From contig NZ_CABPSB010000001.1 in NCBI RefSeq assembly GCF_902459655.1, forward strand, positions 248,001 through 312,000: a stretch of 64,000 bases of DNA, given 5' to 3'. Under the pieces are notes generated by a model, which saw only the letters and a list, made by a program, of their open reading frames with translations, had not been told where the DNA came from and did not search any database. Source of the DNA: Pandoraea anhela. GTDB lineage: Bacteria > Pseudomonadota > Gammaproteobacteria > Burkholderiales > Burkholderiaceae. This document shows, piece by piece, positions 1-64,000 of this stretch; within the stretch, counting starts at the first letter, position 1; every line of letters starts with the position of its first letter. The translations under genes and the position numbers were made by a program.

Positions 1-986
1 CGGCATTTGCCGCCGACACCCTCAATGTCGTGACCTTCGGCGGCGCCTTCGAGGCGGCGGCCAAGAAGGCATGGTTCGAGCCGTTCACGCAAGCCAGCGG
101 CGTCACGTTCGCCACCGAATCCTATGACGGCGGTCTCGCCAAGCTCTCGGCCATGGAGCAGGCGAAAAATACGACGTGGGACCTGATCGACATGGAAACC
201 AACGATGCGATCACGGCCTGCGACGAGGGGCTGCTCAGGAAGTTCGACAAGAAGACGCTCGGCAAGACCAGCGACTTCATCCCCGGCTCGATCAGCGAGT
301 GCGCCGTCGCGAGCATGGTCTGGTCGACGATTTACGCCTTCGATACCAGTAAGCTCAAGACCGCCCCGACGACGCTCAACGACTTCTTCGACTTGCAGAA
401 ATTCCCCGGCAAGCGCGGGCTGCGCAAGTCGCCGAAGGTGACGATGGAATGGGCGCTGATCGCCGACGGCGTCGATCCGAAGGATGTCTACAAGGTGCTC
501 GCCACGCCGGCCGGCGTTGACCGCGCGTTCAAGAAGCTCGACACCATCAAGAAGAGCATCGTCTGGTGGGAGTCCGGTGCGCAGGCGCCCCAGTTGCTCG
601 CAGACGGCGCGGTCGTGATGGTGCAGGCCTACAACGGCCGTATCGACGACGCCGCGAAGAAAGACAAGAAGCCGTTCAAGTCCGTGTGGGACGCCCAGGT
701 CTACGACTTCGAATGGTGGGGCGTGCCCGCCGGCGCCAAGCACGCCGATGCCGCTGCGAAGTTCATCGTCTCTCAGGCACAGCCGAAGGCGTCGGCCGAT
801 CTGTCGAAGTACATCGCCTACGCGCCGCCGCGCAAGGACGCCATCGCCTTCGTCGACAAGCAACGTCTGGCCGACATGCCGACCGCGCCGGAAAACTTCA
901 AGCGCGCCGTGCAGATCAACGCGAACTTCTGGGCCGACAACGCCGACGCCATCAACAAGCGTTTTCAGGTGTGGCTCACGCAGTAA
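1..986 (+). CDS. ABC transporter substrate-binding protein, polyamine type (5' partial)
   Basis: The reading frame is open from base 3, so the true start lies before the window; 327 residues are visible. The first visible residues (AFA followed by ADTLNVV) look like the end of a Sec signal peptide, so nearly all of the mature periplasmic protein is here. The early FGG motif, the tryptophan-rich middle (VWW near residue 190) and the final WADNADAINKRF stretch fit the bacterial family 1 binding proteins related to PotD, which bind spermidine, putrescine or similar cations. Two permease genes follow on the same strand, the first 46 bases after this stop, which supports an operon. The ATPase is not in the window and probably lies upstream. 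The actual substrate cannot be read from the sequence. Confidence 0.85.
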   Translation, partial: AFAADTLNVVTFGGAFEAAAKKAWFEPFTQASGVTFATESYDGGLAKLSAMEQAKNTTWDLIDMETNDAITACDEGLLRKFDKKTLGKTSDFIPGSISECAVASMVWSTIYAFDTSKLKTAPTTLNDFFDLQKFPGKRGLRKSPKVTMEWALIADGVDPKDVYKVLATPAGVDRAFKKLDTIKKSIVWWESGAQAPQLLADGAVVMVQAYNGRIDDAAKKDKKPFKSVWDAQVYDFEWWGVPAGAKHADAAAKFIVSQAQPKASADLSKYIAYAPPRKDAIAFVDKQRLADMPTAPENFKRAVQINANFWADNADAINKRFQVWLTQ

Positions 987-1032
987 TGCGTGCGACTTCT
1001 GACGTATCGGCCTACCGCACGAGATAACGCCC

Positions 1033-2304
1033 ATGCCCGCATCGACTCACGCCACGCCCGCCGGTGCTCGCCCGAGCACCGGCGGCCCCGTCGCCCAGGA
1101 TGCCCTCGCCGCCTATCGCCGGGTGCAACGGCGCGCGTCGATGCGGGCACTGCTGCTCGCCTTGCCGCTGATCGTATTTTTGCTCTCGACGTTCATCGCA
1201 CCGATCGCCATGCTGCTCGCGCGCAGCGTGCAGAACCACGAGGTGAGCGAGGGCATGCCGCACCTGGCGCGTGCGCTCGATGCGTGGGACGGCAACGAGG
1301 TCCCCGGCGAGTCTGCCTTCGCAATGCTCGCCGCCGATCTGAAGCAGGCTCGCGAGACCGGACAACTCGGCACCATCGCACGACGCATGAACTTCGCTCA
1401 GTCCGAGTTTCGCAGCCTGCTCATGCGCACCGCACGCGCGCTCGGTCACGACGCGCCGCCCGCGTGGAAGCCCGCGCTGACCGAACTCGACGAGCGCTGG
1501 AATTCCCCCGAAACGTGGCGTTTGCTCAAACGCGCCGCGACGTCTCCCACGCCGGACTACCTGCTCGCCGGCATGGACATGCAGGTCACACCGCAAGGCG
1601 CCGTCGCGCCGGTGCCGCAGAACGCCTCGGTGTATCGCGAGGCGTTCACGCGCACCATTTCTATCAGCGCGACCGTGACCGTGCTGTGCCTCATCCTCGG
1701 TTATCCGGTTGCCTGGCTGCTCGCGACCCTGCCCGAGAAGCCATGCAACCGTCTGATGCTGTTCGTGATCGTGCCGTTCTGGACGTCCCTGCTCGTGCGC
1801 ACGACGGCATGGTACGTCCTGCTGCAACCGGGCGGCGTGATCAACAGCTTGCTGTCCGCGCTCGGACTCACCTCGCATCCCGTCGCCCTGATCTTCAACC
1901 GCACCGGCGTGCTGATCGGCATGACGCACGTCCTGCTGCCTTACATGATTCTGGCGATCTACTCGGTGATGAAGAGCGTGTCGCCCGTCTATATGCGGGC
2001 CGCGAAGTCGCTCGGCGCGCATCCATTGACCGCCTTCGTGCGTGTCTACCTCCCGCAGACGCTGCCGGGCGTGGGCGCCGGATGTTTTCTCGTGTTCGTG
2101 CTGGCGCTGGGTTACTACATTACGCCTTCGCTGCTGGGCGGTGCGGGCGACGAAATGATCAGCCAGCTCATCGCCATGCAGACCAACACGCAACTCAACT
2201 GGGGGCTGGCCGGAGCGCTCTCGGCGTATCTGGTGATTTTTACGGCGGTGTTCTACTTCATCTTCAACCGCATTGTCGGCATCGACCGGCTGCGCTTCGG
2301 CTGA
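1033..2304 (+). CDS. ABC transporter permease, PotB type
   Basis: The product is 423 residues, longer than the usual 280-310 for PotB-type permeases. A first membrane segment sits near residues 37-60. It is followed by about 140 mostly hydrophilic residues before the standard permease core begins near residue 205 (FTRTISISATVTV). The core holds the EAA loop (AAKSLGAHPLTAF), which docks the ATPase, and ends with a membrane segment near the C-terminus. The gene lies between the binding protein and the second permease, as in pot-like importers. The long soluble insert between the first two membrane segments is seen in some subfamilies of this group. The substrate is unknown, but a polyamine or other small cation is the default guess. 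Confidence 0.88.
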   Translation: MPASTHATPAGARPSTGGPVAQDALAAYRRVQRRASMRALLLALPLIVFLLSTFIAPIAMLLARSVQNHEVSEGMPHLARALDAWDGNEVPGESAFAMLAADLKQARETGQLGTIARRMNFAQSEFRSLLMRTARALGHDAPPAWKPALTELDERWNSPETWRLLKRAATSPTPDYLLAGMDMQVTPQGAVAPVPQNASVYREAFTRTISISATVTVLCLILGYPVAWLLATLPEKPCNRLMLFVIVPFWTSLLVRTTAWYVLLQPGGVINSLLSALGLTSHPVALIFNRTGVLIGMTHVLLPYMILAIYSVMKSVSPVYMRAAKSLGAHPLTAFVRVYLPQTLPGVGAGCFLVFVLALGYYITPSLLGGAGDEMISQLIAMQTNTQLNWGLAGALSAYLVIFTAVFYFIFNRIVGIDRLRFG

Positions 2305-2341
2305 ACCGCAGCGCATCGTGAGCCACCGAGGAGGCACGACC

Positions 2342-3169
2342 ATGCAGGACAAACGCAATACGGTGTTGGCGGAGCGGGTGGCGTGGCGCTGGGTGCGTCT
2401 GCATACGGCCCTCACGCTGGGCTTTCTGATCGCGCCGATTCTCGCGATCATCCCGCTGTCGTTCAACGCCGGCTCGTATTTCTCGTATCCGATGACGGGC
2501 TTCTCGATGCGCTGGTATGCGCAGGCGCTCACGAGTCCGGACTGGCAGCGCGCCCTGCTCAACAGTCTCGGGATCGGCGCGGCCTCGACGCTGATCGCGA
2601 CGTGCCTGGGAACGCTGGCCGCGCTCGGCCTGAGCCGGTCGCAGTTTCCGCTGCGCTCGGTCGTCATGCCGGTCATCATCTCACCGATGATCGTGCCGAT
2701 CGTCGTGGTGGCTGCCGGCTTCTATCTGATCTTCGCGCCGCTCGGTCTGGTGAATTCTTATGCGGGGGTCGTACTGGCGCATGCCGCGCTGGGCACGCCG
2801 TTCGTCGTGATCACGGTCACGGCCTCGCTGCTGTCGTTCGATCAAAGCCTGCTGCGAGCCGCGTCGGGGCTCGGCGCCACGCCTTGGGTTACGTTCCGGC
2901 GCGTGACGCTGCCGCTGATCACCCCCGCCGTGGCGACGGGCAGCGTGTTCGCGTTCGCGACGTCGTTCGACGAGGTGATCGTGATCCTGTTCATCGGCGG
3001 ACCGGATCAGAAGACCGTGCCGCGTCAGATGTGGAGCGGCATTCGCGATGCCATCGATCCGTCGATCCTCGCCGTCGCCACGATGCTCATCGTGTTCGCG
3101 GTGTTGCTGTTCGCCAGCATCAACTGGCTGCGCGCGCGTGCCGCCGCCGCCAGTCGGGCGCTGGGCTGA
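2342..3169 (+). CDS. ABC transporter permease, PotC type
   Basis: This second inner-membrane permease has 275 residues from the ATG at 2342, which is preceded by a GAGGAGG ribosome-binding site about 9 bases upstream. A longer frame starting at 2273 would overlap the previous gene and was not chosen. The protein has about six membrane segments and the EAA loop (ASGLGATPWVTFRRV) near residues 180-195. It should pair with the longer permease as a heterodimer. The spacing to the previous gene is 37 bases, so the two are probably translated from one transcript. Confidence 0.88.
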   Translation: MQDKRNTVLAERVAWRWVRLHTALTLGFLIAPILAIIPLSFNAGSYFSYPMTGFSMRWYAQALTSPDWQRALLNSLGIGAASTLIATCLGTLAALGLSRSQFPLRSVVMPVIISPMIVPIVVVAAGFYLIFAPLGLVNSYAGVVLAHAALGTPFVVITVTASLLSFDQSLLRAASGLGATPWVTFRRVTLPLITPAVATGSVFAFATSFDEVIVILFIGGPDQKTVPRQMWSGIRDAIDPSILAVATMLIVFAVLLFASINWLRARAAAASRALG

Positions 3170-3323
3170 AGACGCGAATCCGTCGGCACCGCCTGAGCAC
3201 CTCGGGCGGGCAACATACCCTCTGGCGGTATCCGGGACGCGCTCGGCGTGCCGATGCATTACACTGACGCCCAAATTCACCCGAATTCCTCCTGCGTCCT
3301 TCGCCTCCTTGGCACTTATCTCC

Positions 3324-4574
3324 ATGTCCGAAGCCACCCCCACCACCCTCATCCTCGGCGCCGGTCAAGCCGGCGGTGAGACCGCGCTTGCCCTGCGTCA
3401 ACTGGGCTACACCGGCCGCATCGTGCTCGCCGGCAGCGAGACCCATCTGCCGTATCGCCGCCCGCCGCTCTCCAAAGCGTTCCTCGCCGGTCAGGCCGAT
3501 GAAGCGAGCTTGCTGATCCGCCCGGCAGACGGCTGGGAGAAAGCCGAGATCGAGGTGCGTCTCGGCGTCACTGCCACCGCCATCGACCGCGCCGCGCACA
3601 CCGTGTCGTTCGACGATGGCCAGACGGTACATTACGACCATCTGGTGCTTGCGCTCGGTGGCCGCGTGCGTCCCCTGCCGATTCCCGGCGGCGACGCCCC
3701 CAATGTTTATTACCTGCGCAATATCGCCGACGCCCAGCGCCTGCGCGACGCGCTCGCTCCGGGCAAGCGCGTCGTCGTGGTCGGCGGCGGGTACATCGGC
3801 CTCGAAGTCGCGGCAAGCGCCGTGAAGGCCGGCGCGTCGGTGACGGTGCTCGAAGCCGCCCCGCGCCTGCTGGCGCGCGTGGCAGAGGCCGATCTGGCCG
3901 GATTCTTCGCCACGTTGCATCGCGAGAACGGTGTGGATGTGCAGGTCGGCGTCGGTGTCACGGCGCTGGAGCAGGACGCCGACGCCAAGGTGGTAGCCGT
4001 AATGGCCGGTGACAAGCGTCTGGAAGCGGACGTCGTGGTCGTCGGCATCGGCCTGATCCCGAACACGGAACTGGCGCAGGCGGCCGGGCTGGCCGTCGAC
4101 AATGGCATCGTCGTGGACGAATTCGCCCGCACGAGCGACCCCGCGATTCTCGCCGTGGGCGACTGCGCGCACCACGCCCACCCGGCGCTGGGCCGTCGCA
4201 TCCGTCTGGAGTCGGTGCCGAGCGCCAGCGAGATGGCCAAGGTCGCCGCGAGCGTGGTGCACGGCGACGCGCCGAAGGCCGTCGCGACCGCACCGTGGTT
4301 CTGGTCGGACCAGTTCAACGCCAAGTTGCAGATGGTCGGCATGACGGACGGCCACGATGCCGTCGTGGAGCGCCGTTTGCCCGACGCACAGGGCGCCGCG
4401 GTCTTCATGCTGTTCTACCTGCGCAACGGCGCAGTGGTGGCGGCAGCGAGCATCAACCGCGCGCAGGAGTTCATGGCCGCACGCGAGCTCGTCGGACGCC
4501 GCGCCATTGTGGACCCGGCGCGTCTGGCCGATGCCGCGACGCCGCTCAAGACACTGCTGGCCGAACTCGGCTGA
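3324..4574 (+). CDS. FAD-dependent NAD(P)H oxidoreductase, ferredoxin reductase type
   Basis: The 416-residue product starts with MSEATPTTLILGAGQAGG, a Rossmann dinucleotide motif for FAD. A second Rossmann motif, VVGGGYIGLE near residue 153, binds NAD(P)H, and ILAVGDCAHH near residue 277 is the conserved FAD-contacting segment. This matches the rubredoxin/ferredoxin reductase family (rhodocoxin reductase, putidaredoxin reductase) with its C-terminal reductase domain. Such enzymes pass electrons from NAD(P)H to a ferredoxin that feeds a P450 or dioxygenase. No ferredoxin, P450 or oxygenase gene lies next to it, so the partner is unknown. The start at 3324 was chosen because the protein family begins here; the open frame extends upstream to 3048 inside the permease. 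Confidence 0.86.
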   Translation: MSEATPTTLILGAGQAGGETALALRQLGYTGRIVLAGSETHLPYRRPPLSKAFLAGQADEASLLIRPADGWEKAEIEVRLGVTATAIDRAAHTVSFDDGQTVHYDHLVLALGGRVRPLPIPGGDAPNVYYLRNIADAQRLRDALAPGKRVVVVGGGYIGLEVAASAVKAGASVTVLEAAPRLLARVAEADLAGFFATLHRENGVDVQVGVGVTALEQDADAKVVAVMAGDKRLEADVVVVGIGLIPNTELAQAAGLAVDNGIVVDEFARTSDPAILAVGDCAHHAHPALGRRIRLESVPSASEMAKVAASVVHGDAPKAVATAPWFWSDQFNAKLQMVGMTDGHDAVVERRLPDAQGAAVFMLFYLRNGAVVAAASINRAQEFMAARELVGRRAIVDPARLADAATPLKTLLAELG

Positions 4575-4604
4575 TCGGGGCCACGCTCGTCGCAGATACG
4601 CTCA

Positions 4605-4654
4605 CACGCCTGAACGTCTGAACGCCTATACGCCTGTATGCCTGTTCAGGCGTG
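4605..4654. repeat. 11-bp inverted repeat between convergent genes
   Basis: CACGCCTGAAC at 4605-4615 is exactly complementary to GTTCAGGCGTG at 4644-4654. The 28 bases between them contain further copies of the CGCCTG and CTGAAC words. It lies between the stops of two convergent genes (4574 and 4673) and could act as a terminator in both directions. There is no T-run, so a standard Rho-independent terminator is not supported. Confidence 0.5.
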
Positions 4655-4672
4655 CGCTGCAAACCGCTGCCG

Positions 4673-5608
4673 TCAGGCGGAGGCTGCGTGCGCGGGCAGC
4701 AGCAAGACCGGACGGCCCGCATGCCGGGCCGTATCCTCCGCCACACTGCCCAGCGTGAAGCGTCGGAAACCGCGTCGGCCATGCGTGCCCAGCACGATCA
4801 CGTCGACGTCCGCCTCCTTCCCCGCCGCGATGATCTGATCGGCCACGCCCTCGCCCACGGGCTGAATCTCCCTCATCTCGATCTCACAGGGCACTTCCGC
4901 CTCACGCAGGCGCTTTTCGGCCCAGTCACGCACCTGCTCGGCCACCGCGCGCACCGCATCGAGCAACGGCTCCGGATCGAACCCCGCGATGAACGGCCCC
5001 GGCAAATCGATCACATGCACCACACGCAGGGAGGCGCCATGGGTGCGTGCGAGCGTCAGGGCGTATTCGAACGCGAGGCGCGACGTCTCGCTGTCGTCGA
5101 GCGCGACGAGAATCCGCTCGTAGTGCCCGCCGGAGCGTAGCGGCAGATGCGGCCGGGCTTCGCCCGCCACGAGCATCACCGGCACCTCCGCGCTGCGCAG
5201 GATCTGTTCGGCGACGCTGCCCAGCATCGCCCGGCGCACCCCGCTGCGTCCGTGGGTCCCCACGATGATGATGTCCGCGCCCCACTCGATGGCCTCGCGG
5301 GTCATTGCCTCGGGAACCGTCTCCCCGGTCGTGCGCAGATCGAGCAGATGCGCCTGCGCATCGAACCCTTCCTCGCGCAGATACAGCACTGCGCGCGCTA
5401 AATGTTCTTCGCCTTCGCGCTGCATATCGCGCCGCACCTGTTCAAGATCGATGAGCTTGCCGAATGCCGCCGTCAGCAGATTGACGGGGTCTTCCACGGT
5501 ATGAATGACGCGGATCGCGTCGCCGTTGCGTGCAAAGGCGGCAGCCTCGCGCAACGCACGGCGGGACGACTCGCTACCATCGGTCGCCAGCAATATGCGT
5601 TTTGTCAT
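4673..5608 (-). CDS. Tandem universal stress protein (two Usp domains)
   Basis: The product is 311 residues from MTKRILLATDGS and contains two UspA-like domains. Each ends in the ATP-binding signature G-x2-G-x9-G-S: GTHGRSGVRRAMLGS in the first half and GTHGRRGFRRFTLGS in the second. Such tandem Usp proteins are cytoplasmic, bind ATP and help survival under stress or growth arrest. I chose the start at 5608 rather than the longer frame at 5644 because family members begin with a short lead into the first beta strand. The gene is convergent with the flavoprotein gene to its left. Confidence 0.9.
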   Translation of the reverse strand: MTKRILLATDGSESSRRALREAAAFARNGDAIRVIHTVEDPVNLLTAAFGKLIDLEQVRRDMQREGEEHLARAVLYLREEGFDAQAHLLDLRTTGETVPEAMTREAIEWGADIIIVGTHGRSGVRRAMLGSVAEQILRSAEVPVMLVAGEARPHLPLRSGGHYERILVALDDSETSRLAFEYALTLARTHGASLRVVHVIDLPGPFIAGFDPEPLLDAVRAVAEQVRDWAEKRLREAEVPCEIEMREIQPVGEGVADQIIAAGKEADVDVIVLGTHGRRGFRRFTLGSVAEDTARHAGRPVLLLPAHAASA

Positions 5609-5802
5609 GAGCAGCCTCGCGTTGGGAGTCGAAAGGAATGCCATGCGCGCGGTTCATCCGTCCGATGTTGCGCCGGATATGCCGCCGGATCAACGCCGCA
5701 CGACGCTTCTACTATACCGCCCGATCGAGCGCGAAGGCCACCCCGGCGGTCATCGTCTGCGCCGCACGACGATGACTCGGCGACCTCACCGTGATGCGAC
5801 GC

Positions 5803-5839
5803 AAAAACGCCACAGGCCCGCAACGACGGGCCTGTGGCG
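5803..5839 (-). terminator. Rho-independent terminator of the aldo/keto reductase gene
   Basis: A perfect 13-bp stem (CGCCACAGGCCCG, 5808-5820, with 5827-5839) closes a 6-base loop. Read on the minus strand it is followed by five T residues (5807-5803). It lies about 28 bases after the stop codon of the minus-strand aldo/keto reductase gene. Confidence 0.85.
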
Positions 5840-5867
5840 TGAAACTTGCTGCGATGGCGCCGATCGC

Positions 5868-6866
5868 TTACCGCGCGGTGTCGCCCCAACGATAGGCATG
5901 CGAGGCGTCGTCGAGCTTCGCCTTGAGTTCCGGCGGGAGGACGTAATCGATGGTGCCGAGCGTCTCGGTGAGTTGCTCGACGCGGCTCGCGCCGATGATC
6001 GCCGACGTCACGACGGGATTCGCCAGCACCCACGCCAGCGACAGGCGGGTCAGCGACTCGCCGGCGTCCGCGGCAATGCCCTTGAGCGTCTCGATGGTCT
6101 CGAACTCGCGCTCATGCCAGTAACGCTGCTGGTACATCGGGCCTGCCTTGCCGACGGTCGCGGCCGTAAAACGACCCTCGGTCGGGGCGGCGTCATGACG
6201 GTACTTACCCGTGAGCAGCCCCCCGGCGAGCGGGTTGTAAGGAATCACGGCCAGCCCTTCTTCGCTCGCCAACGGCAACAGTTCGCGCTCGATCTGGCGG
6301 AACAGCAGGTTGTAGCGCGGCTGCACCGACACGAAGCGCGCCACGCGCAGCACGTCGGCGCGGCCCAGCGCGCGGGCGAGGCGATACGCAAGGTAGTTCG
6401 ACACACCGACGTAGCGGGCCTTGCCGGACCTCACGATGACATCGAGCGCTTCGAGCGTCTCGTCGATGGGCGTATCCACGTCGTCAGAGTGGAGTTGATA
6501 CAGATCGACGTAATCGGTGCCGAGGCGCGAGAGCGACGCGTCGATGGCGCTCAGCAAATGTTTGCGCGACGCGCCCTTGTCCCACGGCGACGGCCCCATC
6601 TGACCGCAGGCCTTGGTCGCTACGATGAACTCGTCGCGACGGCCCTTCAGCCAGCGCCCGACGATTTCCTCGGTGCGGCCGACGAGCGAGGTGTCGGCGC
6701 CCAGCGGATAGACATCGGCGAGATCGATGAAGTTGACGCCCGCGTCCGCCGTGCGGTCGAGGATCGCGTGGCTCGCGGCTTCTTCGGTTTGCAGCCCGAA
6801 CGTCATGGTGCCGAGGCACAGGCGGGAAACAGACAGGCCGGTGCGGCCGAATTTCGTGTATTGCAC
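5868..6866 (-). CDS. Aldo/keto reductase
   Basis: This NADPH-dependent oxidoreductase of the aldo/keto reductase superfamily has 332 residues. The protein begins VQYTKFGRTGLSVSRLCLG, the usual opening of the YajO/Tas-like branch; the catalytic Asp-Tyr region (FIDLADVYPLG near residue 52) and the C-terminal cofactor-binding segment (SAIIGASRVEQL) are present. The start is a GTG at 6866 with GGGAG just upstream; an in-frame extension to 6989 has no family support. Substrates in this branch are varied aldehydes and ketones, and nothing nearby narrows it. A strong terminator follows. Confidence 0.88.
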   Translation of the reverse strand: MQYTKFGRTGLSVSRLCLGTMTFGLQTEEAASHAILDRTADAGVNFIDLADVYPLGADTSLVGRTEEIVGRWLKGRRDEFIVATKACGQMGPSPWDKGASRKHLLSAIDASLSRLGTDYVDLYQLHSDDVDTPIDETLEALDVIVRSGKARYVGVSNYLAYRLARALGRADVLRVARFVSVQPRYNLLFRQIERELLPLASEEGLAVIPYNPLAGGLLTGKYRHDAAPTEGRFTAATVGKAGPMYQQRYWHEREFETIETLKGIAADAGESLTRLSLAWVLANPVVTSAIIGASRVEQLTETLGTIDYVLPPELKAKLDDASHAYRWGDTAR

Positions 6867-6993
6867 GGTAACTCCCGAAGTTTTCGAAGGCAGAAACTGC
6901 GCTGCCCGCGCTCGCGGGCAAGGTGCACAGTATGCGCGATTCCGGAAAAACGCGTGCGACGGCGCCGCACCCGCTCGGAAACGCGTCACGCGC

Positions 6994-8616
6994 CTATTCG
7001 AGCGACTTCAGGTCGAGCCAGACACCGTCGACCCCGCGAATCAGAATCTTGCCGCCGTATTTCATCACGGTCGTCTGCTCGTTGGCCGATACGAAGGCCG
7101 TCTGCGGCAAGTCGTTCGCGTACTGCGCCAGATCCGGCGTCCCGGCGAACGGATTGTTGGCGATGAGATGCGAGATGAGCGTCGTCATCGCCAGATAGCT
7201 CGTCGGCGTGGAAATCGTCACCGGCGCACCATGCGACGCCGTTGCGCCATCGCCGAACCCGACGAGCTTGACCGCCACGGGGACGCGCGTGATTTCAGGC
7301 AGCGGAATCTCGCGCATGCCCGAGATCTGCAACTTGCTGCCGCGCAGTGCCGCCCCATGCTCCGGCACGAACACCACGACGGCCTTACGGCCCGACTTGG
7401 CGATGGTGTCGATGAACTGGCCGAAGTCGTCGAACATCGTCTTCGCCCGCAGCGGATAGCTCTGCACGCTCGTGAGCTTCGAGCCTTCCAGCCGGTTGCC
7501 GTCGTGCAGCGAGATGGTGTTGTAGTACAGCGCCACGCGCTTGTCGGGCATGGCCGTGCGCTGCTTCCACCACGCTTGCAACACGTCTGCGTCGGACCGG
7601 ATCGGCGTTTCGTCGAACGCCCGCATGGCCACACGAGCGCGCGTGTTGTCGAAAGGTGTCACGCCCGGCACGTTGAAGTTCTGTTGCACTTCCTGCATGA
7701 AGTTGTCGAAGTGACCGTCGTGGTTCATCGCCAGCGACGGCGTGAAACCGAGGGTCTTCAGGTCGCTCATGATGTAGCACTGCGGCCCCGCTGCGTCGTA
7801 CAGCGCCTTGTGTTCGGGCTGGCCGCAACCGGCGCGCAGCACGCGAATCGCCGCCGGGCCGCTATAGCTGGCCGCCGAGTTGAAATTCTTGAAGATAAAG
7901 TCGAACTTCGAGAGCAACGGCAGATTCTCGAGGTTATCGACGTCGAGATCGTCCTGTGCCAGCGAGCAGACATGCAGGAAGACGATGTCGAAGTCAGGGC
8001 CTGCGCCTGCTTGCGCCGGGAACGAGACCGAGCGGGTCAACTCGCGCGCATAAAAGCTGTTGAGCGCGGCGTTCGGATTCGCGCCGGGCGGCACCTCGCC
8101 GTCACCGCTCACGAACTCGTTGCTGCCGGCTGCCGTCGCACCACTCCCAGCCGCCTGCGCCGTGGTGTCGCCTTGCGCCGCCACCACCGGCGAGACCGAG
8201 ACGAGCGTGCCGACACGGAGCACGCCCGGCACGATGAGGAGCGCGAGCAGCACGAACGTCGTGACGCGTACCCAGCGGTTCACGATCCAGTACGCCAGCA
8301 CCATGATCGCGAGCAACAGCCAGTCGCGCGCGGACACGAAACGGCCGAGCAACTCGAGGATGTACGAGGCGCGGAATTGCAGGAGCGCGGGCAACTGTTC
8401 GATGAAGCGCGCGAACGGCGGCAGATTCGAGTCGTAATAGAGAAGCGCCACGCCTAGCGGAATGGCGATCGCCTGCCGTGCGATGCGGGCCCAGCGCGGG
8501 CGCAACCGCACCACGAGAAACAGTGCGAAGAGGAAATTAGGCAGCACGTGAAAGCCGATGATGCCCGCCCACAGCAGCAACAGCTTCAGAATGAAATAGA
8601 GGTTCCAGATGCCCAT
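6994..8616 (-). CDS. bcsG: Cellulose phosphoethanolamine transferase BcsG
   Basis: BcsG is an inner-membrane enzyme that decorates nascent cellulose with phosphoethanolamine taken from phosphatidylethanolamine. The 540-residue protein starts MGIWNLYFILKLLLLW with a good AAGGGAA ribosome-binding site. It has several membrane segments in the first 170 residues and then a periplasmic alkaline-phosphatase-like domain. The segment SYSGPAAIRVLRAGCGQ holds the nucleophilic serine known from E. coli BcsG, and VVFVPEHGAALRG is a conserved metal-site region. It is the last gene of the bcs operon, 116 bases after bcsA. Its usual partners BcsE and BcsF are not found in the cluster. Confidence 0.93.
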   Translation of the reverse strand: MGIWNLYFILKLLLLWAGIIGFHVLPNFLFALFLVVRLRPRWARIARQAIAIPLGVALLYYDSNLPPFARFIEQLPALLQFRASYILELLGRFVSARDWLLLAIMVLAYWIVNRWVRVTTFVLLALLIVPGVLRVGTLVSVSPVVAAQGDTTAQAAGSGATAAGSNEFVSGDGEVPPGANPNAALNSFYARELTRSVSFPAQAGAGPDFDIVFLHVCSLAQDDLDVDNLENLPLLSKFDFIFKNFNSAASYSGPAAIRVLRAGCGQPEHKALYDAAGPQCYIMSDLKTLGFTPSLAMNHDGHFDNFMQEVQQNFNVPGVTPFDNTRARVAMRAFDETPIRSDADVLQAWWKQRTAMPDKRVALYYNTISLHDGNRLEGSKLTSVQSYPLRAKTMFDDFGQFIDTIAKSGRKAVVVFVPEHGAALRGSKLQISGMREIPLPEITRVPVAVKLVGFGDGATASHGAPVTISTPTSYLAMTTLISHLIANNPFAGTPDLAQYANDLPQTAFVSANEQTTVMKYGGKILIRGVDGVWLDLKSLE

Positions 8617-8732
8617 CGTATGGTTCCCTTGGGTCGCCGCGTCGTGTGCGGCGCACGTTCTGCCGATGTCTCGTTGTCTCGCCCGGTGCGGCAGGCCTTG
8701 CGGCCGGCGCTCACCGGGTCCACCGTGTCGTT

Positions 8733-11390
8733 TTACGTATGCCGCGCGCCGCGCAGGCGGTTCTGCCAACGTGCGACCAGCTTGCCCAGCAGGTAATTGG
8801 CAAGCACCTGATAGCCGCGCAGGCCCATTGCCAGCATGTCGAACAGCGCCCTGATCGGCTCGTCGCGCGTGCGTTCCGCATCCCAATCGCGCCAGGCGTC
8901 TGCGCGCCCGAACGTGAACTGCACGAGATGCTTGTCCTGCTCGGCCGTGAGCGGCATGAACGCCAGGAACAAATCGTGTCCGCGCGCGCCGACCACGCTT
9001 ACCGGAAAACCGTACTCGGTCGCGCCGCGCGAGAGCGCCACGTGCGCTTCCGTGCCGACCGCCGGGTCGATCGCGACCGGCAGCGCCAGCGCCAGCCCGC
9101 CGCCGGAGAAGTCACGCGTATGGCACGCCATGGTGCGCCCGTCCGGCAAATACAATGTCGCGGGCATGCGCATCGACACGCGGTGCGTACGACGCACCTG
9201 TTTGACTTCCGTCGCCACGGCCACCGCCGCGCCCAGCACGGCGAGGTTGAACATCACCCACAGCAGGTTGAAGATCAGCGCCCCCGACTCGTGGGCAGGT
9301 CCGTAGAAATAGCGGGCAATGCCGGCGAGGAAGCCCGCCACGTTGAAGCCGAGCAGTACCAGATACGGCTTCGAGATGCTCCAGTCGAAGAAGCTCTGCT
9401 CGATCAGACCGCCCTTGGCCGTCACGTTGAATTTGCCGTAGCGCGGGTTGATGAACGCCACGGTCGTCGGTAACGCGACATACCACGCCAGCACGGCTTC
9501 ATAGACATCCGACCAGAACGAATGGCGGTACTTGCCCTGAATGCGCGAGTTCGCAATGTTCGCATGCGCGATGTGCGGCAACACGTAAGCGCAGATGCTC
9601 AACGCCGCTGCCTGCACGATGTGCAGCCCGAAGAACAGATAGCAGATGGGCGCGAGCAGGAAGATAATGCGCGGAATGCCATAGAAGAAGTGCAGCATGC
9701 CGTTCGCGTAACAGATACGCTGACCGAGCTTCAGGCCGCGCCCGAACAGCGGATTGTCGACGCGGAAGATCTGCGCCATGCCCCGTGCCCAGCGAATGCG
9801 CTGCCCCACGTGGCCCGAGAGCGACTCCGTGGCGAGGCCTGCGGCCTGCACCACCTTCAGGTACACCGTATTCCAGCCGCGACGGTGCATCTTGAGCGCC
9901 GTATGCGCGTCCTCGGTCACGGTCTCGACGGCCACGCCGCCAACCTCGTCGAGCGCGGTGCGACGCAACACCGCGCACGAGCCGCAGAAGAACGAGGCGT
10001 TCCAGAAGTCGTTGCCGTCCTGCACGATCCCGTAAAACAGACGCCCTTCGTTCGGCACCGCGCCGCGCGTGGCGAGATTGCGCTCGAACGGGTCATCGGA
10101 GAAGAAGTGATGCGGCGTCTGCACGAGCGAGCAGCGTTCGTCCTTCAGGAACGAGCCCATCGTCGTTTGCAGGAACGAGCGCACGGGGATGTGATCGCAG
10201 TCGAAGATCGCGATGAACTCGCCCTTCGTCTTGCTCAGCGCGTGATTGATGTTGCCTGCTTTCGCATGCCGGTTGTCGGAGCGCGTCATGTAGTGCACAC
10301 CTGCAGCGGCCGCGAAATCGCGCATTTCTTCGCGACGCCCGTCGTCGAGCAGATAGATGTTGAGCTTGTCCGGCGGCCAGTCGATCCCGCACGCGGCATA
10401 CACCGTCGGGCGCACCACATCCAGCCCTTCGTTGTAGGTCGGAATGTAGACGTCGACACTCGGCCACAGGCTCGTGTCCCGCGGCAGCGGCGTAATGCGG
10501 CGATGCAGCGGCCAGATCGTCTGGATATAGCCGAACAGCAGGATCATCCACGTGTACATCTCGGCCGCCACGAGGGTGTAGCCGACGGTGGCTTCGGCCA
10601 GGGTATCGAACGCGAGCGACTGCGTGAGACGCCACCACACGTAGCGGATCGTCGACGTGAGCGACAGGCCGATGAGCACCAGCACCGAGTATTGGCTGTC
10701 CAGCCGCCGGAACACGAGCGCGAGCGTCAGCGTGCAGATCGAGAACAGGAGTTGCGAGAAGGGATCGAATGGCGTCGTCACGATCCAGAACACGCCGATC
10801 AGGCCCAGCACCGCGACGACACTCGACGTCAAGCGCCACCGCATTACCTTCTCCAGCTTCTTGTCGAACTTGTGCGCGAGTTCGGCAGGCGTATCCGGAG
10901 GAATGCCGAAGAGCGTCTGCACCAGCCACAGCCGCAGCCGTTCGTTACCCGAGCGGAACGCGAGCCACGCGCTATACGGCGGGAACGGCGGGCGTTTGTC
11001 GGCGCGCCGCCAGAACATCGCACCGATCATGCGCCGGAAACTGGCGTCGGGGGGCACGTCGAGCCGCTGCATGACCCGCTCGTTGACCCAGGCAAGCGCA
11101 CGTCCCGGGTAGTCGGGACGACCGGCGCGCGCGGGCTGAAACACGATGCGCAGCCACCAGTCGCGCCATTCGTCGAGTTGACGAACGTCGAGCCGCATCG
11201 CCAGCCGCGCGACGAAATGGTCGGCCGCCTGCGAGATCCACAACCGATGTCGCGGTGAGCGTACGGTCGCAGCGAGCAGCCATTGCACGACGCCCGGCGC
11301 ACGACCGTCCGGACGATTCGGCACGACGAGACGCACCGCGAGAATGTCGCGTCCGAGCCGGTAAAGAGAGCCGAGTGCGTCGCCGATCAT
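8733..11390 (-). CDS. bcsA: Cellulose synthase catalytic subunit BcsA
   Basis: BcsA polymerises UDP-glucose into cellulose and threads the chain through the inner membrane. The 885-residue protein carries the GT2 signature: VDVYIPTYNEG near residue 313, FDCDH near 396, the TED motif near 492 and QRIRW near 530. Membrane segments flank this domain. The C-terminal PilZ domain (from about 737) has RRTHR and DFSGGG, the c-di-GMP binding motifs, so the enzyme should be switched on by c-di-GMP. The ATG overlaps the stop of bcsQ as ATGA, a sign of translational coupling. The N-terminal extension before the first GT2 motif is slightly longer than in E. coli. Confidence 0.96.
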   Translation of the reverse strand: MIGDALGSLYRLGRDILAVRLVVPNRPDGRAPGVVQWLLAATVRSPRHRLWISQAADHFVARLAMRLDVRQLDEWRDWWLRIVFQPARAGRPDYPGRALAWVNERVMQRLDVPPDASFRRMIGAMFWRRADKRPPFPPYSAWLAFRSGNERLRLWLVQTLFGIPPDTPAELAHKFDKKLEKVMRWRLTSSVVAVLGLIGVFWIVTTPFDPFSQLLFSICTLTLALVFRRLDSQYSVLVLIGLSLTSTIRYVWWRLTQSLAFDTLAEATVGYTLVAAEMYTWMILLFGYIQTIWPLHRRITPLPRDTSLWPSVDVYIPTYNEGLDVVRPTVYAACGIDWPPDKLNIYLLDDGRREEMRDFAAAAGVHYMTRSDNRHAKAGNINHALSKTKGEFIAIFDCDHIPVRSFLQTTMGSFLKDERCSLVQTPHHFFSDDPFERNLATRGAVPNEGRLFYGIVQDGNDFWNASFFCGSCAVLRRTALDEVGGVAVETVTEDAHTALKMHRRGWNTVYLKVVQAAGLATESLSGHVGQRIRWARGMAQIFRVDNPLFGRGLKLGQRICYANGMLHFFYGIPRIIFLLAPICYLFFGLHIVQAAALSICAYVLPHIAHANIANSRIQGKYRHSFWSDVYEAVLAWYVALPTTVAFINPRYGKFNVTAKGGLIEQSFFDWSISKPYLVLLGFNVAGFLAGIARYFYGPAHESGALIFNLLWVMFNLAVLGAAVAVATEVKQVRRTHRVSMRMPATLYLPDGRTMACHTRDFSGGGLALALPVAIDPAVGTEAHVALSRGATEYGFPVSVVGARGHDLFLAFMPLTAEQDKHLVQFTFGRADAWRDWDAERTRDEPIRALFDMLAMGLRGYQVLANYLLGKLVARWQNRLRGARHT

Positions 11391-12181
11391 GTACCTGCGC
11401 CTCCGTGCCCGCCGCGAGCGGCTTTCGCGCCAGCCGGAACATCCTCCGCCGCCGTCGCACGCGCCAGCCACGCTTCGAGGTGGATGAAGTCGAGGGCCGC
11501 CTGAGAGCCGTCGCCGGCCCTCGCGAGCGATCCGCCGTTGGCTGCCGCCTTGCCCACGGCGTCATCGCGATGAATGCGCAACGGCACGACGGCATCGCCG
11601 CCACGCGCCTGAATCAGATGCAGCAGATCGTTGTTCAGCGGTGAATTCGACGCCGCCAGATTCGCCACCATTTGCACGCGATTCCGACACGCCGCCATCA
11701 GATCGGGTTGCGTGACGTAACCGGTCGTCGTCACCGGGACCACCCCGAGCACGAGATCGGCGGCTGTGGCGGCGGCCTGCGCAATGACATCCGGCAAACG
11801 TTGCGTATCGATGAACACGCGCGTGCCTGCGGGCCATCCGAGCGAGTCGAGTTGACGCCGCAGGCCGCCCGCGTCACCGCGCAACCATTCGCCGATGGCG
11901 CTCAGACTGTGCGCATCGGTGTGTCCTGCGGGCAGCAGCGGCACGCCCTCGGGCGTGTCGCGCACCAGGCTGCGCCAGCCGTCCGGGGCGACGCCCGGCG
12001 ACAGCACGCCGGTCGTGCACGTCTCGCGCAAGCCGAGTAGCGCCCCGATGCTGTTCTGCGCGTCGAGTTCGAGCACGGCGACCGGGTGGCCTCCATGCGC
12101 CAGTTGCGCCGCAAGATGCGCGGTCACGGTGCTTCGGCCGGCACCGCCGGCACTGGAGACGATCGCGATGAGCGTCAGCAT
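11387..12181 (-). CDS. bcsQ: BcsQ-like ParA/MinD-family protein of the cellulose operon
   Basis: BcsQ (YhjQ) is a cytoplasmic MinD-like protein needed for assembly or polar placement of the cellulose synthase complex. This 264-residue copy begins MLTLIAIVSSAGGAGRSTV after a strong GGGGAGGGGG ribosome-binding site. The P-loop position reads AGGAGRST, so both lysines of the deviant Walker A motif (KGGxGKT) are missing; E. coli BcsQ also lacks the invariant lysine there. The gene couples to bcsA through an ATGA overlap. The assignment rests on the P-loop region, size and operon position, since ParA-like proteins are otherwise divergent. Confidence 0.82.
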   Translation of the reverse strand: MLTLIAIVSSAGGAGRSTVTAHLAAQLAHGGHPVAVLELDAQNSIGALLGLRETCTTGVLSPGVAPDGWRSLVRDTPEGVPLLPAGHTDAHSLSAIGEWLRGDAGGLRRQLDSLGWPAGTRVFIDTQRLPDVIAQAAATAADLVLGVVPVTTTGYVTQPDLMAACRNRVQMVANLAASNSPLNNDLLHLIQARGGDAVVPLRIHRDDAVGKAAANGGSLARAGDGSQAALDFIHLEAWLARATAAEDVPAGAKAARGGHGGAGT

Positions 12182-12267
12182 GCCCCCTCCCCGGCTGCGT
12201 GAATCAGCAGGCCTCGCAGGGCGATGACGAGAGTTGTGAGTTCGGTGTCGACGCGAGCACGCATGGG

Positions 12268-15200
12268 TCAATAACTCCAGATCGGGCGTACCGGCGACGG
12301 TGGCATCGGTACGTCACCGCGACGGGCGTCGAAGTGATAACGCATATAGAGAAGGAAGCGATTCGGCGCGTAGTAATCGGAACGCTCGAACTGCATCTGG
12401 CCGCCGATCACCCAATGGCGATTGACCCAGTACTCGGCGCGGCCCATCACCGAGAAACCGACGCCGAAGCCGCCGCCCGAGCCATAAGTCAGGTCGCCGC
12501 TCGCGGCCTGCAACGCGCCATTGGTCGGGAAGTACGGCATCGACTTTTCCTGACTCTGCGAGAACGACACCGAGCCGCGCAGGTAATACGACCAGCGCTG
12601 CGTGCGGCCATACCATTCCAGCGGCAATGTGAGCGACACGTAGGTCTGCGGGCTGTAGTAGCCGCCATGGCCGTACGTGTAATAACGCTCGTTCTGCGCG
12701 AAGCTGTCGAAGAACAGCGTGACGCCGGTGTTCATGCGCATGTCGCGCTTGTAGATCAGGGGCAGATCGACGCCCGCGCGAGCCGAGATTTCCGAGTTAT
12801 TCAGCACGTTCTCGCCGGTCAGGCGCGCCACGCTCGCCTCGCCGAAGATGCCCCACTTCGGGAAGTCGCGCGACGCATGGAACGTGATCGCGTCGCGCCG
12901 TACCCCACCCCACTTTCCGTCGCCGAACACCTCCGGCAGCGGCAGGTAGGCCCCTGCGTAAGACACCATGCTGCCGGTCATCGGACGGCGCGATGCGTCG
13001 ACCCAATAGTTGTAGCGCCCCAGATTGCCGAACAGACGCACCCCGCCGGTCACGTAGGAGATCGGAAAACCGATCGGCGTGTGTCCGATATCGGCGCGGA
13101 TCCAGTCGTTCTCGTACCCCAGCATGAGCGCCTGACCGTGCGCCTTCTGACGCTTGCTGCCGTAGTCGCGCAGCAGGCCGGGATTGGCGGCGCGAAAAGC
13201 GTCCACATTGAGCAGCGGCAGCGTGCCGAACTGCGATGTGCCGTTAAGCGGCAAATCGCCCGAGTCGGCGCTGACATAATCCGTCTGCGCGAACACGTGA
13301 CCGTCGTAGCCCACGGCGTATTGCCCGTAGAGCGGCACCGCGCGCGCGTTGAACATCGAAATGCCGCCGTCGCCCTTCTTTTCGTCGATTTCGTAACCGG
13401 CCGCCACGTAGCTGTTGCGACGCGATTCCAGCGAATCGATGGCCGACTCGGCGGACGTCATGCCGTCGTAGCCCGGCAATGCGCCCTGCACGATTTCCTG
13501 ATTGCGCGCCTGGTCGTACCAGTCCTTCGCCTCGTGGTAACGACGCTGCGACTGCGCGATACGCCCGCGCTGCATGGTGACGGCCGACGTATCGGGAAAC
13601 TGCGCGCGCAGCCGGTCGTTGAGCGCGATAGCTTCGTCGTAGCGCTCCATCGCGGTCAGCCGACGCACGGCGGCCAGTTGCGTCCACACATCATCGGGGG
13701 GTGCCTCGGCCAACGCGCGGTCGAGTTCGCGGTTGGCCGCCTCGTCGTCTTGCAACTCGTACAGCACCCGCACGAGGGACAGACGCGCATCCTGATTCGT
13801 CGGATCCTGCCGGATCTGGTCTTCGGCGATCTTGCGGGCGTCGTCGTAACGACGTTCGTCGAAATAGATGTCGCCCAGCGTCGACAGTGCACGCTTGTCC
13901 GGCGGCTGACGCGAGAGCAGCGGTTCGAGCTTTTCCTGCGCCGTACGGAAGTCGCCCAGCGAACGCGCCCTGTCCGCCTGTCGCAACGCCAGACGATCCT
14001 GAAGGTCCTGCCATTCGTCGCGCTGGTCGGCGCCGAGGGTAGCCGGATCCATGCTCGCGAGGAAGGTGCCGAGTTCGGCATCGCGCTCGGCCGTGTTGAG
14101 CAGTTCGGCGTAGCGAAGCTGGGCATCCGGCTGCGGCTTGTCGGCATGCGCAGCGAGCCAGGCGCGCATGAGCGCAAGCCCCTGATCCGGTTGTCCCGCC
14201 GCCACACGCGCACGCGCGACTTCGCCGATCAGCTCCGGGTCGTCTCCCGCCATACCCAGGGCTTCGCGATACCGGCGCTCGCTGTCGTCGTCGTTGCCCG
14301 CGGCATGCGCTTCACGCGCCAGGCGCGCCGTGTCGCGAATCGCCAGCGTTGTGCGCATGCGCGCAATCGACGGCGTGACGTTCGCCGCCGGGATCTGCGC
14401 GAGCGATTCGCGTGCGCCCGCTTCGTCGTCGATCACGTTGAGGTAGATGGCCTGCGCATAGAGCATTTGCGCGCGGTCGTCCGGTTCGAGCGGCTGGCGC
14501 ATGCCCTCGGCCATGACTTCACGGCCGATCTGCGGCAAACGAAGTTTGCGGTACAGGCTCGCGAGCGAATAGCGCGTCCACGCGTTACCGGGATCGAGCG
14601 CGACGGCGCGCTCCAACGCGGCCAATGCCGGGCCGTTGTGGCCTTCGGCAATGGCGCGATCGGCGTCGTCCGACAATGCGGCGGCTTCCGCCTTGTCGAA
14701 GCGCGCCTTGTCCTGCGGGAAACGTCGACGCAGATCGCCCAGCAGATTCGCCAGTTCCGTGCGACGCTGCTGGCGCGAGTACAACGTGATCATGCCGCGC
14801 AATGCAGTGTCGTTGTCCGGTTCGATCTTCAGCGCCTGGGTAAAGAGCGTTTCGGCATCGCGCTCGCGCTTGTCGTCGAGCGCGATGTCACCGAGCAGCG
14901 CCAGCCCGTCGGGGTTGTTCGGGTCGCTCGCCAGCGCGCCGCGCACCAGCCGGTCGGCGTCGGCCAGACGGCCAGCGTCGCGCGCGTCGCGCGCTTCGGC
15001 CATCGCGCCCCAGAACTGCGACGTCTTGAGCAGGCTGCGCCATTTGCCGGCGTTGCCCGGATCCTTTCGCAAGGCTTGGGCGAACAGCGCCTGCGCGCCC
15101 TTGTGATCGCCCTGACGCATCTTCACGAGCCCCAGCGAGCCGAGCAGTTCGCCATCGTTGGGACGCTTGACACGTGCGGCGTCGAGGGACTGCTCGGCGT

Positions 15201-16197
15201 CGTTCAGACGTCCCTGATCCAACGCCCTGATGCCCGCCTGCCGCGCCTTGTAGGCGGGGTCGTTGAGCATGCGCGTGCGCGCCGCCTGCTGCGCGCTCAG
15301 CTTGTCGTAGGCCGCGCGGATATCGGCGTCGTTCGGCGCAAGCGCCAGATAGCGCTGATACAGCGGCAACCACGCAAGGTTGCCGTCCGCCCTGGAGAGC
15401 CCTTTCTGCCATAGCGGCAGCAATGCGTTGAGATCGGCGTTCGGACGCGCCGCCAAGTCCGCCACCATGCGTGTGCCCGCCAGACGGCTCGACGGTCGGT
15501 CGATCATCAGCTCGGCCAGCGACTGCGATGCACGCGAATCCTCAGGCGATAGCTTCGACAGGTTCGCCAGCCCCTGCTGCGCGGCGGGCCAGCCGTTGGT
15601 CGCGTTTGCCTGCGCGCGGTAATACTCCACGCCGAGATCGCCGGTGGGCGGTCCGTCCGGGAACAGCGCCTGATATTCCGCAAACGCGGCGTCGGCCTGC
15701 CCGCTGCGTTGGAGCAAACGGGCGCGGGCGATGCGGGATTTGTCGACGGTATTGACGCGGATCACATCCGCCAGCGCTTTGGTCGCGGGCGAGTTCGGAT
15801 AGCGCGCGCGCAGGGTCTGCAACGCCTTGTTTGCCTGCGCTGGTTTGTTCTCTTCGATGTCGATCTGGCCGAGCAGTGAGAGCACGTCCGGTTGGTCCGG
15901 CTGCACGAGCAACGCCTTTTCGAGCGCAGCACGCGCCAGATCGTTACGGTGCCGCGCTCGCCAGAGCGTTGCGCTGGCGAGCAGCGTGCCGACGTCGCGA
16001 TTCGCGGCCACGGCATCGGGTTTCGTCGTTGCTTTCGCCGCATTGGCCGCATTGGCCGCATTGGCCGCATTGGCCGCGCTGGGCGGATTGGCCGGGGATG
16101 GTGCAGCGGATGGCGCCGGCGCCGCACGCACGTGCCCGCCGCCGGCTGCCATCAGCAGGCATGTCATGCAAGCGGAGCGGATCAGCGTGTCGCGCAA
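12268..16197 (-). CDS. bcsC: Cellulose export TPR/outer-membrane protein BcsC
   Basis: BcsC carries cellulose across the periplasm and outer membrane. About 1,309 residues are predicted: a signal peptide, a long TPR array (repeats such as DQPDVLSLLGQI and NPDGLALLGDI through roughly residue 900), and a C-terminal BCSC_C beta-barrel of about 350 residues ending in an aromatic residue (WSY). The start is uncertain. A TTG at 16197 behind GGGAGG gives a signal peptide with basic residues, while the ATG at 16167 gives one without positive charge. The start overlaps the end of bcsZ. Just after the signal peptide the protein has an AAN repeat encoded by 9-bp tandem units (16037-16081). Confidence 0.93.
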   Translation of the reverse strand: MRDTLIRSACMTCLLMAAGGGHVRAAPAPSAAPSPANPPSAANAANAANAANAAKATTKPDAVAANRDVGTLLASATLWRARHRNDLARAALEKALLVQPDQPDVLSLLGQIDIEENKPAQANKALQTLRARYPNSPATKALADVIRVNTVDKSRIARARLLQRSGQADAAFAEYQALFPDGPPTGDLGVEYYRAQANATNGWPAAQQGLANLSKLSPEDSRASQSLAELMIDRPSSRLAGTRMVADLAARPNADLNALLPLWQKGLSRADGNLAWLPLYQRYLALAPNDADIRAAYDKLSAQQAARTRMLNDPAYKARQAGIRALDQGRLNDAEQSLDAARVKRPNDGELLGSLGLVKMRQGDHKGAQALFAQALRKDPGNAGKWRSLLKTSQFWGAMAEARDARDAGRLADADRLVRGALASDPNNPDGLALLGDIALDDKRERDAETLFTQALKIEPDNDTALRGMITLYSRQQRRTELANLLGDLRRRFPQDKARFDKAEAAALSDDADRAIAEGHNGPALAALERAVALDPGNAWTRYSLASLYRKLRLPQIGREVMAEGMRQPLEPDDRAQMLYAQAIYLNVIDDEAGARESLAQIPAANVTPSIARMRTTLAIRDTARLAREAHAAGNDDDSERRYREALGMAGDDPELIGEVARARVAAGQPDQGLALMRAWLAAHADKPQPDAQLRYAELLNTAERDAELGTFLASMDPATLGADQRDEWQDLQDRLALRQADRARSLGDFRTAQEKLEPLLSRQPPDKRALSTLGDIYFDERRYDDARKIAEDQIRQDPTNQDARLSLVRVLYELQDDEAANRELDRALAEAPPDDVWTQLAAVRRLTAMERYDEAIALNDRLRAQFPDTSAVTMQRGRIAQSQRRYHEAKDWYDQARNQEIVQGALPGYDGMTSAESAIDSLESRRNSYVAAGYEIDEKKGDGGISMFNARAVPLYGQYAVGYDGHVFAQTDYVSADSGDLPLNGTSQFGTLPLLNVDAFRAANPGLLRDYGSKRQKAHGQALMLGYENDWIRADIGHTPIGFPISYVTGGVRLFGNLGRYNYWVDASRRPMTGSMVSYAGAYLPLPEVFGDGKWGGVRRDAITFHASRDFPKWGIFGEASVARLTGENVLNNSEISARAGVDLPLIYKRDMRMNTGVTLFFDSFAQNERYYTYGHGGYYSPQTYVSLTLPLEWYGRTQRWSYYLRGSVSFSQSQEKSMPYFPTNGALQAASGDLTYGSGGGFGVGFSVMGRAEYWVNRHWVIGGQMQFERSDYYAPNRFLLYMRYHFDARRGDVPMPPSPVRPIWSY
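16037..16081. repeat. 9-bp tandem repeat inside bcsC
   Basis: Four exact GCCGCATTG units (16037-16072) are followed by one degenerate unit. On the coding minus strand they encode repeated Ala-Ala-Asn between the signal peptide and the TPR region of BcsC. Because the unit is a multiple of three, changes in copy number would stay in frame. Confidence 0.85.
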
Positions 16198-17441
16198 ACG
16201 GCCTCCCAAGGCACCGCCAGCGTGCCATCGGCCAGGAAGCGAAAACGGGCTTCGTGCCAGCCGAGTCCGAACAGCGAGAGCACCGAACTGTAATAGCCCG
16301 GCGGCGACGCGGCGTCCAATGAGCGCGCGCGATCGGCCTGTCCGCGGGCGAGCGTCGTGTCGCCGACGGCTTGCAACAGCGGCACGAGCGCCGCCGAGAA
16401 GCCGGCGCCACCGGTCTCACCTCCCGGCTTTGGTGTGCCGTCGCGCGTATTGATCCGCTCGGGCGGCGTCCCATGCGCCGCCACGTACTTCAGCATGCCG
16501 CCGAACGCATGCGAAAGCGCACGGAAGTCATCGCTGCCCGGCGCAAGCATACCTGCCCACAGATAAACGCGGATGGCGTTGTAGCTCCCTTCGCCCTGCG
16601 TCTCGGGATCGACGTCGAACCCACGTCCGGCACGGTACATGGCCCACTCGGGGGCGAAGCCCAGCGGCGGCGCCGTGAGCGTGATCTGTTTGAGCGACGA
16701 CGCGATGAGCTGCCTCCAGCCACTGTCGGGAAAGCGCCCCGCGAGACACCTCACCACCTGCATCGGCACATAACTGGGGTTGAGTCGCCACAAGTCCTTC
16801 TCGGGATGAAAGCCGACGGGCGCGGGCAGCAACGTGCGCCCGAGCCCGGGAATGAAATCGGATTCTTCCGACACGATGCGACGCGCCACGAGCGCACCGA
16901 GCGCGGTGTAGCGACGCACGTTCCACAGACGCCCGGCTTCGCCCAGCGCATAGGCGATCCACATGTCGGCATCGCTCGCCGGATTGCTGTCAAGCACCGC
17001 CCACTGGCCGGCCGCGTTCTTGCCCCAGAGCCATGCGGGCAGGTGCGCCGTCAGGTCGCCCTGCGCGAGATTGTTGACGGTCCATTCCAGCACCTTGTCG
17101 AAGGTGGCGCGGTCGTTGGCGATGACGGCAAACATCAACGCGTAAGCCTGCCCCTCGGAGACCGTGCGCAGATCGGGCATGCTGGGGTCGACGACCCGAC
17201 CGTCCTCGCTCACGAAACCGGCTTTGAAGCGAGTCCATGCCGGCCAGTCGACCGACGGGCAGGTTCGGGAAGCGGCAGACGGCGGCGTAGAAGCCGCAGT
17301 GGGTACCGAGATCCCGGACGGCCTCGCGGGTGCCGCTTGCGCGGGTGGCGTCATGCCGGCGAGCATCGGCCCCGCGCCGCAGGCGACGAGCGCCCGCAGC
17401 ACGGCCCGACGGCGCCGCCTGTCAGCATCGGCGCGTGTCAT
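16182..17441 (-). CDS. bcsZ: Endo-1,4-beta-glucanase BcsZ (GH8)
   Basis: BcsZ is the periplasmic cellulase that belongs to most bcs operons and tunes cellulose output. The 419-residue protein has a twin-arginine-like basic N-terminus (DRRRRRAVLRAL) and an Ala-rich cleavage region near residue 37. The GH8 signature residues are visible: SEGQAYALMF near residue 96 carries the proposed acid glutamate and ASDADMWIAYAL near 157 carries a conserved aspartate. The ATG lies directly after the bcsB stop codon, and its ribosome-binding site (GGAG) lies within bcsB, so translation is probably coupled. Confidence 0.94.
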   Translation of the reverse strand: MTRADADRRRRRAVLRALVACGAGPMLAGMTPPAQAAPARPSGISVPTAASTPPSAASRTCPSVDWPAWTRFKAGFVSEDGRVVDPSMPDLRTVSEGQAYALMFAVIANDRATFDKVLEWTVNNLAQGDLTAHLPAWLWGKNAAGQWAVLDSNPASDADMWIAYALGEAGRLWNVRRYTALGALVARRIVSEESDFIPGLGRTLLPAPVGFHPEKDLWRLNPSYVPMQVVRCLAGRFPDSGWRQLIASSLKQITLTAPPLGFAPEWAMYRAGRGFDVDPETQGEGSYNAIRVYLWAGMLAPGSDDFRALSHAFGGMLKYVAAHGTPPERINTRDGTPKPGGETGGAGFSAALVPLLQAVGDTTLARGQADRARSLDAASPPGYYSSVLSLFGLGWHEARFRFLADGTLAVPWEAVCATR

Positions 17442-19802
17442 TTACTTCTCCAGCCGACGTGCCGCGCGACGCTGCAACCAGCCGAAACACTTGAGCGCAA
17501 TCGCGAACGCCGCCAGCAACGCGACGAGACCGACCAGAATCGGATGACTCGAGAGGTGGTAACGAATACGCGTCCACCAGCTCACGTCGCCCACGAAGTA
17601 CGTCTGGCCCAGCCGATACGAATCGATGCGATCGCCGTGGACCACGGCCAGATCACCGTGGATGGCGTTCTTGCCGCTGTCGATGGCGTCGACGACGCTC
17701 AGCAACGCGTCGTCGCTCGATGCGTTGATGGCGACCACCGAACGCGAACTGCTGACCGGCGACTCGAAACCCACCAGGGCCGCGAGCGTCCCCCCGGACT
17801 GTGCGTCCATATGCGCCGGGCCGATCCGGCTGGCCGCGAGTGCCGAGCCGGTCGCGCCGTCGCCCCGATAACCTTGCGGCTGGGATTGCATGACGCGCCG
17901 TGTCTGATCGATGACCAGCGGCAGATTCTTGCCCCATCGGGTCAGCAGATCGGCGGCGTCCTTGCCGCCGACGACCAGCAAGTCGCGATCCTTGAAGCGA
18001 TCCGTCTGCGTCGTGTCGAGCACCTCGAAGCGGTCGGCATAGGCGCCCGTCGACCGGCCGAACTGCCCGAGCGTGGAGAACACCGTTTCCAGCTCGGCCT
18101 TGCCCGGCGTTTTCGACACGACGACAGCCGTCTGCGCGAGATCGGCGTACTTGGTGAACGGAAAGCCGCTGCCGACGAAGAAGCTCAGGTTCGGCATCTC
18201 GGCGTAATGGGGCAAGCCGCTGAAGTCGATGGTCGAGTCGGCGTCGATAGCCGAGCGGGCCGCGTTGGTGATCGTCTGGCTGCACATGCCTTCCTTGTGC
18301 GGCTCCATCGCGAACTGGAACGACAGCGAGTTGCGCGACGCCACCTGGAACGCCGGAATGCGCACTTCCTTGCGATCGGCCATGGTGCCGTCCGAGAGCA
18401 GTTCGACGAGCATATGGCTCTTGTCGGTGCTCGTTCCTGCCGATTGCAGCCGATACGCGCGCACGAACTGGTCGTTGATCGACACGCTCATCGACGAGTC
18501 GTCGGGCTTGACCGGCGGTGTGTAGCGATACTTCAGGTCCATCGGTACGCCGGTGTTTTGCCACGTGAGCAAATCGGCCGGCAGATTGAGCTGGATACGG
18601 ATCGGCCACGGCATATAGCCGCTCGCCTGCAAATCGCTCGGATTCTCGACCAATTCGCCCAGCTTCACGGGACGGTCGGTCCGGACCCAGCGCGGCGCGT
18701 CGTACGCCGGGCGCGGCGGCAACGGCTGGAGCGCTTCGATGCGAGCCGAATCGCCCGAGAGCACGGCGCGGCCGGAGACGAGCGCGAGCGCAGCCGTCTC
18801 CAGATCCTTGGCGTCGCGGCCCTGAACGACGAGCAGCTTGAGCGACGGATCGTTCGGATTCGACACCATGCGAAGCGTAGGCCCGTCCACCTTGGCGAGA
18901 TCGAGCCCCGGCATCATCGTATCGTTCGTGACGAACGCGATCGCATGCCTGGACGGCAAGGTGCTCACGCTGACCGGGAACCGGGTGCGGCGGTAGTCGC
19001 CGATGGCCCCGGCCCACGTCGCCACGACACCGGCCGCATGCACCACGGCGAGCGACGGCTGCGCACCGAAGACGAACGGAATCGACAGGTCACGGTTGTC
19101 GTGCCGGTCGAAGAATGGCGCGGGCAGCGTCGACAGATCGTTACGCAGCGTCAACGCCTGCGTGCTCGTGACGATCTCGCTCTGCGGGCTGATGTCGGCC
19201 CACAGGCTGGAGTGCATCGGGTCCTCGCACTCCATCGTGTAATGGCCGATGAGCACGAGCCGCACGCGATTGAAGCCCGACAGCATGCGCGGATCGAGCG
19301 GAATCTCGCGCAAGAGATTCTTGCCGCCGTCCTGCTTGTTGAAAGGCAACGTCGCGATCAGCTCTTCGTTCAGATACACCTTGAGCTGCGAAAGATCGGG
19401 AATCAGCGCGGGCGAATAGGTGTAACGCAACCGGAGCAAGGCCGACGCAACCGTCTGATCGAGTCGGATTCCGAAGTTGACGTCGCCCGACCCTTCGGTG
19501 CCGCGCAGGCGCAGCCCGTTCGTCTGCCCCAGTTGGGCGAACGTGACGGTACGCTGGCTCGTGCCGGGCGCGGCCGGGACGGTTGTGACTGTTGTTGCGG
19601 TCGTGACACCGGTATCCGGTAAAGCGGTCGCGGCGGAGGCGGTCTCCGGTGCCGGGGCGGCGCCCGCAGGCGCCTTGCCTGTGCGGCCTCCCGCAGGCGC
19701 TGCTCCCGCAAGCATGGCACCCCCGGGGTCCATCGCTGCGGCGACCAGCAGGCAGATGGCTGTGACCTTCGTGTATCGCGACCAAGACGCTCGAAGCTGC
19801 AT
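17442..19802 (-). CDS. bcsB: Cellulose synthase periplasmic regulatory subunit BcsB
   Basis: BcsB partners BcsA and guides the glucan through the periplasm. The 786-residue protein starts MQLRASWSRYTKV with a signal peptide, then a Pro/Ala-rich linker, then the alternating carbohydrate-binding and flavodoxin-like domains. A single C-terminal membrane segment (VGLVALLAAFAIALKCF) anchors it to BcsA. The start at 19802 is preferred over the open frame reaching 19955, because the signal peptide begins here and GAGG lies upstream. It is the first gene of the operon, so the bcs promoter should lie between 19803 and about 20050. No clear sigma-70 or sigma-54 element was found there on the minus strand. 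Confidence 0.94.
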   Translation of the reverse strand: MQLRASWSRYTKVTAICLLVAAAMDPGGAMLAGAAPAGGRTGKAPAGAAPAPETASAATALPDTGVTTATTVTTVPAAPGTSQRTVTFAQLGQTNGLRLRGTEGSGDVNFGIRLDQTVASALLRLRYTYSPALIPDLSQLKVYLNEELIATLPFNKQDGGKNLLREIPLDPRMLSGFNRVRLVLIGHYTMECEDPMHSSLWADISPQSEIVTSTQALTLRNDLSTLPAPFFDRHDNRDLSIPFVFGAQPSLAVVHAAGVVATWAGAIGDYRRTRFPVSVSTLPSRHAIAFVTNDTMMPGLDLAKVDGPTLRMVSNPNDPSLKLLVVQGRDAKDLETAALALVSGRAVLSGDSARIEALQPLPPRPAYDAPRWVRTDRPVKLGELVENPSDLQASGYMPWPIRIQLNLPADLLTWQNTGVPMDLKYRYTPPVKPDDSSMSVSINDQFVRAYRLQSAGTSTDKSHMLVELLSDGTMADRKEVRIPAFQVASRNSLSFQFAMEPHKEGMCSQTITNAARSAIDADSTIDFSGLPHYAEMPNLSFFVGSGFPFTKYADLAQTAVVVSKTPGKAELETVFSTLGQFGRSTGAYADRFEVLDTTQTDRFKDRDLLVVGGKDAADLLTRWGKNLPLVIDQTRRVMQSQPQGYRGDGATGSALAASRIGPAHMDAQSGGTLAALVGFESPVSSSRSVVAINASSDDALLSVVDAIDSGKNAIHGDLAVVHGDRIDSYRLGQTYFVGDVSWWTRIRYHLSSHPILVGLVALLAAFAIALKCFGWLQRRAARRLEK

Positions 19803-20054
19803 GTGAGATGCCTCATCTGTTCTTGTGCTGCATATTCGCCACATCCCAACGCGCGACACCCCAGTGACCCGACGTCTCATCACGTCGTCGTCAGGCGATC
19901 CGAAAATCGCCAAGGCCCGGCGGGACAGCGTTGCTCGTGTGTCTGGAAATGGCACGTTGCGCCATGCTAGCTTGCCTCGGTGTGAATGAGCAAGCAGGCG
20001 TTGGCCTTCTAGTGTCGTACCGCAGGCACATCGGCCGGTCGGGCGGCACGATCA

Positions 20055-20084
20055 TTGCCGTGTGTGCGATGCAACGTATAGAAT
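20055..20084 (+). promoter_or_regulatory. Candidate sigma-70 promoter upstream of the HAD/FUSC operon
   Basis: TTGCCG at 20055-20060 and TAGAAT at 20079-20084 are separated by 18 bases. Transcription would start near 20091, almost at the ATG at 20092, which suggests a leaderless message. This is a visual match only. Confidence 0.4.
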
Positions 20085-20091
20085 GCCCGGC

Positions 20092-20403
20092 ATGAGCGCT
20101 CAAGAAACTTCGGAACCCACGGTATCCGGCGCGGCCCCGGTCGGCGGCGTGGCGATACCCATTGCCGAGCAGGCCGCCGACGCGATGATCGAGCATCGCT
20201 ATCCGTCGGACGTCGACCGCTTGCGCGAGGTTGTCGGCACGGACGTGCTGCCGTTCTACCGGGACGAACAAGCCATCGTCGCCAGCCGGCAGGCGGGCGA
20301 GCGATGGCCGCATCTGGTCGCGGTCGCGGTGTCGCGTGAGCGTCGCGATGCCGGCCATGGGGCAGCGCACGACACCGCCCCGCGCTCGCCGCAGGCGAAC
20401 TGA
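20092..20403 (+). CDS. Hypothetical protein, first gene of the HAD/FUSC operon
   Basis: I do not recognise this 103-residue protein (start MSAQETSEP; an ATG at 20083 would add three residues). It is rich in Ala and charged residues, with no signal peptide and no membrane segment, so it is probably cytoplasmic. The best-defined part is VDRLREVVGTDVLPFYRDEQ, a likely helix. It ends six bases before the HAD phosphatase gene and shares a probable promoter with it. The tail (HGAAHDTAPRSPQ) looks disordered. Its reality is supported by coding-like composition and tight spacing, not by homology. Confidence 0.6.
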   Translation: MSAQETSEPTVSGAAPVGGVAIPIAEQAADAMIEHRYPSDVDRLREVVGTDVLPFYRDEQAIVASRQAGERWPHLVAVAVSRERRDAGHGAAHDTAPRSPQAN

Positions 20404-20409
20404 TTTCCG

Positions 20410-21060
20410 ATGCGAGACGCCTCCATCGTCGCCGCCTTCGATTTCGACGGGACGATTTCCACCACCGACAGCCTGCGTGTGTTCGTGCGCAGCACCGTCG
20501 GCACACCCCGCTTTCTGCTTGGCGCGTTGCTCGCGTCCGTCTGGCTCATGGGCGCGGCCCTTCGTCTGGTCGACCGTGGCACGGCCAAGGCGGCGTTTCT
20601 GCGCGCGACCGTCGGGGGACGCCATCGTCACCAGCTCGACGCCGATGCGCAACGCTTCGTTCAGGACCGATTGCCGAGTCTGTTGCGCCCCGAAATGCTC
20701 GCGCGCGTGCGCCAGCACCGGGCGTTGGGGCATCGGGTCGTGCTCGTCAGCGCCTCGCCCGGGCTTTATCTGAGACCGTGGGCGGCCTCGGTCGGATTCG
20801 AGACCGTGCTGTGCACCGAACTCGCTTTCGATGCACAGGACCGATTCGCCGGCGTCTTCGGCAAACCGAATTGCTGGGGACCGGAGAAGGTGCGGCGTCT
20901 GGAAGCGTGGTGGGGGCAGACGCCGCCACGCGTGCTCTTCGCGTACGGCGACAGCCGTGGCGACAAGGAGATGGCCGAGCGCGCCGACCATGCGTGGATC
21001 CGGGGACAGGGCAAGCTCATGCCGCTCACCGACGCCGACGCGCCCGAACGCAGCGCGTGA
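20410..21060 (+). CDS. HAD-IB family phosphatase
   Basis: This 216-residue hydrolase of the haloacid dehalogenase superfamily has the nucleophile motif FDFDGTIS near residue 12. Motif II is SASPGLY and motif III/IV is YGDSRGDKEM near residue 180. The layout fits subfamily IB, which includes phosphoserine phosphatase-like and CicA-like enzymes. A hydrophobic stretch in the cap (FLLGALLASVWLMGAALRL) suggests membrane association or a lipid-like substrate. It sits between a small unknown gene and a FUSC membrane protein with gaps of 6 and 16 bases, so the three are probably co-transcribed. The substrate is not known. Confidence 0.87.
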   Translation: MRDASIVAAFDFDGTISTTDSLRVFVRSTVGTPRFLLGALLASVWLMGAALRLVDRGTAKAAFLRATVGGRHRHQLDADAQRFVQDRLPSLLRPEMLARVRQHRALGHRVVLVSASPGLYLRPWAASVGFETVLCTELAFDAQDRFAGVFGKPNCWGPEKVRRLEAWWGQTPPRVLFAYGDSRGDKEMAERADHAWIRGQGKLMPLTDADAPERSA

Positions 21061-21076
21061 TGTGGCGCATGGCCCC

Positions 21077-23098
21077 ATGACAACGCCCCCGCCCCCGCCA
21101 CCGCGTCAGCCGTTGTCCGCTTCACCGTTGGGCCGCCGTATAGTCGGGATGGCCTGGATGTCTCGGCTCGCCCGGCTCGAACCCGTCGCATTCTCCCGCT
21201 GGGACGCCGTCCACGCCGCGCTCTCCGTGGCCTTGCCCACCGCCATCGGCGCCGCGCTGGGCTATGGCGCCGACGCCTCGCTCATCGCGCTCGGCGCGCT
21301 GCCCGCCATCACCGGCGACCGCACCGGCCCTTATCTCGCGCGTGCGCGCTCCATCTTCATCAGCATTGTGACCGGGGTGCTCGGCTTCCATGCGGGCATG
21401 TTGATCCACGACATCGGTACGACGCATCCATGGCTGGCCCATGGGCTGCTGCAAATCGCCATCCTGCTGTTCAGTTTCATCGGTACGTTCGGCAATGTGG
21501 CGTCCGCCGCGACATTGCAGGGCGTGGTGTATCTGATCGTCGGCTGGGGGCTCGCGCTGCCGCCGCCCGAATGGCGTGCGCCGATGTTGCTGGCCGGCGG
21601 CGGTATTTTCAGCATGCTGCTCATGGCGGTGCATTGGCTGCGGCATCCGGGCGCTGCAGAGCGCGACGCCGTCGCCGCGATCTACCAACAACTGTCGAAC
21701 GTGCTCGACGCCAGCGGCACGCCGCGTGTCAGGCTCGCCCGACGGTCGCTGGAAAACGCCGTCGCTGCCGCCTACGACACGTTACTGACAGTGCGGGCGA
21801 GCACATCGAGCGGGTGGGACGTGCTGGAGCGGCGCGCCGCGCAAATTCTCGCCGCGGAACCCATCACATCAGCCGTCATCGGTCTCGCGCAGAACGGGCA
21901 GCCGGTGCCCGCGGCATTAGGCAAGGCGCTCTACGGCATGGCCCGGAGCATCGCGCGCGACCGGCCGGTCGATCTCGAGGCGGCCGTGGTTGCCGCCGAG
22001 GCCCATCACGCGCCGTCGCTGGCGGCCGCCCTGCATCGCGCCGAGCCGTTGCTCACCGGCGCCGTGCATGCCGCGGAGCCGCCGCTGGTGGCCCTCGCGC
22101 GCCATCAGGCGCGCGCGACGGCTCCTGCCCGCTGGACACCGAAGTGGCCATGGCCCGACGTATGGCGTTATCTGCTGCGCATCGGATTGTGCGTGCTCGT
22201 CGCACAAATCTTCATCGCGCTCACGGCGTTGCCCCGATCCTATTGGGTGCCGCTGATCGTCGTGGTCATCTTCAAGCCGAACTACGGTTCCGTGTTTGCA
22301 CGGGCGTTGCAGAGCGGCGTAGGCAGCATCGTGGGCGTGGCGTTATCGGCGGCCGTCGTCGCCATCGACAGCAACGGCTGGTTCAACCTCGCCACGCTGG
22401 TTCCGCTCGCCGCGTGCCTGCCGTGGGCCTTGCGACGCAACTACGGGTTGTTCAGCGCGTTGCTCTTGCCGATCCTGATGCTGGTGATGGGCGCATTGCA
22501 ACCGGGCAATCAGGACATTGCGCTGGCGCGCTTTATTGACGCCGTTGCCGCCTGCGCCATCGTGTTGCTCATCGGCTATCTGCCATGGGCGAAGTGGGAG
22601 CGACGCCAGTTGGACGAGCGTGTCGCGAATTCGCTCGACGCCCTCGGACGTTACGCGGCGCTGGCCGATCCCCGCAACACGCCGGGGACTCAGGATGCCG
22701 ATGCCGCCTTCGCCGCGCGCCGCGCCGCGTATCAGGCGCTGGAGGACACGCGCATCGCCTTGCAGCGCGCGTTGTCGGAGCCGCCGCTCGTGAGCCGCCG
22801 GGCGGCGCGGTGGTGGCCAGCGCTCGTGTCGCTGGAACGCGTGGCCAACGCCATCACGGATACCATGGCTCATGGCGAGGCTCACGAGGCTAACGAGGCT
22901 CACAAGGCTCGTGGGGCTCACGATGCGCCCGTGCATCCGGCAGCGGCGATCCTCACGCACATGGCGGCCGCACTGCGTCACGGCGGGCCGGCGCCCGTGC
23001 TGCCCGACGGGCCGATCGCCGGCATCGATCCGATCCTGGACGGAATCCTGCGTGAGGCCATCGGCATGCTTTTCCATCCACCGCATGCGGTCCCTTGA
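21077..23098 (+). CDS. FUSC family membrane protein (aromatic acid exporter type)
   Basis: The 673-residue protein has two hydrophobic blocks, roughly residues 30-180 and 380-510, separated by a soluble region. This is the layout of the FUSC family, which includes AaeB-like efflux pumps and fusaric-acid resistance proteins. The second block contains IVVVIFKPNYGSVFARALQR-like sequence (PNYGSVFARAL), typical of FUSC. The start at 21077 is the first ATG after the HAD gene; an ATG at 21150 (MAWMSRLARL) is an alternative. Near the C-terminus a 9-bp repeat encodes alternating Glu-Ala-His/Asn residues. Export of a small aromatic or lipid-derived compound is plausible but not shown. Confidence 0.85.
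   Translation: MTTPPPPPPRQPLSASPLGRRIVGMAWMSRLARLEPVAFSRWDAVHAALSVALPTAIGAALGYGADASLIALGALPAITGDRTGPYLARARSIFISIVTGVLGFHAGMLIHDIGTTHPWLAHGLLQIAILLFSFIGTFGNVASAATLQGVVYLIVGWGLALPPPEWRAPMLLAGGGIFSMLLMAVHWLRHPGAAERDAVAAIYQQLSNVLDASGTPRVRLARRSLENAVAAAYDTLLTVRASTSSGWDVLERRAAQILAAEPITSAVIGLAQNGQPVPAALGKALYGMARSIARDRPVDLEAAVVAAEAHHAPSLAAALHRAEPLLTGAVHAAEPPLVALARHQARATAPARWTPKWPWPDVWRYLLRIGLCVLVAQIFIALTALPRSYWVPLIVVVIFKPNYGSVFARALQSGVGSIVGVALSAAVVAIDSNGWFNLATLVPLAACLPWALRRNYGLFSALLLPILMLVMGALQPGNQDIALARFIDAVAACAIVLLIGYLPWAKWERRQLDERVANSLDALGRYAALADPRNTPGTQDADAAFAARRAAYQALEDTRIALQRALSEPPLVSRRAARWWPALVSLERVANAITDTMAHGEAHEANEAHKARGAHDAPVHPAAAILTHMAAALRHGGPAPVLPDGPIAGIDPILDGILREAIGMLFHPPHAVP
22877..22921. 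repeat. 9-bp tandem repeat inside the FUSC gene
   Basis: Five units of a GAGGCTCAC-like 9-mer lie end to end. They encode EAHEANEAHKARGAH, a hydrophilic patch in the C-terminal soluble part. Units two, four and five carry substitutions. Confidence 0.75.
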
Positions 23099-23234
23099 TC
23101 GCTGTCGACGCCCGTCCCAACGTCGTCTGACGGTCCGTTCGCGGCGCAAACTGGCGCGCTGAACCTCTCGACGCTCTCGACGCACGCGTCATTTCCGGTC
23201 GGCGGTGCGTCAACGCAGGCATAATGCGGGCTTA

Positions 23235-23256
23235 CGGCACACCCCCGGGTGTGCCG
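23235..23256. repeat. Leader hairpin before the methyltransferase gene
   Basis: A perfect 10-bp stem (CGGCACACCC with GGGTGTGCCG) with a 2-base loop (four unpaired bases in practice) ends 23 bases before the ATG at 23280. No T-run follows. It may be an upstream terminator for the FUSC operon or a leader structure of the next gene. Confidence 0.5.
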
Positions 23257-23279
23257 CCACGCTATTCAAAAGACACCGC

Positions 23280-24452
23280 ATGAATGAATTCCCGACGCTA
23301 GCCTGGACCGAAGACGGTCGCCCCGTCACCGCCCGCTGGCGCTCCGAAGCCGGCGTGACGCCTCCGCGTCGCGTCGAAGTCGTCGATGACACGGTCACGG
23401 CCGACGAAGCCTACCACCTCGCCTGCGGCGGCACCGCCCTGCTCTATCGCGGCGATTATCAGAACGCACGACAACTGATGCAGGCGATGGCGCGTCGCGT
23501 CGACCGTCCGCCGCATCGCGCGCGCCGCAAGCCGACGGCCAAGGATGCACCGCCCCCCAGCCCCGCCGACGTCTTTCACAAGCATCGCATGGCACAGGCG
23601 CAACGCGCCCGTATTCTGGGGATGGTATTGATTCCGCTCGATGCGGACTATGAGATTGCGCTGCGTCGCGCGCCGCAGGTGCGCGACGCTTGCATGCAGG
23701 CATGGGGCGCACCGGACGGCGTGGCTTCGGTCGCGTCGCTACGGGAAATTCTGGGTTTGATCGGCGCTTACGAATGGCGCAAGAAAGGCGTGGCGATTCC
23801 GGCGCTGGGCGGCGCGACCATCCATCCGTGGTACGGCGTCTTCTCCCCCGTGCGTGGCGAGTATCTGCAACTGATCGATCAGGCGCCGTTGCCGTCGACG
23901 GCGCTGGCGTTCGACATCGGGACCGGTACGGGCGTGATCGCAGCGTTGCTCGCGCGTCGCGGCGTTCAGCAGGTTATCGGCACGGATCGGGATGCGCGCG
24001 CATTGGCGTGTGCGCGTGACAACATCGCGCGGCTCGGTTACGAACGTTCGGTGAAGATCGTCGAAGCAGATCTGTTTCCGACGGGCAAAGCCCCGCTGAT
24101 CGTCTGCAATCCGCCGTGGCTGCCGGCAAAGGCCAATGCGCCGATCGAGCATGCCATTTATGATCCGGACAGCCAGATGCTCAAGGGTTTCCTCAATGGA
24201 CTGAGCGCGCATCTGAGTCCGGGCGGCGAAGGCTGGTTGGTGCTGTCGGATCTGGCGGAGCATCTCGGCTTGCGCTCGCGCGACACACTGCTGTCGTGGA
24301 TTCACGGTGCCGGACTGGTCGTGCTGGCCCGTCACGATGTGCGCGCGCACCACCCGAAGGCCTCCGACGCCAACGACCCGCTGCATGCGGCCCGCCGCGC
24401 GGAGGTGACGTCGCTGTGGCGTCTCGGAGCACGCCCGGCGCAAACGACGTAA
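23280..24452 (+). CDS. Class I SAM-dependent methyltransferase with NPPW motif
   Basis: The 390-residue protein has a unique N-terminal half of about 215 residues. A Rossmann methyltransferase domain follows, with AFDIGTGTGVIAALLA (motif I), an acidic residue after the second strand (GTDRDA) and VCNPPWLP. The NPPW motif is typical of enzymes that methylate a planar nitrogen, such as PrmC (glutamine) or RlmF/RlmG (adenine or guanine in RNA). The N-terminal half resembles neither PrmC nor RlmF clearly. It starts at the ATG at 23280, 181 bases after the FUSC gene. I expect a protein or rRNA methyltransferase, substrate unknown. Confidence 0.82.
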   Translation: MNEFPTLAWTEDGRPVTARWRSEAGVTPPRRVEVVDDTVTADEAYHLACGGTALLYRGDYQNARQLMQAMARRVDRPPHRARRKPTAKDAPPPSPADVFHKHRMAQAQRARILGMVLIPLDADYEIALRRAPQVRDACMQAWGAPDGVASVASLREILGLIGAYEWRKKGVAIPALGGATIHPWYGVFSPVRGEYLQLIDQAPLPSTALAFDIGTGTGVIAALLARRGVQQVIGTDRDARALACARDNIARLGYERSVKIVEADLFPTGKAPLIVCNPPWLPAKANAPIEHAIYDPDSQMLKGFLNGLSAHLSPGGEGWLVLSDLAEHLGLRSRDTLLSWIHGAGLVVLARHDVRAHHPKASDANDPLHAARRAEVTSLWRLGARPAQTT

Positions 24453-24485
24453 TCGGCTTAATCGGCTTAATCGGCTTAATCGGCG
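24450..24485. repeat. 9-bp intergenic tandem repeat
   Basis: Four head-to-tail copies of TAATCGGCT, the last with one change, begin at the stop codon of the methyltransferase gene, which is the first TAA of the array. They fill most of the space between two convergent genes. Confidence 0.9.
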
Positions 24486-24539
24486 GAATCGGGCCGAAGC
24501 GACTCACGTCCACGGGATTGCCGCCGCCCCAATAGGCCG

Positions 24540-25862
24540 TTATTGGCGCTGCGCCTGAAGATAGGCCGCAGCGCCATCGCCCGCCACGCAGGCACTCGCG
24601 AAGCAGGCGGTGAGCAGATAGCCGCCCGTGGGCGCTTCCCAATCCAGCATCTCGCCCGCGCAGAACACGCCGGGCAGCGCCGTGATCATCAACTGCGCAT
24701 CCAACGCTTCCAGCGACACGCCGCCCGCGCTGCTGATCACCTCGGCAATCGGACGCGTCCTTAACAACGTCAGCGGCAAGCGCTTGATACCCGCCGCCAG
24801 CGCCGCTGGGTCGTCGAACGTCGCACGCGGCAGGCACTCGCGCAGCAGCGCCGCCTTCACGCCCGCAATCCCTAGCCGACTCTGCAAATGACTCGCCATC
24901 GAGCGCGATCCACGCGGCCGCGCGACTTCACTCGCGACTCGCTCGGCCGTCCAGTCGGGCAACAGATCGAGATAAACCTGCGTGCGGCCGGCCGCACGAA
25001 TCGCATCGCGAATCGGTGCGCACATCGCATACACGAGGCTGCCCTCGACGCCATGCTCGGACACCACGAATTCGCCTTGCCGCGTCGTGCCGTCGGGCAG
25101 CGTCATCGTTACCGGCTTCACCGGATGCCCCGCAAACCGCTCACGCATGTGCGGTGTCCAGTCGGCTTCGAAACCCGCGTTCGCCGGCACCAGGGGCGCA
25201 ACGCCCACGCCGTGATCGCGCAGCCACGGAACCCATGCGGCGTCGGAGCCGAGTTGCGGCCAGCTTGCACCCCCCAGCGTCAGCACGACAGCCCCGGCTT
25301 GCACGCGACGCTCCCCTTGCGGCGTCGCGAAGCGCAGATTGGCCGGGGTCGCCGACTCGCTTTCGCCCCACCCCAGCCAGCGGTGCCGTACATGCAGACG
25401 CACACCCGCCGCCCGCAGGCGCGATAGCCACGCCCGCAGCAACGGGGCCGCCTTCATGTCCACCGGGAAGACGCGCCCGGACGTCCCGACAAACGTATCC
25501 ACCCCCAATCGATGCGCCCAGGAGCGCACGTCGTCCGCGCTGAAACGGCGCAACCACCGGCCGACAGTCTCCGCGCGCGCGCCATAGCGCGCCACGAAGG
25601 GCTCGCTCGGTTCGCTGTGTGTGAGATTCATACCGCCCTTGCCCGCCATCAGGAATTTGCGCCCGACCGACGGCATGGCGTCATAAACGTCGACACGCCA
25701 GCCCGCCGCCGACAGTACCTCCGCCGCCATCAGACCGGCAGGGCCTGCACCGATCACCGCCACATCGACGATCTCGGGCAATGCGGCCGACGTGTCGTGC
25801 TCAGCGGAAGAACGCCGAACGACGGGGGAAGCGGATGGGGTCGATGGGAGTCTCGAGGGCAT
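24540..25862 (-). CDS. NAD(P)/FAD-dependent flavoprotein, HI0933/BaiN family
   Basis: The 440-residue product has a dinucleotide-binding N-terminus (VAVIGAGPAGLMAAEVL near residue 40) followed by GKGGMNLTHSEP, a motif typical of the HI0933/YhiN group. Near the C-terminus AGEMLDWEAPTGGYLLTACFASA is the second conserved FAD segment. Members include the bile-acid reductase BaiN and many uncharacterised proteins; most have no known substrate. The start at 25862 leaves a basic, Ser-rich leader of about 35 residues before the Rossmann fold, so a later start is possible. It is convergent with the methyltransferase gene at 23280. Confidence 0.86.
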   Translation of the reverse strand: MPSRLPSTPSASPVVRRSSAEHDTSAALPEIVDVAVIGAGPAGLMAAEVLSAAGWRVDVYDAMPSVGRKFLMAGKGGMNLTHSEPSEPFVARYGARAETVGRWLRRFSADDVRSWAHRLGVDTFVGTSGRVFPVDMKAAPLLRAWLSRLRAAGVRLHVRHRWLGWGESESATPANLRFATPQGERRVQAGAVVLTLGGASWPQLGSDAAWVPWLRDHGVGVAPLVPANAGFEADWTPHMRERFAGHPVKPVTMTLPDGTTRQGEFVVSEHGVEGSLVYAMCAPIRDAIRAAGRTQVYLDLLPDWTAERVASEVARPRGSRSMASHLQSRLGIAGVKAALLRECLPRATFDDPAALAAGIKRLPLTLLRTRPIAEVISSAGGVSLEALDAQLMITALPGVFCAGEMLDWEAPTGGYLLTACFASACVAGDGAAAYLQAQRQ

Positions 25863-26130
25863 GCGGAAACGTCGTGTCGCGAAGTATCGGTGTCGCCTGA
25901 CGCGAGTCCGCGCGGCGAAGGGCGCCATTGTCCCACATCGGTGACGCGCAGACACCCCGATGCCACGCAACTTACGCCTTTGGCGTTACAATCGCTCCCC
26001 CGCATTTTTCCTTCGTCCCTTGGCCCGTTCGCCCTGCGCCTGCAATCGCGGGTGACAGCACGCGGCGGCAGTTGATCGCACGCCATCACCTGCCGTTGCG
26101 TACAAGGGGGGCGTTACCCTGGAGTCGCGT

Positions 26131-26880
26131 ATGTCGTCAACCGAGTCAGCGTCGATAGGACGCACCGCCTACGCCAGTTTCGCCGAACGTTACGCCGAGA
26201 TTGCCGTCACGAAACCGCACAACGCCCTTTACGAGCGCCCCGCGACACGTCAGCTGCTCGGCGAGGTCCGAGGCCTGCATGTGCTCGACGCCGGCTGCGG
26301 CCCGGGCATCAACAGCGCATGGCTCGTCGAGCAAGGCGCAACGGTGCACGGCATCGACGTCACGCCCGAAATGATCGCCCTCGCGCGTGAGCGGTGCCAA
26401 GGCATGGCGGCGGCGTTCGATGTTCAGGATCTCGGCTCGCCCCTCACGACACTGGCACCCCGAAGCTTCGACGCCATCGTCAGCGCGCTCGCCCTCGATT
26501 ACGTGGAGGACCTCGGACCGACGTTTCGCGAGTTCGCGCGTGTCGCACGCCCCGGCGCGACGCTGGTGTGGTCAATGGGGCATCCGATGCGTGACTGGAT
26601 CGACGAGCGCACGCGTCGCAACCGCCCCTACTTCGAGACGACCCGCTTCGGCATGCACTGGAGCGGCTTCGGCGAACCGAAACCCTATGTGGAATCGTAC
26701 CGTCGCCCGCTGGCCGACATTCTGAACGCCGCAGCGGCCGCAGGCTGGCATCTCGAACAGATGGTCGAACCGTTGCCGCGACCGGAGATGAAGGCCGTCA
26801 ACCCCAGGCTTTACGACGAACTGTCTCAAGCCCCCGCCTTCCTGTGCTTGCGAGCGCGACTGGCCACGCCTGCCGCCTGA
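26131..26880 (+). CDS. Class I SAM-dependent methyltransferase
   Basis: This 249-residue protein has the motif I glycine-rich loop LDAGCGPGINSAWL near residue 52, then GIDVTPEMIALAR with the acidic residue that binds the ribose of S-adenosylmethionine. FDAIVSALALDYVEDL is motif IV. This is the Methyltransf_11/25 type of small-molecule methyltransferase. The first 30 residues (YASFAERYAEIAVTKP) resemble the lead of ubiquinone/menaquinone-like methyltransferases. It is a single gene with no clear pathway around it. Confidence 0.84.
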   Translation: MSSTESASIGRTAYASFAERYAEIAVTKPHNALYERPATRQLLGEVRGLHVLDAGCGPGINSAWLVEQGATVHGIDVTPEMIALARERCQGMAAAFDVQDLGSPLTTLAPRSFDAIVSALALDYVEDLGPTFREFARVARPGATLVWSMGHPMRDWIDERTRRNRPYFETTRFGMHWSGFGEPKPYVESYRRPLADILNAAAAAGWHLEQMVEPLPRPEMKAVNPRLYDELSQAPAFLCLRARLATPAA

Positions 26881-26911
26881 CACCGGCGCGGCTCCGATAC
26901 CGTTGGTCGTT

Positions 26912-27103
26912 TTACGACTTGTCGCGCGAACCCCACGGAATCAGCATGGTCGCCGTGCACGTCGCCCCGGCCAGCACCGCCGCCACGCCGTAGCGCGAGA
27001 CGTCAGGCAGGTTGTACAGCAAACCGTGGAGGGTCGCGAAAATGCCTCCCAGCATCACGAACGCGGCAATGGAGGCAATGAAGACGCGGGTATCGGAACA
27101 CAT
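26912..27103 (-). CDS. Small membrane protein, paralogue of the gene at 27317
   Basis: A 63-residue protein begins MCSDTRVFIASIAAF behind a GAGGTGGCG ribosome-binding site. It has two predicted membrane helices (about residues 8-28 and 38-54) joined by a short loop, and ends in a basic tail. The sequence is clearly related to the neighbouring 71-residue protein: about 32 of the first 57 positions agree, including IASIAAF, LGG, HGLLY and the final ML-PW. I do not know the family. The paralogous pair and conserved loop argue that both are real genes. Confidence 0.72.
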   Translation of the reverse strand: MCSDTRVFIASIAAFVMLGGIFATLHGLLYNLPDVSRYGVAAVLAGATCTATMLIPWGSRDKS

Positions 27104-27316
27104 ACGCCACCTCGCAACGAGGCCACGCCCGTTGCGAAGCGCATGATGGCATCGCGAGTTCCGACGAGACCGCCGGCATGCTGCCAAAGCATCAGGCCGG
27201 GGCCGGGCAGACGTTGGATGGCTTCGACGGCGTCCCTCGATTTCAGTGTAGGACGCCGCAACTGAAAGCGTTAGCCGATGACGCCGATGACGCGCGTCGA
27301 GGGCATTCCCTAACGC

Positions 27317-27532
27317 TCACGACTTGCGCTTGGCGTCGGTATCGCTCGCTTCGTCCTTCGGCCACGGGGTGAGCATGACGACGATGAACAAGATGCCGAA
27401 CAGCACAGTAATCACCCCGCCGTGCATGACGTGCGACTTGTCGTAAAGCAAACCGTGGATGGTGGCGAATGCCCCGCCAAGCGTCATGAAGGCCGCAATC
27501 GAGGCGATGACGACGCGAAATTCCGAGCCCAT
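27317..27532 (-). CDS. Small membrane protein, paralogue of the gene at 26912
   Basis: This 71-residue protein starts MGSEFRVVIASIAAF after an AGGAG ribosome-binding site about 8 bases upstream. Two membrane helices (about residues 7-28 and 39-55) flank a short loop containing HGLLY. A charged tail (PKDEASDTDAKRKS) follows. It lies 213 bases upstream of its smaller paralogue on the same strand, which suggests a tandem duplication followed by divergence. The function is unknown. Confidence 0.78.
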   Translation of the reverse strand: MGSEFRVVIASIAAFMTLGGAFATIHGLLYDKSHVMHGGVITVLFGILFIVVMLTPWPKDEASDTDAKRKS

Positions 27533-27730
27533 GGCGACTCCTTATTGTTATCGGCAGTGGTGCCGCTGACGTGACTGCTTTCGCGGCAACACCAGTGTAC
27601 GCCGATCCCTATGCCTCGCCAATTGAGTCGTATGCCTAACCAATCCGGCATTGATCCGCGTCAATGCCGGGGTCTGATGACCTTTGCCCCTTTACGCTTA
27701 AGAAAGATGCGGCGCGCCGTGAGCCACCGC

Positions 27731-28024
27731 TCAGCGGCGCGCCTCGTGACGTTGCGCCCACCGGAAGTGGCCGCTGCGCAGCAAGACCGGGCCGGGCAAC
27801 CCCATCGCCAGATACTCGCGGGTGAGTGCGTGAATGCGACTGCGGCCGTGCTCGAAGGCGTGCAGCAGATCGTCGGCGCGCGCCGAGTGGGCGTGAAAGT
27901 GCGACTCCAGCGCTTCGGCCGACACGGCGCAATCGATCGGCCGGCCATTGACAACGACCGCGAACTCGATGGTCAGGTCTTCGTAATTGAACATGGGACG
28001 GTGATCCGGAAACTCGATTTGCAT
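27731..28024 (-). CDS. DUF1488 family protein
   Basis: The 97-residue protein starts MQIEFPDHRPMFNYEDLTI. The sequence (aromatic-acidic start, then FAVVVNGRPIDCAVSAEALESHF) fits the DUF1488 family, short cytoplasmic proteins common in Burkholderiales. The open frame reaches 28201 but the family begins at this ATG. Function is unknown. The stretch upstream (28030-28220) is richer in A and T than the surrounding DNA and probably holds its promoter. Confidence 0.78.
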   Translation of the reverse strand: MQIEFPDHRPMFNYEDLTIEFAVVVNGRPIDCAVSAEALESHFHAHSARADDLLHAFEHGRSRIHALTREYLAMGLPGPVLLRSGHFRWAQRHEARR

Positions 28025-28225
28025 AGCGGCACCCCCGGTTGACGAAAGGACGCAATCGACGTGTCGGCCGACACGTTCCATCCAGCATAGTGCATCGCCG
28101 GACGAACCGAAAATTGCGTCGCTTATCGGTTCGTCAGGATCGATTGGCGAAGGTTCCTGTTCCGCCAACTTGACACAATCAACCTTAAAAGACGCTTCCA
28201 AGCCATTGATTTACAAACAATTGAC

Positions 28226-28792
28226 TCAACCCTCTCGTGTGTGCGCGTTGACGAATGTCGCGAAACCGGCAATGAAATCGGCCAGTTGCCCACGCACGGC
28301 GTCGTCCTGAAGATTGCCGTCGGCGTCGATGACCTTGTTCGCATGCGAGACCATCAGGCGCCCTTGCCACCATGGCGTGGTCTGCAAGGTGCGCAATACC
28401 GGCAGCCAGGCGTTCTGGCTGAGGATGGTGCCGAAGCCGCCCGGCGACGCGCCCATGATCGCCACCGGCTTGTCGTGGAAAACGCGGGCACTATCCGCTG
28501 GCGGACGCGATAGCCAATCCAGTGCGTTCTTGAAAACGCCCGGCATGCCGTTGTTGTACTCGGGCGTAGCGAGCAACAGGCCATCGGCTTGCGCGATGGC
28601 GTCTTTCAGCGTCGTGACGGCAGCCGGAATCCCTTCGCTCGCCTCCACGTCGCCGTCATAAAGCGGGATGCCGTGCAGCGTCCTCACGTCGAGTGTGACG
28701 CCCGCCGGCGCCAGCGCCTTCGCCGCCACCAGCAGCGCCGTATTGTAGGAGCCCTTGCGCAGGCTGCCGGACAAACCAATGATCGTCGTCAT
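28226..28792 (-). CDS. NADPH-dependent FMN reductase
   Basis: A 188-residue flavodoxin-fold reductase with GLSGSLRKGSYN at the N-terminus (phosphate loop for FMN). TPEYNNGMPGVFKNALDWLSR near residue 80 is the family signature. This is the ChrR/YieF/AzoB-like group, which reduces quinones, chromate or azo dyes using NAD(P)H. It starts at the ATG at 28792 and ends 54 bases before astB begins on its other side, but the two have different roles and need not be one operon. Confidence 0.9.
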   Translation of the reverse strand: MTTIIGLSGSLRKGSYNTALLVAAKALAPAGVTLDVRTLHGIPLYDGDVEASEGIPAAVTTLKDAIAQADGLLLATPEYNNGMPGVFKNALDWLSRPPADSARVFHDKPVAIMGASPGGFGTILSQNAWLPVLRTLQTTPWWQGRLMVSHANKVIDADGNLQDDAVRGQLADFIAGFATFVNAHTREG

Positions 28793-28846
28793 CGAATCGA
28801 CTCCTGTCGTTTCGGATCGGAAGCAGGAACGGCGGCCACCGATCGC

Positions 28847-30208
28847 CTAGGCGTTGCGCTGGAACGGGTACACGTTGCCCAGACCGAGCAGTTGGGTCAG
28901 CTCATCGAGCGCGGTACGGCACTCGTCGAGCAATGCCGGATCGGCGAGATCGCTCACCGCCAGCCGATCGCGGTAGTGTCGCCTGACCCAATCGGTCAAC
29001 GTGACGTAGCGCGCATCGTCCATCCAGAGACCGGCGTGCGTGGCCTTGCGCTCCTCGTCCGTGAGCACCACACGCAGGCGCAGACAGGCCGGCCCGCCAC
29101 CGTTGCGCATGCTCTCACGCAGATCGAAGACGTGAAGCTCGCGAATCGGGCCGCCGCTGGCCACCAGCGATTCGAGATAGCGCCACACGGCCGGTCGTTC
29201 CCGGCACTCCTGCGGCACGACCAGTCGCATACCCCCGCCCACCTCCGGCGCACGCGCGAGCAATTGGCTGTTGAAAAGGTAACTCCCGACCGTGTCTTCC
29301 ATCGACACGTCGGCATCGGACACCTCCACGACCTGAAGCTGCGTACCACGTGCCGCAAGCCGCTCGCGCAACGTCGCCAGCACGCTCGCCTGATCGACAA
29401 ACGCCCGCGCATGGCAAAACAGCACATTGCCGTTGCCGACGGCGATCACGTCGTTGTGAAAAACGCCGGCATCGATGGCGTCGGGATGCTGCTGGGCGAA
29501 CACGACATCTGCGGCGTCCAGACCGTGCAGACGCGCAATCGCCTGACTCGCCTGCAACGTCTGACGGGCGGGGAACCGACGCGGCGCGGGCGCACTCGCG
29601 AGGTCATCGCGGCCATAGACGAAGAACTCGACGCCGCGCTCGCCGTACGCGCCACAAAACCGCGTGTGGTTGGCCGCGCCCTCGTCGCCCAACGACGGCC
29701 AGCCCGGCAAGGCGTCGTGATGGGCGAAGCGCGATACGTCGGGGAACGCCGCGCGCAGGATGCGCGACGTGGTCTCGTGCTCGATCGCGCGGTGCAGCTT
29801 GCTGCAAAGATTCGCGGCGGTGAAGTGCACCCGGGCGTCCGATGTGTCGGCGGACGGGCTCACGGTCGCAGCGTTCGCCGTCCACATGCTCGCCGCCGAA
29901 CACGCCGCGCCGAGCAAGGCCGGGGCGGTCCGAGCAGCCGCTTGAATAACGGCGCGGTCGTCGCCCGAAAACCCCAGCGCACGCAACAACGCGACCGACG
30001 GACGCTCCTGTGGCGGCAAGACGCCCTGTGCGTAGCCAAGGTCGGCCAGCGCCTTCATCTTCGCCAACCCTTGCAGCGCCGCATCACGCGGGTTAGATAC
30101 GCGGTTGGCGTTGTTCGCCGACGCCACATTGCCAAACGACAAACCCGCGTAGTTGTGCGTGGGGCCGACCAATCCGTCGAAGTTGGCTTCGAGGGCAAAG
30201 CGTGTCAT
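28847..30208 (-). CDS. astB: N-succinylarginine dihydrolase AstB
   Basis: AstB removes two ammonia molecules and carbon dioxide from N2-succinylarginine to give N2-succinylornithine, the second step of the arginine succinyltransferase pathway. The 453-residue protein has the family opening [18 protein letters not shown] and the C-terminal [12 protein letters not shown] segment with the catalytic cysteine. Its length matches the family (about 445). It lies 68 bases downstream of astD on the same strand. astE, which usually follows, is instead on the opposite strand upstream of astD. Confidence 0.95.
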
Positions 30209-30276
30209 GTCAAATCCTGAGATTGCGATGGAGCGATGGGCCGCGATCTACGGCAATGTGCGGCATTGTGCCTGAA

Positions 30277-31764
<1,488 letters not shown>

Positions 31765-31921
31765 CTATCCCGAAGGCCACGCCCGATAGCGCGGCGTGCG
31801 ATGCGAACCATGATGACACGGATTCGACGACCGGAACAATGCATCGCCTGGGAGCGCACCGGCAGACCGTTGCCCAAAGGCGCCGAGCAGCTGCCGGTGT
31901 CGAACGTGCCAAGGACACGCA

Positions 31922-31927
31922 TAGAAT
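31922..31927 (+). promoter_or_regulatory. Candidate -10 element of astE
   Basis: TAGAAT lies 28 bases upstream of the astE ATG, leaving room for a start site near 31934 and the AGGAG site at 31941. No good -35 match is visible, so an activator may be needed. Confidence 0.35.
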
Positions 31928-31955
31928 ACGAGGACGTTTCAGGAGATTCCCCATC

Positions 31956-33017
31956 ATGACCGACGCCCATCGTTCGGCCCTGCGCCACTGGCTCAGCGAC
32001 GTTCGCGAATCGCGCGACTCCCCTCACGACAACGGCATCGACCCTTGCGGCGTGCGTTGGCGCCGGCATGCGCAAGGTGTGCTCGAGCTGATCCCTGCGC
32101 CTGCTTCGGCATCTGCCCCGGCAACGCCGCAGACCGCCGAAGCCCACCCCAGCTATCGCTACGACGCGATCCTCTCCTGCGGCATTCACGGCGACGAGAC
32201 GGCCCCCATCGAAATCGTCGACGGCATGCTGCGCGACATTGCCGATGGCCGTCTGACGCTGCGCGAGCGCGTGCTCGTCGTCCTCGGCAATCCGGACGCC
32301 GTACGCGCCGGCAAGCGCTATCTCGAATACGATCTGAACCGCCTCTTTCAGGGAGCGCACGCCAAACGGGCCGAGTCGCCCGCCGTGCAGCGCGCTCGCG
32401 AGCTCGAAGTGATCGTCGCGCAGTTCTTTGCCGGTGTTGACGGCGTACGACGCCTGCGCCGTCACATCGATATGCACACCGCCATCCGTGCATCGCTGTA
32501 TCCGCGCTTTGCCGTCGTGCCCGGCACGCCGCAGCACCGCCCGAGCGACTCGTGGTTCGACGCGCTGGGCGCCGCCGATATCGAAGCGACGATGCGTACC
32601 GAACAGCCGTCAGTCACGTTCTCCTACTTCACCTGCGCGCGGTTCGGCGCGCAAAGCTGCACGCTCGAACTGGGCAAGGTCGCGCCGTTCGGCGAGAACC
32701 GGCTCGACGACTTCTCCGGCATCGACGCGGCGCTGCGCCGTTGGTTGTCCGGCGGCGAACTCGAAGCACGCGATGACGGTCGGGTCCTGCACCCGAAGCG
32801 TTTTCGCGTGGCGGCCGAGATCGTTCGGCGCACCGACGCCTTCGTCCTCGACGTACCCGCCGACACGCCTAACTTCACCCCCTATCCCGCAGGCACCGTA
32901 CTCGCGCGCGACGGCGAAAACGCCTACACCGTTTCGCATCCCGAGGAACGCATCGTCTTTCCCAATCCGAACGTGGCGAACGGGTTGCGCGCCGGCGTCA
33001 TGGTCGTGCCGGAGTAA
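31956..33017 (+). CDS. astE: Succinylglutamate desuccinylase AstE
   Basis: AstE releases glutamate and succinate from N-succinylglutamate, the last step of the pathway. This is a zinc carboxypeptidase-like enzyme of 353 residues; GIHGDETAPIEIVDG near residue 75 has the His-x-x-Glu zinc ligands, and HIDMHTAI near residue 170 supplies the third histidine. The ATG at 31956 has AGGAG 11 bases upstream. In known ast operons astE follows astB; here it is divergent from astD. A Ser/Ala-rich insert (PAPASASAPATPQTAEAH) before the zinc site is not part of the family core. Confidence 0.94.
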   Translation: MTDAHRSALRHWLSDVRESRDSPHDNGIDPCGVRWRRHAQGVLELIPAPASASAPATPQTAEAHPSYRYDAILSCGIHGDETAPIEIVDGMLRDIADGRLTLRERVLVVLGNPDAVRAGKRYLEYDLNRLFQGAHAKRAESPAVQRARELEVIVAQFFAGVDGVRRLRRHIDMHTAIRASLYPRFAVVPGTPQHRPSDSWFDALGAADIEATMRTEQPSVTFSYFTCARFGAQSCTLELGKVAPFGENRLDDFSGIDAALRRWLSGGELEARDDGRVLHPKRFRVAAEIVRRTDAFVLDVPADTPNFTPYPAGTVLARDGENAYTVSHPEERIVFPNPNVANGLRAGVMVVPE

Positions 33018-33260
33018 TGCACGCGTCGCACGATCGGGAGCCCTGCGCAGCTTTTGCGTGATTGCCTTCGCCAGTTCACCGGCAGTGCGCCCTGGCAGCT
33101 ACGCAGTATCGCGAATGAACGTTTTTAAACGCCTGTCCGGGCGTCGTCGCAATGCAGGGATGCAGGTAGGATCGCCCACTTCATTTCTCCTGCGCGACGG
33201 CGTTGGGCGGCGTGCGGCACGGTCGAGGGAGTCGCACGTGTCCGGCCGTCCATCGACGAC

Positions 33261-35159
33261 ATGCCACACGACATTTCCCTGCCCACGCCCGTCTTTCCCC
33301 GCACCTCCGGTCTTACCGTCGAACCTCCGATGTCCACCCCGGCAACCGAGTCGCAATTCAATCTCATCGACGATTTCGCGCGTGCGCAGCAATCCTCGGT
33401 GACGCTAAGCCACGGCCGGCGCACCGGGCGGCAAACCGCGGTGGCTCAGGCTATCCCGCGCGTGCATCGGAACGATCTCGTGGTGGCCGTGCGGCGTACC
33501 ACCAATCTGTCGCCGCAACGCGGCGCACTGCGAATGTCTCCGTGTCCGATACGTGAGGCACAGAAGCCCGACACCGCCACGCAAATCTACGTCATGCTGC
33601 GCGACGACATCGCCATGCCGGCGCTGCGCCGCTTCGAGCAGACACATCGTGCCAAGATGACGCGGGCCAAGTCGGCGGCCAACGCCCCGCGCCCCGCCGC
33701 TCGGTCACACACGGCGGCCACGACACCGCCCTGGTTCGACGATCTGCTGCCCCACCTGAGGATCGAAGCCCAGCTCCTTGCGCAGCGCGGGCTGAGCGTG
33801 ACCGAAGTTCGTCACCGGCTCGACGCCCTCTTCCTGCACGAGCACCCCGGCGTGTCGTGGCGCGCCATGCGCATCGGACTGGAGCGAGACGCCTTCCCGT
33901 TCGCGCTCGGCGCCACCGTCCTGTCCGTGCTCGCGGATACCGTCGATCCGCAGCGACGCCTGTCCATGATGTGGCCTCCGGTCGAAGCGATGGGCGTCGT
34001 GCTGATCAACCTGCTCGGCATGGCCCGTTTCAACGCGGCACACCCGGAACTGGCAAGCCGCCTCGCGCAACTGACACCGACACAAGCGCTCGAAGCCGTC
34101 AGCGCCATGTTGCGCGATCCGGTCCGAGACCTCGCGGCGCATGTCGTGGGCTTCGTGTTCTGTTACGGCATCGTCCGGAATCTCGCGCGTGTCGGCATAG
34201 AGGCCGGCTTGTCTGCGGCACTTCCGAGCATCATGGCGCATCGCTTCGGCAACACGATCCATTCGTGTCTGGAGATTCTGCTCTGCCCGATACCCGGCGC
34301 GTTGCTCGGCCCCGTCATCGACCGTATTGCCATCGCCCCGGAAAACGCGCGACTCGAACCCTTGCTGCAAGACCGTTTCGCGGATCTGATCTGCAAAATG
34401 AGCGACGATATGCCGCCCACCCCCTCGATCCCTTTCTGGACCGCTTTGCGCGGCCACTTCACGGCATTGCTGCGATCGGGCACACCTAAAGCCATCTGGC
34501 TGACGTTGTCGCTAGGCTTCTACTTCCTCTCGACGTTTCACGGCCCCGCAACCCGCATGGACGAACGCGGGATCGACAGCGACGCGGACTTCGAAACCTC
34601 CCATACCGGCAATACGACGCAAACGCCGCCCACCGACGCCGCGCACGGCGCCGGTGTCGATTGGCACACGCAGGCGGTACTGAGCGTCCTGTACGGTCTT
34701 ATCGCCACCTTCGTCTCCATGCAGGGCATCGCCACGAGGCACGACGCCATTGCGACCGCCTACACCCGGCGACGCGGACGCCCGAAAATCAGCACCGTCA
34801 CCGTCACATCGCAGGAAGATTCCGGACATTCGTCGGCCGGCTCCCATTCCGACTTGCCGGACAGCCCGGCGAGTCCGGAGCTTGCGTCCGACAGCGCCTT
34901 TCCCGTCACGAGCGGGCAAGCGTCGGCGTCGGGCGATCTCTGCGGCGATACCTCGGGAGATACATCAGGAGACGACTCCGTTTTTCTGCCGATGGACGAC
35001 GCGCACAGCACTTCCTCCGGCAGCGAGACGGCGCAGACGCGGGCATCCGAATCCACCCCCGGGCGGCGGCACGGCACGTCGGTCGCGCCGCAGGGCATCT
35101 ACCGCCGCCCGGCGAACGAGGACCCCGACCCCGCGATCGATCGGTACACGCCTTTGTGA
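33261..35159 (+). CDS. Large protein of unknown function with Ser/Thr-rich C-terminal tail
   Basis: I do not recognise this 632-residue protein. The first 145 residues are basic and Ser/Thr/Pro-rich with no signal peptide. A helical region follows (about 150-400) with moderately hydrophobic helices (MGVVLINLLGMARF, VGFVFCYGIV). Two more hydrophobic segments lie near residues 410-425 (AIWLTLSLGFYFLSTF) and 475-490. The last 130 residues are acidic and low-complexity, with a GDTSGDTSGDD repeat and many Ser and Thr. This layout resembles translocated effectors or translocon-like proteins, but no secretion genes lie nearby. The start is uncertain: ATG 33261 and ATG 33330 both lack a clear ribosome-binding site. 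Confidence 0.72.
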   Translation: MPHDISLPTPVFPRTSGLTVEPPMSTPATESQFNLIDDFARAQQSSVTLSHGRRTGRQTAVAQAIPRVHRNDLVVAVRRTTNLSPQRGALRMSPCPIREAQKPDTATQIYVMLRDDIAMPALRRFEQTHRAKMTRAKSAANAPRPAARSHTAATTPPWFDDLLPHLRIEAQLLAQRGLSVTEVRHRLDALFLHEHPGVSWRAMRIGLERDAFPFALGATVLSVLADTVDPQRRLSMMWPPVEAMGVVLINLLGMARFNAAHPELASRLAQLTPTQALEAVSAMLRDPVRDLAAHVVGFVFCYGIVRNLARVGIEAGLSAALPSIMAHRFGNTIHSCLEILLCPIPGALLGPVIDRIAIAPENARLEPLLQDRFADLICKMSDDMPPTPSIPFWTALRGHFTALLRSGTPKAIWLTLSLGFYFLSTFHGPATRMDERGIDSDADFETSHTGNTTQTPPTDAAHGAGVDWHTQAVLSVLYGLIATFVSMQGIATRHDAIATAYTRRRGRPKISTVTVTSQEDSGHSSAGSHSDLPDSPASPELASDSAFPVTSGQASASGDLCGDTSGDTSGDDSVFLPMDDAHSTSSGSETAQTRASESTPGRRHGTSVAPQGIYRRPANEDPDPAIDRYTPL

Positions 35160-35287
35160 CGAAGTGTTGCGCGCACTTGCCGTGGCCGCCACGGCATGGC
35201 ATCTTGCTCTCCAAGCGCGTTCTTTGCGCATGACTTCCCCGCGGGACGCACCGTACGACGCGTCGCCCCCTGCCTGCCGGAGCGCCT

Positions 35288-36472
35288 ATGCTGAACACCA
35301 CACCGAGCGAACTCGCCCGTAATCTGCTGATCGTTCTGGTCCTCGGACTGTTGATCGTCGGCACGTTATGGGTTTTGCTGCCGTTCCTGCCGGCTTTCAT
35401 CTGGGCCGTCACGATCGTCGCCTCCACGTGGCCGTTGCTCATCGGTATGCAGCGACGGCTGTGGGGCAAGCGATGGCTCGCCACCACGATCATGATCATC
35501 GGCATGCTGATCATCGTCGTCGCCCCGCTGTCGGCCGCTATCGGCACATTGATCGGCCACGCCGCCGACATCAGCGATCAGGTGCACTCCATCGGCCAGC
35601 GGGGCCTGCCGATGCCGCCCGACTGGCTGGCCCGCATTCCCATGATCGGTCAGCGCGCCAGCGATGAGTGGCAGGCGCTTGCCGCTGCGGGACCCGGCGG
35701 TCTCGTCGCCAAAGTACAGCCGTATGCCGTGAAAGCGGCGTCATGGGCGTTTGCGAAACTGGGCTCGATCGGCCTGCTGGTGGTTCACCTCGGGCTCACG
35801 CTGATCATCTCCGGCATTCTTTTCATGCAAGGCGAGCGCGCAGCGCGGGCGTTGATTCGGATCGCACGACGCCTCGGCGGCGACCGCGGGGAAGAATCGG
35901 TGCGCCTCGCCGGCATGTCGATTCGCGCCGTGGCCCTCGGGATCGTGGTGACGGCGCTCACCCAGTCGCTGCTCGGCGGCCTCGGTCTGTGGCTCACGGG
36001 GGTACCGCTGCCCGGCTTTCTGACCGCGTTGATGCTGGTGCTGTGTATCGCGCAGATCGGCCCGTTCCCCGTGCTGCTGTCGAGCGTGGCATGGCTTTAC
36101 TGGCAAGACAGTCCGACGCTTGCCACGCTGCTGCTGGTGCTGTCCGTATTCATCGGGATGCTCGACAACGTGATGCGTCCCATGCTCATTCGCCGCGGCG
36201 CCGACCTGCCCATGACGCTGATTCTCGCGGGCGTGCTGGGCGGCATGCTCACGTTCGGGATCGTCGGCCTGTTCGTCGGCCCTGTGATTCTGGCCGTAAC
36301 GTACACGCTGCTCATGGCGTGGATCAACGAAGGGCTGAATCGGCCGGCGACGGCGCCGAGCGGCGCCCCGTTGGCCGCGTCGGAACATGGCGTGTCGCGC
36401 CCGGACGGGACAGCGGAAGCCGCCGGCAAAACGCTGGCGTCGGCGGCAACGGACGGCAAGAAGCACCGCTAG
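35288..36472 (+). CDS. AI-2E family transporter
   Basis: This 394-residue inner-membrane protein of the PerM/YdiK (AI-2E exporter) family has two closely spaced N-terminal membrane segments (RNLLIVLVLGLLIVGTLWVLLPF). A soluble part at about 90-150 follows, then at least five more segments. The motif LGVLGGMLTFGIVGLFVGP-like sequence (GGMLTFGIVGLFVGPVIL) near residue 320 is the family hallmark. Members export AI-2 or, in others, sodium and unknown solutes. A GGAG site lies 8 bases before the ATG. It is probably transcribed alone. Confidence 0.88.
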   Translation: MLNTTPSELARNLLIVLVLGLLIVGTLWVLLPFLPAFIWAVTIVASTWPLLIGMQRRLWGKRWLATTIMIIGMLIIVVAPLSAAIGTLIGHAADISDQVHSIGQRGLPMPPDWLARIPMIGQRASDEWQALAAAGPGGLVAKVQPYAVKAASWAFAKLGSIGLLVVHLGLTLIISGILFMQGERAARALIRIARRLGGDRGEESVRLAGMSIRAVALGIVVTALTQSLLGGLGLWLTGVPLPGFLTALMLVLCIAQIGPFPVLLSSVAWLYWQDSPTLATLLLVLSVFIGMLDNVMRPMLIRRGADLPMTLILAGVLGGMLTFGIVGLFVGPVILAVTYTLLMAWINEGLNRPATAPSGAPLAASEHGVSRPDGTAEAAGKTLASAATDGKKHR

Positions 36473-36610
36473 TCGACTCGGCGGCGCGCACGGTCGCAGG
36501 GCGCGTACGTTACGCGCCCAGGACATATTTTTCGGATTGCCTCACCTGTCACGCATCGCCCTGACATGGCTAAATATCTCCCGTACGCACACGTTTGCAG
36601 GAGATCCCCG

Positions 36611-36970
36611 ATGCCACCCACCTCCCCGACCCATTCGACTAAGGTGACTGATGCGACCAAGGTGAGCGGCCCGGCCACCCCGCCGCCTCCCAACGTCGCC
36701 ACAGACCCGAGCGCGCTGCGCCCGCGGCGCTCGCTGCGGGTGCCGCGCCGGGCATGTCTTGGCGATCCACCGCTGTTGCGGCGCGTCGATCAGGAGCTCG
36801 CTTACACACCGACGCGTTGCCGTGTGACGGCTAGCTTGCTGGTGGCGCGCGTCAATCCGTGGTGGCAGCGCCTGCCTTCGGGAAGCGTCGAGGCGCCGGA
36901 CATGCAAGACGCCCCGCATACCCCCTCAAAACACAAACGCGCCGACCGGCGATCCGGTTCGGCGCGTTGA
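36611..36970 (+). CDS. Possible small hypothetical protein
   Basis: A 119-residue reading frame starts MPPTSPTHSTK after a good GGAGATCCCCG site. The protein is basic, Pro/Thr/Arg-rich and has no recognisable domain, signal peptide or membrane segment. It ends inside the terminator hairpin that serves the opposite-strand fahA gene, so at least its last residues may not be under selection. I rate it as doubtful. Confidence 0.35.
   Translation: MPPTSPTHSTKVTDATKVSGPATPPPPNVATDPSALRPRRSLRVPRRACLGDPPLLRRVDQELAYTPTRCRVTASLLVARVNPWWQRLPSGSVEAPDMQDAPHTPSKHKRADRRSGSAR
36925..36968 (-). terminator. Rho-independent terminator of the hmgA-fahA operon
   Basis: A 14-bp stem (AACGCGCCGACCGG at 36936-36949 with 36954-36968, one bulged base) has a 4-base loop. 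On the minus strand it is followed by a T-rich stretch (TTGTGTTTT, 36935-36925). It lies about 80 bases after the fahA stop. Confidence 0.75.
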
Positions 36971-37048
36971 TGGGCCACCAGGCATCACGCGCTCAGGCAC
37001 GAGAGCCGCCTGTTCCGGCTCGGTAAGCCTCGCAGGCGTCGGTGCGGA

Positions 37049-38323
37049 TCAGCGGGCTTTCGCGGGCAGGATCTTCCCGGACACCTCACCGAAGCCGATG
37101 CGGTATCCGTCGCCCTGACACCAGCCGGCCATCACCACCGTGTCGCCGTCTTCGATGAACGTGCGCTTGGCGCCACCGGCAAGCGTGATCGGGTTCTTAC
37201 CGTTCCACGTCAGTTCCAGGAGGCTGCCGAACGAATCCGGCGTGGGGCCGCTGATCGTGCCGGACCCCATCAGATCGCCGACGCGGACATTGCAACCCGA
37301 CACGGTGTGGTGAGCGAATTGCTGCGCCATGCTCCAGTACATGTGCCGGAAGTTGGTACGGCAAATCGAGGTCGGCTCGGCGTCGCCCTCGGCTTGCAGC
37401 AGCACTTCGAGTTCGATATCGAACGCATGCTTGCCCTGCTGTTGCAAATAGGCCAGCGGTTCCGGTGTCTGCTCCGGACCGGCGACGCGGAACGGTTCCA
37501 GGGCTTCCATCGTCACCACCCACGGGGAGATGGACGTGCCGAACGTCTTGGCATTGAACGGGCCGAGCGGCACGTATTCCCACTGCTGCAAGTCGCGCGC
37601 CGACCAGTCGTTGAGCACAACCATGCCGAAGATCGCCGCGTCGGCCTCCTGAACGCTCAGCGATTCGCCCAGCGCCGTGTTGCGTCCAACGATGAAGCCG
37701 GTTTCGAGTTCGAAGTCGAGTTTGCGGCAAGCGTCGAAAATCGGACGCGGCTGATCCGGCAACTTGATCTGACCGTTCGGACGATGCAGCGGCGTGCCGC
37801 TGACCACCACCGAGCTGGCGCGGCCGTTGTAGCCGATCGGAATTTCGAGCCAGTTCGGCAGCAATGCGTTGGCCGGATCGCGGAACATGCTGCCCACGTT
37901 GGTCGCGTGCTCTTTCGACGAGTAGAAATCGGTGTAGCCCGGCACTTCGACCGGCAGATGCAGCGAGGCCTGCGCGAGCGGCACCAGCGCTTGCGCCTTG
38001 AGCGCGGCGCTCTCACGCAGCGAGGCGTCGCCGCCGACCGCCAGCAGCGAGGTCAGACGCGCACGCGTGGCGCGCCATGCCTCGCTACCGAGCGCCACGA
38101 AGGCATTGATGGACGGCTGAGCGAATACCGGCGAGTCGCCCGCGTTGAGCACGCCGGCAGCTTCGAGCACAGCCAGATCGAGCACCTGATCGCCGATGGC
38201 GACGCCTACGCGCGGCGTCGGTTGCGACGCAGTGCTGAATACGCCGTAAGGCAGGTTTTGCAGCGGAAAATCCGTCACGCCGGTGTTGGCGGACGCGACC
38301 CAGCTTTGCAGGAGAGCGGACAT
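37049..38323 (-). CDS. fahA: Fumarylacetoacetase
   Basis: This enzyme hydrolyses fumarylacetoacetate to fumarate and acetoacetate, the last step of tyrosine and phenylalanine breakdown through homogentisate. The 424-residue protein matches the usual length; YTDFYSSKEHATNVG near residue 125 provides metal and substrate contacts. LDFELETGFIVG and NDWSARDLQQWEYVPLGPF are conserved in the hydrolase domain. The ATG at 38323 has AAGGAA upstream; the frame extends to 38371 without family support. hmgA lies 100 bases upstream on the same strand. Confidence 0.95.
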   Translation of the reverse strand: MSALLQSWVASANTGVTDFPLQNLPYGVFSTASQPTPRVGVAIGDQVLDLAVLEAAGVLNAGDSPVFAQPSINAFVALGSEAWRATRARLTSLLAVGGDASLRESAALKAQALVPLAQASLHLPVEVPGYTDFYSSKEHATNVGSMFRDPANALLPNWLEIPIGYNGRASSVVVSGTPLHRPNGQIKLPDQPRPIFDACRKLDFELETGFIVGRNTALGESLSVQEADAAIFGMVVLNDWSARDLQQWEYVPLGPFNAKTFGTSISPWVVTMEALEPFRVAGPEQTPEPLAYLQQQGKHAFDIELEVLLQAEGDAEPTSICRTNFRHMYWSMAQQFAHHTVSGCNVRVGDLMGSGTISGPTPDSFGSLLELTWNGKNPITLAGGAKRTFIEDGDTVVMAGWCQGDGYRIGFGEVSGKILPAKAR

Positions 38324-38423
38324 GTGGAATTCCTTGTTCGATATAACGCTTCGGCCGGCCGTGCGCCCCACGGGCGCCGGGCCGGCTGACGGGATGATGT
38401 CGTTGATGGCGGCTGTGTGCCGC

Positions 38424-39743
38424 TTACTTACGGTTCGGGTTGAAGTGCTTCTTCAGGCCCTGCCAGCAGGTGTAGTAGTTGTCTTGCAACTGTTTGGTTT
38501 CCAGCGCGAAACGTGTCGGGTGAATGACCGCCGGCGTCTCGAACATGAAGGCCATCGTGGCGTCGACCTTGTGCGGCTTGCTCGTGTCGGCCGCAGAGGC
38601 CTTCTCGAACGTATCCGCATCGGGGCCGTGACCCGACATGCAGTTGTGAAGGCTCGCACCGCCCGGCACGAATCCCTCGGCCTTGGCATCGTACACGCCA
38701 TGGATCAGCCCCATGAATTCGCTGGCGATGTTGCGGTGGAACCAGGGCGGACGGAACGAGTTCTCCATTGCCAGCCAACGCGGCGGGAAAATCACGAAGT
38801 CGATGTCGTCCACACCCGGCGTATTGCTCTGCGACTGAAGCACCAGGAAGATCGACGGATCCGGATGGTCGTAGCTGATCGAACCGATCGTATTGAAGTG
38901 ACGCAGATCGTACTTGTACGGCGCGTAGTTGCCATGCCAGGCCACCACATCCAGGGGCGAATGACCGATGTCGGCGCGCCACAGCGCACCACCGAACTTC
39001 GCGACCAGTTCGAAGTCGCCTTCGACGTCTTCGTAAGCAGCGACGGGTGTCAGGAAATCACGCGGATTGGCGAGACCGTTCGAGCCGATCGGCCCCAGAT
39101 CCGGCAGCCGGAACAACGCACCGTAGTTCTCGCAAACGTAACCGCGCGCACGGCCGTCAGGCAATGTGACACGGAAGCGCACGCCACGCGGCAATACGGC
39201 GATTTCGTAAGGCACGACCTCGAGCACGCCGAGTTCCGTAGCAATACGCAGACGCCCTTCTTGCGGCACGATGAGCATTTCACCGTCGGCGTTGTAGAAG
39301 AATCGGCCGTCCATCGACTGGTTGGCGGCATAGACGTGAATCCCGCAGCCGCGCGCGGCATCGGGACCGCCGTTACCGGCCATCGTCACCATGCCGTCGA
39401 CGAAATCGGTCGGCGTCTCGGGCATGGACAACGGATCCCAGCGCATCTGGTTCGGCGGCGTAGGCACATCGCCGAAGCGGCTCAGCCAGCGCGTATTCTC
39501 GATGGCCGTGAACGGCTTGTGCATCGCGGCAGGACGAATACGATAGACCCACGAACGACGGTTATGACCACGCGGCGCCGTAAACGCCGTGCCGGAGAGT
39601 TGCTCCGCATAGAGGCCGTAAGGCGCACGCTGTGGCGAGTTCTGCCCGATCGGCAACGCGCCGGGCAATGCCTCAGTCGCGAACTCGTTGGTAAAACCGG
39701 ACAGATAGCCCAGTTCCCCCTGAATTTGGTCTGCTTGGCGCAT
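38424..39743 (-). CDS. hmgA: Homogentisate 1,2-dioxygenase
   Basis: HmgA opens the ring of homogentisate to give maleylacetoacetate. The 439-residue protein begins [21 protein letters not shown], the classic family start, and has the iron-ligand segments [12 protein letters not shown] (His and Glu) and [11 protein letters not shown] (His) near residues 335-370. The operon with fahA lacks a maleylacetoacetate isomerase gene, which must be elsewhere or not needed. A LysR-type gene reads away from it across a 146-bp spacer that holds candidate operator sequence. Confidence 0.96.
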
Positions 39744-39826
39744 GAGTGGCCTCGTCTCCTGATGTCGAATGCCACCATTGTCCGGCAAGCGACCACATTT
39801 TTCGATATAAATAGACGAATCCACTA

Positions 39827-39843
39827 TATTCGCAACGTGAATA
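39827..39843. promoter_or_regulatory. Candidate LysR-type operator in the hmgA/LysR spacer
   Basis: TATTC-N7-GAATA is a perfect 5-bp inverted repeat and contains the T-N11-A core of LysR-type sites. It lies 47 bases before the regulator start and 84 bases from hmgA, in a stretch richer in A and T than its surroundings. A second weaker TTCG-N11-CGAA arm pair lies at about 39800-39818. Confidence 0.5.
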
Positions 39844-39889
39844 ATAGTAAGGTCGTAGTCGCCGCGACTTTCCGCCTCCCCCTCAAGCC

Positions 39890-40795
39890 ATGATTTCGTT
39901 ACGTGATGTCGATCTGAACCTGCTGGTCGTCTTCCATGCGGTCCTCACGCATCGCAGCATCTCCCAGGCGGCGCGCGAGCTGGGCTTGTCGCAGCCTGCG
40001 GTCAGCAATGGCCTCGCACGCCTTCGGCAAACGTTCGAGGACGAACTCTTCACGCGGACCGGCACCGGCATGCAACCCACGCCCTTTGCCGAGGCGCTGG
40101 CCGAGCCGGTGTCCACCGCGCTTGCGGGCATTTCTCGGGCGATCAATCACCGCGAGGCATTCGACCCGGTGAGCAGTCAGCGGGAATTCACGCTGGCCAT
40201 GACGGACGTGGGCGAAGTGTATTTCATGCCGGCCCTCATCGACCTGTGCACGCGGTTGGCCCCGGGCGTGCGTATCAGCACGGTGCGCGCGTCGTTGCCC
40301 GAGCTCAAGGATTCGATGGCCGCCGGGCGAATCGACCTCGCGGTGGGGGCGTTTGACGACCTGACCGGGCCGTTCTTTCAACGACGGCTGTTTCGTCAGC
40401 AATACGTGAGCATGTTCCGTATCGGCCATGCGCTCGATACACCAGAGGCCGGACTGGCGGAATTCAAGGCGGCCCGCCATTTGTTCGTGGCCACGGGCGA
40501 CAACCCATATGCACGCGTCAATCAGCTTCTCGCCCAGGCCGGTTTCGGCAGCGACGCCAACTTTTGGGTCCCCCACTTCATCGCCGTGCCCTATGTCGTC
40601 AGCGCGAACGATCTCGTGGTGACGGTGCCGCAGAAGTTTGCCGAGCGCGCCGCCGCTCCGTTCGGCCTGCGCTTCGTCAAACCGCCTCTGCGCCTACCTG
40701 CGTTGCAAACCAATGTGTTCTGGCACCGGCGTTACCATCAGGACGCCGGAAACCAGTGGCTGCGCCAGTTGATTTCGGAACACTTCGTGGAATAA
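39890..40795 (+). CDS. LysR-type transcriptional regulator
   Basis: The 301-residue protein has the N-terminal winged helix-turn-helix ([35 protein letters not shown]) within residues 10-45. The periplasmic-binding-like effector domain fills the rest. It is divergent from hmgA with a shared spacer, the standard layout for a LysR regulator of the neighbouring catabolic operon. I infer that it controls hmgA-fahA in response to homogentisate or a related aromatic acid. The subgroup (opening [15 protein letters not shown]) resembles NodD/PcaQ-like regulators. Confidence 0.9.
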
Positions 40796-40912
40796 GACAG
40801 CGCGGCGCAAACGCGTGATGGGGCGCGGGACGAACGCCCAGGTCGGGTGACGGCAAAACGGATAGGACACGACGACGACAAACCGGCGGAATCATTGCCC
40901 GCCGGACTAAGC

Positions 40913-43900
40913 CTATGCATCGCTGACAATCGCATGTCCTTGCGCGCGCAGCCAGTCGTTCCAGGCAGTATCGAGCGCGTCGAACGCAGCCTCCATCTGG
41001 CCGACGGATGCCTGCGGCGCGAGATGTTCGACTTGCGCGGCAAGTGACGCCAGCGAACTCAGTCCGAACGCCATGAAACCACCACGCAGTCGATGCGCAG
41101 AGTGACGCAGCGTCTCACGCGAAACGTCGGCCAGTGCGGCACGGCAATTCGCAATGTCCTGATCCGCGATCTTGACGAACGTGTCGAGCATGTCCGACAA
41201 CGGCAGGCGCCAGTCTTTCGGCGACGCCGCTTCCGGTGCAGGCTTGGGTGCACTCTCGATCAGGCGCGTCGACGCCGGGAGCGGTGCAATCTCGACGCAA
41301 AGCGATGGGTAGCGCGAACGAACCAGTTCAATGACTCGCAACAGCGAACGTGCATCCACCGGCTTGTAGACCACCGCGTCGTAAGGCGACTTCGCTTCAC
41401 GGTCGTTTCTTAGCGTGACGTCCGCCGTTGCCACCACGACGGGCACATGCGGCGCGCGCGCCTTGATATCCGTTGCCAGCGCGTGACCGGAGATATGGGG
41501 CATGTTGGCGTCGGTGATCACCAGCATGTGCGACTCGGCATCGAACGCATCGAGCGCTTCACGCGGGTCGTGATAGCAGTCGACCATCGCGCCCAGCCCT
41601 TCCAACTGACGCGACAGCAACATACCGCTAATGGGATGGTCGTCCGCCACGAGCACGTACCAGCCGGCCAGGGGCTTCACCCGTGCCTGAGCGTTCGCCG
41701 TGCCCGGCACCGGCAAATCTCCGTTGGCCGCCAAGCCGGGACGCGGCGCCGCCCCCAGCGCCTCCCAAAGCTCAGCTTGCTGGAACAGCGCAATATCCCT
41801 CGGCCAAACCGGCGCGCTGCCGGTCGGGCGATCCACCGGCGTGGCGCGCAGCAAATAGACTTCCGCGCCCGCCATCCCGCGCACCGGCCATTCGTCGGCA
41901 AACATGAGCAGCCCCGAATCCTGCTCACGTCCCACGCCGGTCGACCATGACACGGCGTCGTCGTGCCGAACCGGTTGGAAGCCGGCGCGACGAATCAGGG
42001 CATCGAGATACCAGTGACGACGCTCCATCGCGCTGACGTAAGCGAACGTCTCGCGAGAATCCACGACAATCGGGGCCTCGCTATCGGGCGCCCACGGCAG
42101 ATGGAGCGTAAAGCGCATCGTCGTGCCCTTGCCCTCCTCGCTGTCGACCGCCAGTACACCGCCCAGCATGCCGACGAACTGATGCGAGATCGCCAGCCCC
42201 AGCCCGGTGCCGTGCTGCATGCCCGGCTCCGTCGTGCTTTTACCGAACGGCCGGAACAGATCCGCCAGATCCGAGGCGGCGATGCCCACACCGCTATCGC
42301 TCACGGTGAAAGCCACATCGCAGCCTTGCATATCGGCGCGCGTGACCATCGCGCTGAATGCCACGTATCCCTTTTCCGTGAACTTGATGGCATTGCCCAC
42401 CAGATTGGTGACCACCTGACCGAGACGCAGCGCATCCGTGTGCACCGCGCGCGACAGTTGCGGGTCGATCATCCAGTCGAGCGTGAGCCCCTGCAAACGC
42501 GCACGTCCCGTGAACGACAAGCCGACCGCCTCAAGCTCCTTGAGCAGCGAACAGTCGCGCGAATTCAATTCGAAGCGTCCGACCTGAATGCGCGAATAGT
42601 CGAGCAGATCGTTGATGAGGTCCAACAGGTTGCGCGTCGAACTCTCCATCACATCCACGTAGTACCGATGGTCGTCGCCCAGATTCTGCGCACTGAGCAA
42701 TTCGAGCGATGCCAGCGTGCCGTACAGCGGCGTGCGCATTTCATGGCTAACCGTGGTGAGGAACACGTCCTTGGCGCGATTGGCACTCTCGGCCGCCAGA
42801 CGTGCCTTGCGTTGCTCCAGCTCGAAGCGACGCTGCTCGGTGACGTCGGACAGCGTGCCGATCAGCACCGGTTGTTCGCGAAACACCGTGTCGACGAAAC
42901 TCACGGCGTAGTGGCGCTCGCCCGCATCGTCGAGCGCGCTCAACAAACGACGCACCGGACGCGCAACCACCCCGCTATGAAGCTGACGATACATGCGCGT
43001 CAGCTCGCCGTCGCCGAGGTGCCTTAGCAAATCGACGGTGCCCGCATAGGCGGGATTGCTCATCACCACCGCCGGCTCGAAAGGATCGATGATCGCCATG
43101 CCGACGGGCGCCGTCTCGATCAGGGTCTGCGTGAACGCGTCGCGCTCCAGCAGCGCGGTCGTGCGCTGACGCGCCGGTTCGATGATCCGCTGTCGCATGT
43201 ATCGCATGCCTGCATACACACCGCCGGCATACAACAGCAGCAGCAACGTCGCCCCGAGCAGTAATGTGGCGTTCTCGCGCAGCAACTGCGCCGGACGGAC
43301 GGCATATCGAACGAACCACGGCGTGGACGCCAGCCGACGCTCGAAAACGAGCCGCTGACCGTCGGTGCGCAACGTCATCTGCGCGCCGCCGAAGAGCGGC
43401 AGGGTGACGAGCGTACGCAAATGCCCCAACGACGAAAGCGGCAGCCCCGCGCTGGCAATCACGAGGCCGTCCTCCGAAATCAGTTGCAGCGCTTCACCGG
43501 TGCGCTCGAGGTGCCGCATGCGCGGCGGCACGATCATTTCGGGCGACATGCTGGTGCCCACGTAGAGAACCAGATGCCCGTTGAGATCCCGGATCGGCAC
43601 GAAGCTCGACACGGTCTTCAAATGGGTGACGGGATGTTTGTAGTTGTAGGTCCAGAACGGACCGTCGCTGTTGCCTCGAATGCGGGCGTGGTAACGCTCC
43701 ACCTTGTTGATCTCGGCGAGCATCGCCTGCGTATCCTGTGCGAGGTCGTCAGACGTGAACGCCTCGCGGCCGATGGCGGGCCGATACGTCGCGAAGGCGC
43801 CATCGGCGGAAATGATGAAGGTTTCGTCCTGCGCGTCGAGCGGGCTCCAGAAGTTGGCGTCGAGCACCATGAGCCGCAGCGTCAGGCGCGCCAGCAACTC

Positions 43901-44302
43901 TGCGCGCTCCTGCGAAATGTCCGCGAGCTTGACGATCTCGAACTCGCTGTCCCACCCCACACCGTTGATGCGCCGGGCGGTGCCGACCGGCATCGACATG
44001 AGCGGCTTCAGAATGCGGTCGGTCAGCGCCTGCGTCGCCCCGCCAGGGCGAATCGAACTCGCTTGTGTGGCCTGCGCCATTGCGCGAGCCTGCTCATTGA
44101 AAATCTCGAGGTCGCGGATTTCCCTGCCGACGGCCGCAAAGAACGACTCCGTTTTCTGTCCGCTTTGCCAGAGCGTGCCGAACAGGGCATACGACACCGC
44201 AGCGACCCAGACCGACAATCCAAACAGAAGTGCGAGCAGGCCACCAATGCGAAGCAGGCGGCCGGCGATCGCGATGTCACGCGTCATCGTTCTGGCAGGC
44301 AT
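40913..44302 (-). CDS. Hybrid sensor histidine kinase with REC and HPt domains (RcsC/BvgS-like)
   Basis: This 1,129-residue inner-membrane kinase has a first membrane helix near residues 20-45, a periplasmic sensor of about 290 residues and a second helix near 345-365. A PAS-like domain (GMAIIDPFEPAVVMSNPAY) is followed by HisKA with the phospho-accepting His near 521 (VSHEMRTPLYG) and HATPase (NLVGNAIKFTEKG, GTGLGLAIS). Between HATPase and the receiver lies an extra alpha/beta segment, as in RcsC. The REC domain has its Asp near 931 (ITDANMPHISG) and a C-terminal HPt has His near 1070 (SAHRLRGG). The start at 44302 has GGAG three bases upstream; ATG 44287 is an alternative. The regulator gene ends 29 bases upstream. 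Confidence 0.92.
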   Translation of the reverse strand: MPARTMTRDIAIAGRLLRIGGLLALLFGLSVWVAAVSYALFGTLWQSGQKTESFFAAVGREIRDLEIFNEQARAMAQATQASSIRPGGATQALTDRILKPLMSMPVGTARRINGVGWDSEFEIVKLADISQERAELLARLTLRLMVLDANFWSPLDAQDETFIISADGAFATYRPAIGREAFTSDDLAQDTQAMLAEINKVERYHARIRGNSDGPFWTYNYKHPVTHLKTVSSFVPIRDLNGHLVLYVGTSMSPEMIVPPRMRHLERTGEALQLISEDGLVIASAGLPLSSLGHLRTLVTLPLFGGAQMTLRTDGQRLVFERRLASTPWFVRYAVRPAQLLRENATLLLGATLLLLLYAGGVYAGMRYMRQRIIEPARQRTTALLERDAFTQTLIETAPVGMAIIDPFEPAVVMSNPAYAGTVDLLRHLGDGELTRMYRQLHSGVVARPVRRLLSALDDAGERHYAVSFVDTVFREQPVLIGTLSDVTEQRRFELEQRKARLAAESANRAKDVFLTTVSHEMRTPLYGTLASLELLSAQNLGDDHRYYVDVMESSTRNLLDLINDLLDYSRIQVGRFELNSRDCSLLKELEAVGLSFTGRARLQGLTLDWMIDPQLSRAVHTDALRLGQVVTNLVGNAIKFTEKGYVAFSAMVTRADMQGCDVAFTVSDSGVGIAASDLADLFRPFGKSTTEPGMQHGTGLGLAISHQFVGMLGGVLAVDSEEGKGTTMRFTLHLPWAPDSEAPIVVDSRETFAYVSAMERRHWYLDALIRRAGFQPVRHDDAVSWSTGVGREQDSGLLMFADEWPVRGMAGAEVYLLRATPVDRPTGSAPVWPRDIALFQQAELWEALGAAPRPGLAANGDLPVPGTANAQARVKPLAGWYVLVADDHPISGMLLSRQLEGLGAMVDCYHDPREALDAFDAESHMLVITDANMPHISGHALATDIKARAPHVPVVVATADVTLRNDREAKSPYDAVVYKPVDARSLLRVIELVRSRYPSLCVEIAPLPASTRLIESAPKPAPEAASPKDWRLPLSDMLDTFVKIADQDIANCRAALADVSRETLRHSAHRLRGGFMAFGLSSLASLAAQVEHLAPQASVGQMEAAFDALDTAWNDWLRAQGHAIVSDA

Positions 44303-44331
44303 AGACTCCAACGTCTGTCGTCGCGGCGGAC

Positions 44332-45006
44332 TCAGGCGGCACTCGGCGCTTCGGCGTCGCTCTCACGCCCGAACTGCACCGGGCTCGACACATGCAATTT
44401 GAAAAGCTCCATGTCGGTGCGGCACCCCAGCTTGCACATCGCCATGCGCTTCTGGTTGTTGATCGTTTTGGCCGAACGCTTGAGTGCACCCGCAATCTGC
44501 GACACGTTCTGACCGTCGAGATACATGCGCAGCACTTCCATCTCCTTCGGCGAGAGCGGACGACGCGCCGTCGGCTTACGTCGCATCTGCTCTTCGAGGA
44601 TCTGCTCCGCGCGCCCGCCCCGGTAACTCATGCCGCGGCGGCAACGCTCCACGCACACCGTGATTTCGCGCAGGTCGTCCGATTTCGTCATCACGCCCAG
44701 TACGCCACAGCTGTCGAGAGCATGAATGATGGCGGGCTGCTCGATCGACGTGAACACGATGATCTTCACATCGGGGTATTTGCGACGCACGCGATTGATC
44801 ATGACGAGACCGTCGCCAAAAGCGCCGCCCGGCATGCAGTAATCGGTGATCAGCACGTCGACGGAGTTCGTCTCGAGCGCCTTGAACAACTCGGTCGAAT
44901 TCGAAACGGGAGGCAGGACGTGAAAACCCGGGTCCGGGGACAGCATTTCACGCAGCGTGGAGGCAACGATCGGATGATCGTCTGCAATCAGAATCTTTAC
45001 CATCAT
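44332..45006 (-). CDS. RcsB-like response regulator
   Basis: The 224-residue regulator has a receiver with DDHPIV at the start and phospho-accepting Asp near residue 55 (LITDYCMPGG). The C-terminal LuxR-type helix-turn-helix begins LSPKEMEVLRMYLDG (about residue 150) and continues RSAKTINNQKRMAMCKLG. By eye the receiver and DNA-binding segments match enterobacterial RcsB (VLITD-MPG--GDG, LSPKE-EVLR, KTI--QK--AM-KLG) more closely than NarL or BvgA. It is translated with AAGGATC upstream and precedes the hybrid kinase, which should phosphorylate it through the HPt domain. Confidence 0.9.
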   Translation of the reverse strand: MMVKILIADDHPIVASTLREMLSPDPGFHVLPPVSNSTELFKALETNSVDVLITDYCMPGGAFGDGLVMINRVRRKYPDVKIIVFTSIEQPAIIHALDSCGVLGVMTKSDDLREITVCVERCRRGMSYRGGRAEQILEEQMRRKPTARRPLSPKEMEVLRMYLDGQNVSQIAGALKRSAKTINNQKRMAMCKLGCRTDMELFKLHVSSPVQFGRESDAEAPSAA

Positions 45007-45210
45007 TTGCGAGATCCTTTCAGAAGAATTCAGCCATGGGCGCGCGCCACCCTTCGCCGTGTCGATGCGTCATGGCTTCCCAAAAGAGAATGTGCGTCTT
45101 GCCAACGCACGCGTTGGTCCCTCAGGCGTAACCGCATTGCTGCCAGGCGACTTTGCGGGACGGGATATACCGGCGCATGGGCCACGCAGCGCCCTCGCCC
45201 GTTGTCAGCC

Positions 45211-45786
45211 CTACCCGACGATATCGGCCGCTCTGGGGCCGTCGACGGTAGTCCACGCCGAGCACGTCTTGTGCCCTGTCAACCGGGATGTGCCCGAGCC
45301 GATGACCGGCTTGACACAGTAACGAATGCGAACGCCTCGCAAACCCGCCGACGGCATCATCTCGCGCGCGCGTCCGACGACACGAATGCGTGTCGGTCCG
45401 GATGCCGCCTCCCACAGATGCACACTGTCGGTCTCAGGCCAGTCCGCCATCCAGCGATACGTACCGCTCACGACGACGCCGACCTGCGGCGTACCACTCA
45501 TCTTCACCGCTGCCGCCACCGGTCGCAACCGCGATTCGACCTCTCGCGGTGCGGCAACCGGTAACTCCGCCCTCGACAGCGACGCCCCTTCGCTTTCGGA
45601 TTCCGAAGCGGGGCCACTCACAGTCGCCGTCGACGCCTTGTATTCGCTACATCCCACGAGCAGCGCCACGACCAGCACGCCGCCGAAGGTTGTCAATGTC
45701 GTCATCGCGCGTCGTCCCGCCGCCTGTCTGGCATTCAGGCGGCGGGACGAATTGGGCAGGAAAGCGTCAACGTGTGTTGTGTTCAT
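45211..45786 (-). CDS. Putative lipoprotein next to the Rcs-like pair
   Basis: A 191-residue protein from ATG 45786; residues 30-50 form a signal segment ending in the lipobox LLVGC, so the mature protein would be lipidated at the cysteine. An ATG at 45705 (MTTLTTFGG) would give a shorter signal without basic residues. After a Ser/Glu-rich linker the C-terminal part looks like a small beta-rich domain (VVVSGTYRWMADWPETDSV) with two cysteines (RYCVKP and KTCSAW) that could form a disulfide. The family is unknown. It lies 204 bases upstream of the response regulator on the same strand. Confidence 0.72.
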   Translation of the reverse strand: MNTTHVDAFLPNSSRRLNARQAAGRRAMTTLTTFGGVLVVALLVGCSEYKASTATVSGPASESESEGASLSRAELPVAAPREVESRLRPVAAAVKMSGTPQVGVVVSGTYRWMADWPETDSVHLWEAASGPTRIRVVGRAREMMPSAGLRGVRIRYCVKPVIGSGTSRLTGHKTCSAWTTVDGPRAADIVG

Positions 45787-46197
45787 CGGTCCATTACCAA
45801 TCGCATCGCCGCGTGACATCTGAACGTTACGCGTCATTTTTACGACCAGCGGAAATATAGGATAAATCTACAAAACCCTACCGTTTTGGAACTGTTTATA
45901 GGAAATATCCTAGTCCAAATTAGGAGGAACACCGTTCGCGATTCGCGCGGCCCACGCATCTCATTCCAATCGAATGCGGGAATAACTCAGATGACGTAGT
46001 ACGAACGCGCATGCAACGTTCTGATGGACAGCCGCATGAAGAAAAGATTCATTTGGAAGGTGACTGTTGCGCAAACCACAGTCGTCGCGCGGTGTAATAC
46101 GCGGCCGTAATGACCGCGTAATCAAGCAAACGCCCGCCGATTTGATAGGCGAGTTTTATGGGCGTAATGGGTTTTCGCAATTACCGCTTTAAGCGAA
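45787..46197. other. 411-bp intergenic region, comparatively AT-rich
   Basis: This spacer lies between the starts of the lipoprotein gene and the stop of the TauE/SafE gene. It is much richer in A and T than the coding DNA on either side, especially 45838-45925 and 46120-46200. It contains a palindrome (45899-45912), two GGAAATAT direct repeats exactly 50 bases apart (45851 and 45901) and the 12-mer at 45818. A 24-codon ATG frame near 46035 is too short to support. Confidence 0.6.
45899..45912. promoter_or_regulatory. Palindrome resembling an RcsAB box
   Basis: TAGGAAATATCCTA is an inverted repeat with 5-bp arms. It agrees at about 10 of 14 positions with the enterobacterial RcsAB consensus (TAAGAATATTCCTA, from memory). 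A weaker relative, TAGGATAAATCTA, is at 45858-45870. Both lie upstream of the lipoprotein gene of the RcsB-like locus. Confidence 0.5.
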
Positions 46198-47040
46198 TCA
46201 AATCCCGAACGCTTTGACGAACATGCCGAGCGCGACGGCGGCCATCAGCGACGAAAAGATTTGCTGGAGTCGGGATGCCGCGAGACGCGGGGCCAGCGCG
46301 CGACCGAGCAACATGCCTGCGACAGCGCCGATGACGAATATCCAGCCTTGTTCACCGGGGTGCATACCGTGCCACCATGCGTTGGCAACGGTCCCGGCAG
46401 AGATGAGCGCAATGACGAAAAGCGATGTCGCCACGACGCCGTGTACGGTGATATCGGTGAAACGGCGCAGCGCTGGGACGATCACGAATCCGCCGCCAAC
46501 GCCCAGCAATCCCGAGGCAAAGCCCGACACCGCCCCGATCATCCCCAGCGTGCCGGCCACACGTCGCGTCCAGTGAAGCCGGCCTGTGGACGGATTCATG
46601 CGGCAAGGCGGCGATGATTCACATGGCACAGACGTCTCACCATGCGCCGCCTTTACCGCAGCGCCGCGCGACGCGCGGTACATGCGCCCGGCCACGATCA
46701 GCATCGCCATGGCGAACAGGCCGACAAGCCACCGCTCCGGCAGTCGATGCGCCGTCCAGCTCCCGATCGGCGCCAGGCACACACCGACTCCCGCCATCAG
46801 CACCGCCGCGCGGTAACGCACGATGCCGGCGCGCAGTCCCTGCGCACTGCCGACGGCCGCACTGGCACCGACAGCGAGTAACGCCACCGGCCCGGCCTGC
46901 GGCACCCCCCAGCCAAGGCCGAACACCAGCGCCGGAACAGCGAAGATGCCGCCTCCCGCGCCGGTCAGCCCCAACACCAGACCGACGGCGGCACCCAGCA
47001 CGGCGGCCACTGGCGAAGCACTTGAGAGATCGGCAAACAT
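46198..47040 (-). CDS. Sulfite exporter TauE/SafE family permease
   Basis: The 280-residue protein has about eight hydrophobic segments. GLVLGLTGAGGGIFAVPAL near residue 20 and the partly repeated SGFASGLLGVGGGFVIVPAL near residue 175 are the duplicated TauE/SafE signatures. Family members carry organosulfonates, sulfite or other anions across the inner membrane. A gap of about 240 bases separates it from the CoA transferase gene. The substrate is not evident from the context. Confidence 0.88.
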   Translation of the reverse strand: MFADLSSASPVAAVLGAAVGLVLGLTGAGGGIFAVPALVFGLGWGVPQAGPVALLAVGASAAVGSAQGLRAGIVRYRAAVLMAGVGVCLAPIGSWTAHRLPERWLVGLFAMAMLIVAGRMYRASRGAAVKAAHGETSVPCESSPPCRMNPSTGRLHWTRRVAGTLGMIGAVSGFASGLLGVGGGFVIVPALRRFTDITVHGVVATSLFVIALISAGTVANAWWHGMHPGEQGWIFVIGAVAGMLLGRALAPRLAASRLQQIFSSLMAAVALGMFVKAFGI

Positions 47041-47215
47041 GGGCGAAATCCGGTAGGAAACGATTCGGCTCGAAAGCTAAATCACTATTTGTCATATGCT
47101 TATGACGATGAATTATATAGAAACGTCCGCCTTAGGAAAAGTCCCGCTTCGCCTGCGGATCCGCTTGCGCGGCAAGGGGAAAGGACAGTCGGCGGCAATG
47201 CGTAACCCGTCCGCC

Positions 47216-47245
47216 AAAAAGAAAACGGCACTCAATGAGTGCCGT
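47216..47245 (-). terminator. Rho-independent terminator of the CoA transferase gene
   Basis: A perfect 9-bp stem (ACGGCACTC at 47225-47233 with 47237-47245) has a 3-base loop. On the minus strand it is followed by TTTCTTTTT. It lies about 35 bases after the CoA transferase stop. Confidence 0.85.
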
Positions 47246-47279
47246 CAGAACGGAAAACGGGGCGGCGAACGGATGACGT

Positions 47280-48626
47280 CTACGTCCGACGTGACTTGCT
47301 GTTCGCGTTATTCGAAAGGGTCTGCGCGCCTTCCGCCTGAAGCTCGGCGAGGATGTCGCCGGTATGGGCGCCGGGCGCCGGCGGATCGAGCCTCGTCACC
47401 GGACTCCGCCCGTTCAGACGCACCGGCGAGACTATCGTGTGCGTGGTTTCTCCGCTGGGCAACACCATGGGGCGTACCCACCCCATATGCGCGACTTGCG
47501 GATCGGCCAGCACGCGCGAATAAGTGCTGATCGCCGTGCACGGCACGCCGACGGCGACCAATCGCGCCAGCCAGACGCCGCGATCTTCGAGTACGAACAC
47601 CGCTTCGAGGACGTCGCGCAATGCCGCCTGATGGCGCGCCCGTTCGCGCGCATTGCCAAACCGAGAATCGTCGAGCAGATCAACGCGATGCACCAGCGCA
47701 CAAATCGCCTGCCAGTGCGCCTGTCCGTCGAGATCCATGCCGAAATACCCATCGCGGGCGCGGAACGTCGGCCACGGCGCAGACGGGCCGCCGAAACGCT
47801 TCCCGTCCCGCTCGGCCTCGCCCTCCGTATCACGCTCGCCATCGGACGCGTCGCCCAGCCCCGAGGACACCTGACCGAGTCCGGCCCTCTCGGCGAGCGC
47901 CTGCCGTTGCCGCGTCGTCGCGGGCACGCCCTCGGCACCCGCTTGCCCCATGGCGGCCGCAGGCACCAGACCGGCCCGCTGCGACGCTTCGGCCCCGGCG
48001 TCGCCGGCGCGCAAGGCGGCAATGGCGAGAGTCGTGCCGAGCATGGGCACGTCGATGTGGACACCGACACCCTGCTGTTTCGCTGCCACGAGCGCTGCCG
48101 ACACCGAAAATGCCGCGTACAGTCCGGCGGCAAGATCGGCCACCGGCAGGTCGCGCGGCGGCTCTGCCCCGTTCGATGCTGCGCCGAACATACCTCGCAC
48201 CGCCTCGAGCGCGGGCATGCCCCCGGGCTGCGCCACCGAACGCGGGCCATCCTGACCGAAAGCGGAAATGGAAACGTAGACGAGATGCGGCTGAACGCCG
48301 GACAGCGCGTCGTAACCCAGTCCGGCGCGCGCCAGCGTGCCGGGCGGCAGGCATTCGATGACGACGTCCGCCCCGCGCACCAGCGTATGCGCGAGACTAC
48401 GGCCTTCGAGCGTGAGCAGATCCAGCGCGACGGAACGCTTGTTGCGCCGCAACCCCAGTTGCGTGGCTTCGCCGAGCGCGCTGTGATTCTCGTTGGAAAG
48501 GTCATCGACGGGCTCGTCGACCATGATGACATCAGCGCCCATATCGGCCAACAGCATGCCGCAATAGGCACCGGCCGCGCCGCGGCAGAACTCGATGACG
48601 CGGATCCCCGTGAGTGGTGCGTTCAA
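47280..48626 (-). CDS. CaiB/BaiF family CoA transferase
   Basis: Family III CoA transferases move CoA between carboxylic acids. The 448-residue protein starts MNAPLTGIRVIEFCRGAAGA at a TTG (48626) with AGGGG upstream; no ATG fits. PVADLAAGLYAAF near residue 170 includes the conserved aspartate that forms the acyl anhydride in formyl-CoA transferase. A hydrophilic insert of about 60 residues (near 232-292, rich in Gly, Glu and Asp) interrupts the family core. Substrate and pathway are unknown; no acyl-CoA dehydrogenase or thiolase is adjacent. A strong terminator follows. Confidence 0.88.
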   Translation of the reverse strand: MNAPLTGIRVIEFCRGAAGAYCGMLLADMGADVIMVDEPVDDLSNENHSALGEATQLGLRRNKRSVALDLLTLEGRSLAHTLVRGADVVIECLPPGTLARAGLGYDALSGVQPHLVYVSISAFGQDGPRSVAQPGGMPALEAVRGMFGAASNGAEPPRDLPVADLAAGLYAAFSVSAALVAAKQQGVGVHIDVPMLGTTLAIAALRAGDAGAEASQRAGLVPAAAMGQAGAEGVPATTRQRQALAERAGLGQVSSGLGDASDGERDTEGEAERDGKRFGGPSAPWPTFRARDGYFGMDLDGQAHWQAICALVHRVDLLDDSRFGNARERARHQAALRDVLEAVFVLEDRGVWLARLVAVGVPCTAISTYSRVLADPQVAHMGWVRPMVLPSGETTHTIVSPVRLNGRSPVTRLDPPAPGAHTGDILAELQAEGAQTLSNNANSKSRRT

Positions 48627-48872
48627 TATCTGGCCCCTATTTGCCTGACGGTCTTTTGTTGTTTTCAACCCTTGGCAACCGTCTGACGCGGCGTTGACCG
48701 GATTCTAGAACAGTTACTCCACGCCGGTCACTACGAAAAAATGGCGGTTCGATGCCGCGTTGCCCCCGGGCAACAGGCGCGGTGCGAATCAGCCGATTGT
48801 CCGCAAAAAGGCCGCCGGGACATACGCCTGACATGGACTGTCTGGCGCATGCCCGCCTGCGCACGTCGGGCG

Positions 48873-49850
48873 TCAGAGCCAGCCGGCCTTCCGAAATTTG
48901 AAGAACAGCAGCACATCGATGACGATCATGATCGCGATACAGGCCGGATAACCGTAATGAAGCTTCAATTCGGGGATATCGTCGAAGTTCATCCCGTAGA
49001 TCCCGGCAATCATCGTCGGCACGGCGAAAAGCGCCGCGAACGAGCCCAGGCGCTTCGTCGTTTCGTTCTCCGAGAGCGAGATCATGCCGAGATTGACGGA
49101 CAGCGCGGTGGTCACCATTTCCCGGAGCAGGTCGATGTTTTTCGTGATGCGCTGAAGATGGTCGAAAACGTCGCGGAAGTACTCCTGCATGCCGCCGCAA
49201 AGCTTGGGCGCCATCGCCCCGAACAGCTTGCTCACCGCTTCCATCAGCGGCACGCAAGCGTGTTGCAGCGTGATGAGCCGACGCTTGAGCTGATACAGAT
49301 CCTCGATGATCGCGCGTCCCTTGGAAGGCGCGTTCGGCGTGAAGATCTGCTCCTCGATGGCTTCGAGTTGCGCTTCGAGATCGTCGAATACCGGGAAGTA
49401 GCTATCGACGATGGCATCCATCAGGGCGTAGAGCACGAAGATCGAGCCCTGACGCAGCAGATGCGGCTCCTTCTCGGCCCGGGCGCGTACCGCGCCCAGC
49501 CCTTGCGTGGCGTTCGAGCGCACCGACAGCACGTAGTTGTGCCCCGCGAAAATCGCCACTTCACCGAGGGAGAAATCCCCGGCCTCGTCCTTGTTGAGTA
49601 CATGAAGCACGGCGAAGAGCGAGTCGCCGTACTGTTCGATTTTCGGCCGCTGATGACCGTGCTGCGCATCTTCGACGGCAAGGTCGTGCAGGCCGAATTC
49701 ATGTTGCATCTGCGCCAGCTCGCCCGGGCCCGGGTCTTTTAGCGCCACCCAGACGAAACAATGCGGTCGCTCGAGGTAATCCGAGATCTCGTCGGGATGC
49801 AGATCGGCAATCTTGCGGCCATCCTCATAGGCCACGCAATTCACTAGCAT
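48873..49850 (-). CDS. corA: Magnesium/cobalt transporter CorA
   Basis: This 325-residue CorA channel has a large cytoplasmic N-terminal domain, long coiled stalk helix (about 150-260) and two C-terminal membrane helices. The hallmark GMN motif (GIYGMNFDD) lies near residue 284 at the pore entrance. It starts at ATG 49850 with AGGAAG upstream. CorA is the main constitutive magnesium importer in many bacteria. It is probably transcribed alone, 84 bases from the Pat-like gene. Confidence 0.95.
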   Translation of the reverse strand: MLVNCVAYEDGRKIADLHPDEISDYLERPHCFVWVALKDPGPGELAQMQHEFGLHDLAVEDAQHGHQRPKIEQYGDSLFAVLHVLNKDEAGDFSLGEVAIFAGHNYVLSVRSNATQGLGAVRARAEKEPHLLRQGSIFVLYALMDAIVDSYFPVFDDLEAQLEAIEEQIFTPNAPSKGRAIIEDLYQLKRRLITLQHACVPLMEAVSKLFGAMAPKLCGGMQEYFRDVFDHLQRITKNIDLLREMVTTALSVNLGMISLSENETTKRLGSFAALFAVPTMIAGIYGMNFDDIPELKLHYGYPACIAIMIVIDVLLFFKFRKAGWL

Positions 49851-49934
49851 TCGTCTTCCTGGTCGAGGCGGCCGCCCTGCCCCGCGAGCAAACGCCGGGC
49901 GCAGCGGGCAGCACAGCCGCCATTGCCGCGACCG

Positions 49935-52640
49935 TCACACCGTGCGTGTCTCCCGCGCCTGCGCCGTCTGTTGCAGCGGCAGCCGGATATGAAGAATGCC
50001 CGCCTCCATTTCCTTGTCTTCGACAAAGCCGAGGTGACGGGCGAGTGTCAGCATACGCGTATTTGCCGAGAGCACATAGCCGATGAGTTCCCCGGTGCCT
50101 CGTTTGCGACTGTAATCGACGATGTGCTCCATGAGCGCACGCCCCAGCCCTCGCCCCTGCGCGGCCGGAATCACCGTCACCGCGAACTCGGCGACCGTGT
50201 TGTCCGGATCGGCCAGCGCCTGCACCACGCCGAGCAACCGCGTCTGCCCCGTCTCGTCCTGCTCCGTCGCGACGAACGTCATCGCCCGGTCGTAATCGAT
50301 CTGCGTCACACGCGCCATCTGCGAGTGCGACAACTCCTTGATGAGCCCGAAGTAGCGAAACTGCACGTCCTGCGGCGTGAGCGTGTGGAAGAACGCGTTA
50401 TAGGCCGGCTCGTCCTCAGGCCGGATCGGACGCACTCGCACCGGCTTGCCGCCGGCATCCACCGTGCTCTCCAGTTCTTGCGGATACGGTGCGATCGACA
50501 GTCTGCCGTGCCCCGGCACGGCAGGCGCTCGCGCCACGATGCGCGCGTCGAGCGCGAGCACGCCGTGCGCGTCCGCGAACAGCGGATTGATATCGAGTTC
50601 CGCGATTTCCGGCACGTCGCACACGAGTTGCGAGAGCTTCACCAGCGTCAGGTAGATCGCTTCGTGATCGGCCGCCGGACGGTTGCGATAGCCCGCCAGC
50701 AGTTTCGATACCCGCGCTCGCGCCACCATGTCGCGCGCGAGATTCAGGTTCAGCGGCGGCAAACCGATGGTGCGATCCGCGATGACCTCGACCGCCGTGC
50801 CGCCCTGCCCGAACAGCAGCACCGGCCCGAAAACGTTATCGGTCGCCACACCGACGATCAGCTCGAAAGCCTCCGCCCCGTTGGCCATGCGTTGCACCGA
50901 ATAGCCGGTCACGCGCGCGCCGGGCTTCGCCGCCAGCGCGCGCTTGCGAATCTGGCGCGCCGCCTCGGTCGCCTGCTCCGCCGTTTCGATATTGAGAACG
51001 ACGCCGCCGACATCCGACTTGTGCGTGATATCGGGTGAAATCAGTTTGACGGCGACCGGAAAGCCGATGCCCTTCGCCAGTTCGCCCGCAAGCTCCGGCG
51101 TCTCGGCAACGAGCGTCTCGACGACCGGAATGCCGTAGGCGGCCAGCACGCCCTTCGCTTCCGGCTCGGTCAGCAACGCCCGCCCCTCGCGCATGGCGCT
51201 GTCGACGATCGCCCGCACACGCGCCACATCGGGCGCAAAGCCCGGCGGAATGGACGGCGGCGTTTCCATGAGCAGCGCCTGGTTGCGGCGATAGTTCACG
51301 GCTTCGAGGAACGCGCGCGCAGCGTTCTCCGGGGTGTCGTAGGTAGGCAATCCGGCTTCCCGACAGATGCGACGCGCCCGCTCGGCCGTCTCGCCGCCCA
51401 ACCAGCAAGTGAAAACGTTTTTCGACGGCTTCGGCAATGCGGCGAGCGCGGTTGCGACATCGAGACTCGGCATGACGGCGGTAGGTGCCTGAATGAACAG
51501 CACCGCCGCCGTCTCAGGGTCGTCGCACAAGGCCGCGAGCGTTGCCGTGTAACGTTCGAGATCCGCGTCGCCCCCGATATCGACCGGATTGACGCGGCCC
51601 AGCGTCTTCGGCAGCGCGGCGTCAAGCGCTTCGCGCGTCCTGTCGTTCAGATGAGCGAGCTTGCCGCCTTCGAGCACGAGGGCGTCGGTCGCCATCACCC
51701 CCGCGCCGCCCCCATTGGTCATGATCGAGAGCTTGTCGCCGGTGAAAGGACGCAACCGCGCGAGCGTCTCGACCGCGGCAAACAATTCGTCGGTCGTATC
51801 CACGCGCAGCATGCCGGCACGACGGATGGCTGCATCGTAGACGTCGTCCGACCCGGCGAGCGCCCCCGTGTGCGACGCCGCCGCCTGGGCCCCTTCGGGC
51901 ACCCGTCCCGACTTGATGACGACGACCGGCTTGTTACGCGCGGCGGCCCGCGCGGCGGACATGAACTTGCGAGCGTCGCGAATCGATTCCATGTACATCA
52001 GAATCGCATCCGTGCCCGGGTCGCTGGCGAGGTAGTCGAGCATGTCGCCGAAGTCCACATCGGCGCTGTCGCCCATCGACACGAAGTGGGAGAAACCGAT
52101 TTCGCGCGCATCGGCCCAGTCGAGCACCGCGGTCGTGAGCGCTCCCGATTGGGAGACGAACGCGAGCTTGCCCGCGCGCGCGCCCATGTGCGCGAAGCTC
52201 GCGTTAAGGCCGATGCCAGGACTCAGCAACCCGATACAGTTCGGCCCGAGAACACGCAGCACGTGCGGCTTCGCGTTCCTGAGCATGCGGTCCTGCAACG
52301 TCACGCCGTGACGATCCTTCTCGCGCGCGAGCCCGGAGGTCAGCACGACCACGGCTCGCGTGCCGCGTTCACCGAGGTCCCTGATGAGATCGGGCACGGT
52401 CGATGGCGGCGTGCAGATCACCGCGAGATCGGGCGCCTGCGGCAAGTCGCCGACGTCGCGGTAGCACTTCAGGCCGGCCAGCGTCGAATACTTCGGGTTG
52501 ACCGGGTAAATGTCGCCCTTGAAGCCCCCGTCGACGACGTTTTGCAGCACAGTCGTTCCAACACGACGTTCGCGGTTGGACGCGCCGATCACGGCGACCG
52601 ATTTCGGCTGAAACATCTGGCTGAGGTTACGGGTGGTCAT
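49935..52640 (-). CDS. Pat-like protein lysine acetyltransferase (NDP-forming acyl-CoA synthetase plus GNAT)
   Basis: The 901-residue protein joins a CoA-binding domain (PKSVAVIGASNRERRVG), a succinyl-CoA synthetase-like region, an ATP-grasp domain (from about residue 480) and a C-terminal GNAT domain (VRVRPIRPEDEPAY near 730; AQGRGLGRALM near 845). This is the layout of YfiQ/Pat, which acetylates enzymes such as acetyl-CoA synthetase to shut off their activity. The segment ASHTGALAG near residue 258 keeps a histidine where E. coli YfiQ has lost it, so some catalytic activity of the synthetase half cannot be excluded. The ribosome-binding site is GGAG. Confidence 0.9.
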   Translation of the reverse strand: MTTRNLSQMFQPKSVAVIGASNRERRVGTTVLQNVVDGGFKGDIYPVNPKYSTLAGLKCYRDVGDLPQAPDLAVICTPPSTVPDLIRDLGERGTRAVVVLTSGLAREKDRHGVTLQDRMLRNAKPHVLRVLGPNCIGLLSPGIGLNASFAHMGARAGKLAFVSQSGALTTAVLDWADAREIGFSHFVSMGDSADVDFGDMLDYLASDPGTDAILMYMESIRDARKFMSAARAAARNKPVVVIKSGRVPEGAQAAASHTGALAGSDDVYDAAIRRAGMLRVDTTDELFAAVETLARLRPFTGDKLSIMTNGGGAGVMATDALVLEGGKLAHLNDRTREALDAALPKTLGRVNPVDIGGDADLERYTATLAALCDDPETAAVLFIQAPTAVMPSLDVATALAALPKPSKNVFTCWLGGETAERARRICREAGLPTYDTPENAARAFLEAVNYRRNQALLMETPPSIPPGFAPDVARVRAIVDSAMREGRALLTEPEAKGVLAAYGIPVVETLVAETPELAGELAKGIGFPVAVKLISPDITHKSDVGGVVLNIETAEQATEAARQIRKRALAAKPGARVTGYSVQRMANGAEAFELIVGVATDNVFGPVLLFGQGGTAVEVIADRTIGLPPLNLNLARDMVARARVSKLLAGYRNRPAADHEAIYLTLVKLSQLVCDVPEIAELDINPLFADAHGVLALDARIVARAPAVPGHGRLSIAPYPQELESTVDAGGKPVRVRPIRPEDEPAYNAFFHTLTPQDVQFRYFGLIKELSHSQMARVTQIDYDRAMTFVATEQDETGQTRLLGVVQALADPDNTVAEFAVTVIPAAQGRGLGRALMEHIVDYSRKRGTGELIGYVLSANTRMLTLARHLGFVEDKEMEAGILHIRLPLQQTAQARETRTV

Positions 52641-52673
52641 AGCGGCTCCGGGGGGATGGTGAGCAAGACAGGC

Positions 52674-52709
52674 GAACGCGCGCGCCGGCGTGTTCCGGTG
52701 CGCGCGTTC
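52674..52709. repeat. Long hairpin between dps and the Pat-like gene
   Basis: A 15-bp stem (14 Watson-Crick pairs and one G-T) closes a 6-base loop. It lies after the dps stop and 34 bases before the Pat-like ATG on the same strand. No T-run follows, so it may be a weak dps terminator or a leader structure. Confidence 0.5.
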
Positions 52710-52840
52710 GTCGGTGGCCGACGCGACTCGGTCGGCTCAGCAATGGCATGTAGCAGCAATGGAACGGGGGCCTGCCAAATCCCCGGTCCCACCGCGACGG
52801 CACATGGTGCAGGCACCCGAACGGCTGCCCGGCAACGTCG

Positions 52841-53326
52841 TCATTCGCCGCGCAGGTGCGCTTCGACCTTCCACAGGTGATCGTCGACACCGCGCGAGAT
52901 TTCGGTGAAGACGTCCGACGTGGTCGCGTCGCCGATTTCAGCCGACGCATCGATCAGCCCGCGAATGATTTCACCGTAGGCGGCGAGCGCTTCGGCCAGC
53001 GCAGCCGCGTGATCGAGACCTCGCTTGAACTCGTTCTTGTAGGTCGGCAGTTCGGTCTTCTGCGCCACCGTCTGCACGCGACCGTCAGCCACGCCGCCCA
53101 GCGCCACCAGACGCTCGGCACACAGATCGGCCCACTCGATGGCGGCGTTGTACACCTCATCGAACAGCAAGTGCAGCTCGATGAAACCCGGCCCGTGGAC
53201 GTTCCAGTGCGCCTGCTTCGCCTGACGCTGCACATCGATGCCGTTGAGCAGCCCGCGACCCAGCAGATTGACCGATTCGGTACGAATCTTTTCACCAAGG
53301 GTGTTACGCGTATGATTCAGAGCCAT
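52841..53326 (-). CDS. dps: DNA-protecting ferritin-like protein Dps
   Basis: The 161-residue Dps protein forms dodecamers that bind DNA and store iron, protecting cells in starvation and oxidative stress. The ferroxidase residues are in KQAHWNVHGPGF (His) near residue 38 and LHLLFDEVYN (Asp/Glu) near 52, as in the family. It starts at ATG 53326. A short 7-bp hairpin (GGCGACC, 53345-53362) lies in its leader. HdeD, another stress protein, is encoded just upstream on the same strand. Confidence 0.93.
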   Translation of the reverse strand: MALNHTRNTLGEKIRTESVNLLGRGLLNGIDVQRQAKQAHWNVHGPGFIELHLLFDEVYNAAIEWADLCAERLVALGGVADGRVQTVAQKTELPTYKNEFKRGLDHAAALAEALAAYGEIIRGLIDASAEIGDATTSDVFTEISRGVDDHLWKVEAHLRGE

Positions 53327-53458
53327 TTGACACTCCTGACGTCAGGCGACCCGCAGGTCGCCGAGGGGGGGAAGCCGTCGGCATCGGGCGCCGGCCTGTA
53401 GACCGGTCCCGTGCGGACGAAGGGAAACGTTGACGACTTCGTTTGGATAACGAATCGA

Positions 53459-54031
53459 TTACGACCTGAGATGCCCCGACGGCGCGGGCGACACACCGTG
53501 CCCGGCGCCGCGCAGCTTAACGCCGGCCACGGCCAGCAGCACGCCCCAGATGATGGCCCACGACCCGATGGCCCAGATCAGCGCAAGCGCACCGGCGCCC
53601 GGTTGCCACATGATGAATACGGCAAACAGGATGCTGAACACACCGGACAGAATGACCCACAGTTCGCCCTTGATCTCGCGACGCAGCGCGATGCCGGCGG
53701 CCACCTGCAATACACCGGTGACGAAACTCCAGGCCACGATATAGATCAGCAACGCCACGGCGGTCAACGCCGGGTTGAGATAAGTCAGGACTCCGATAAC
53801 AATGCCCGCGATGCCTTGCAGCAGCGGCAGCCACCAATCGGCATGCTCCTGGCGCGCGCTCCAAGCGCCGCCGAGCGAAAAGATCCCGTCAACGAACGAA
53901 AACGCGCCGAAACAAAGCACCAGCACGGCAAGCGTTACGCCGGGTAACGCAAAGGCCGCAATCCCGAAGATCACGGCCAACACGCCGCGCAGCACAAGCA
54001 ACCACCAGTATTTCGACAGAAGTCTGAGCAT
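53459..54031 (-). CDS. HdeD family acid-resistance membrane protein
   Basis: The 190-residue protein has six membrane helices and opens LLSKYWWLLVLRGVLAVIFGI, the repeated HdeD signature (DUF308). In enterobacteria HdeD contributes to acid resistance at high cell density. It ends 132 bases upstream of dps, with a promoter likely between, so the two stress genes may be regulated separately. The basic tail (APSGHLRS) is cytoplasmic. Confidence 0.9.
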   Translation of the reverse strand: MLRLLSKYWWLLVLRGVLAVIFGIAAFALPGVTLAVLVLCFGAFSFVDGIFSLGGAWSARQEHADWWLPLLQGIAGIVIGVLTYLNPALTAVALLIYIVAWSFVTGVLQVAAGIALRREIKGELWVILSGVFSILFAVFIMWQPGAGALALIWAIGSWAIIWGVLLAVAGVKLRGAGHGVSPAPSGHLRS

Positions 54032-54289
54032 GGCATCCCTCTCGTGAAATATCCGCAGGTAGCGAATACGGGCGACTGACGGCCTATCACATGTTTGACG
54101 TGAGTGGGCGCCCGATGCGCGTCAAGAGGTCATTCTAGAGACGGCTGCGAGGTGAGATCAAGTGAAATATGCACGAATGCTTTTGCCATCGACAGCCGCT
54201 TTGACGTGCGTCATCCCGCTGTCGATTTGTTGCACCGCTGACCTGACGGCACTTCGGGCACCGATGCTTGTGCAACGCCGGCGAACTTC

Positions 54290-54344
54290 CTGCGAACCGC
54301 CTGTGAGCCCGCTGCGAGCCCGCTGTGAGCCCGCTATGAGCGTG
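54290..54344. repeat. 11-bp direct repeats upstream of the pilus operon
   Basis: Five consecutive 11-base units follow a CTGTGAGCCCG-like pattern (54290, 54301, 54312, 54323, 54334), the outer ones degenerate. Eleven bases is close to one DNA helical turn, so any protein bound to them would sit on one face. Confidence 0.65.
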
Positions 54345-54622
54345 ATGTGAGGCCCCTGCCAGCACTGCGGCATGGCGTCGCATCGCGCCACGTCACCGCT
54401 CGATCATGACACCCGACCTGCGCCGTCGTGCGCACTGCGTCATGGGAAAACGTGCGCGTTGCGCGTATATCTCCGACACCCGCCGAGCGGCATTCCCCAG
54501 GGATATTGGGATCATTCCGAAAGTGCATTTATCGGTCGTATTTCGGGCAAATGCATTCATAAACTACGTAAAAAGCGTCCGAAACCGAGTGCGTGAACGG
54601 GCGTGATGCGCACGTAATCTGA

Positions 54623-54635
54623 ACGTTAATAACGT
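54623..54635. promoter_or_regulatory. Palindrome 55 bases before the pilus operon
   Basis: ACGTTA-A-TAACGT is a perfect inverted repeat. Its left half is part of the 12-mer ATCTGAACGTTA (54617-54628), which also occurs upstream of the lipoprotein gene. A regulator binding site is plausible. Confidence 0.45.
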
Positions 54636-54689
54636 AGTCCCCACAGTAGAACATCATCTCTTCAAATAGGACTCCAAAGGAGAATCATC

Positions 54690-55217
54690 ATGAACCGACC
54701 GTTGGTTTGTCTGGCCTTCACCGGCATCGTCGCGGCACTCACGCACGGCGGCCCGTCGCACGCCGCCGTCTACTCGAATGGCTCGGCAACCGCGCAGATG
54801 CGGGTGCAGCTGACCATTCTGCCCGGCTGTACCATCGCCGCCACGCCCATGACATTCAACGCCGTGCAAGGTTCGGCGACCGGCCCGGTGGCGAGCACGT
54901 CGTCGCTCACGGTCGTCTGCACGGCGTCCACGGGATACAACATCGGCCTGAATGCCGGGACCGTGCCGAATTCCACCGAGACGAACCGGCTGCTGGCCGG
55001 CACGCTCACCGGCAACACCACGACGATTCCGTTCGGCCTGTTCCAGGATGCCAACTACGCCACGCCGTGGGGCAACACGCAGGGCTCGAACACGCTGAGC
55101 GACTCGGGCACCGGGGTGGTCAAGACCTACACGGTCTACGGTCAGGCGACGCTCTCGGCCACCATGCCGGCACCGGACGTCTATTCCTCTACGGTGACGG
55201 CAACCGTCTACTTCTGA
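54690..55217 (+). CDS. Csu-type pilus major subunit (spore coat U domain)
   Basis: The 175-residue protein has a signal peptide ending near GGPSHA-AVYS. One spore coat U domain follows: an N-terminal hydrophobic motif (MRVQLTILPGCTI), two cysteines and a C-terminal beta strand (YSSTVTATVYF). This domain defines pilins of the archaic (sigma) chaperone-usher systems such as CsuA/B of Acinetobacter. The start ATG 54690 has an AAAGGAG site. It is the first gene of the operon, as in csuA/B. Pili of this type mediate attachment to dry abiotic surfaces. Confidence 0.9.
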   Translation: MNRPLVCLAFTGIVAALTHGGPSHAAVYSNGSATAQMRVQLTILPGCTIAATPMTFNAVQGSATGPVASTSSLTVVCTASTGYNIGLNAGTVPNSTETNRLLAGTLTGNTTTIPFGLFQDANYATPWGNTQGSNTLSDSGTGVVKTYTVYGQATLSATMPAPDVYSSTVTATVYF

Positions 55218-55232
55218 CGCATCGGGTCCATC

Positions 55233-56000
55233 ATGACGATCAAGAGTCCCGCGAGACCCGTCGTCCGGCGACCTGCGGCATACGCCTACGGCGGCGCGTT
55301 CGTCGCGTTGCTCACGCTTTGCGTGACCGACGGCAACGGGGCGACGCTGCAAGTCTCGCCCGTCATCGTCAACATTCTTCCCTCGCAGCCCGCCACCACA
55401 CTGACGCTCGGCAATTCCGGCGACCTGCCGATTCACGGCCAACTGCGGCTTTATGCGTGGACGCAGCGCAACGGCGACAACGTGCTCACGCCCACGCAGG
55501 CCCTCATCGCCAGTCCGCCTATCTTGCGCATCGAGCCTGGCGAGCGTCAGATCGTGCGGCTCGTGCACGTGGCGCGCAAGCCCGACGGCAACGAACAGAG
55601 CTACCGGCTACTGGTGGACGAACTGCCGTCGGCCGAGGCTACGCCCTCGGACGGCGTGTCCATTCGTCTGCGATATTCGCTGCCGGTGTTCGTACAGACG
55701 AGCCATTCGCGCGCCCCGTCGCTGCATTTCGACGTGCGTATGGCGCAAGGCGAACTGGAAGTGCGTAACGACGGTGAGCGACACGCGCAGCTCGGCGCAA
55801 CGCGGGTGCTCGATGCGTCCGGGCGTAGCGTCGAGCTCACGCGCGGACTGCTCGGCTACGTGCTCGCGGGGCAGTCACGTCGCTTCGCCGTGCGCTGGCC
55901 GGCCGGTGCACCGCCCGTCGCCCCGTTCACGGTGGAATCGCGCATCGACGCGGTGCCGATGCGCTTTGCCGCAGACGTCGCATCGGATGGCGAGCGTTAG
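55233..56000 (+). CDS. Periplasmic pilus chaperone (CsuC-like)
   Basis: The 255-residue protein starts 15 bases after the major subunit. It has a long signal peptide (residues 1-37, then ATLQVSPVIVNI) and a two-domain immunoglobulin-like chaperone fold. The conserved stretch ERQIVRLVHVARKPDGNEQSYRLLVDELP is the pilin-binding G1 and F1 region. Archaic chaperones are longer at the G1 end than FimC, in keeping with this length. Its last bases overlap the start of the usher gene. Confidence 0.88.
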   Translation: MTIKSPARPVVRRPAAYAYGGAFVALLTLCVTDGNGATLQVSPVIVNILPSQPATTLTLGNSGDLPIHGQLRLYAWTQRNGDNVLTPTQALIASPPILRIEPGERQIVRLVHVARKPDGNEQSYRLLVDELPSAEATPSDGVSIRLRYSLPVFVQTSHSRAPSLHFDVRMAQGELEVRNDGERHAQLGATRVLDASGRSVELTRGLLGYVLAGQSRRFAVRWPAGAPPVAPFTVESRIDAVPMRFAADVASDGER

Positions 56001-58737
56001 CCGTGCCGCCGCCCGCCGCGTCGGATTTCCCCCGGGGCGCGCCGCATCGTCGCACGCCGGCGCGGGCGCGGGCGCGGGGTGCATAGCCGTTGCGGCGTCG
56101 ATGACCGTCGCCCTCGTGGCCTGCCAGGCATGCCAGGCAGGCGTGACATCCCAGGCATCCGCCACATCGGCCACATCCGCCACATCCGCCACATCCGCCA
56201 CATCTGCCACATCGGCCACATCCGCGACATGCGCGGAGAATCCGGCGGCGTCCGCGTTCGGCGTACACGAGGACGCCCGGGACCTGCCCGCCCGCCGGGC
56301 GCGCCCGGCATGTCCCCCGCATACGACCGGCACGGCGCTGTTCGACGACACCGCGCTGACCACCGCGGGCAGCACGATGCCGCCTCGCGGGGGCAGTCCG
56401 TCGGGAATCGCCCGGCTCGACGGCCCCTACATACTCGAGGTCATCGTCAACGGCGAATCGACGGGGCGCATCGCCCCCTTTTCACGGCGTCGGGGCCGCT
56501 GGTTCGCGAAGGCCGGCGACCTGCGCGCGCTCGGACTATCGCCCGATCGGCTGCCGGCCGGGGACGCCACCGACGTCGCACTCGATTCGCTCGATGGCAT
56601 TCGCACCGCGTACGACGCCTCACGTCAGACGCTAGCGCTCGACGTCGGTGACATGTGGCTCGCGCCGTACCGTCTCGGCAGCCCTCAGCCGGTGGTCATC
56701 GGCGCGACCGCAGACCCCGGCGTGATCGTCAACTACGATGCCTACGTGCAACGCGACCGTTTCACCCGCGCGTCGCTCTGGAGCGAAGTTCGCGGCTTCT
56801 GGTCGGGCGGCACGGTACAACAGACGGGCCTTGCCGAGCACTCGCGCTGGCGGCACGGCTATCGTCGCTACGACACCTGGTGGCAGCACGACGACCCGTC
56901 GCGTCTGACCACCTGGGTGGCAGGCGACCTCATCACCGGTTCGCTCTCCTGGTCGCGGTCGCTGCGCATTGCGGGTCTGCAATGGCGACGCAACTTCGCG
57001 CTGCGCCCCGATCTCGTGACCTTCCCGATCCCCGCGTTGCGCGGCAGCGCGGTCGTGCCGTCCTCCGTCGATCTGTATCTCGACGGCGTGCGACGCATGG
57101 GCGGGCGCGTGCCGCCGGGCCCGTTCGTCATTCAGGAGACACCGGGCCTGACCGGCGATCTGCAAGCGAGCGTGGTGACGCGCGATGCGCTCGGGCGCGA
57201 ACAGATCACGACCGTCCCCCTTTATGTCGACCCGCGCCTGCTCGCACGCGGCTTATCGAGTTTTTCCGTGGAAGCCGGTCTGCCGAGAGACGATTACGGC
57301 GTTCGCTCGTTCGCCTACCGGCATCATCCGGTCGCATCGGTGGCTGCGCGCTACGGCGCGACCGACACCGTCACCGTCGAAGCGCAGGCGCAAGCCGGGC
57401 GACGGCTCGCGCTGGGCGGCGCCGGTGCGCTGGTCGCGCTCGGGCGCGGCGGCGTCGTCAGCGCATCGATGTCGATCTCCGGCGGGCGCGGCGCCGGCAG
57501 TCAATGGAGTGCCGGCTATCAATACCTCTCGCGCCGGCTCAGCATCGACGCGCAAATGATCCGAACCGCGGGACGGTATCGCGACATCGCGACCCTTGAC
57601 GGAGCGCCTGTGCCGCACGCGAGCGATCGTGTGACCGTTTCCCTGCCGTTCGGTCGCAGCAGCACGGCGTCGCTGGCATGGTTCGCACAGCGCGTATCGC
57701 GGCAGCCGGCCACGCGCGTCTTGTCCGCCAGCCTGACGCTGCCCGCAGGCACGCGCGGCATGCTCTCGATGGGAGGCTTTCGCGACTTCGCCCGCCGACG
57801 CTCGCACGGGGTCTTCGCCATGCTCAGCGTATTGCTCGGCGGCAGCGCCGACGGGGCGAGCGCGGCGTTGGGCAATGCGTCGTTCAGTCAGCAAGGCGGT
57901 CAGACGCAGGCATGGGTCGGCGCCAGTCGCCCCCCGGATTACCACGGCGGCTGGGGATGGCAGGTGCTCGGCGGCCGTGCTTTCTCGCAGCGCACGATGC
58001 AAGGCCAGGTGCAGTATCTCGGACGCCACGGCGAAATCTCCGCGCTCGCGCAACGCGTGGGACGCCAGTCGGGGGCGGCACTCGGCATGACCGGCGCGCT
58101 CGTCGTCATGGACCACAGCGTGCACGCCGCGCGACGCACCTACGACGCCTTCGCGCTGGTGAGCACCGACGCGCAGGCGCACGTGCCGGTGTTGCGCGAG
58201 TCGGTGCCTGTCGGACATACCGATTCGCGCGGCTACTTCCTCGTGCCGGATCTGAACGGTTACGAGGCGTCGCGCATCGGCATCGACCCCATGCATCTGC
58301 CCGCCGATCTGGAAGTCGCCGCCACCGAGCGGCGCGTAGCGCCGCAGGCACGCAGCGGCGTACTTGTGCATTTCCCGGTGCGACGCTACCGGGCCGCGCT
58401 CGTCACGCTCGTCGACACGACAGGACAGCCATTGCGGCCGGGGACGTCGGTACGTCACGTGCAAAGCGGCATCGTGACGGTCGTGGGGTACGACGGTGAA
58501 GTGTTCGTCGACGCCCTTGGCGCGCGCAACACGCTCGAAGCGCGCGACGCGCGCCAACGCTGCCGCGTCTCGTTCGACTGGACGACGCCGCCCGAGGGAC
58601 AGATCGCCCGCGTAGGGCCGCTCGCGTGCGTGGCATTCGGCACATTGGCCGGAGACAAGGCTTCGCCCCCGCCCGCGGCGAAGGACACCGATGGCGCGCC
58701 CGCCCCCGCCCCATCGCGGCAGGAGAACCGCTCATGA
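55987..58737 (+). CDS. Outer-membrane pilus usher (CsuD-like)
   Basis: The 916-residue usher is the assembly platform for the pilus. The start ATG 55987 overlaps the chaperone stop. Residues 1-40 act as signal peptide, followed by a Thr-Ser-Ala repeat (about 58-80) not found in other ushers, then the N-terminal domain (about 145-270), a beta-barrel with plug, and C-terminal domains. The segment VRRMGGRVPPGPFVIQETP is a typical usher motif. The final 25 residues overlap the tip subunit start as ATGA. This is longer than the common 780-850 residues because of the insert. Confidence 0.9.
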   Translation: MASVSRAAARRVGFPPGRAASSHAGAGAGAGCIAVAASMTVALVACQACQAGVTSQASATSATSATSATSATSATSATSATCAENPAASAFGVHEDARDLPARRARPACPPHTTGTALFDDTALTTAGSTMPPRGGSPSGIARLDGPYILEVIVNGESTGRIAPFSRRRGRWFAKAGDLRALGLSPDRLPAGDATDVALDSLDGIRTAYDASRQTLALDVGDMWLAPYRLGSPQPVVIGATADPGVIVNYDAYVQRDRFTRASLWSEVRGFWSGGTVQQTGLAEHSRWRHGYRRYDTWWQHDDPSRLTTWVAGDLITGSLSWSRSLRIAGLQWRRNFALRPDLVTFPIPALRGSAVVPSSVDLYLDGVRRMGGRVPPGPFVIQETPGLTGDLQASVVTRDALGREQITTVPLYVDPRLLARGLSSFSVEAGLPRDDYGVRSFAYRHHPVASVAARYGATDTVTVEAQAQAGRRLALGGAGALVALGRGGVVSASMSISGGRGAGSQWSAGYQYLSRRLSIDAQMIRTAGRYRDIATLDGAPVPHASDRVTVSLPFGRSSTASLAWFAQRVSRQPATRVLSASLTLPAGTRGMLSMGGFRDFARRRSHGVFAMLSVLLGGSADGASAALGNASFSQQGGQTQAWVGASRPPDYHGGWGWQVLGGRAFSQRTMQGQVQYLGRHGEISALAQRVGRQSGAALGMTGALVVMDHSVHAARRTYDAFALVSTDAQAHVPVLRESVPVGHTDSRGYFLVPDLNGYEASRIGIDPMHLPADLEVAATERRVAPQARSGVLVHFPVRRYRAALVTLVDTTGQPLRPGTSVRHVQSGIVTVVGYDGEVFVDALGARNTLEARDARQRCRVSFDWTTPPEGQIARVGPLACVAFGTLAGDKASPPPAAKDTDGAPAPAPSRQENRS
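56161..56223. repeat. 9-bp tandem repeat in the usher gene
   Basis: Seven units of GCCACATCC or close variants (56161-56223) encode a repeated Ala-Thr-Ser. An eighth, more degraded unit follows. The array lies between the signal peptide and the usher N-terminal domain and is in frame, so copy-number changes would keep the protein intact. Confidence 0.9.
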
Positions 58738-59717
58738 TCCTCACCCGGACGATCCTCATGGCATGCCGTTACCACGCCATCGCAGCCGGTTGCCTCGCGA
58801 TGCATATGAGCGCGCTGGCGCAGACCTGCACCGTCGGCAACCCAACGCTTGCCTTCGCCGCATTCAGCCCGATCTCGGGATTCGCACTATCGGCCACCGG
58901 CACGTTCCCCGTGTCGTGCACCTGGCCAGCACTCGGTGGCAATCCGAACGTCAAACTCTGCTTGTCGCTCAATGCCGCGCAGCCGCTTACGCTGACGAGC
59001 GCCACGAATGTCGGCAGCGTTATCAATTTCGGACTCTTCACAGACCCATCGTTCTCGAACGCGTGGGGCAACAGCACGAGCAACGTTATTTCGCTCACGA
59101 TGGCGCGCCCCATTCTGGGCGGCACCGTGACACAGAACGTGAATTTTTACGGGAGGATTGCAGCGGGACAAACGACGGTGCCGACGTCAGGCAACAGCAA
59201 TACGGTCTATTCGCGGGCATTCGCGTCGGCCGATACGGCCCTGCAATACGCGTCGTATGCGGCCCTCTCCCCCGCACCGGCGTGCGGCACCGCCATGACG
59301 GCCGTGCCCGGTTCGCCGTTCACCGCCAACGTCACCGTCATCAACAACTGCACCATCGCGGCGGCCAACATTACCTTCGCGACCCAATCGGCACTTGAGA
59401 GTCCCGTTGCCAGCAGCGGGCAACTGACCGTGCAATGCACGAAAAACGACGCCTTTCGGGTGAGCCTGTCGGGCGGTTTGCTCGGCACCGTGACGGCGCG
59501 CAAGATGACGGGACTGACATCGAGCGTCGGGTACCAGCTCTATCTGGACAGCAGCTACGCCACGATCTGGGGGGACGGCACCGCCGGCACGTCGCAACTG
59601 ACCGGCGTGGGCACCGGGCTGATTCAGGTCATTCCGATCTTCGCGCTCGTTCCCGCCCAATCGACGCCTGCCCCCGGCGTCTACACGGACACGGTGACAG
59701 CGACGATTCAGTTCTGA
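58734..59717 (+). CDS. Csu-type pilus tip adhesin (two spore coat U domains)
   Basis: The 327-residue protein starts at ATG 58734, overlapping the usher stop as ATGA, with GGAG upstream. A signal peptide ends near LAQTCTVGN. Two spore coat U domains follow, each with its own cysteine pair and repeated PGV(Y)TDTVTATIQF-like ending, as in CsuE, the tip adhesin that binds hydrophobic surfaces. It completes a four-gene operon of subunit, chaperone, usher and adhesin. No other minor pilin genes are present. Confidence 0.89.
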   Translation: MILTRTILMACRYHAIAAGCLAMHMSALAQTCTVGNPTLAFAAFSPISGFALSATGTFPVSCTWPALGGNPNVKLCLSLNAAQPLTLTSATNVGSVINFGLFTDPSFSNAWGNSTSNVISLTMARPILGGTVTQNVNFYGRIAAGQTTVPTSGNSNTVYSRAFASADTALQYASYAALSPAPACGTAMTAVPGSPFTANVTVINNCTIAAANITFATQSALESPVASSGQLTVQCTKNDAFRVSLSGGLLGTVTARKMTGLTSSVGYQLYLDSSYATIWGDGTAGTSQLTGVGTGLIQVIPIFALVPAQSTPAPGVYTDTVTATIQF

Positions 59718-59756
59718 GCGCGCTCGACGGTCGATCCGAGCGTGGCCGGCAGCCGT

Positions 59757-60821
59757 TCAGACGGCCTCGGCGCGCGGCGGCTTGAGCGGCAGTACCTGCA
59801 CGCGGTCGCCCTGCTTCACGCCGAGCGCCTTCGCGGCAAGCGGGCTGAGGGAGAACGCGCGCCGCTCCGGGCGCCCCGTCACCAGCGTGGCGCGGAACCC
59901 GTCGAGGCCGAGGCACGCCACAAGGTAAGGTTCCGCGTTGGGTACGGCGGCAGATGCGCCGTCCTCCATCGTCACGACATTGGCCGACAGATAGCGGCTA
60001 TCGCGTGCGGCGCGTAAGTCCGCCACCCGCGCTTCGAGCACCGGCCCGCTGTCGAAGATGTCGACGTGAGCACCGGAGCGCATGCCCTCCTGCTCCAGCA
60101 GACGCCGCGCAGGGAGCGTATCGCGATGCGTCACGCCAATGGCCGCCTGCGCCTGCGGCGACAGGAAGTCGACGTAGATGGGGTACTTCGGCATCAATTC
60201 GGCAACGAAAGACTTCTTGCCGATGGACGTCAGATAGTCCGCCTGATCGAAATCGATCTTGAAGAAGTGCTGCCCGAGCGACTGCCAGAACGGGCTTTGC
60301 CCGTCGTCGTCGAAAAATCCGCGCAGTTCGGCGCAAACATGCGGGCCGAAGCGCTCCGGGAACTGCGCCATGAACAGGAAGCGCGCCTTCGACAGCAATG
60401 CGCCGTTCCCGTGACCGCGCCACTTCGGGTCGAGCAGCAGCGAGCAAAGTTCGCTGTAGCCCGTCAGATCGTTCGAGAGCGAGAGCGTCAGCATGCGCGA
60501 CCACACGTTCAGCTCGCGGCTCGCGTGAACGATGGTGTCCTTGCGGTACGTGTAGAACGGTTGCTCCAACCCGACGGCCGCCTCCAGCCCGCAGACGCCG
60601 GCAATCTCACCGGTTTCAACGTCCTCCATCACGAACAGATAGCCCTGCTCGGCCGTCGGCGCCTGGCCCTCGACGGTCGCCGCGACTCGCGCCAGACGCG
60701 CTTCGAGCGCCGCGCGATCCGGCTTGAACGACGTCATGCCTGGTCCGGCCAGCGCCGCCAGCGCCAGCAGCGCAGGCAAATCCCCCGGACGCGCCAGACG
60801 CACCACACGCAGCGAATTCAC
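59757..60821 (-). CDS. astA: Arginine N-succinyltransferase AstA
   Basis: AstA transfers succinyl from succinyl-CoA to arginine, the first step of the pathway. From the GTG at 60821 the protein has 354 residues and begins MNSLRVVRLARPGDLPALLALA, the usual AstA start, with AGGA seven bases upstream. A longer frame from ATG 60908 adds 29 residues with no family match. The LLLDPKWRGHGNGALLSKARFLF stretch is the acetyl-CoA-binding-like core and is well conserved in AstA. It follows astC on the same strand with about a 0.2-kb gap. Confidence 0.93.
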   Translation of the reverse strand: MNSLRVVRLARPGDLPALLALAALAGPGMTSFKPDRAALEARLARVAATVEGQAPTAEQGYLFVMEDVETGEIAGVCGLEAAVGLEQPFYTYRKDTIVHASRELNVWSRMLTLSLSNDLTGYSELCSLLLDPKWRGHGNGALLSKARFLFMAQFPERFGPHVCAELRGFFDDDGQSPFWQSLGQHFFKIDFDQADYLTSIGKKSFVAELMPKYPIYVDFLSPQAQAAIGVTHRDTLPARRLLEQEGMRSGAHVDIFDSGPVLEARVADLRAARDSRYLSANVVTMEDGASAAVPNAEPYLVACLGLDGFRATLVTGRPERRAFSLSPLAAKALGVKQGDRVQVLPLKPPRAEAV

Positions 60822-61033
60822 CGCATTGTCCTGTGTTAACCCTGCGTGCGTCGCACCTGCGTGGGCGTGTGCGTCGGGCTTCGCCGTCGCTTTCGATGGA
60901 TACGTCATGTCGGCATTCCGTGAGGAGATGGAGCGTCGGATGAAACAAGGGCCGGAGCGACGCTATCCGCCGGTCCGGCCCGAAGCCCTGGACATTGCTC
61001 GGGTCTGGGTGCGCTTCGCGCTCAACCGCGCAA

Positions 61034-62275
61034 TCAGGCCGCCTTCGCCGTCGCGGCCACCGCAGCGACCGCCTTTTCCAGCGAAGCAAGACCGGCGTCG
61101 ATGTCGGCGAACGGAATGTTGAGCGCCGGTGCGAAACGCACCACATCGCCCCCCGCTACCAACAGCATCAGACCGTGCTTTTCAGCTTCGCTGACGATGT
61201 CCTTCGCACGACCGGCGAACGCCGGCTTGAGCACGGCGCCGATCAGCAGGCCCATGCCGCGCACCTGCGCGAACACACCGTGCCGCGCATTGATCGCTTC
61301 GATGCCCTTGACGAAGTGATCGTGACGCGCCTTCACGCCATTGAGCGTCTCGGCCGTGTTGATCAACGCCAGCACGCGACCGGCAATGGCCGTCGCCAGC
61401 GGGTTGCCGCCGTACGTGCAGCCGTGCGTGCCCGGCGAGAAGCTCGCGGCGATCTTGTTCGTCGTGAGAATGCCGCCGATCGGATACCCGTTGCCGAGCG
61501 CCTTGGCGGTGGTGAGGATGTCCGGCGTCACGCCGTATTGCTCGTAGGCGTACAGCGTGCCGGTACGACCGACACCCGTCTGCACCTCGTCGAAAATCAG
61601 CAACGCGCCGTGCTGATCGCACAACTCGCGCAACCCCTTCAGGAATGTCGGATCGGCCGGCAGCACACCCCCCTCACCCTGCACCGGCTCGACGATCACG
61701 GCGGCCGTCGCTTCCGAAATCGTCGCCTTGGCAGTTTCGAGATCGTTGTACGGCAGATGCATGATGCCGGTCGGGATCGGGCCAAAGCCTTCGGTGTACT
61801 TGGCCTGTCCGCCCACGCTCACGGTAAACAGCGAACGACCGTGGAACGAGTTGTAGAACGAAATGATTTCGCTCTTTTCCTTGCCGCCACGCTCGGCGGC
61901 ATGGTCGTAGGCGTAACGGCGCGCGAGCTTGAGCGCCGCTTCATTGGCTTCGAGTCCCGAATTGCAGAAGAACGCCTTGTCGGCGAACGTGGCTTCGGTG
62001 AGGGCCTTGGCAAGACGCAGCACCGGCTCGTTGGTGTAACCGTTGCCGATGTGCCAGACCTTGCGGGCCTGCTCCTCGATGACCTTCACCAGTTCCGGAT
62101 TGGCATGGCCGAGCGCGTTGACCGCGATACCGCCGGTGAAATCGACATACTCGCGACCTTGCTGATCCCACATGCGCGAGCCTTCGCCGCGCACGGGCAC
62201 CATCTGGGCAGGAGCGTAATTGGGCACCATCACGTCGTCGAACGTCTGGCGGGTCACAGCGATTGGCTGGCTCAT
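61034..62275 (-). CDS. astC: Succinylornithine/acetylornithine aminotransferase AstC
   Basis: AstC is a PLP-dependent aminotransferase that converts N2-succinylornithine to the semialdehyde; the same family includes ArgD of arginine synthesis. The 413-residue protein shows the PLP-phosphate and lysine sites in [14 protein letters not shown] and [14 protein letters not shown] near residues 225-260. The neighbour astA on the same strand supports the catabolic role. The start ATG 62275 has GAGGTAG upstream. Confidence 0.9.
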
Positions 62276-62477
62276 GACTACCTCGTGAAATCGGGGTGCA
62301 ATCTGCGATTGCGGGGCAGCCCCCCGGACAAAGGTCGCTGCCCTGTGAAAAAACCTGGCGCATGGCTCAGGGTGCCTGCGACGCGCCGGTGCTCCAGGTC
62401 ACTCGGCGCGCGTACCCTCGCATTGTAATCAGATGCGGCGCGCGGATATACCTTTGCGCGCGTCGCCGTCGTGAGAA

Positions 62478-63200
62478 TTACAGGACTTTGCGCAGGAATT
62501 CGCGCGTGCGCTCGTGCTTGGGCGCCGTGAAGATCTGCTCGGGCTGGCCTTCTTCCATGATCACGCCCTGATCGATGAAGAACACGCGGTCGGCGACTTC
62601 ACGAGCGAAACCCATTTCGTGCGTCACCACGACCATCGTCATGCCTTCCTCGGCGAGCGACTTCATGACTTCCAGTACTTCACCGACCAGTTCCGGGTCG
62701 AGCGCCGAGGTCGGCTCGTCGAACAGCATCACGGTCGGTTTCATGGCGAGCGCGCGCGCAATCGCCACGCGTTGTTGCTGACCGCCGGAGAGTTGATTCG
62801 GGAACGCGTCGATCTTGTCGATCAGACCGACCTTTTTCAGAAGTTGCTCAGCAATCGTCACCGCTTCGGCGCGCTTGACGCCGTTCACCTGCATCGGCGC
62901 GAGAACCAGATTCTCGAGCACCGACATGTGCGGGAACAGGTTGAAGCGCTGGAACACCATGCCGACGCTCGCGCGCATGGCGTTCATGTCCGTCTTCGGG
63001 TCTTCCACATGAAAGCCGTTGACGAGCACTTCGCCGCCCGACACGTCTTCCAGACCGTTCAGGCAGCGCAGGAAAGTGCTCTTGCCGGAGCCCGACGGCC
63101 CGATCACGCACACCACTTCCTTTTCTTCGATGCGGCAGGAAATGCCGCGCAGTACGTGCGCCTCGCCGTACTGCTTTTGCAGGTTATTGACGACGATCAC
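62478..63200 (-). CDS. Amino-acid ABC transporter ATP-binding protein
   Basis: This 240-residue ATPase of the polar amino-acid group (HisP/GlnQ) has Walker [10 protein letters not shown] near residue 34, signature LSGGQQQR near 135 and Walker B VMLFDEP near 158. The GTG at 63200 with GAGG upstream gives a standard start ([13 protein letters not shown]); a TTG at 63233 would add 11 residues. It overlaps the permease stop (63184), which is typical of co-translated pairs. Since astC lies directly downstream, the substrate is likely arginine, ornithine or lysine, but this is inference. Confidence 0.92.
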
Positions 63201-63936
63201 CTTTGCCGTACCTCGTTTCCAGATGTTGAACAAATGCCGACAGCACCAGCGTGATCACCCAGTAGATGAGTGAAATCGTCAGATACGGCTCCCAGTAGCG
63301 CGCATAAGCGCCCGACACCGTGCGGGCCGCATAAGCGAGTTCCGCCAGACCGATGGCCGACGCGAGCGACGAATCCTTCACGATGGCAATCGCGTTGTTG
63401 CCGAGCGGCGGCAGCATGCGACGAAACGCCTGCGGCAACACGACCTTGCGCAGCGTCTGCATATAAGTCATGCCCAGCGAGCGGGCCGCTTCGGCCTGAC
63501 CACGGTCGATCGACTGGATGCCGGCGCGAAAGATTTCCGACACATAGGCGCCGGCATTGAGCGAGATCGCCAGCACGGCCGACATGAACGCGCCGTACTG
63601 CGAGCGGATTTCACGGGCAAAATCGCCGCTCACGATCAGGCCGCCCGACGGATTGATCAGCACGGGCATCAGCGCGAAGTGGATCAGCAGGATCTGCACG
63701 AACAGCGGCGTGCCACGGAAAAAGCTGACGTAGAACCGCACCGGATATTGCACCGCGTAGCGCAGGAAATACTTGTAGAAGCCGTGACGCGCTTCGGCCA
63801 GACGGCCAACGCCAAGCACGAGCCCAAGTAACGTGCCGGCGATCACGCAGATCACCGTGCACTTGAGCGTCATCAGCGTGCCCTCGACGAACAGGGGCAT
63901 GTATTCGCTGATGATGTTCCACTGGAACCCACCCAT
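63184..63936 (-). CDS. Amino-acid ABC transporter permease
   Basis: This 250-residue inner-membrane protein is of the HisM/GlnP type; it has about five membrane segments and the EAA loop ([20 protein letters not shown]) near residue 155. ATG 63936 leads [16 protein letters not shown]. The opposite partner permease and the binding protein are not present, so they should lie past the right edge. Some systems use a single permease as a homodimer. Confidence 0.9.
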
Positions 63937-64000
63937 GAAGCACCTTTCTCACAAAATGAAAATGATCGGACAGCGCCGCTACCCGACAGAAAAAACGCTC

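Follow-up and report, generated by a model that had tools for sequence, protein, structure and literature searches.

A conserved box upstream of an RcsB/RcsC-like lipoprotein–regulator–kinase operon and of a neighboring archaic pilus operon in Pandoraea

Described Rcs-like systems

Rcs-like regulator–kinase pairs outside Enterobacteria are already in print, including MrgRS, RocS1–RocA1, PvrSR/RcsCB, and CblSTR (PMC1557856, PMC2696094, PMC3842833). A position outside Enterobacteria, stressed in the initial annotation of this locus, is not a novelty in itself. In the sections of the literature drawn on here, the Pseudomonas aeruginosa systems RocS1–RocA1(–RocR) and PvrSR/RcsCB resemble the Pandoraea locus in combining an HTH regulator with an unorthodox kinase that carries its own HPt. 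They control chaperone-usher (Cup) fimbriae, and the cupD1 promoter has a site similar to the RcsAB box, a trait shared with Pandoraea (PMC2696094, PMC3842833). In contrast to RocSA/RcsCB, the Pandoraea operon is headed by a lipoprotein gene and the pilus is of the archaic Csu/SCPU type. The P. aeruginosa systems are also described as having an antagonistic EAL-domain regulator (RocR/PvrR); no EAL domain was found in the 18 proteins scanned from the window, the whole stretch of 64,000 nucleotides analyzed here.

In Burkholderia pseudomallei, the MrgRS regulator, 28–31% identical to RcsB and BvgA proteins, is co-transcribed with a kinase of ~118 kDa, and the description consulted mentions no lipoprotein, unlike the Pandoraea operon (PMC1557856). 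CblSTR from Burkholderia cenocepacia is likewise an HPt-containing relay, which controls cable pili, but it is reported to comprise two kinases, unlike the Pandoraea system (PMC3842833). The likeness of RocSA/RcsCB, MrgRS, and CblSTR to the Pandoraea locus is drawn from their published descriptions.

The enterobacterial Rcs system (RcsF/IgaA/RcsC/RcsD/RcsB) shares with Pandoraea the regulator family, the kinase homology from TM2 to REC, and the type of box. It differs from the Pandoraea system, in which the HPt lies within the kinase, RcsF and IgaA find no match, the kinase insert is unrecognizable as ABL, and the predicted target is a pilus. Among relatives of the RcsB/RcsC-like pair, chaperone-usher pili or other surface proteins lie in six of the ten neighborhoods examined, while no pilus or adhesin was found in the other four. 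Pandoraea are opportunists in cystic fibrosis, and no report of this lipoprotein–regulator–kinase system was found among the papers listed for the genus.

The lipoprotein–regulator–kinase operon

We compared 32 Pandoraea genomes, 28 with the regulator and four without. The gene order lipoprotein–regulator–kinase is kept in 27 of the 28 regulator-bearing genomes, related genomes that are not independent samples, and a contig end cuts the 28th. The three-gene locus thus recurs in relatives with the lipoprotein gene adjoining the pair, and the RcsB-like regulator adjoins a kinase that has both REC and HPt domains, the arrangement typical of RcsB/RcsC-like unorthodox systems.

The regulator (224 aa; positions 44332–45006, minus strand) contains a REC domain with the phospho-acceptor D55 and a GerE HTH; profiles, tree, and residues assign it to the RcsB family. 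RcsB is its best relative in HMM and PDB searches, the next HMM model scoring 80 bits. In a tree from which BvgA was left out, it groups with RcsB (support 100/96), apart from EvgA, FimZ, NarL, and UvrY, and a topology that forces it to join EvgA fails the AU test (p 0.001). Its score of 138.2 bits against the RcsB equivalog (NCBIfam NF008098) lies far below the curated cut-off of 235, which no genome reaches in a sample of 200 from the order; by the curated model it is not an RcsB orthologue. The RcsB-like clade is wide in Burkholderiales, with several members nearer to RcsB than the Pandoraea regulator, and three RcsB-like paralogues are encoded in the same genome. Judged from its sequence, the regulator is thus a member of the RcsB-like clade in the broad sense. 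Two motifs cited initially for the match to RcsB, MPGxxxGDG and KTIxxQKxxAMxKLG, are missing from EvgA, NarL, UvrY, and FimZ and separate the regulator from them, but they are common, with variation, to a wide family. The base-contacting K180 of RcsB (PMC5829831) is conserved, and S184, also base-contacting, is replaced by N184.

The kinase (1132 aa; 40913–44311, minus strand) is an unorthodox hybrid histidine kinase with the domain order HisKA–HATPase–REC–HPt. All four Pfam domains (HisKA, HATPase_c, Response_reg, and Hpt) score above cut-off, and the phospho-acceptor residues H523 (HisKA), D934 (REC), and H1073 (HPt) are found, in agreement with the early suggestion that the HPt is carried inside the kinase. 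Two hydrophobic stretches (~12–47 and 347–369) are observed; the periplasmic part is variable, and the linker yields a PAS_8 match below cut-off only (E 0.16). RcsC is the top-scoring model, aligning in a single stretch from TM2 to REC, but the score of 281.3 bits against the RcsC equivalog (NCBIfam NF008099) falls short of the curated cut-off of 920, so that the kinase is not an RcsC orthologue by that model. The extra RcsC-like segment noted initially does exist, with 144 aa between HATPase and REC at the place equivalent to the 133-aa insert of RcsC, but no sequence likeness to ABL was found. Pfam gave no match at E 1, hhalign against the RcsC ABL gave P 0.12–0.17, and no PDB profile matched significantly, so that an identification as ABL lacks support at the sequence level. 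The insert lengths of three comparison kinases (the C7 paralogue and those of G023 and G339) had been fixed by a wrong motif hit and are left out.

The lipoprotein gene, defined by its ORF and by alignment, occupies positions 45211–45837 on the minus strand; its likely start is the ATG at 45786, which is better conserved than the ORF start at 45837. The protein carries the two spare cysteines noted at the outset, Cys174 and Cys192, besides the lipobox Cys63, all invariant in the 14 aligned members. RcsF, as described, has four cysteines that form two disulfides (PMC5651002); outside the lipobox the window lipoprotein has two. It matches no known family in Pfam. The proposal that it is an RcsF-like sensor was rejected on three lines of evidence: the RcsF profile (PF16358) matches none of the 14 members, it matches none of the 32 Pandoraea genomes with a positive E. 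coli control, and hhalign aligns the lipoprotein with RcsF over 17 columns, only around the lipobox. The argument that it occupies the position expected of such a sensor fails as well, because E. coli rcsF is distant from the rcs genes. The IgaA profile (PF07095) likewise matches none of the 32 genomes, and the E. coli control was again positive. Weak matches of the lipoprotein set were seen to PsbQ (E 0.0092), such scattered hits occurring in 1–3 of 14 members, and to a phage tail fiber in the PDB (E 0.0037). The AlphaFold model suggests an all-beta C-terminal part; its mean pLDDT of 42 makes it too poor for a fold search. The lipoprotein is lineage-specific, and any role for it is one that we infer.

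A conserved box at two promoters

A palindromic box, TAGGAAATATCCTA, lies upstream of the lipoprotein gene (45899–45912), and nearer to the gene (45855–45871, minus strand) a degenerate version of the box, GTAGATTTATCCTATAT, is conserved as a second block. The box is present in 27 of the 28 regulator-bearing genomes (in one of them, G026, on another contig end) and in none of the four without the regulator. Because it is conserved across the genus, the palindrome is more than a chance occurrence. It shares 12 of 14 bases with the E. coli flhDC box and resembles RcsB sites, as first proposed.

A box of the same pattern, TGGGATCATTCCGA (54507–54520, plus strand), is located in the promoter region of a pilus operon within the window, 9 kb from the box at the first operon's own promoter. 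The profile matches identify an SCPU (Csu-type) pilin gene (54690–55217, plus strand), the first gene of an archaic chaperone-usher operon and the predicted target, and an usher gene (55453–58737, plus strand), whose ORF start is probably placed too far upstream. The common pattern, TRGGANNWTTCCKA, is found in all 25 orthologous pilin promoters (22 exact, three with one mismatch), about 150–230 bp from the pilin ATG. In the four paralogous pilin promoters examined it is absent, the best match having 3–4 mismatches, and shuffled controls contained it with one mismatch or fewer in 4 of 1200 cases. Neither the box at the operon nor an orthologue of the pilin occurs in the four genomes without the regulator, and G016 and G018 retain the operon without an SCPU match. 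The pilus promoter also contains other conserved stretches, namely TGCGCGTAT, CTACGTAAAAAGCG, and the ribosome-site region. Its box agrees with the flhDC box at only 9 of 14 positions and with the published RcsAB consensus at 8 of 14.

The exact pattern occurs in only six places in the 6.05 Mb genome (reversed control, 0), a count to be read with the pattern having been drawn up post hoc, with both promoters already in view; none of these places is beside the loci of the three paralogous regulators. An initial search with the lipoprotein box alone recovered the pilus site only at three mismatches, at the chance rate. Among the matches listed, the pattern also hits a conserved, seemingly unrelated stretch of DNA, TGGGAAGTTTCCGA, which within those matches occurs in G023 and G025 as well, both without the regulator. 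Genome scans with other motif forms gave mostly scattered sites; TAGGANNNNTCCTA with at most one mismatch was found in 18 places, fewer than its reversed control (66). A site with one mismatch upstream of a sulfite exporter (47133–47146) was dropped, as it is not conserved in an alignment with 18 further upstream regions (in which L235 repeats L006). A lasso-peptide-type cluster carries a conserved site matching the box pattern; this cluster was found solely through exact matches, so that selection biases the conservation seen there, and the cluster is left out of the count.

The new result is this conserved box, upstream of both the lipoprotein gene and the neighboring archaic pilus operon, and it suggests a candidate control of the operon itself and of nearby adhesive pili.

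Interpretation of the locus

The locus is probably the Pandoraea member of an RcsB/RcsC-like, often pilus-linked family of two-component systems, whose phosphorylated regulator would bind the TRGGANNWTTCCKA boxes in autoregulation and, most likely, in activation of the pilus. With its variable periplasmic domain, the kinase may sense a signal from the envelope or the surface, autophosphorylate at H523, and relay the phosphoryl group via D934 and its own H1073 to D55 of the regulator. Binding upstream of the lipoprotein gene would provide autoregulation, and binding upstream of the pilus operon would most likely activate pili and surface attachment. Both the choice of this regulator as the box-binding protein and the direction of control are what we infer from sequence.

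The most serious competitor, which we consider unlikely but worth keeping in mind, is that the two-component system is of the RcsB family and the boxes are bound by an RcsB-like paralogue or an unrelated factor, the pilus operon not being a direct target. The three further RcsB-like regulators could bind the box; its pattern is post hoc and matches other conserved sites, and the pilus promoter contains further conserved stretches besides it. Against this, no paralogue's locus has an exact box beside it, the box at the operon's own promoter recurs 9 kb from there at the pilus gene, and operon box and pilin orthologue are missing together where the regulator is absent. A true compact Rcs system, with RcsB and RcsC orthologues and the lipoprotein as an RcsF-like sensor of envelope stress, is very improbable, even though the best-scoring models are RcsB and RcsC, RcsC and the kinase align in a single stretch, and the box resembles RcsB sites. 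Both proteins score far under the curated cut-offs, and a clade of the regulator and RcsB alone is rejected (AU p 0.023; p 0.185 when the nearest relative is added). The genome's own paralogue on C10 is closer to RcsB (189 versus 138 bits), and RcsC is matched more closely by other kinases from beta-proteobacteria (373, 338, 332, and 324 bits) than by the Pandoraea kinase (239 bits, or 210 with RcsC as the query). RcsF and IgaA are unmatched in all 32 genomes, and the lipoprotein aligns with RcsF at the lipobox only. Of the compact Rcs analogue first envisaged, the RcsB-like clade, the linked lipoprotein, and the RcsB-like box stand; orthology to RcsB and RcsC by the curated models and an RcsF-like lipoprotein do not, and IgaA finds no match. 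Hardly credible is an ordinary NarL/EvgA-type system with a generic LuxR/FixJ-type likeness to RcsB: the two motifs are indeed common to a wide family, with variation, but they are absent from EvgA, NarL, UvrY, and FimZ, and both the 100/96 support for the RcsB clade and the rejected EvgA grouping, in the tree without BvgA, argue against it.

Beyond the RcsB/RcsC-like, pilus-linked system that we favor, a more speculative and rather doubtful idea is that the lineage-specific outer-membrane lipoprotein acts as an operon-encoded sensor or feedback brake feeding the kinase without IgaA or RcsF. The locus would then amount to a compact equivalent of Rcs envelope sensing that was assembled independently and whose two-promoter regulon comprises the locus itself and the archaic pilus.

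The conserved box points to a regulon connecting a relay of the RcsB family to archaic pili. It also suggests that DNA recognition of the RcsB type extends beyond the capsule system of Enterobacteria. The lipoprotein is an example of a putative sensor partner that a single genus has acquired.

Operon genes and their family placement

The operon comprises three genes on the minus strand of the window: a lipoprotein gene (45837–45211, with a better conserved start at 45786), a response regulator gene (45006–44332), and a hybrid kinase gene (44311–40913). Pfam assigns Response_reg and GerE domains to the regulator and HisKA, HATPase_c, Response_reg, and Hpt domains to the kinase. All four phospho-acceptors are present (H523, D934, and H1073 in the kinase, D55 in the regulator). 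The kinase thus contains a full H-D-H chain, making a separate RcsD-type protein unneeded, and the initial annotation was right that it carries its own HPt. Hairpins in the lipoprotein–regulator gap (45050–45150, minus strand) are kept in 14 aligned Pandoraea sequences, with compensatory changes in 3 of 24 predicted pairs, and are possibly an attenuator setting the regulator level relative to the lipoprotein.

The regulator scores best against the NCBIfam model RcsB (138 bits; next model 80), and the kinase against RcsC (281 bits; TorS next at 280), but both scores are far under the curated thresholds (235 and 920, respectively). RcsB is also the solved structure nearest to the regulator by sequence. 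In a 57-row tree that includes EvgA, FimZ, NarL, and UvrY but not BvgA, the regulator falls inside a 36-row RcsB-like clade (100/96), apart from all four. A grouping with EvgA is ruled out, as the tree with the Pandoraea rows so constrained is rejected (AU p 0.001). Constraining these rows with RcsB alone is likewise rejected (p 0.023); a constraint joining them with RcsB and G023_A, the RcsB-like regulator nearest to ours, is not rejected (p 0.185). Judged from the scores, the tree, and the AU tests, the regulator is, at the sequence level, an RcsB-family protein and not a demonstrable RcsB orthologue. The motif-by-motif match to RcsB noted initially exists, but the motifs relied on are common to the whole family. 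Identity to E. coli RcsB is 35%, and several other beta-proteobacterial members reach 42–45%. A paralogue on another contig of the same genome (C10) is nearer to RcsB, at 189 bits; two more score 129 and 120 bits. The window is from a Pandoraea genome, as are all 18 close relatives of the regulator in named contigs.

RcsB-like regulators of other genomes are also adjoined by similar kinases. The HATPase–REC segment measures 144 aa in the window kinase and 133 in RcsC; among 12 kinases with nine usable lengths, it spans 133–147 aa in six, these two included, and 24–44 in three. The extra segment noted initially is present, but no likeness between it and the RcsC ABL was found by sequence. Among Pandoraea orthologues, the periplasmic part, the insert, and the linkers vary most.

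The lipoprotein

In 27 of the 28 Pandoraea genomes with the regulator (at least 79% identity), the lipoprotein adjoins it, and in the 28th a contig ends there; its conservation beside the pair in related species is thereby confirmed. Among 150 sampled genomes of the family, only two matches fall outside Pandoraea, both weak (E 1.9e-4 and 5.7e-4). A variable linker leads to a conserved domain; the two spare cysteines reported earlier, Cys174 and Cys192, belong to it and are invariant in all 14 aligned lipoproteins. For the window protein, Pfam yields no family at E 10. Its Ser at +2 would predict outer-membrane sorting.

The protein had been taken for an RcsF-like sensor, in the position expected of one. 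In E. coli, however, rcsF (0.22 Mb) is remote from rcsDBC (2.31 Mb), so a place beside the pair is not that expected of RcsF. An RcsF-like identity is rejected: hhalign of the set against RcsF covers 17 columns, at the lipobox only, and the RcsF and IgaA profiles find nothing in any of the 32 Pandoraea genomes, while both recover the E. coli control.

Candidate boxes at the operon and pilus promoters

Upstream of the lipoprotein gene, aligning the window with 17 contigs (stretch L018 being the most deviant) reveals two blocks of conservation, GATrTTTCCTATAA and its degenerate copy GATTTATCCTATATTTC. A search for the first block in a 17-base form (0–1 mismatch) finds it in 27 of 32 genomes, 26 times at the operon promoter and once, in genome G026, on a separate contig end. 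It is absent from G028, whose regulator diverges most of the 28, and from all four genomes that lack the regulator; reversing the pattern as a control gives one match over all 32. The window box (45899–45912) differs from the E. coli flhDC RcsB box at 2 of 14 bases, a likeness to RcsB sites that agrees with the palindrome described initially; it equals the consensus TAAGAATATTCTTA printed in PMC4381331 at 9 of 14. At the flhDC promoter, K180 and S184 of RcsB contact the TTAGGAA half-site (PMC5829831); our regulator keeps K180 and has N184 in place of S184.

Scanning the window with this box (up to 3 mismatches) yields one further site, at 54507–54520, which alone corresponds to the chance rate. 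It stands before an archaic chaperone-usher operon whose first gene, an SCPU pilin, starts at 54690. This and the cellulose operon (BcsA, BcsB, GH8, BcsC; 8733–19955) are presumably the two biofilm systems of the initial annotation; the cellulose operon has no box match at up to 1 mismatch in the window scan. In an alignment of the window and 18 of 20 orthologous regions (L242 and L246 lack an SCPU gene there), the pilus box lies inside a conserved stretch flanked by poorly conserved ones, and TGCGCGTAT, CTACGTAAAAAGCG, and the ribosome-site region are also conserved. The pattern TRGGANNWTTCCKA, composed after the sites were seen, occurs within 300 bp upstream of the orthologous pilin in 25 of 25 genomes, themselves related (22 exact, three with one mismatch), about 150–230 bp from the ATG. 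Of 1200 shuffled sequences, 4 reach at most 1 mismatch, and the best match is 3–4 mismatches in the distant G028 promoter and all four paralogous SCPU promoters examined (further ones exist). The genome (6.05 Mb) contains six exact copies of the pattern and none of the reversed control; two of the six lie in the operon and pilus promoters, and none adjoins the three paralogous regulators. Of the 28 genomes with the regulator, 25 also have the pilin orthologue; of the 4 without the regulator, none does. The pilus box equals the flhDC box at 9 of 14 bases and the TAAGAATATTCTTA consensus at 8.

Other sites resemble the box. TGGGAAGTTTCCGA (stretch L258, near 1501) recurs genus-wide, including in two genomes without the regulator (G023 and G025), and by eye the leader in which it lies looks like a thiamine (TPP) element; the pattern thus also matches conserved DNA that looks unrelated. 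The box-like TCGGAAAATTCCCA (L257, near 1501; L290–L303) lies ~90 bp ahead of a short ORF; the next gene is of the PF13471 transglutaminase type, an arrangement resembling a lasso-peptide cluster, and 14 genomes, selected because they match exactly, share the promoter block. A matching site (L227–L229, near 5445–5734; L230, near 5880) also occurs in four related genomes, ~80–95 bp before the presumed start of a membrane-protein ORF of 474 aa, whose call in L230 overruns the site. Upstream of the sulfite exporter, a site with one mismatch was rejected as not conserved. The same exporter gene (TauE/SafE, 46198–47040) is preceded in most aligned regions by a strongly conserved element (about TCTATATAATNNNNNNGTCATAAGCATATGAC) with a pattern unlike the box.

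Related systems and a proposed relay

Pili or surface proteins lie beside RcsB-like relatives in 6 of 10 neighbourhoods judged by annotation, Pfam, or ORF list; outside these ten are two unannotated plasmid stretches and further regions checked for kinases only. A CupB-type cluster accompanies a P. aeruginosa plasmid relative, fimbrial operons accompany two Burkholderia plasmid relatives, and a DUF11/SdrD-type surface protein neighbours G023_A. Of the own-genome paralogues (L129, L130, and L131), one is near a TcfC-type usher, another has both a YadA-anchor ORF and a hybrid kinase, and one is without a kinase match in the 20 kb covered. No pilus or surface protein was seen beside the relatives on the Serratia and B. 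multivorans plasmids, the C10 paralogue, or that of genome G030, the last two judged from ORF lists only.

The system is most likely a four-step relay with autoregulation and pilus control, ending in regulator dimers that would occupy the operon and pilus boxes and so govern both promoters. We infer the regulator as the binder of the boxes, as we do the sign of control and the signal. By analogy, activation is the likelier sign, because the P. aeruginosa regulators RcsB and RocA1 are activators, the former of cupD and the latter of cupB and cupC (PMC2696094, PMC3842833).

An Rcs-like relay outside Enterobacteria is not the novelty first supposed, as RcsB/RcsC-like pairs are already in print: MrgRS (PMC1557856), RocS1–RocA1, and PvrSR/RcsCB, with CblSTR also named (PMC2696094, PMC3842833). 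The literature listed for Pandoraea, one paper on a dioxygenase and 12 of 875 broader matches, does not describe this system; one of these 12, PMC5192318, treats in its available part a different Burkholderiales biofilm operon with no mention of RcsB. Within a known kind of system, the locus adds an unexplained lipoprotein and a candidate regulon that lends itself to testing.
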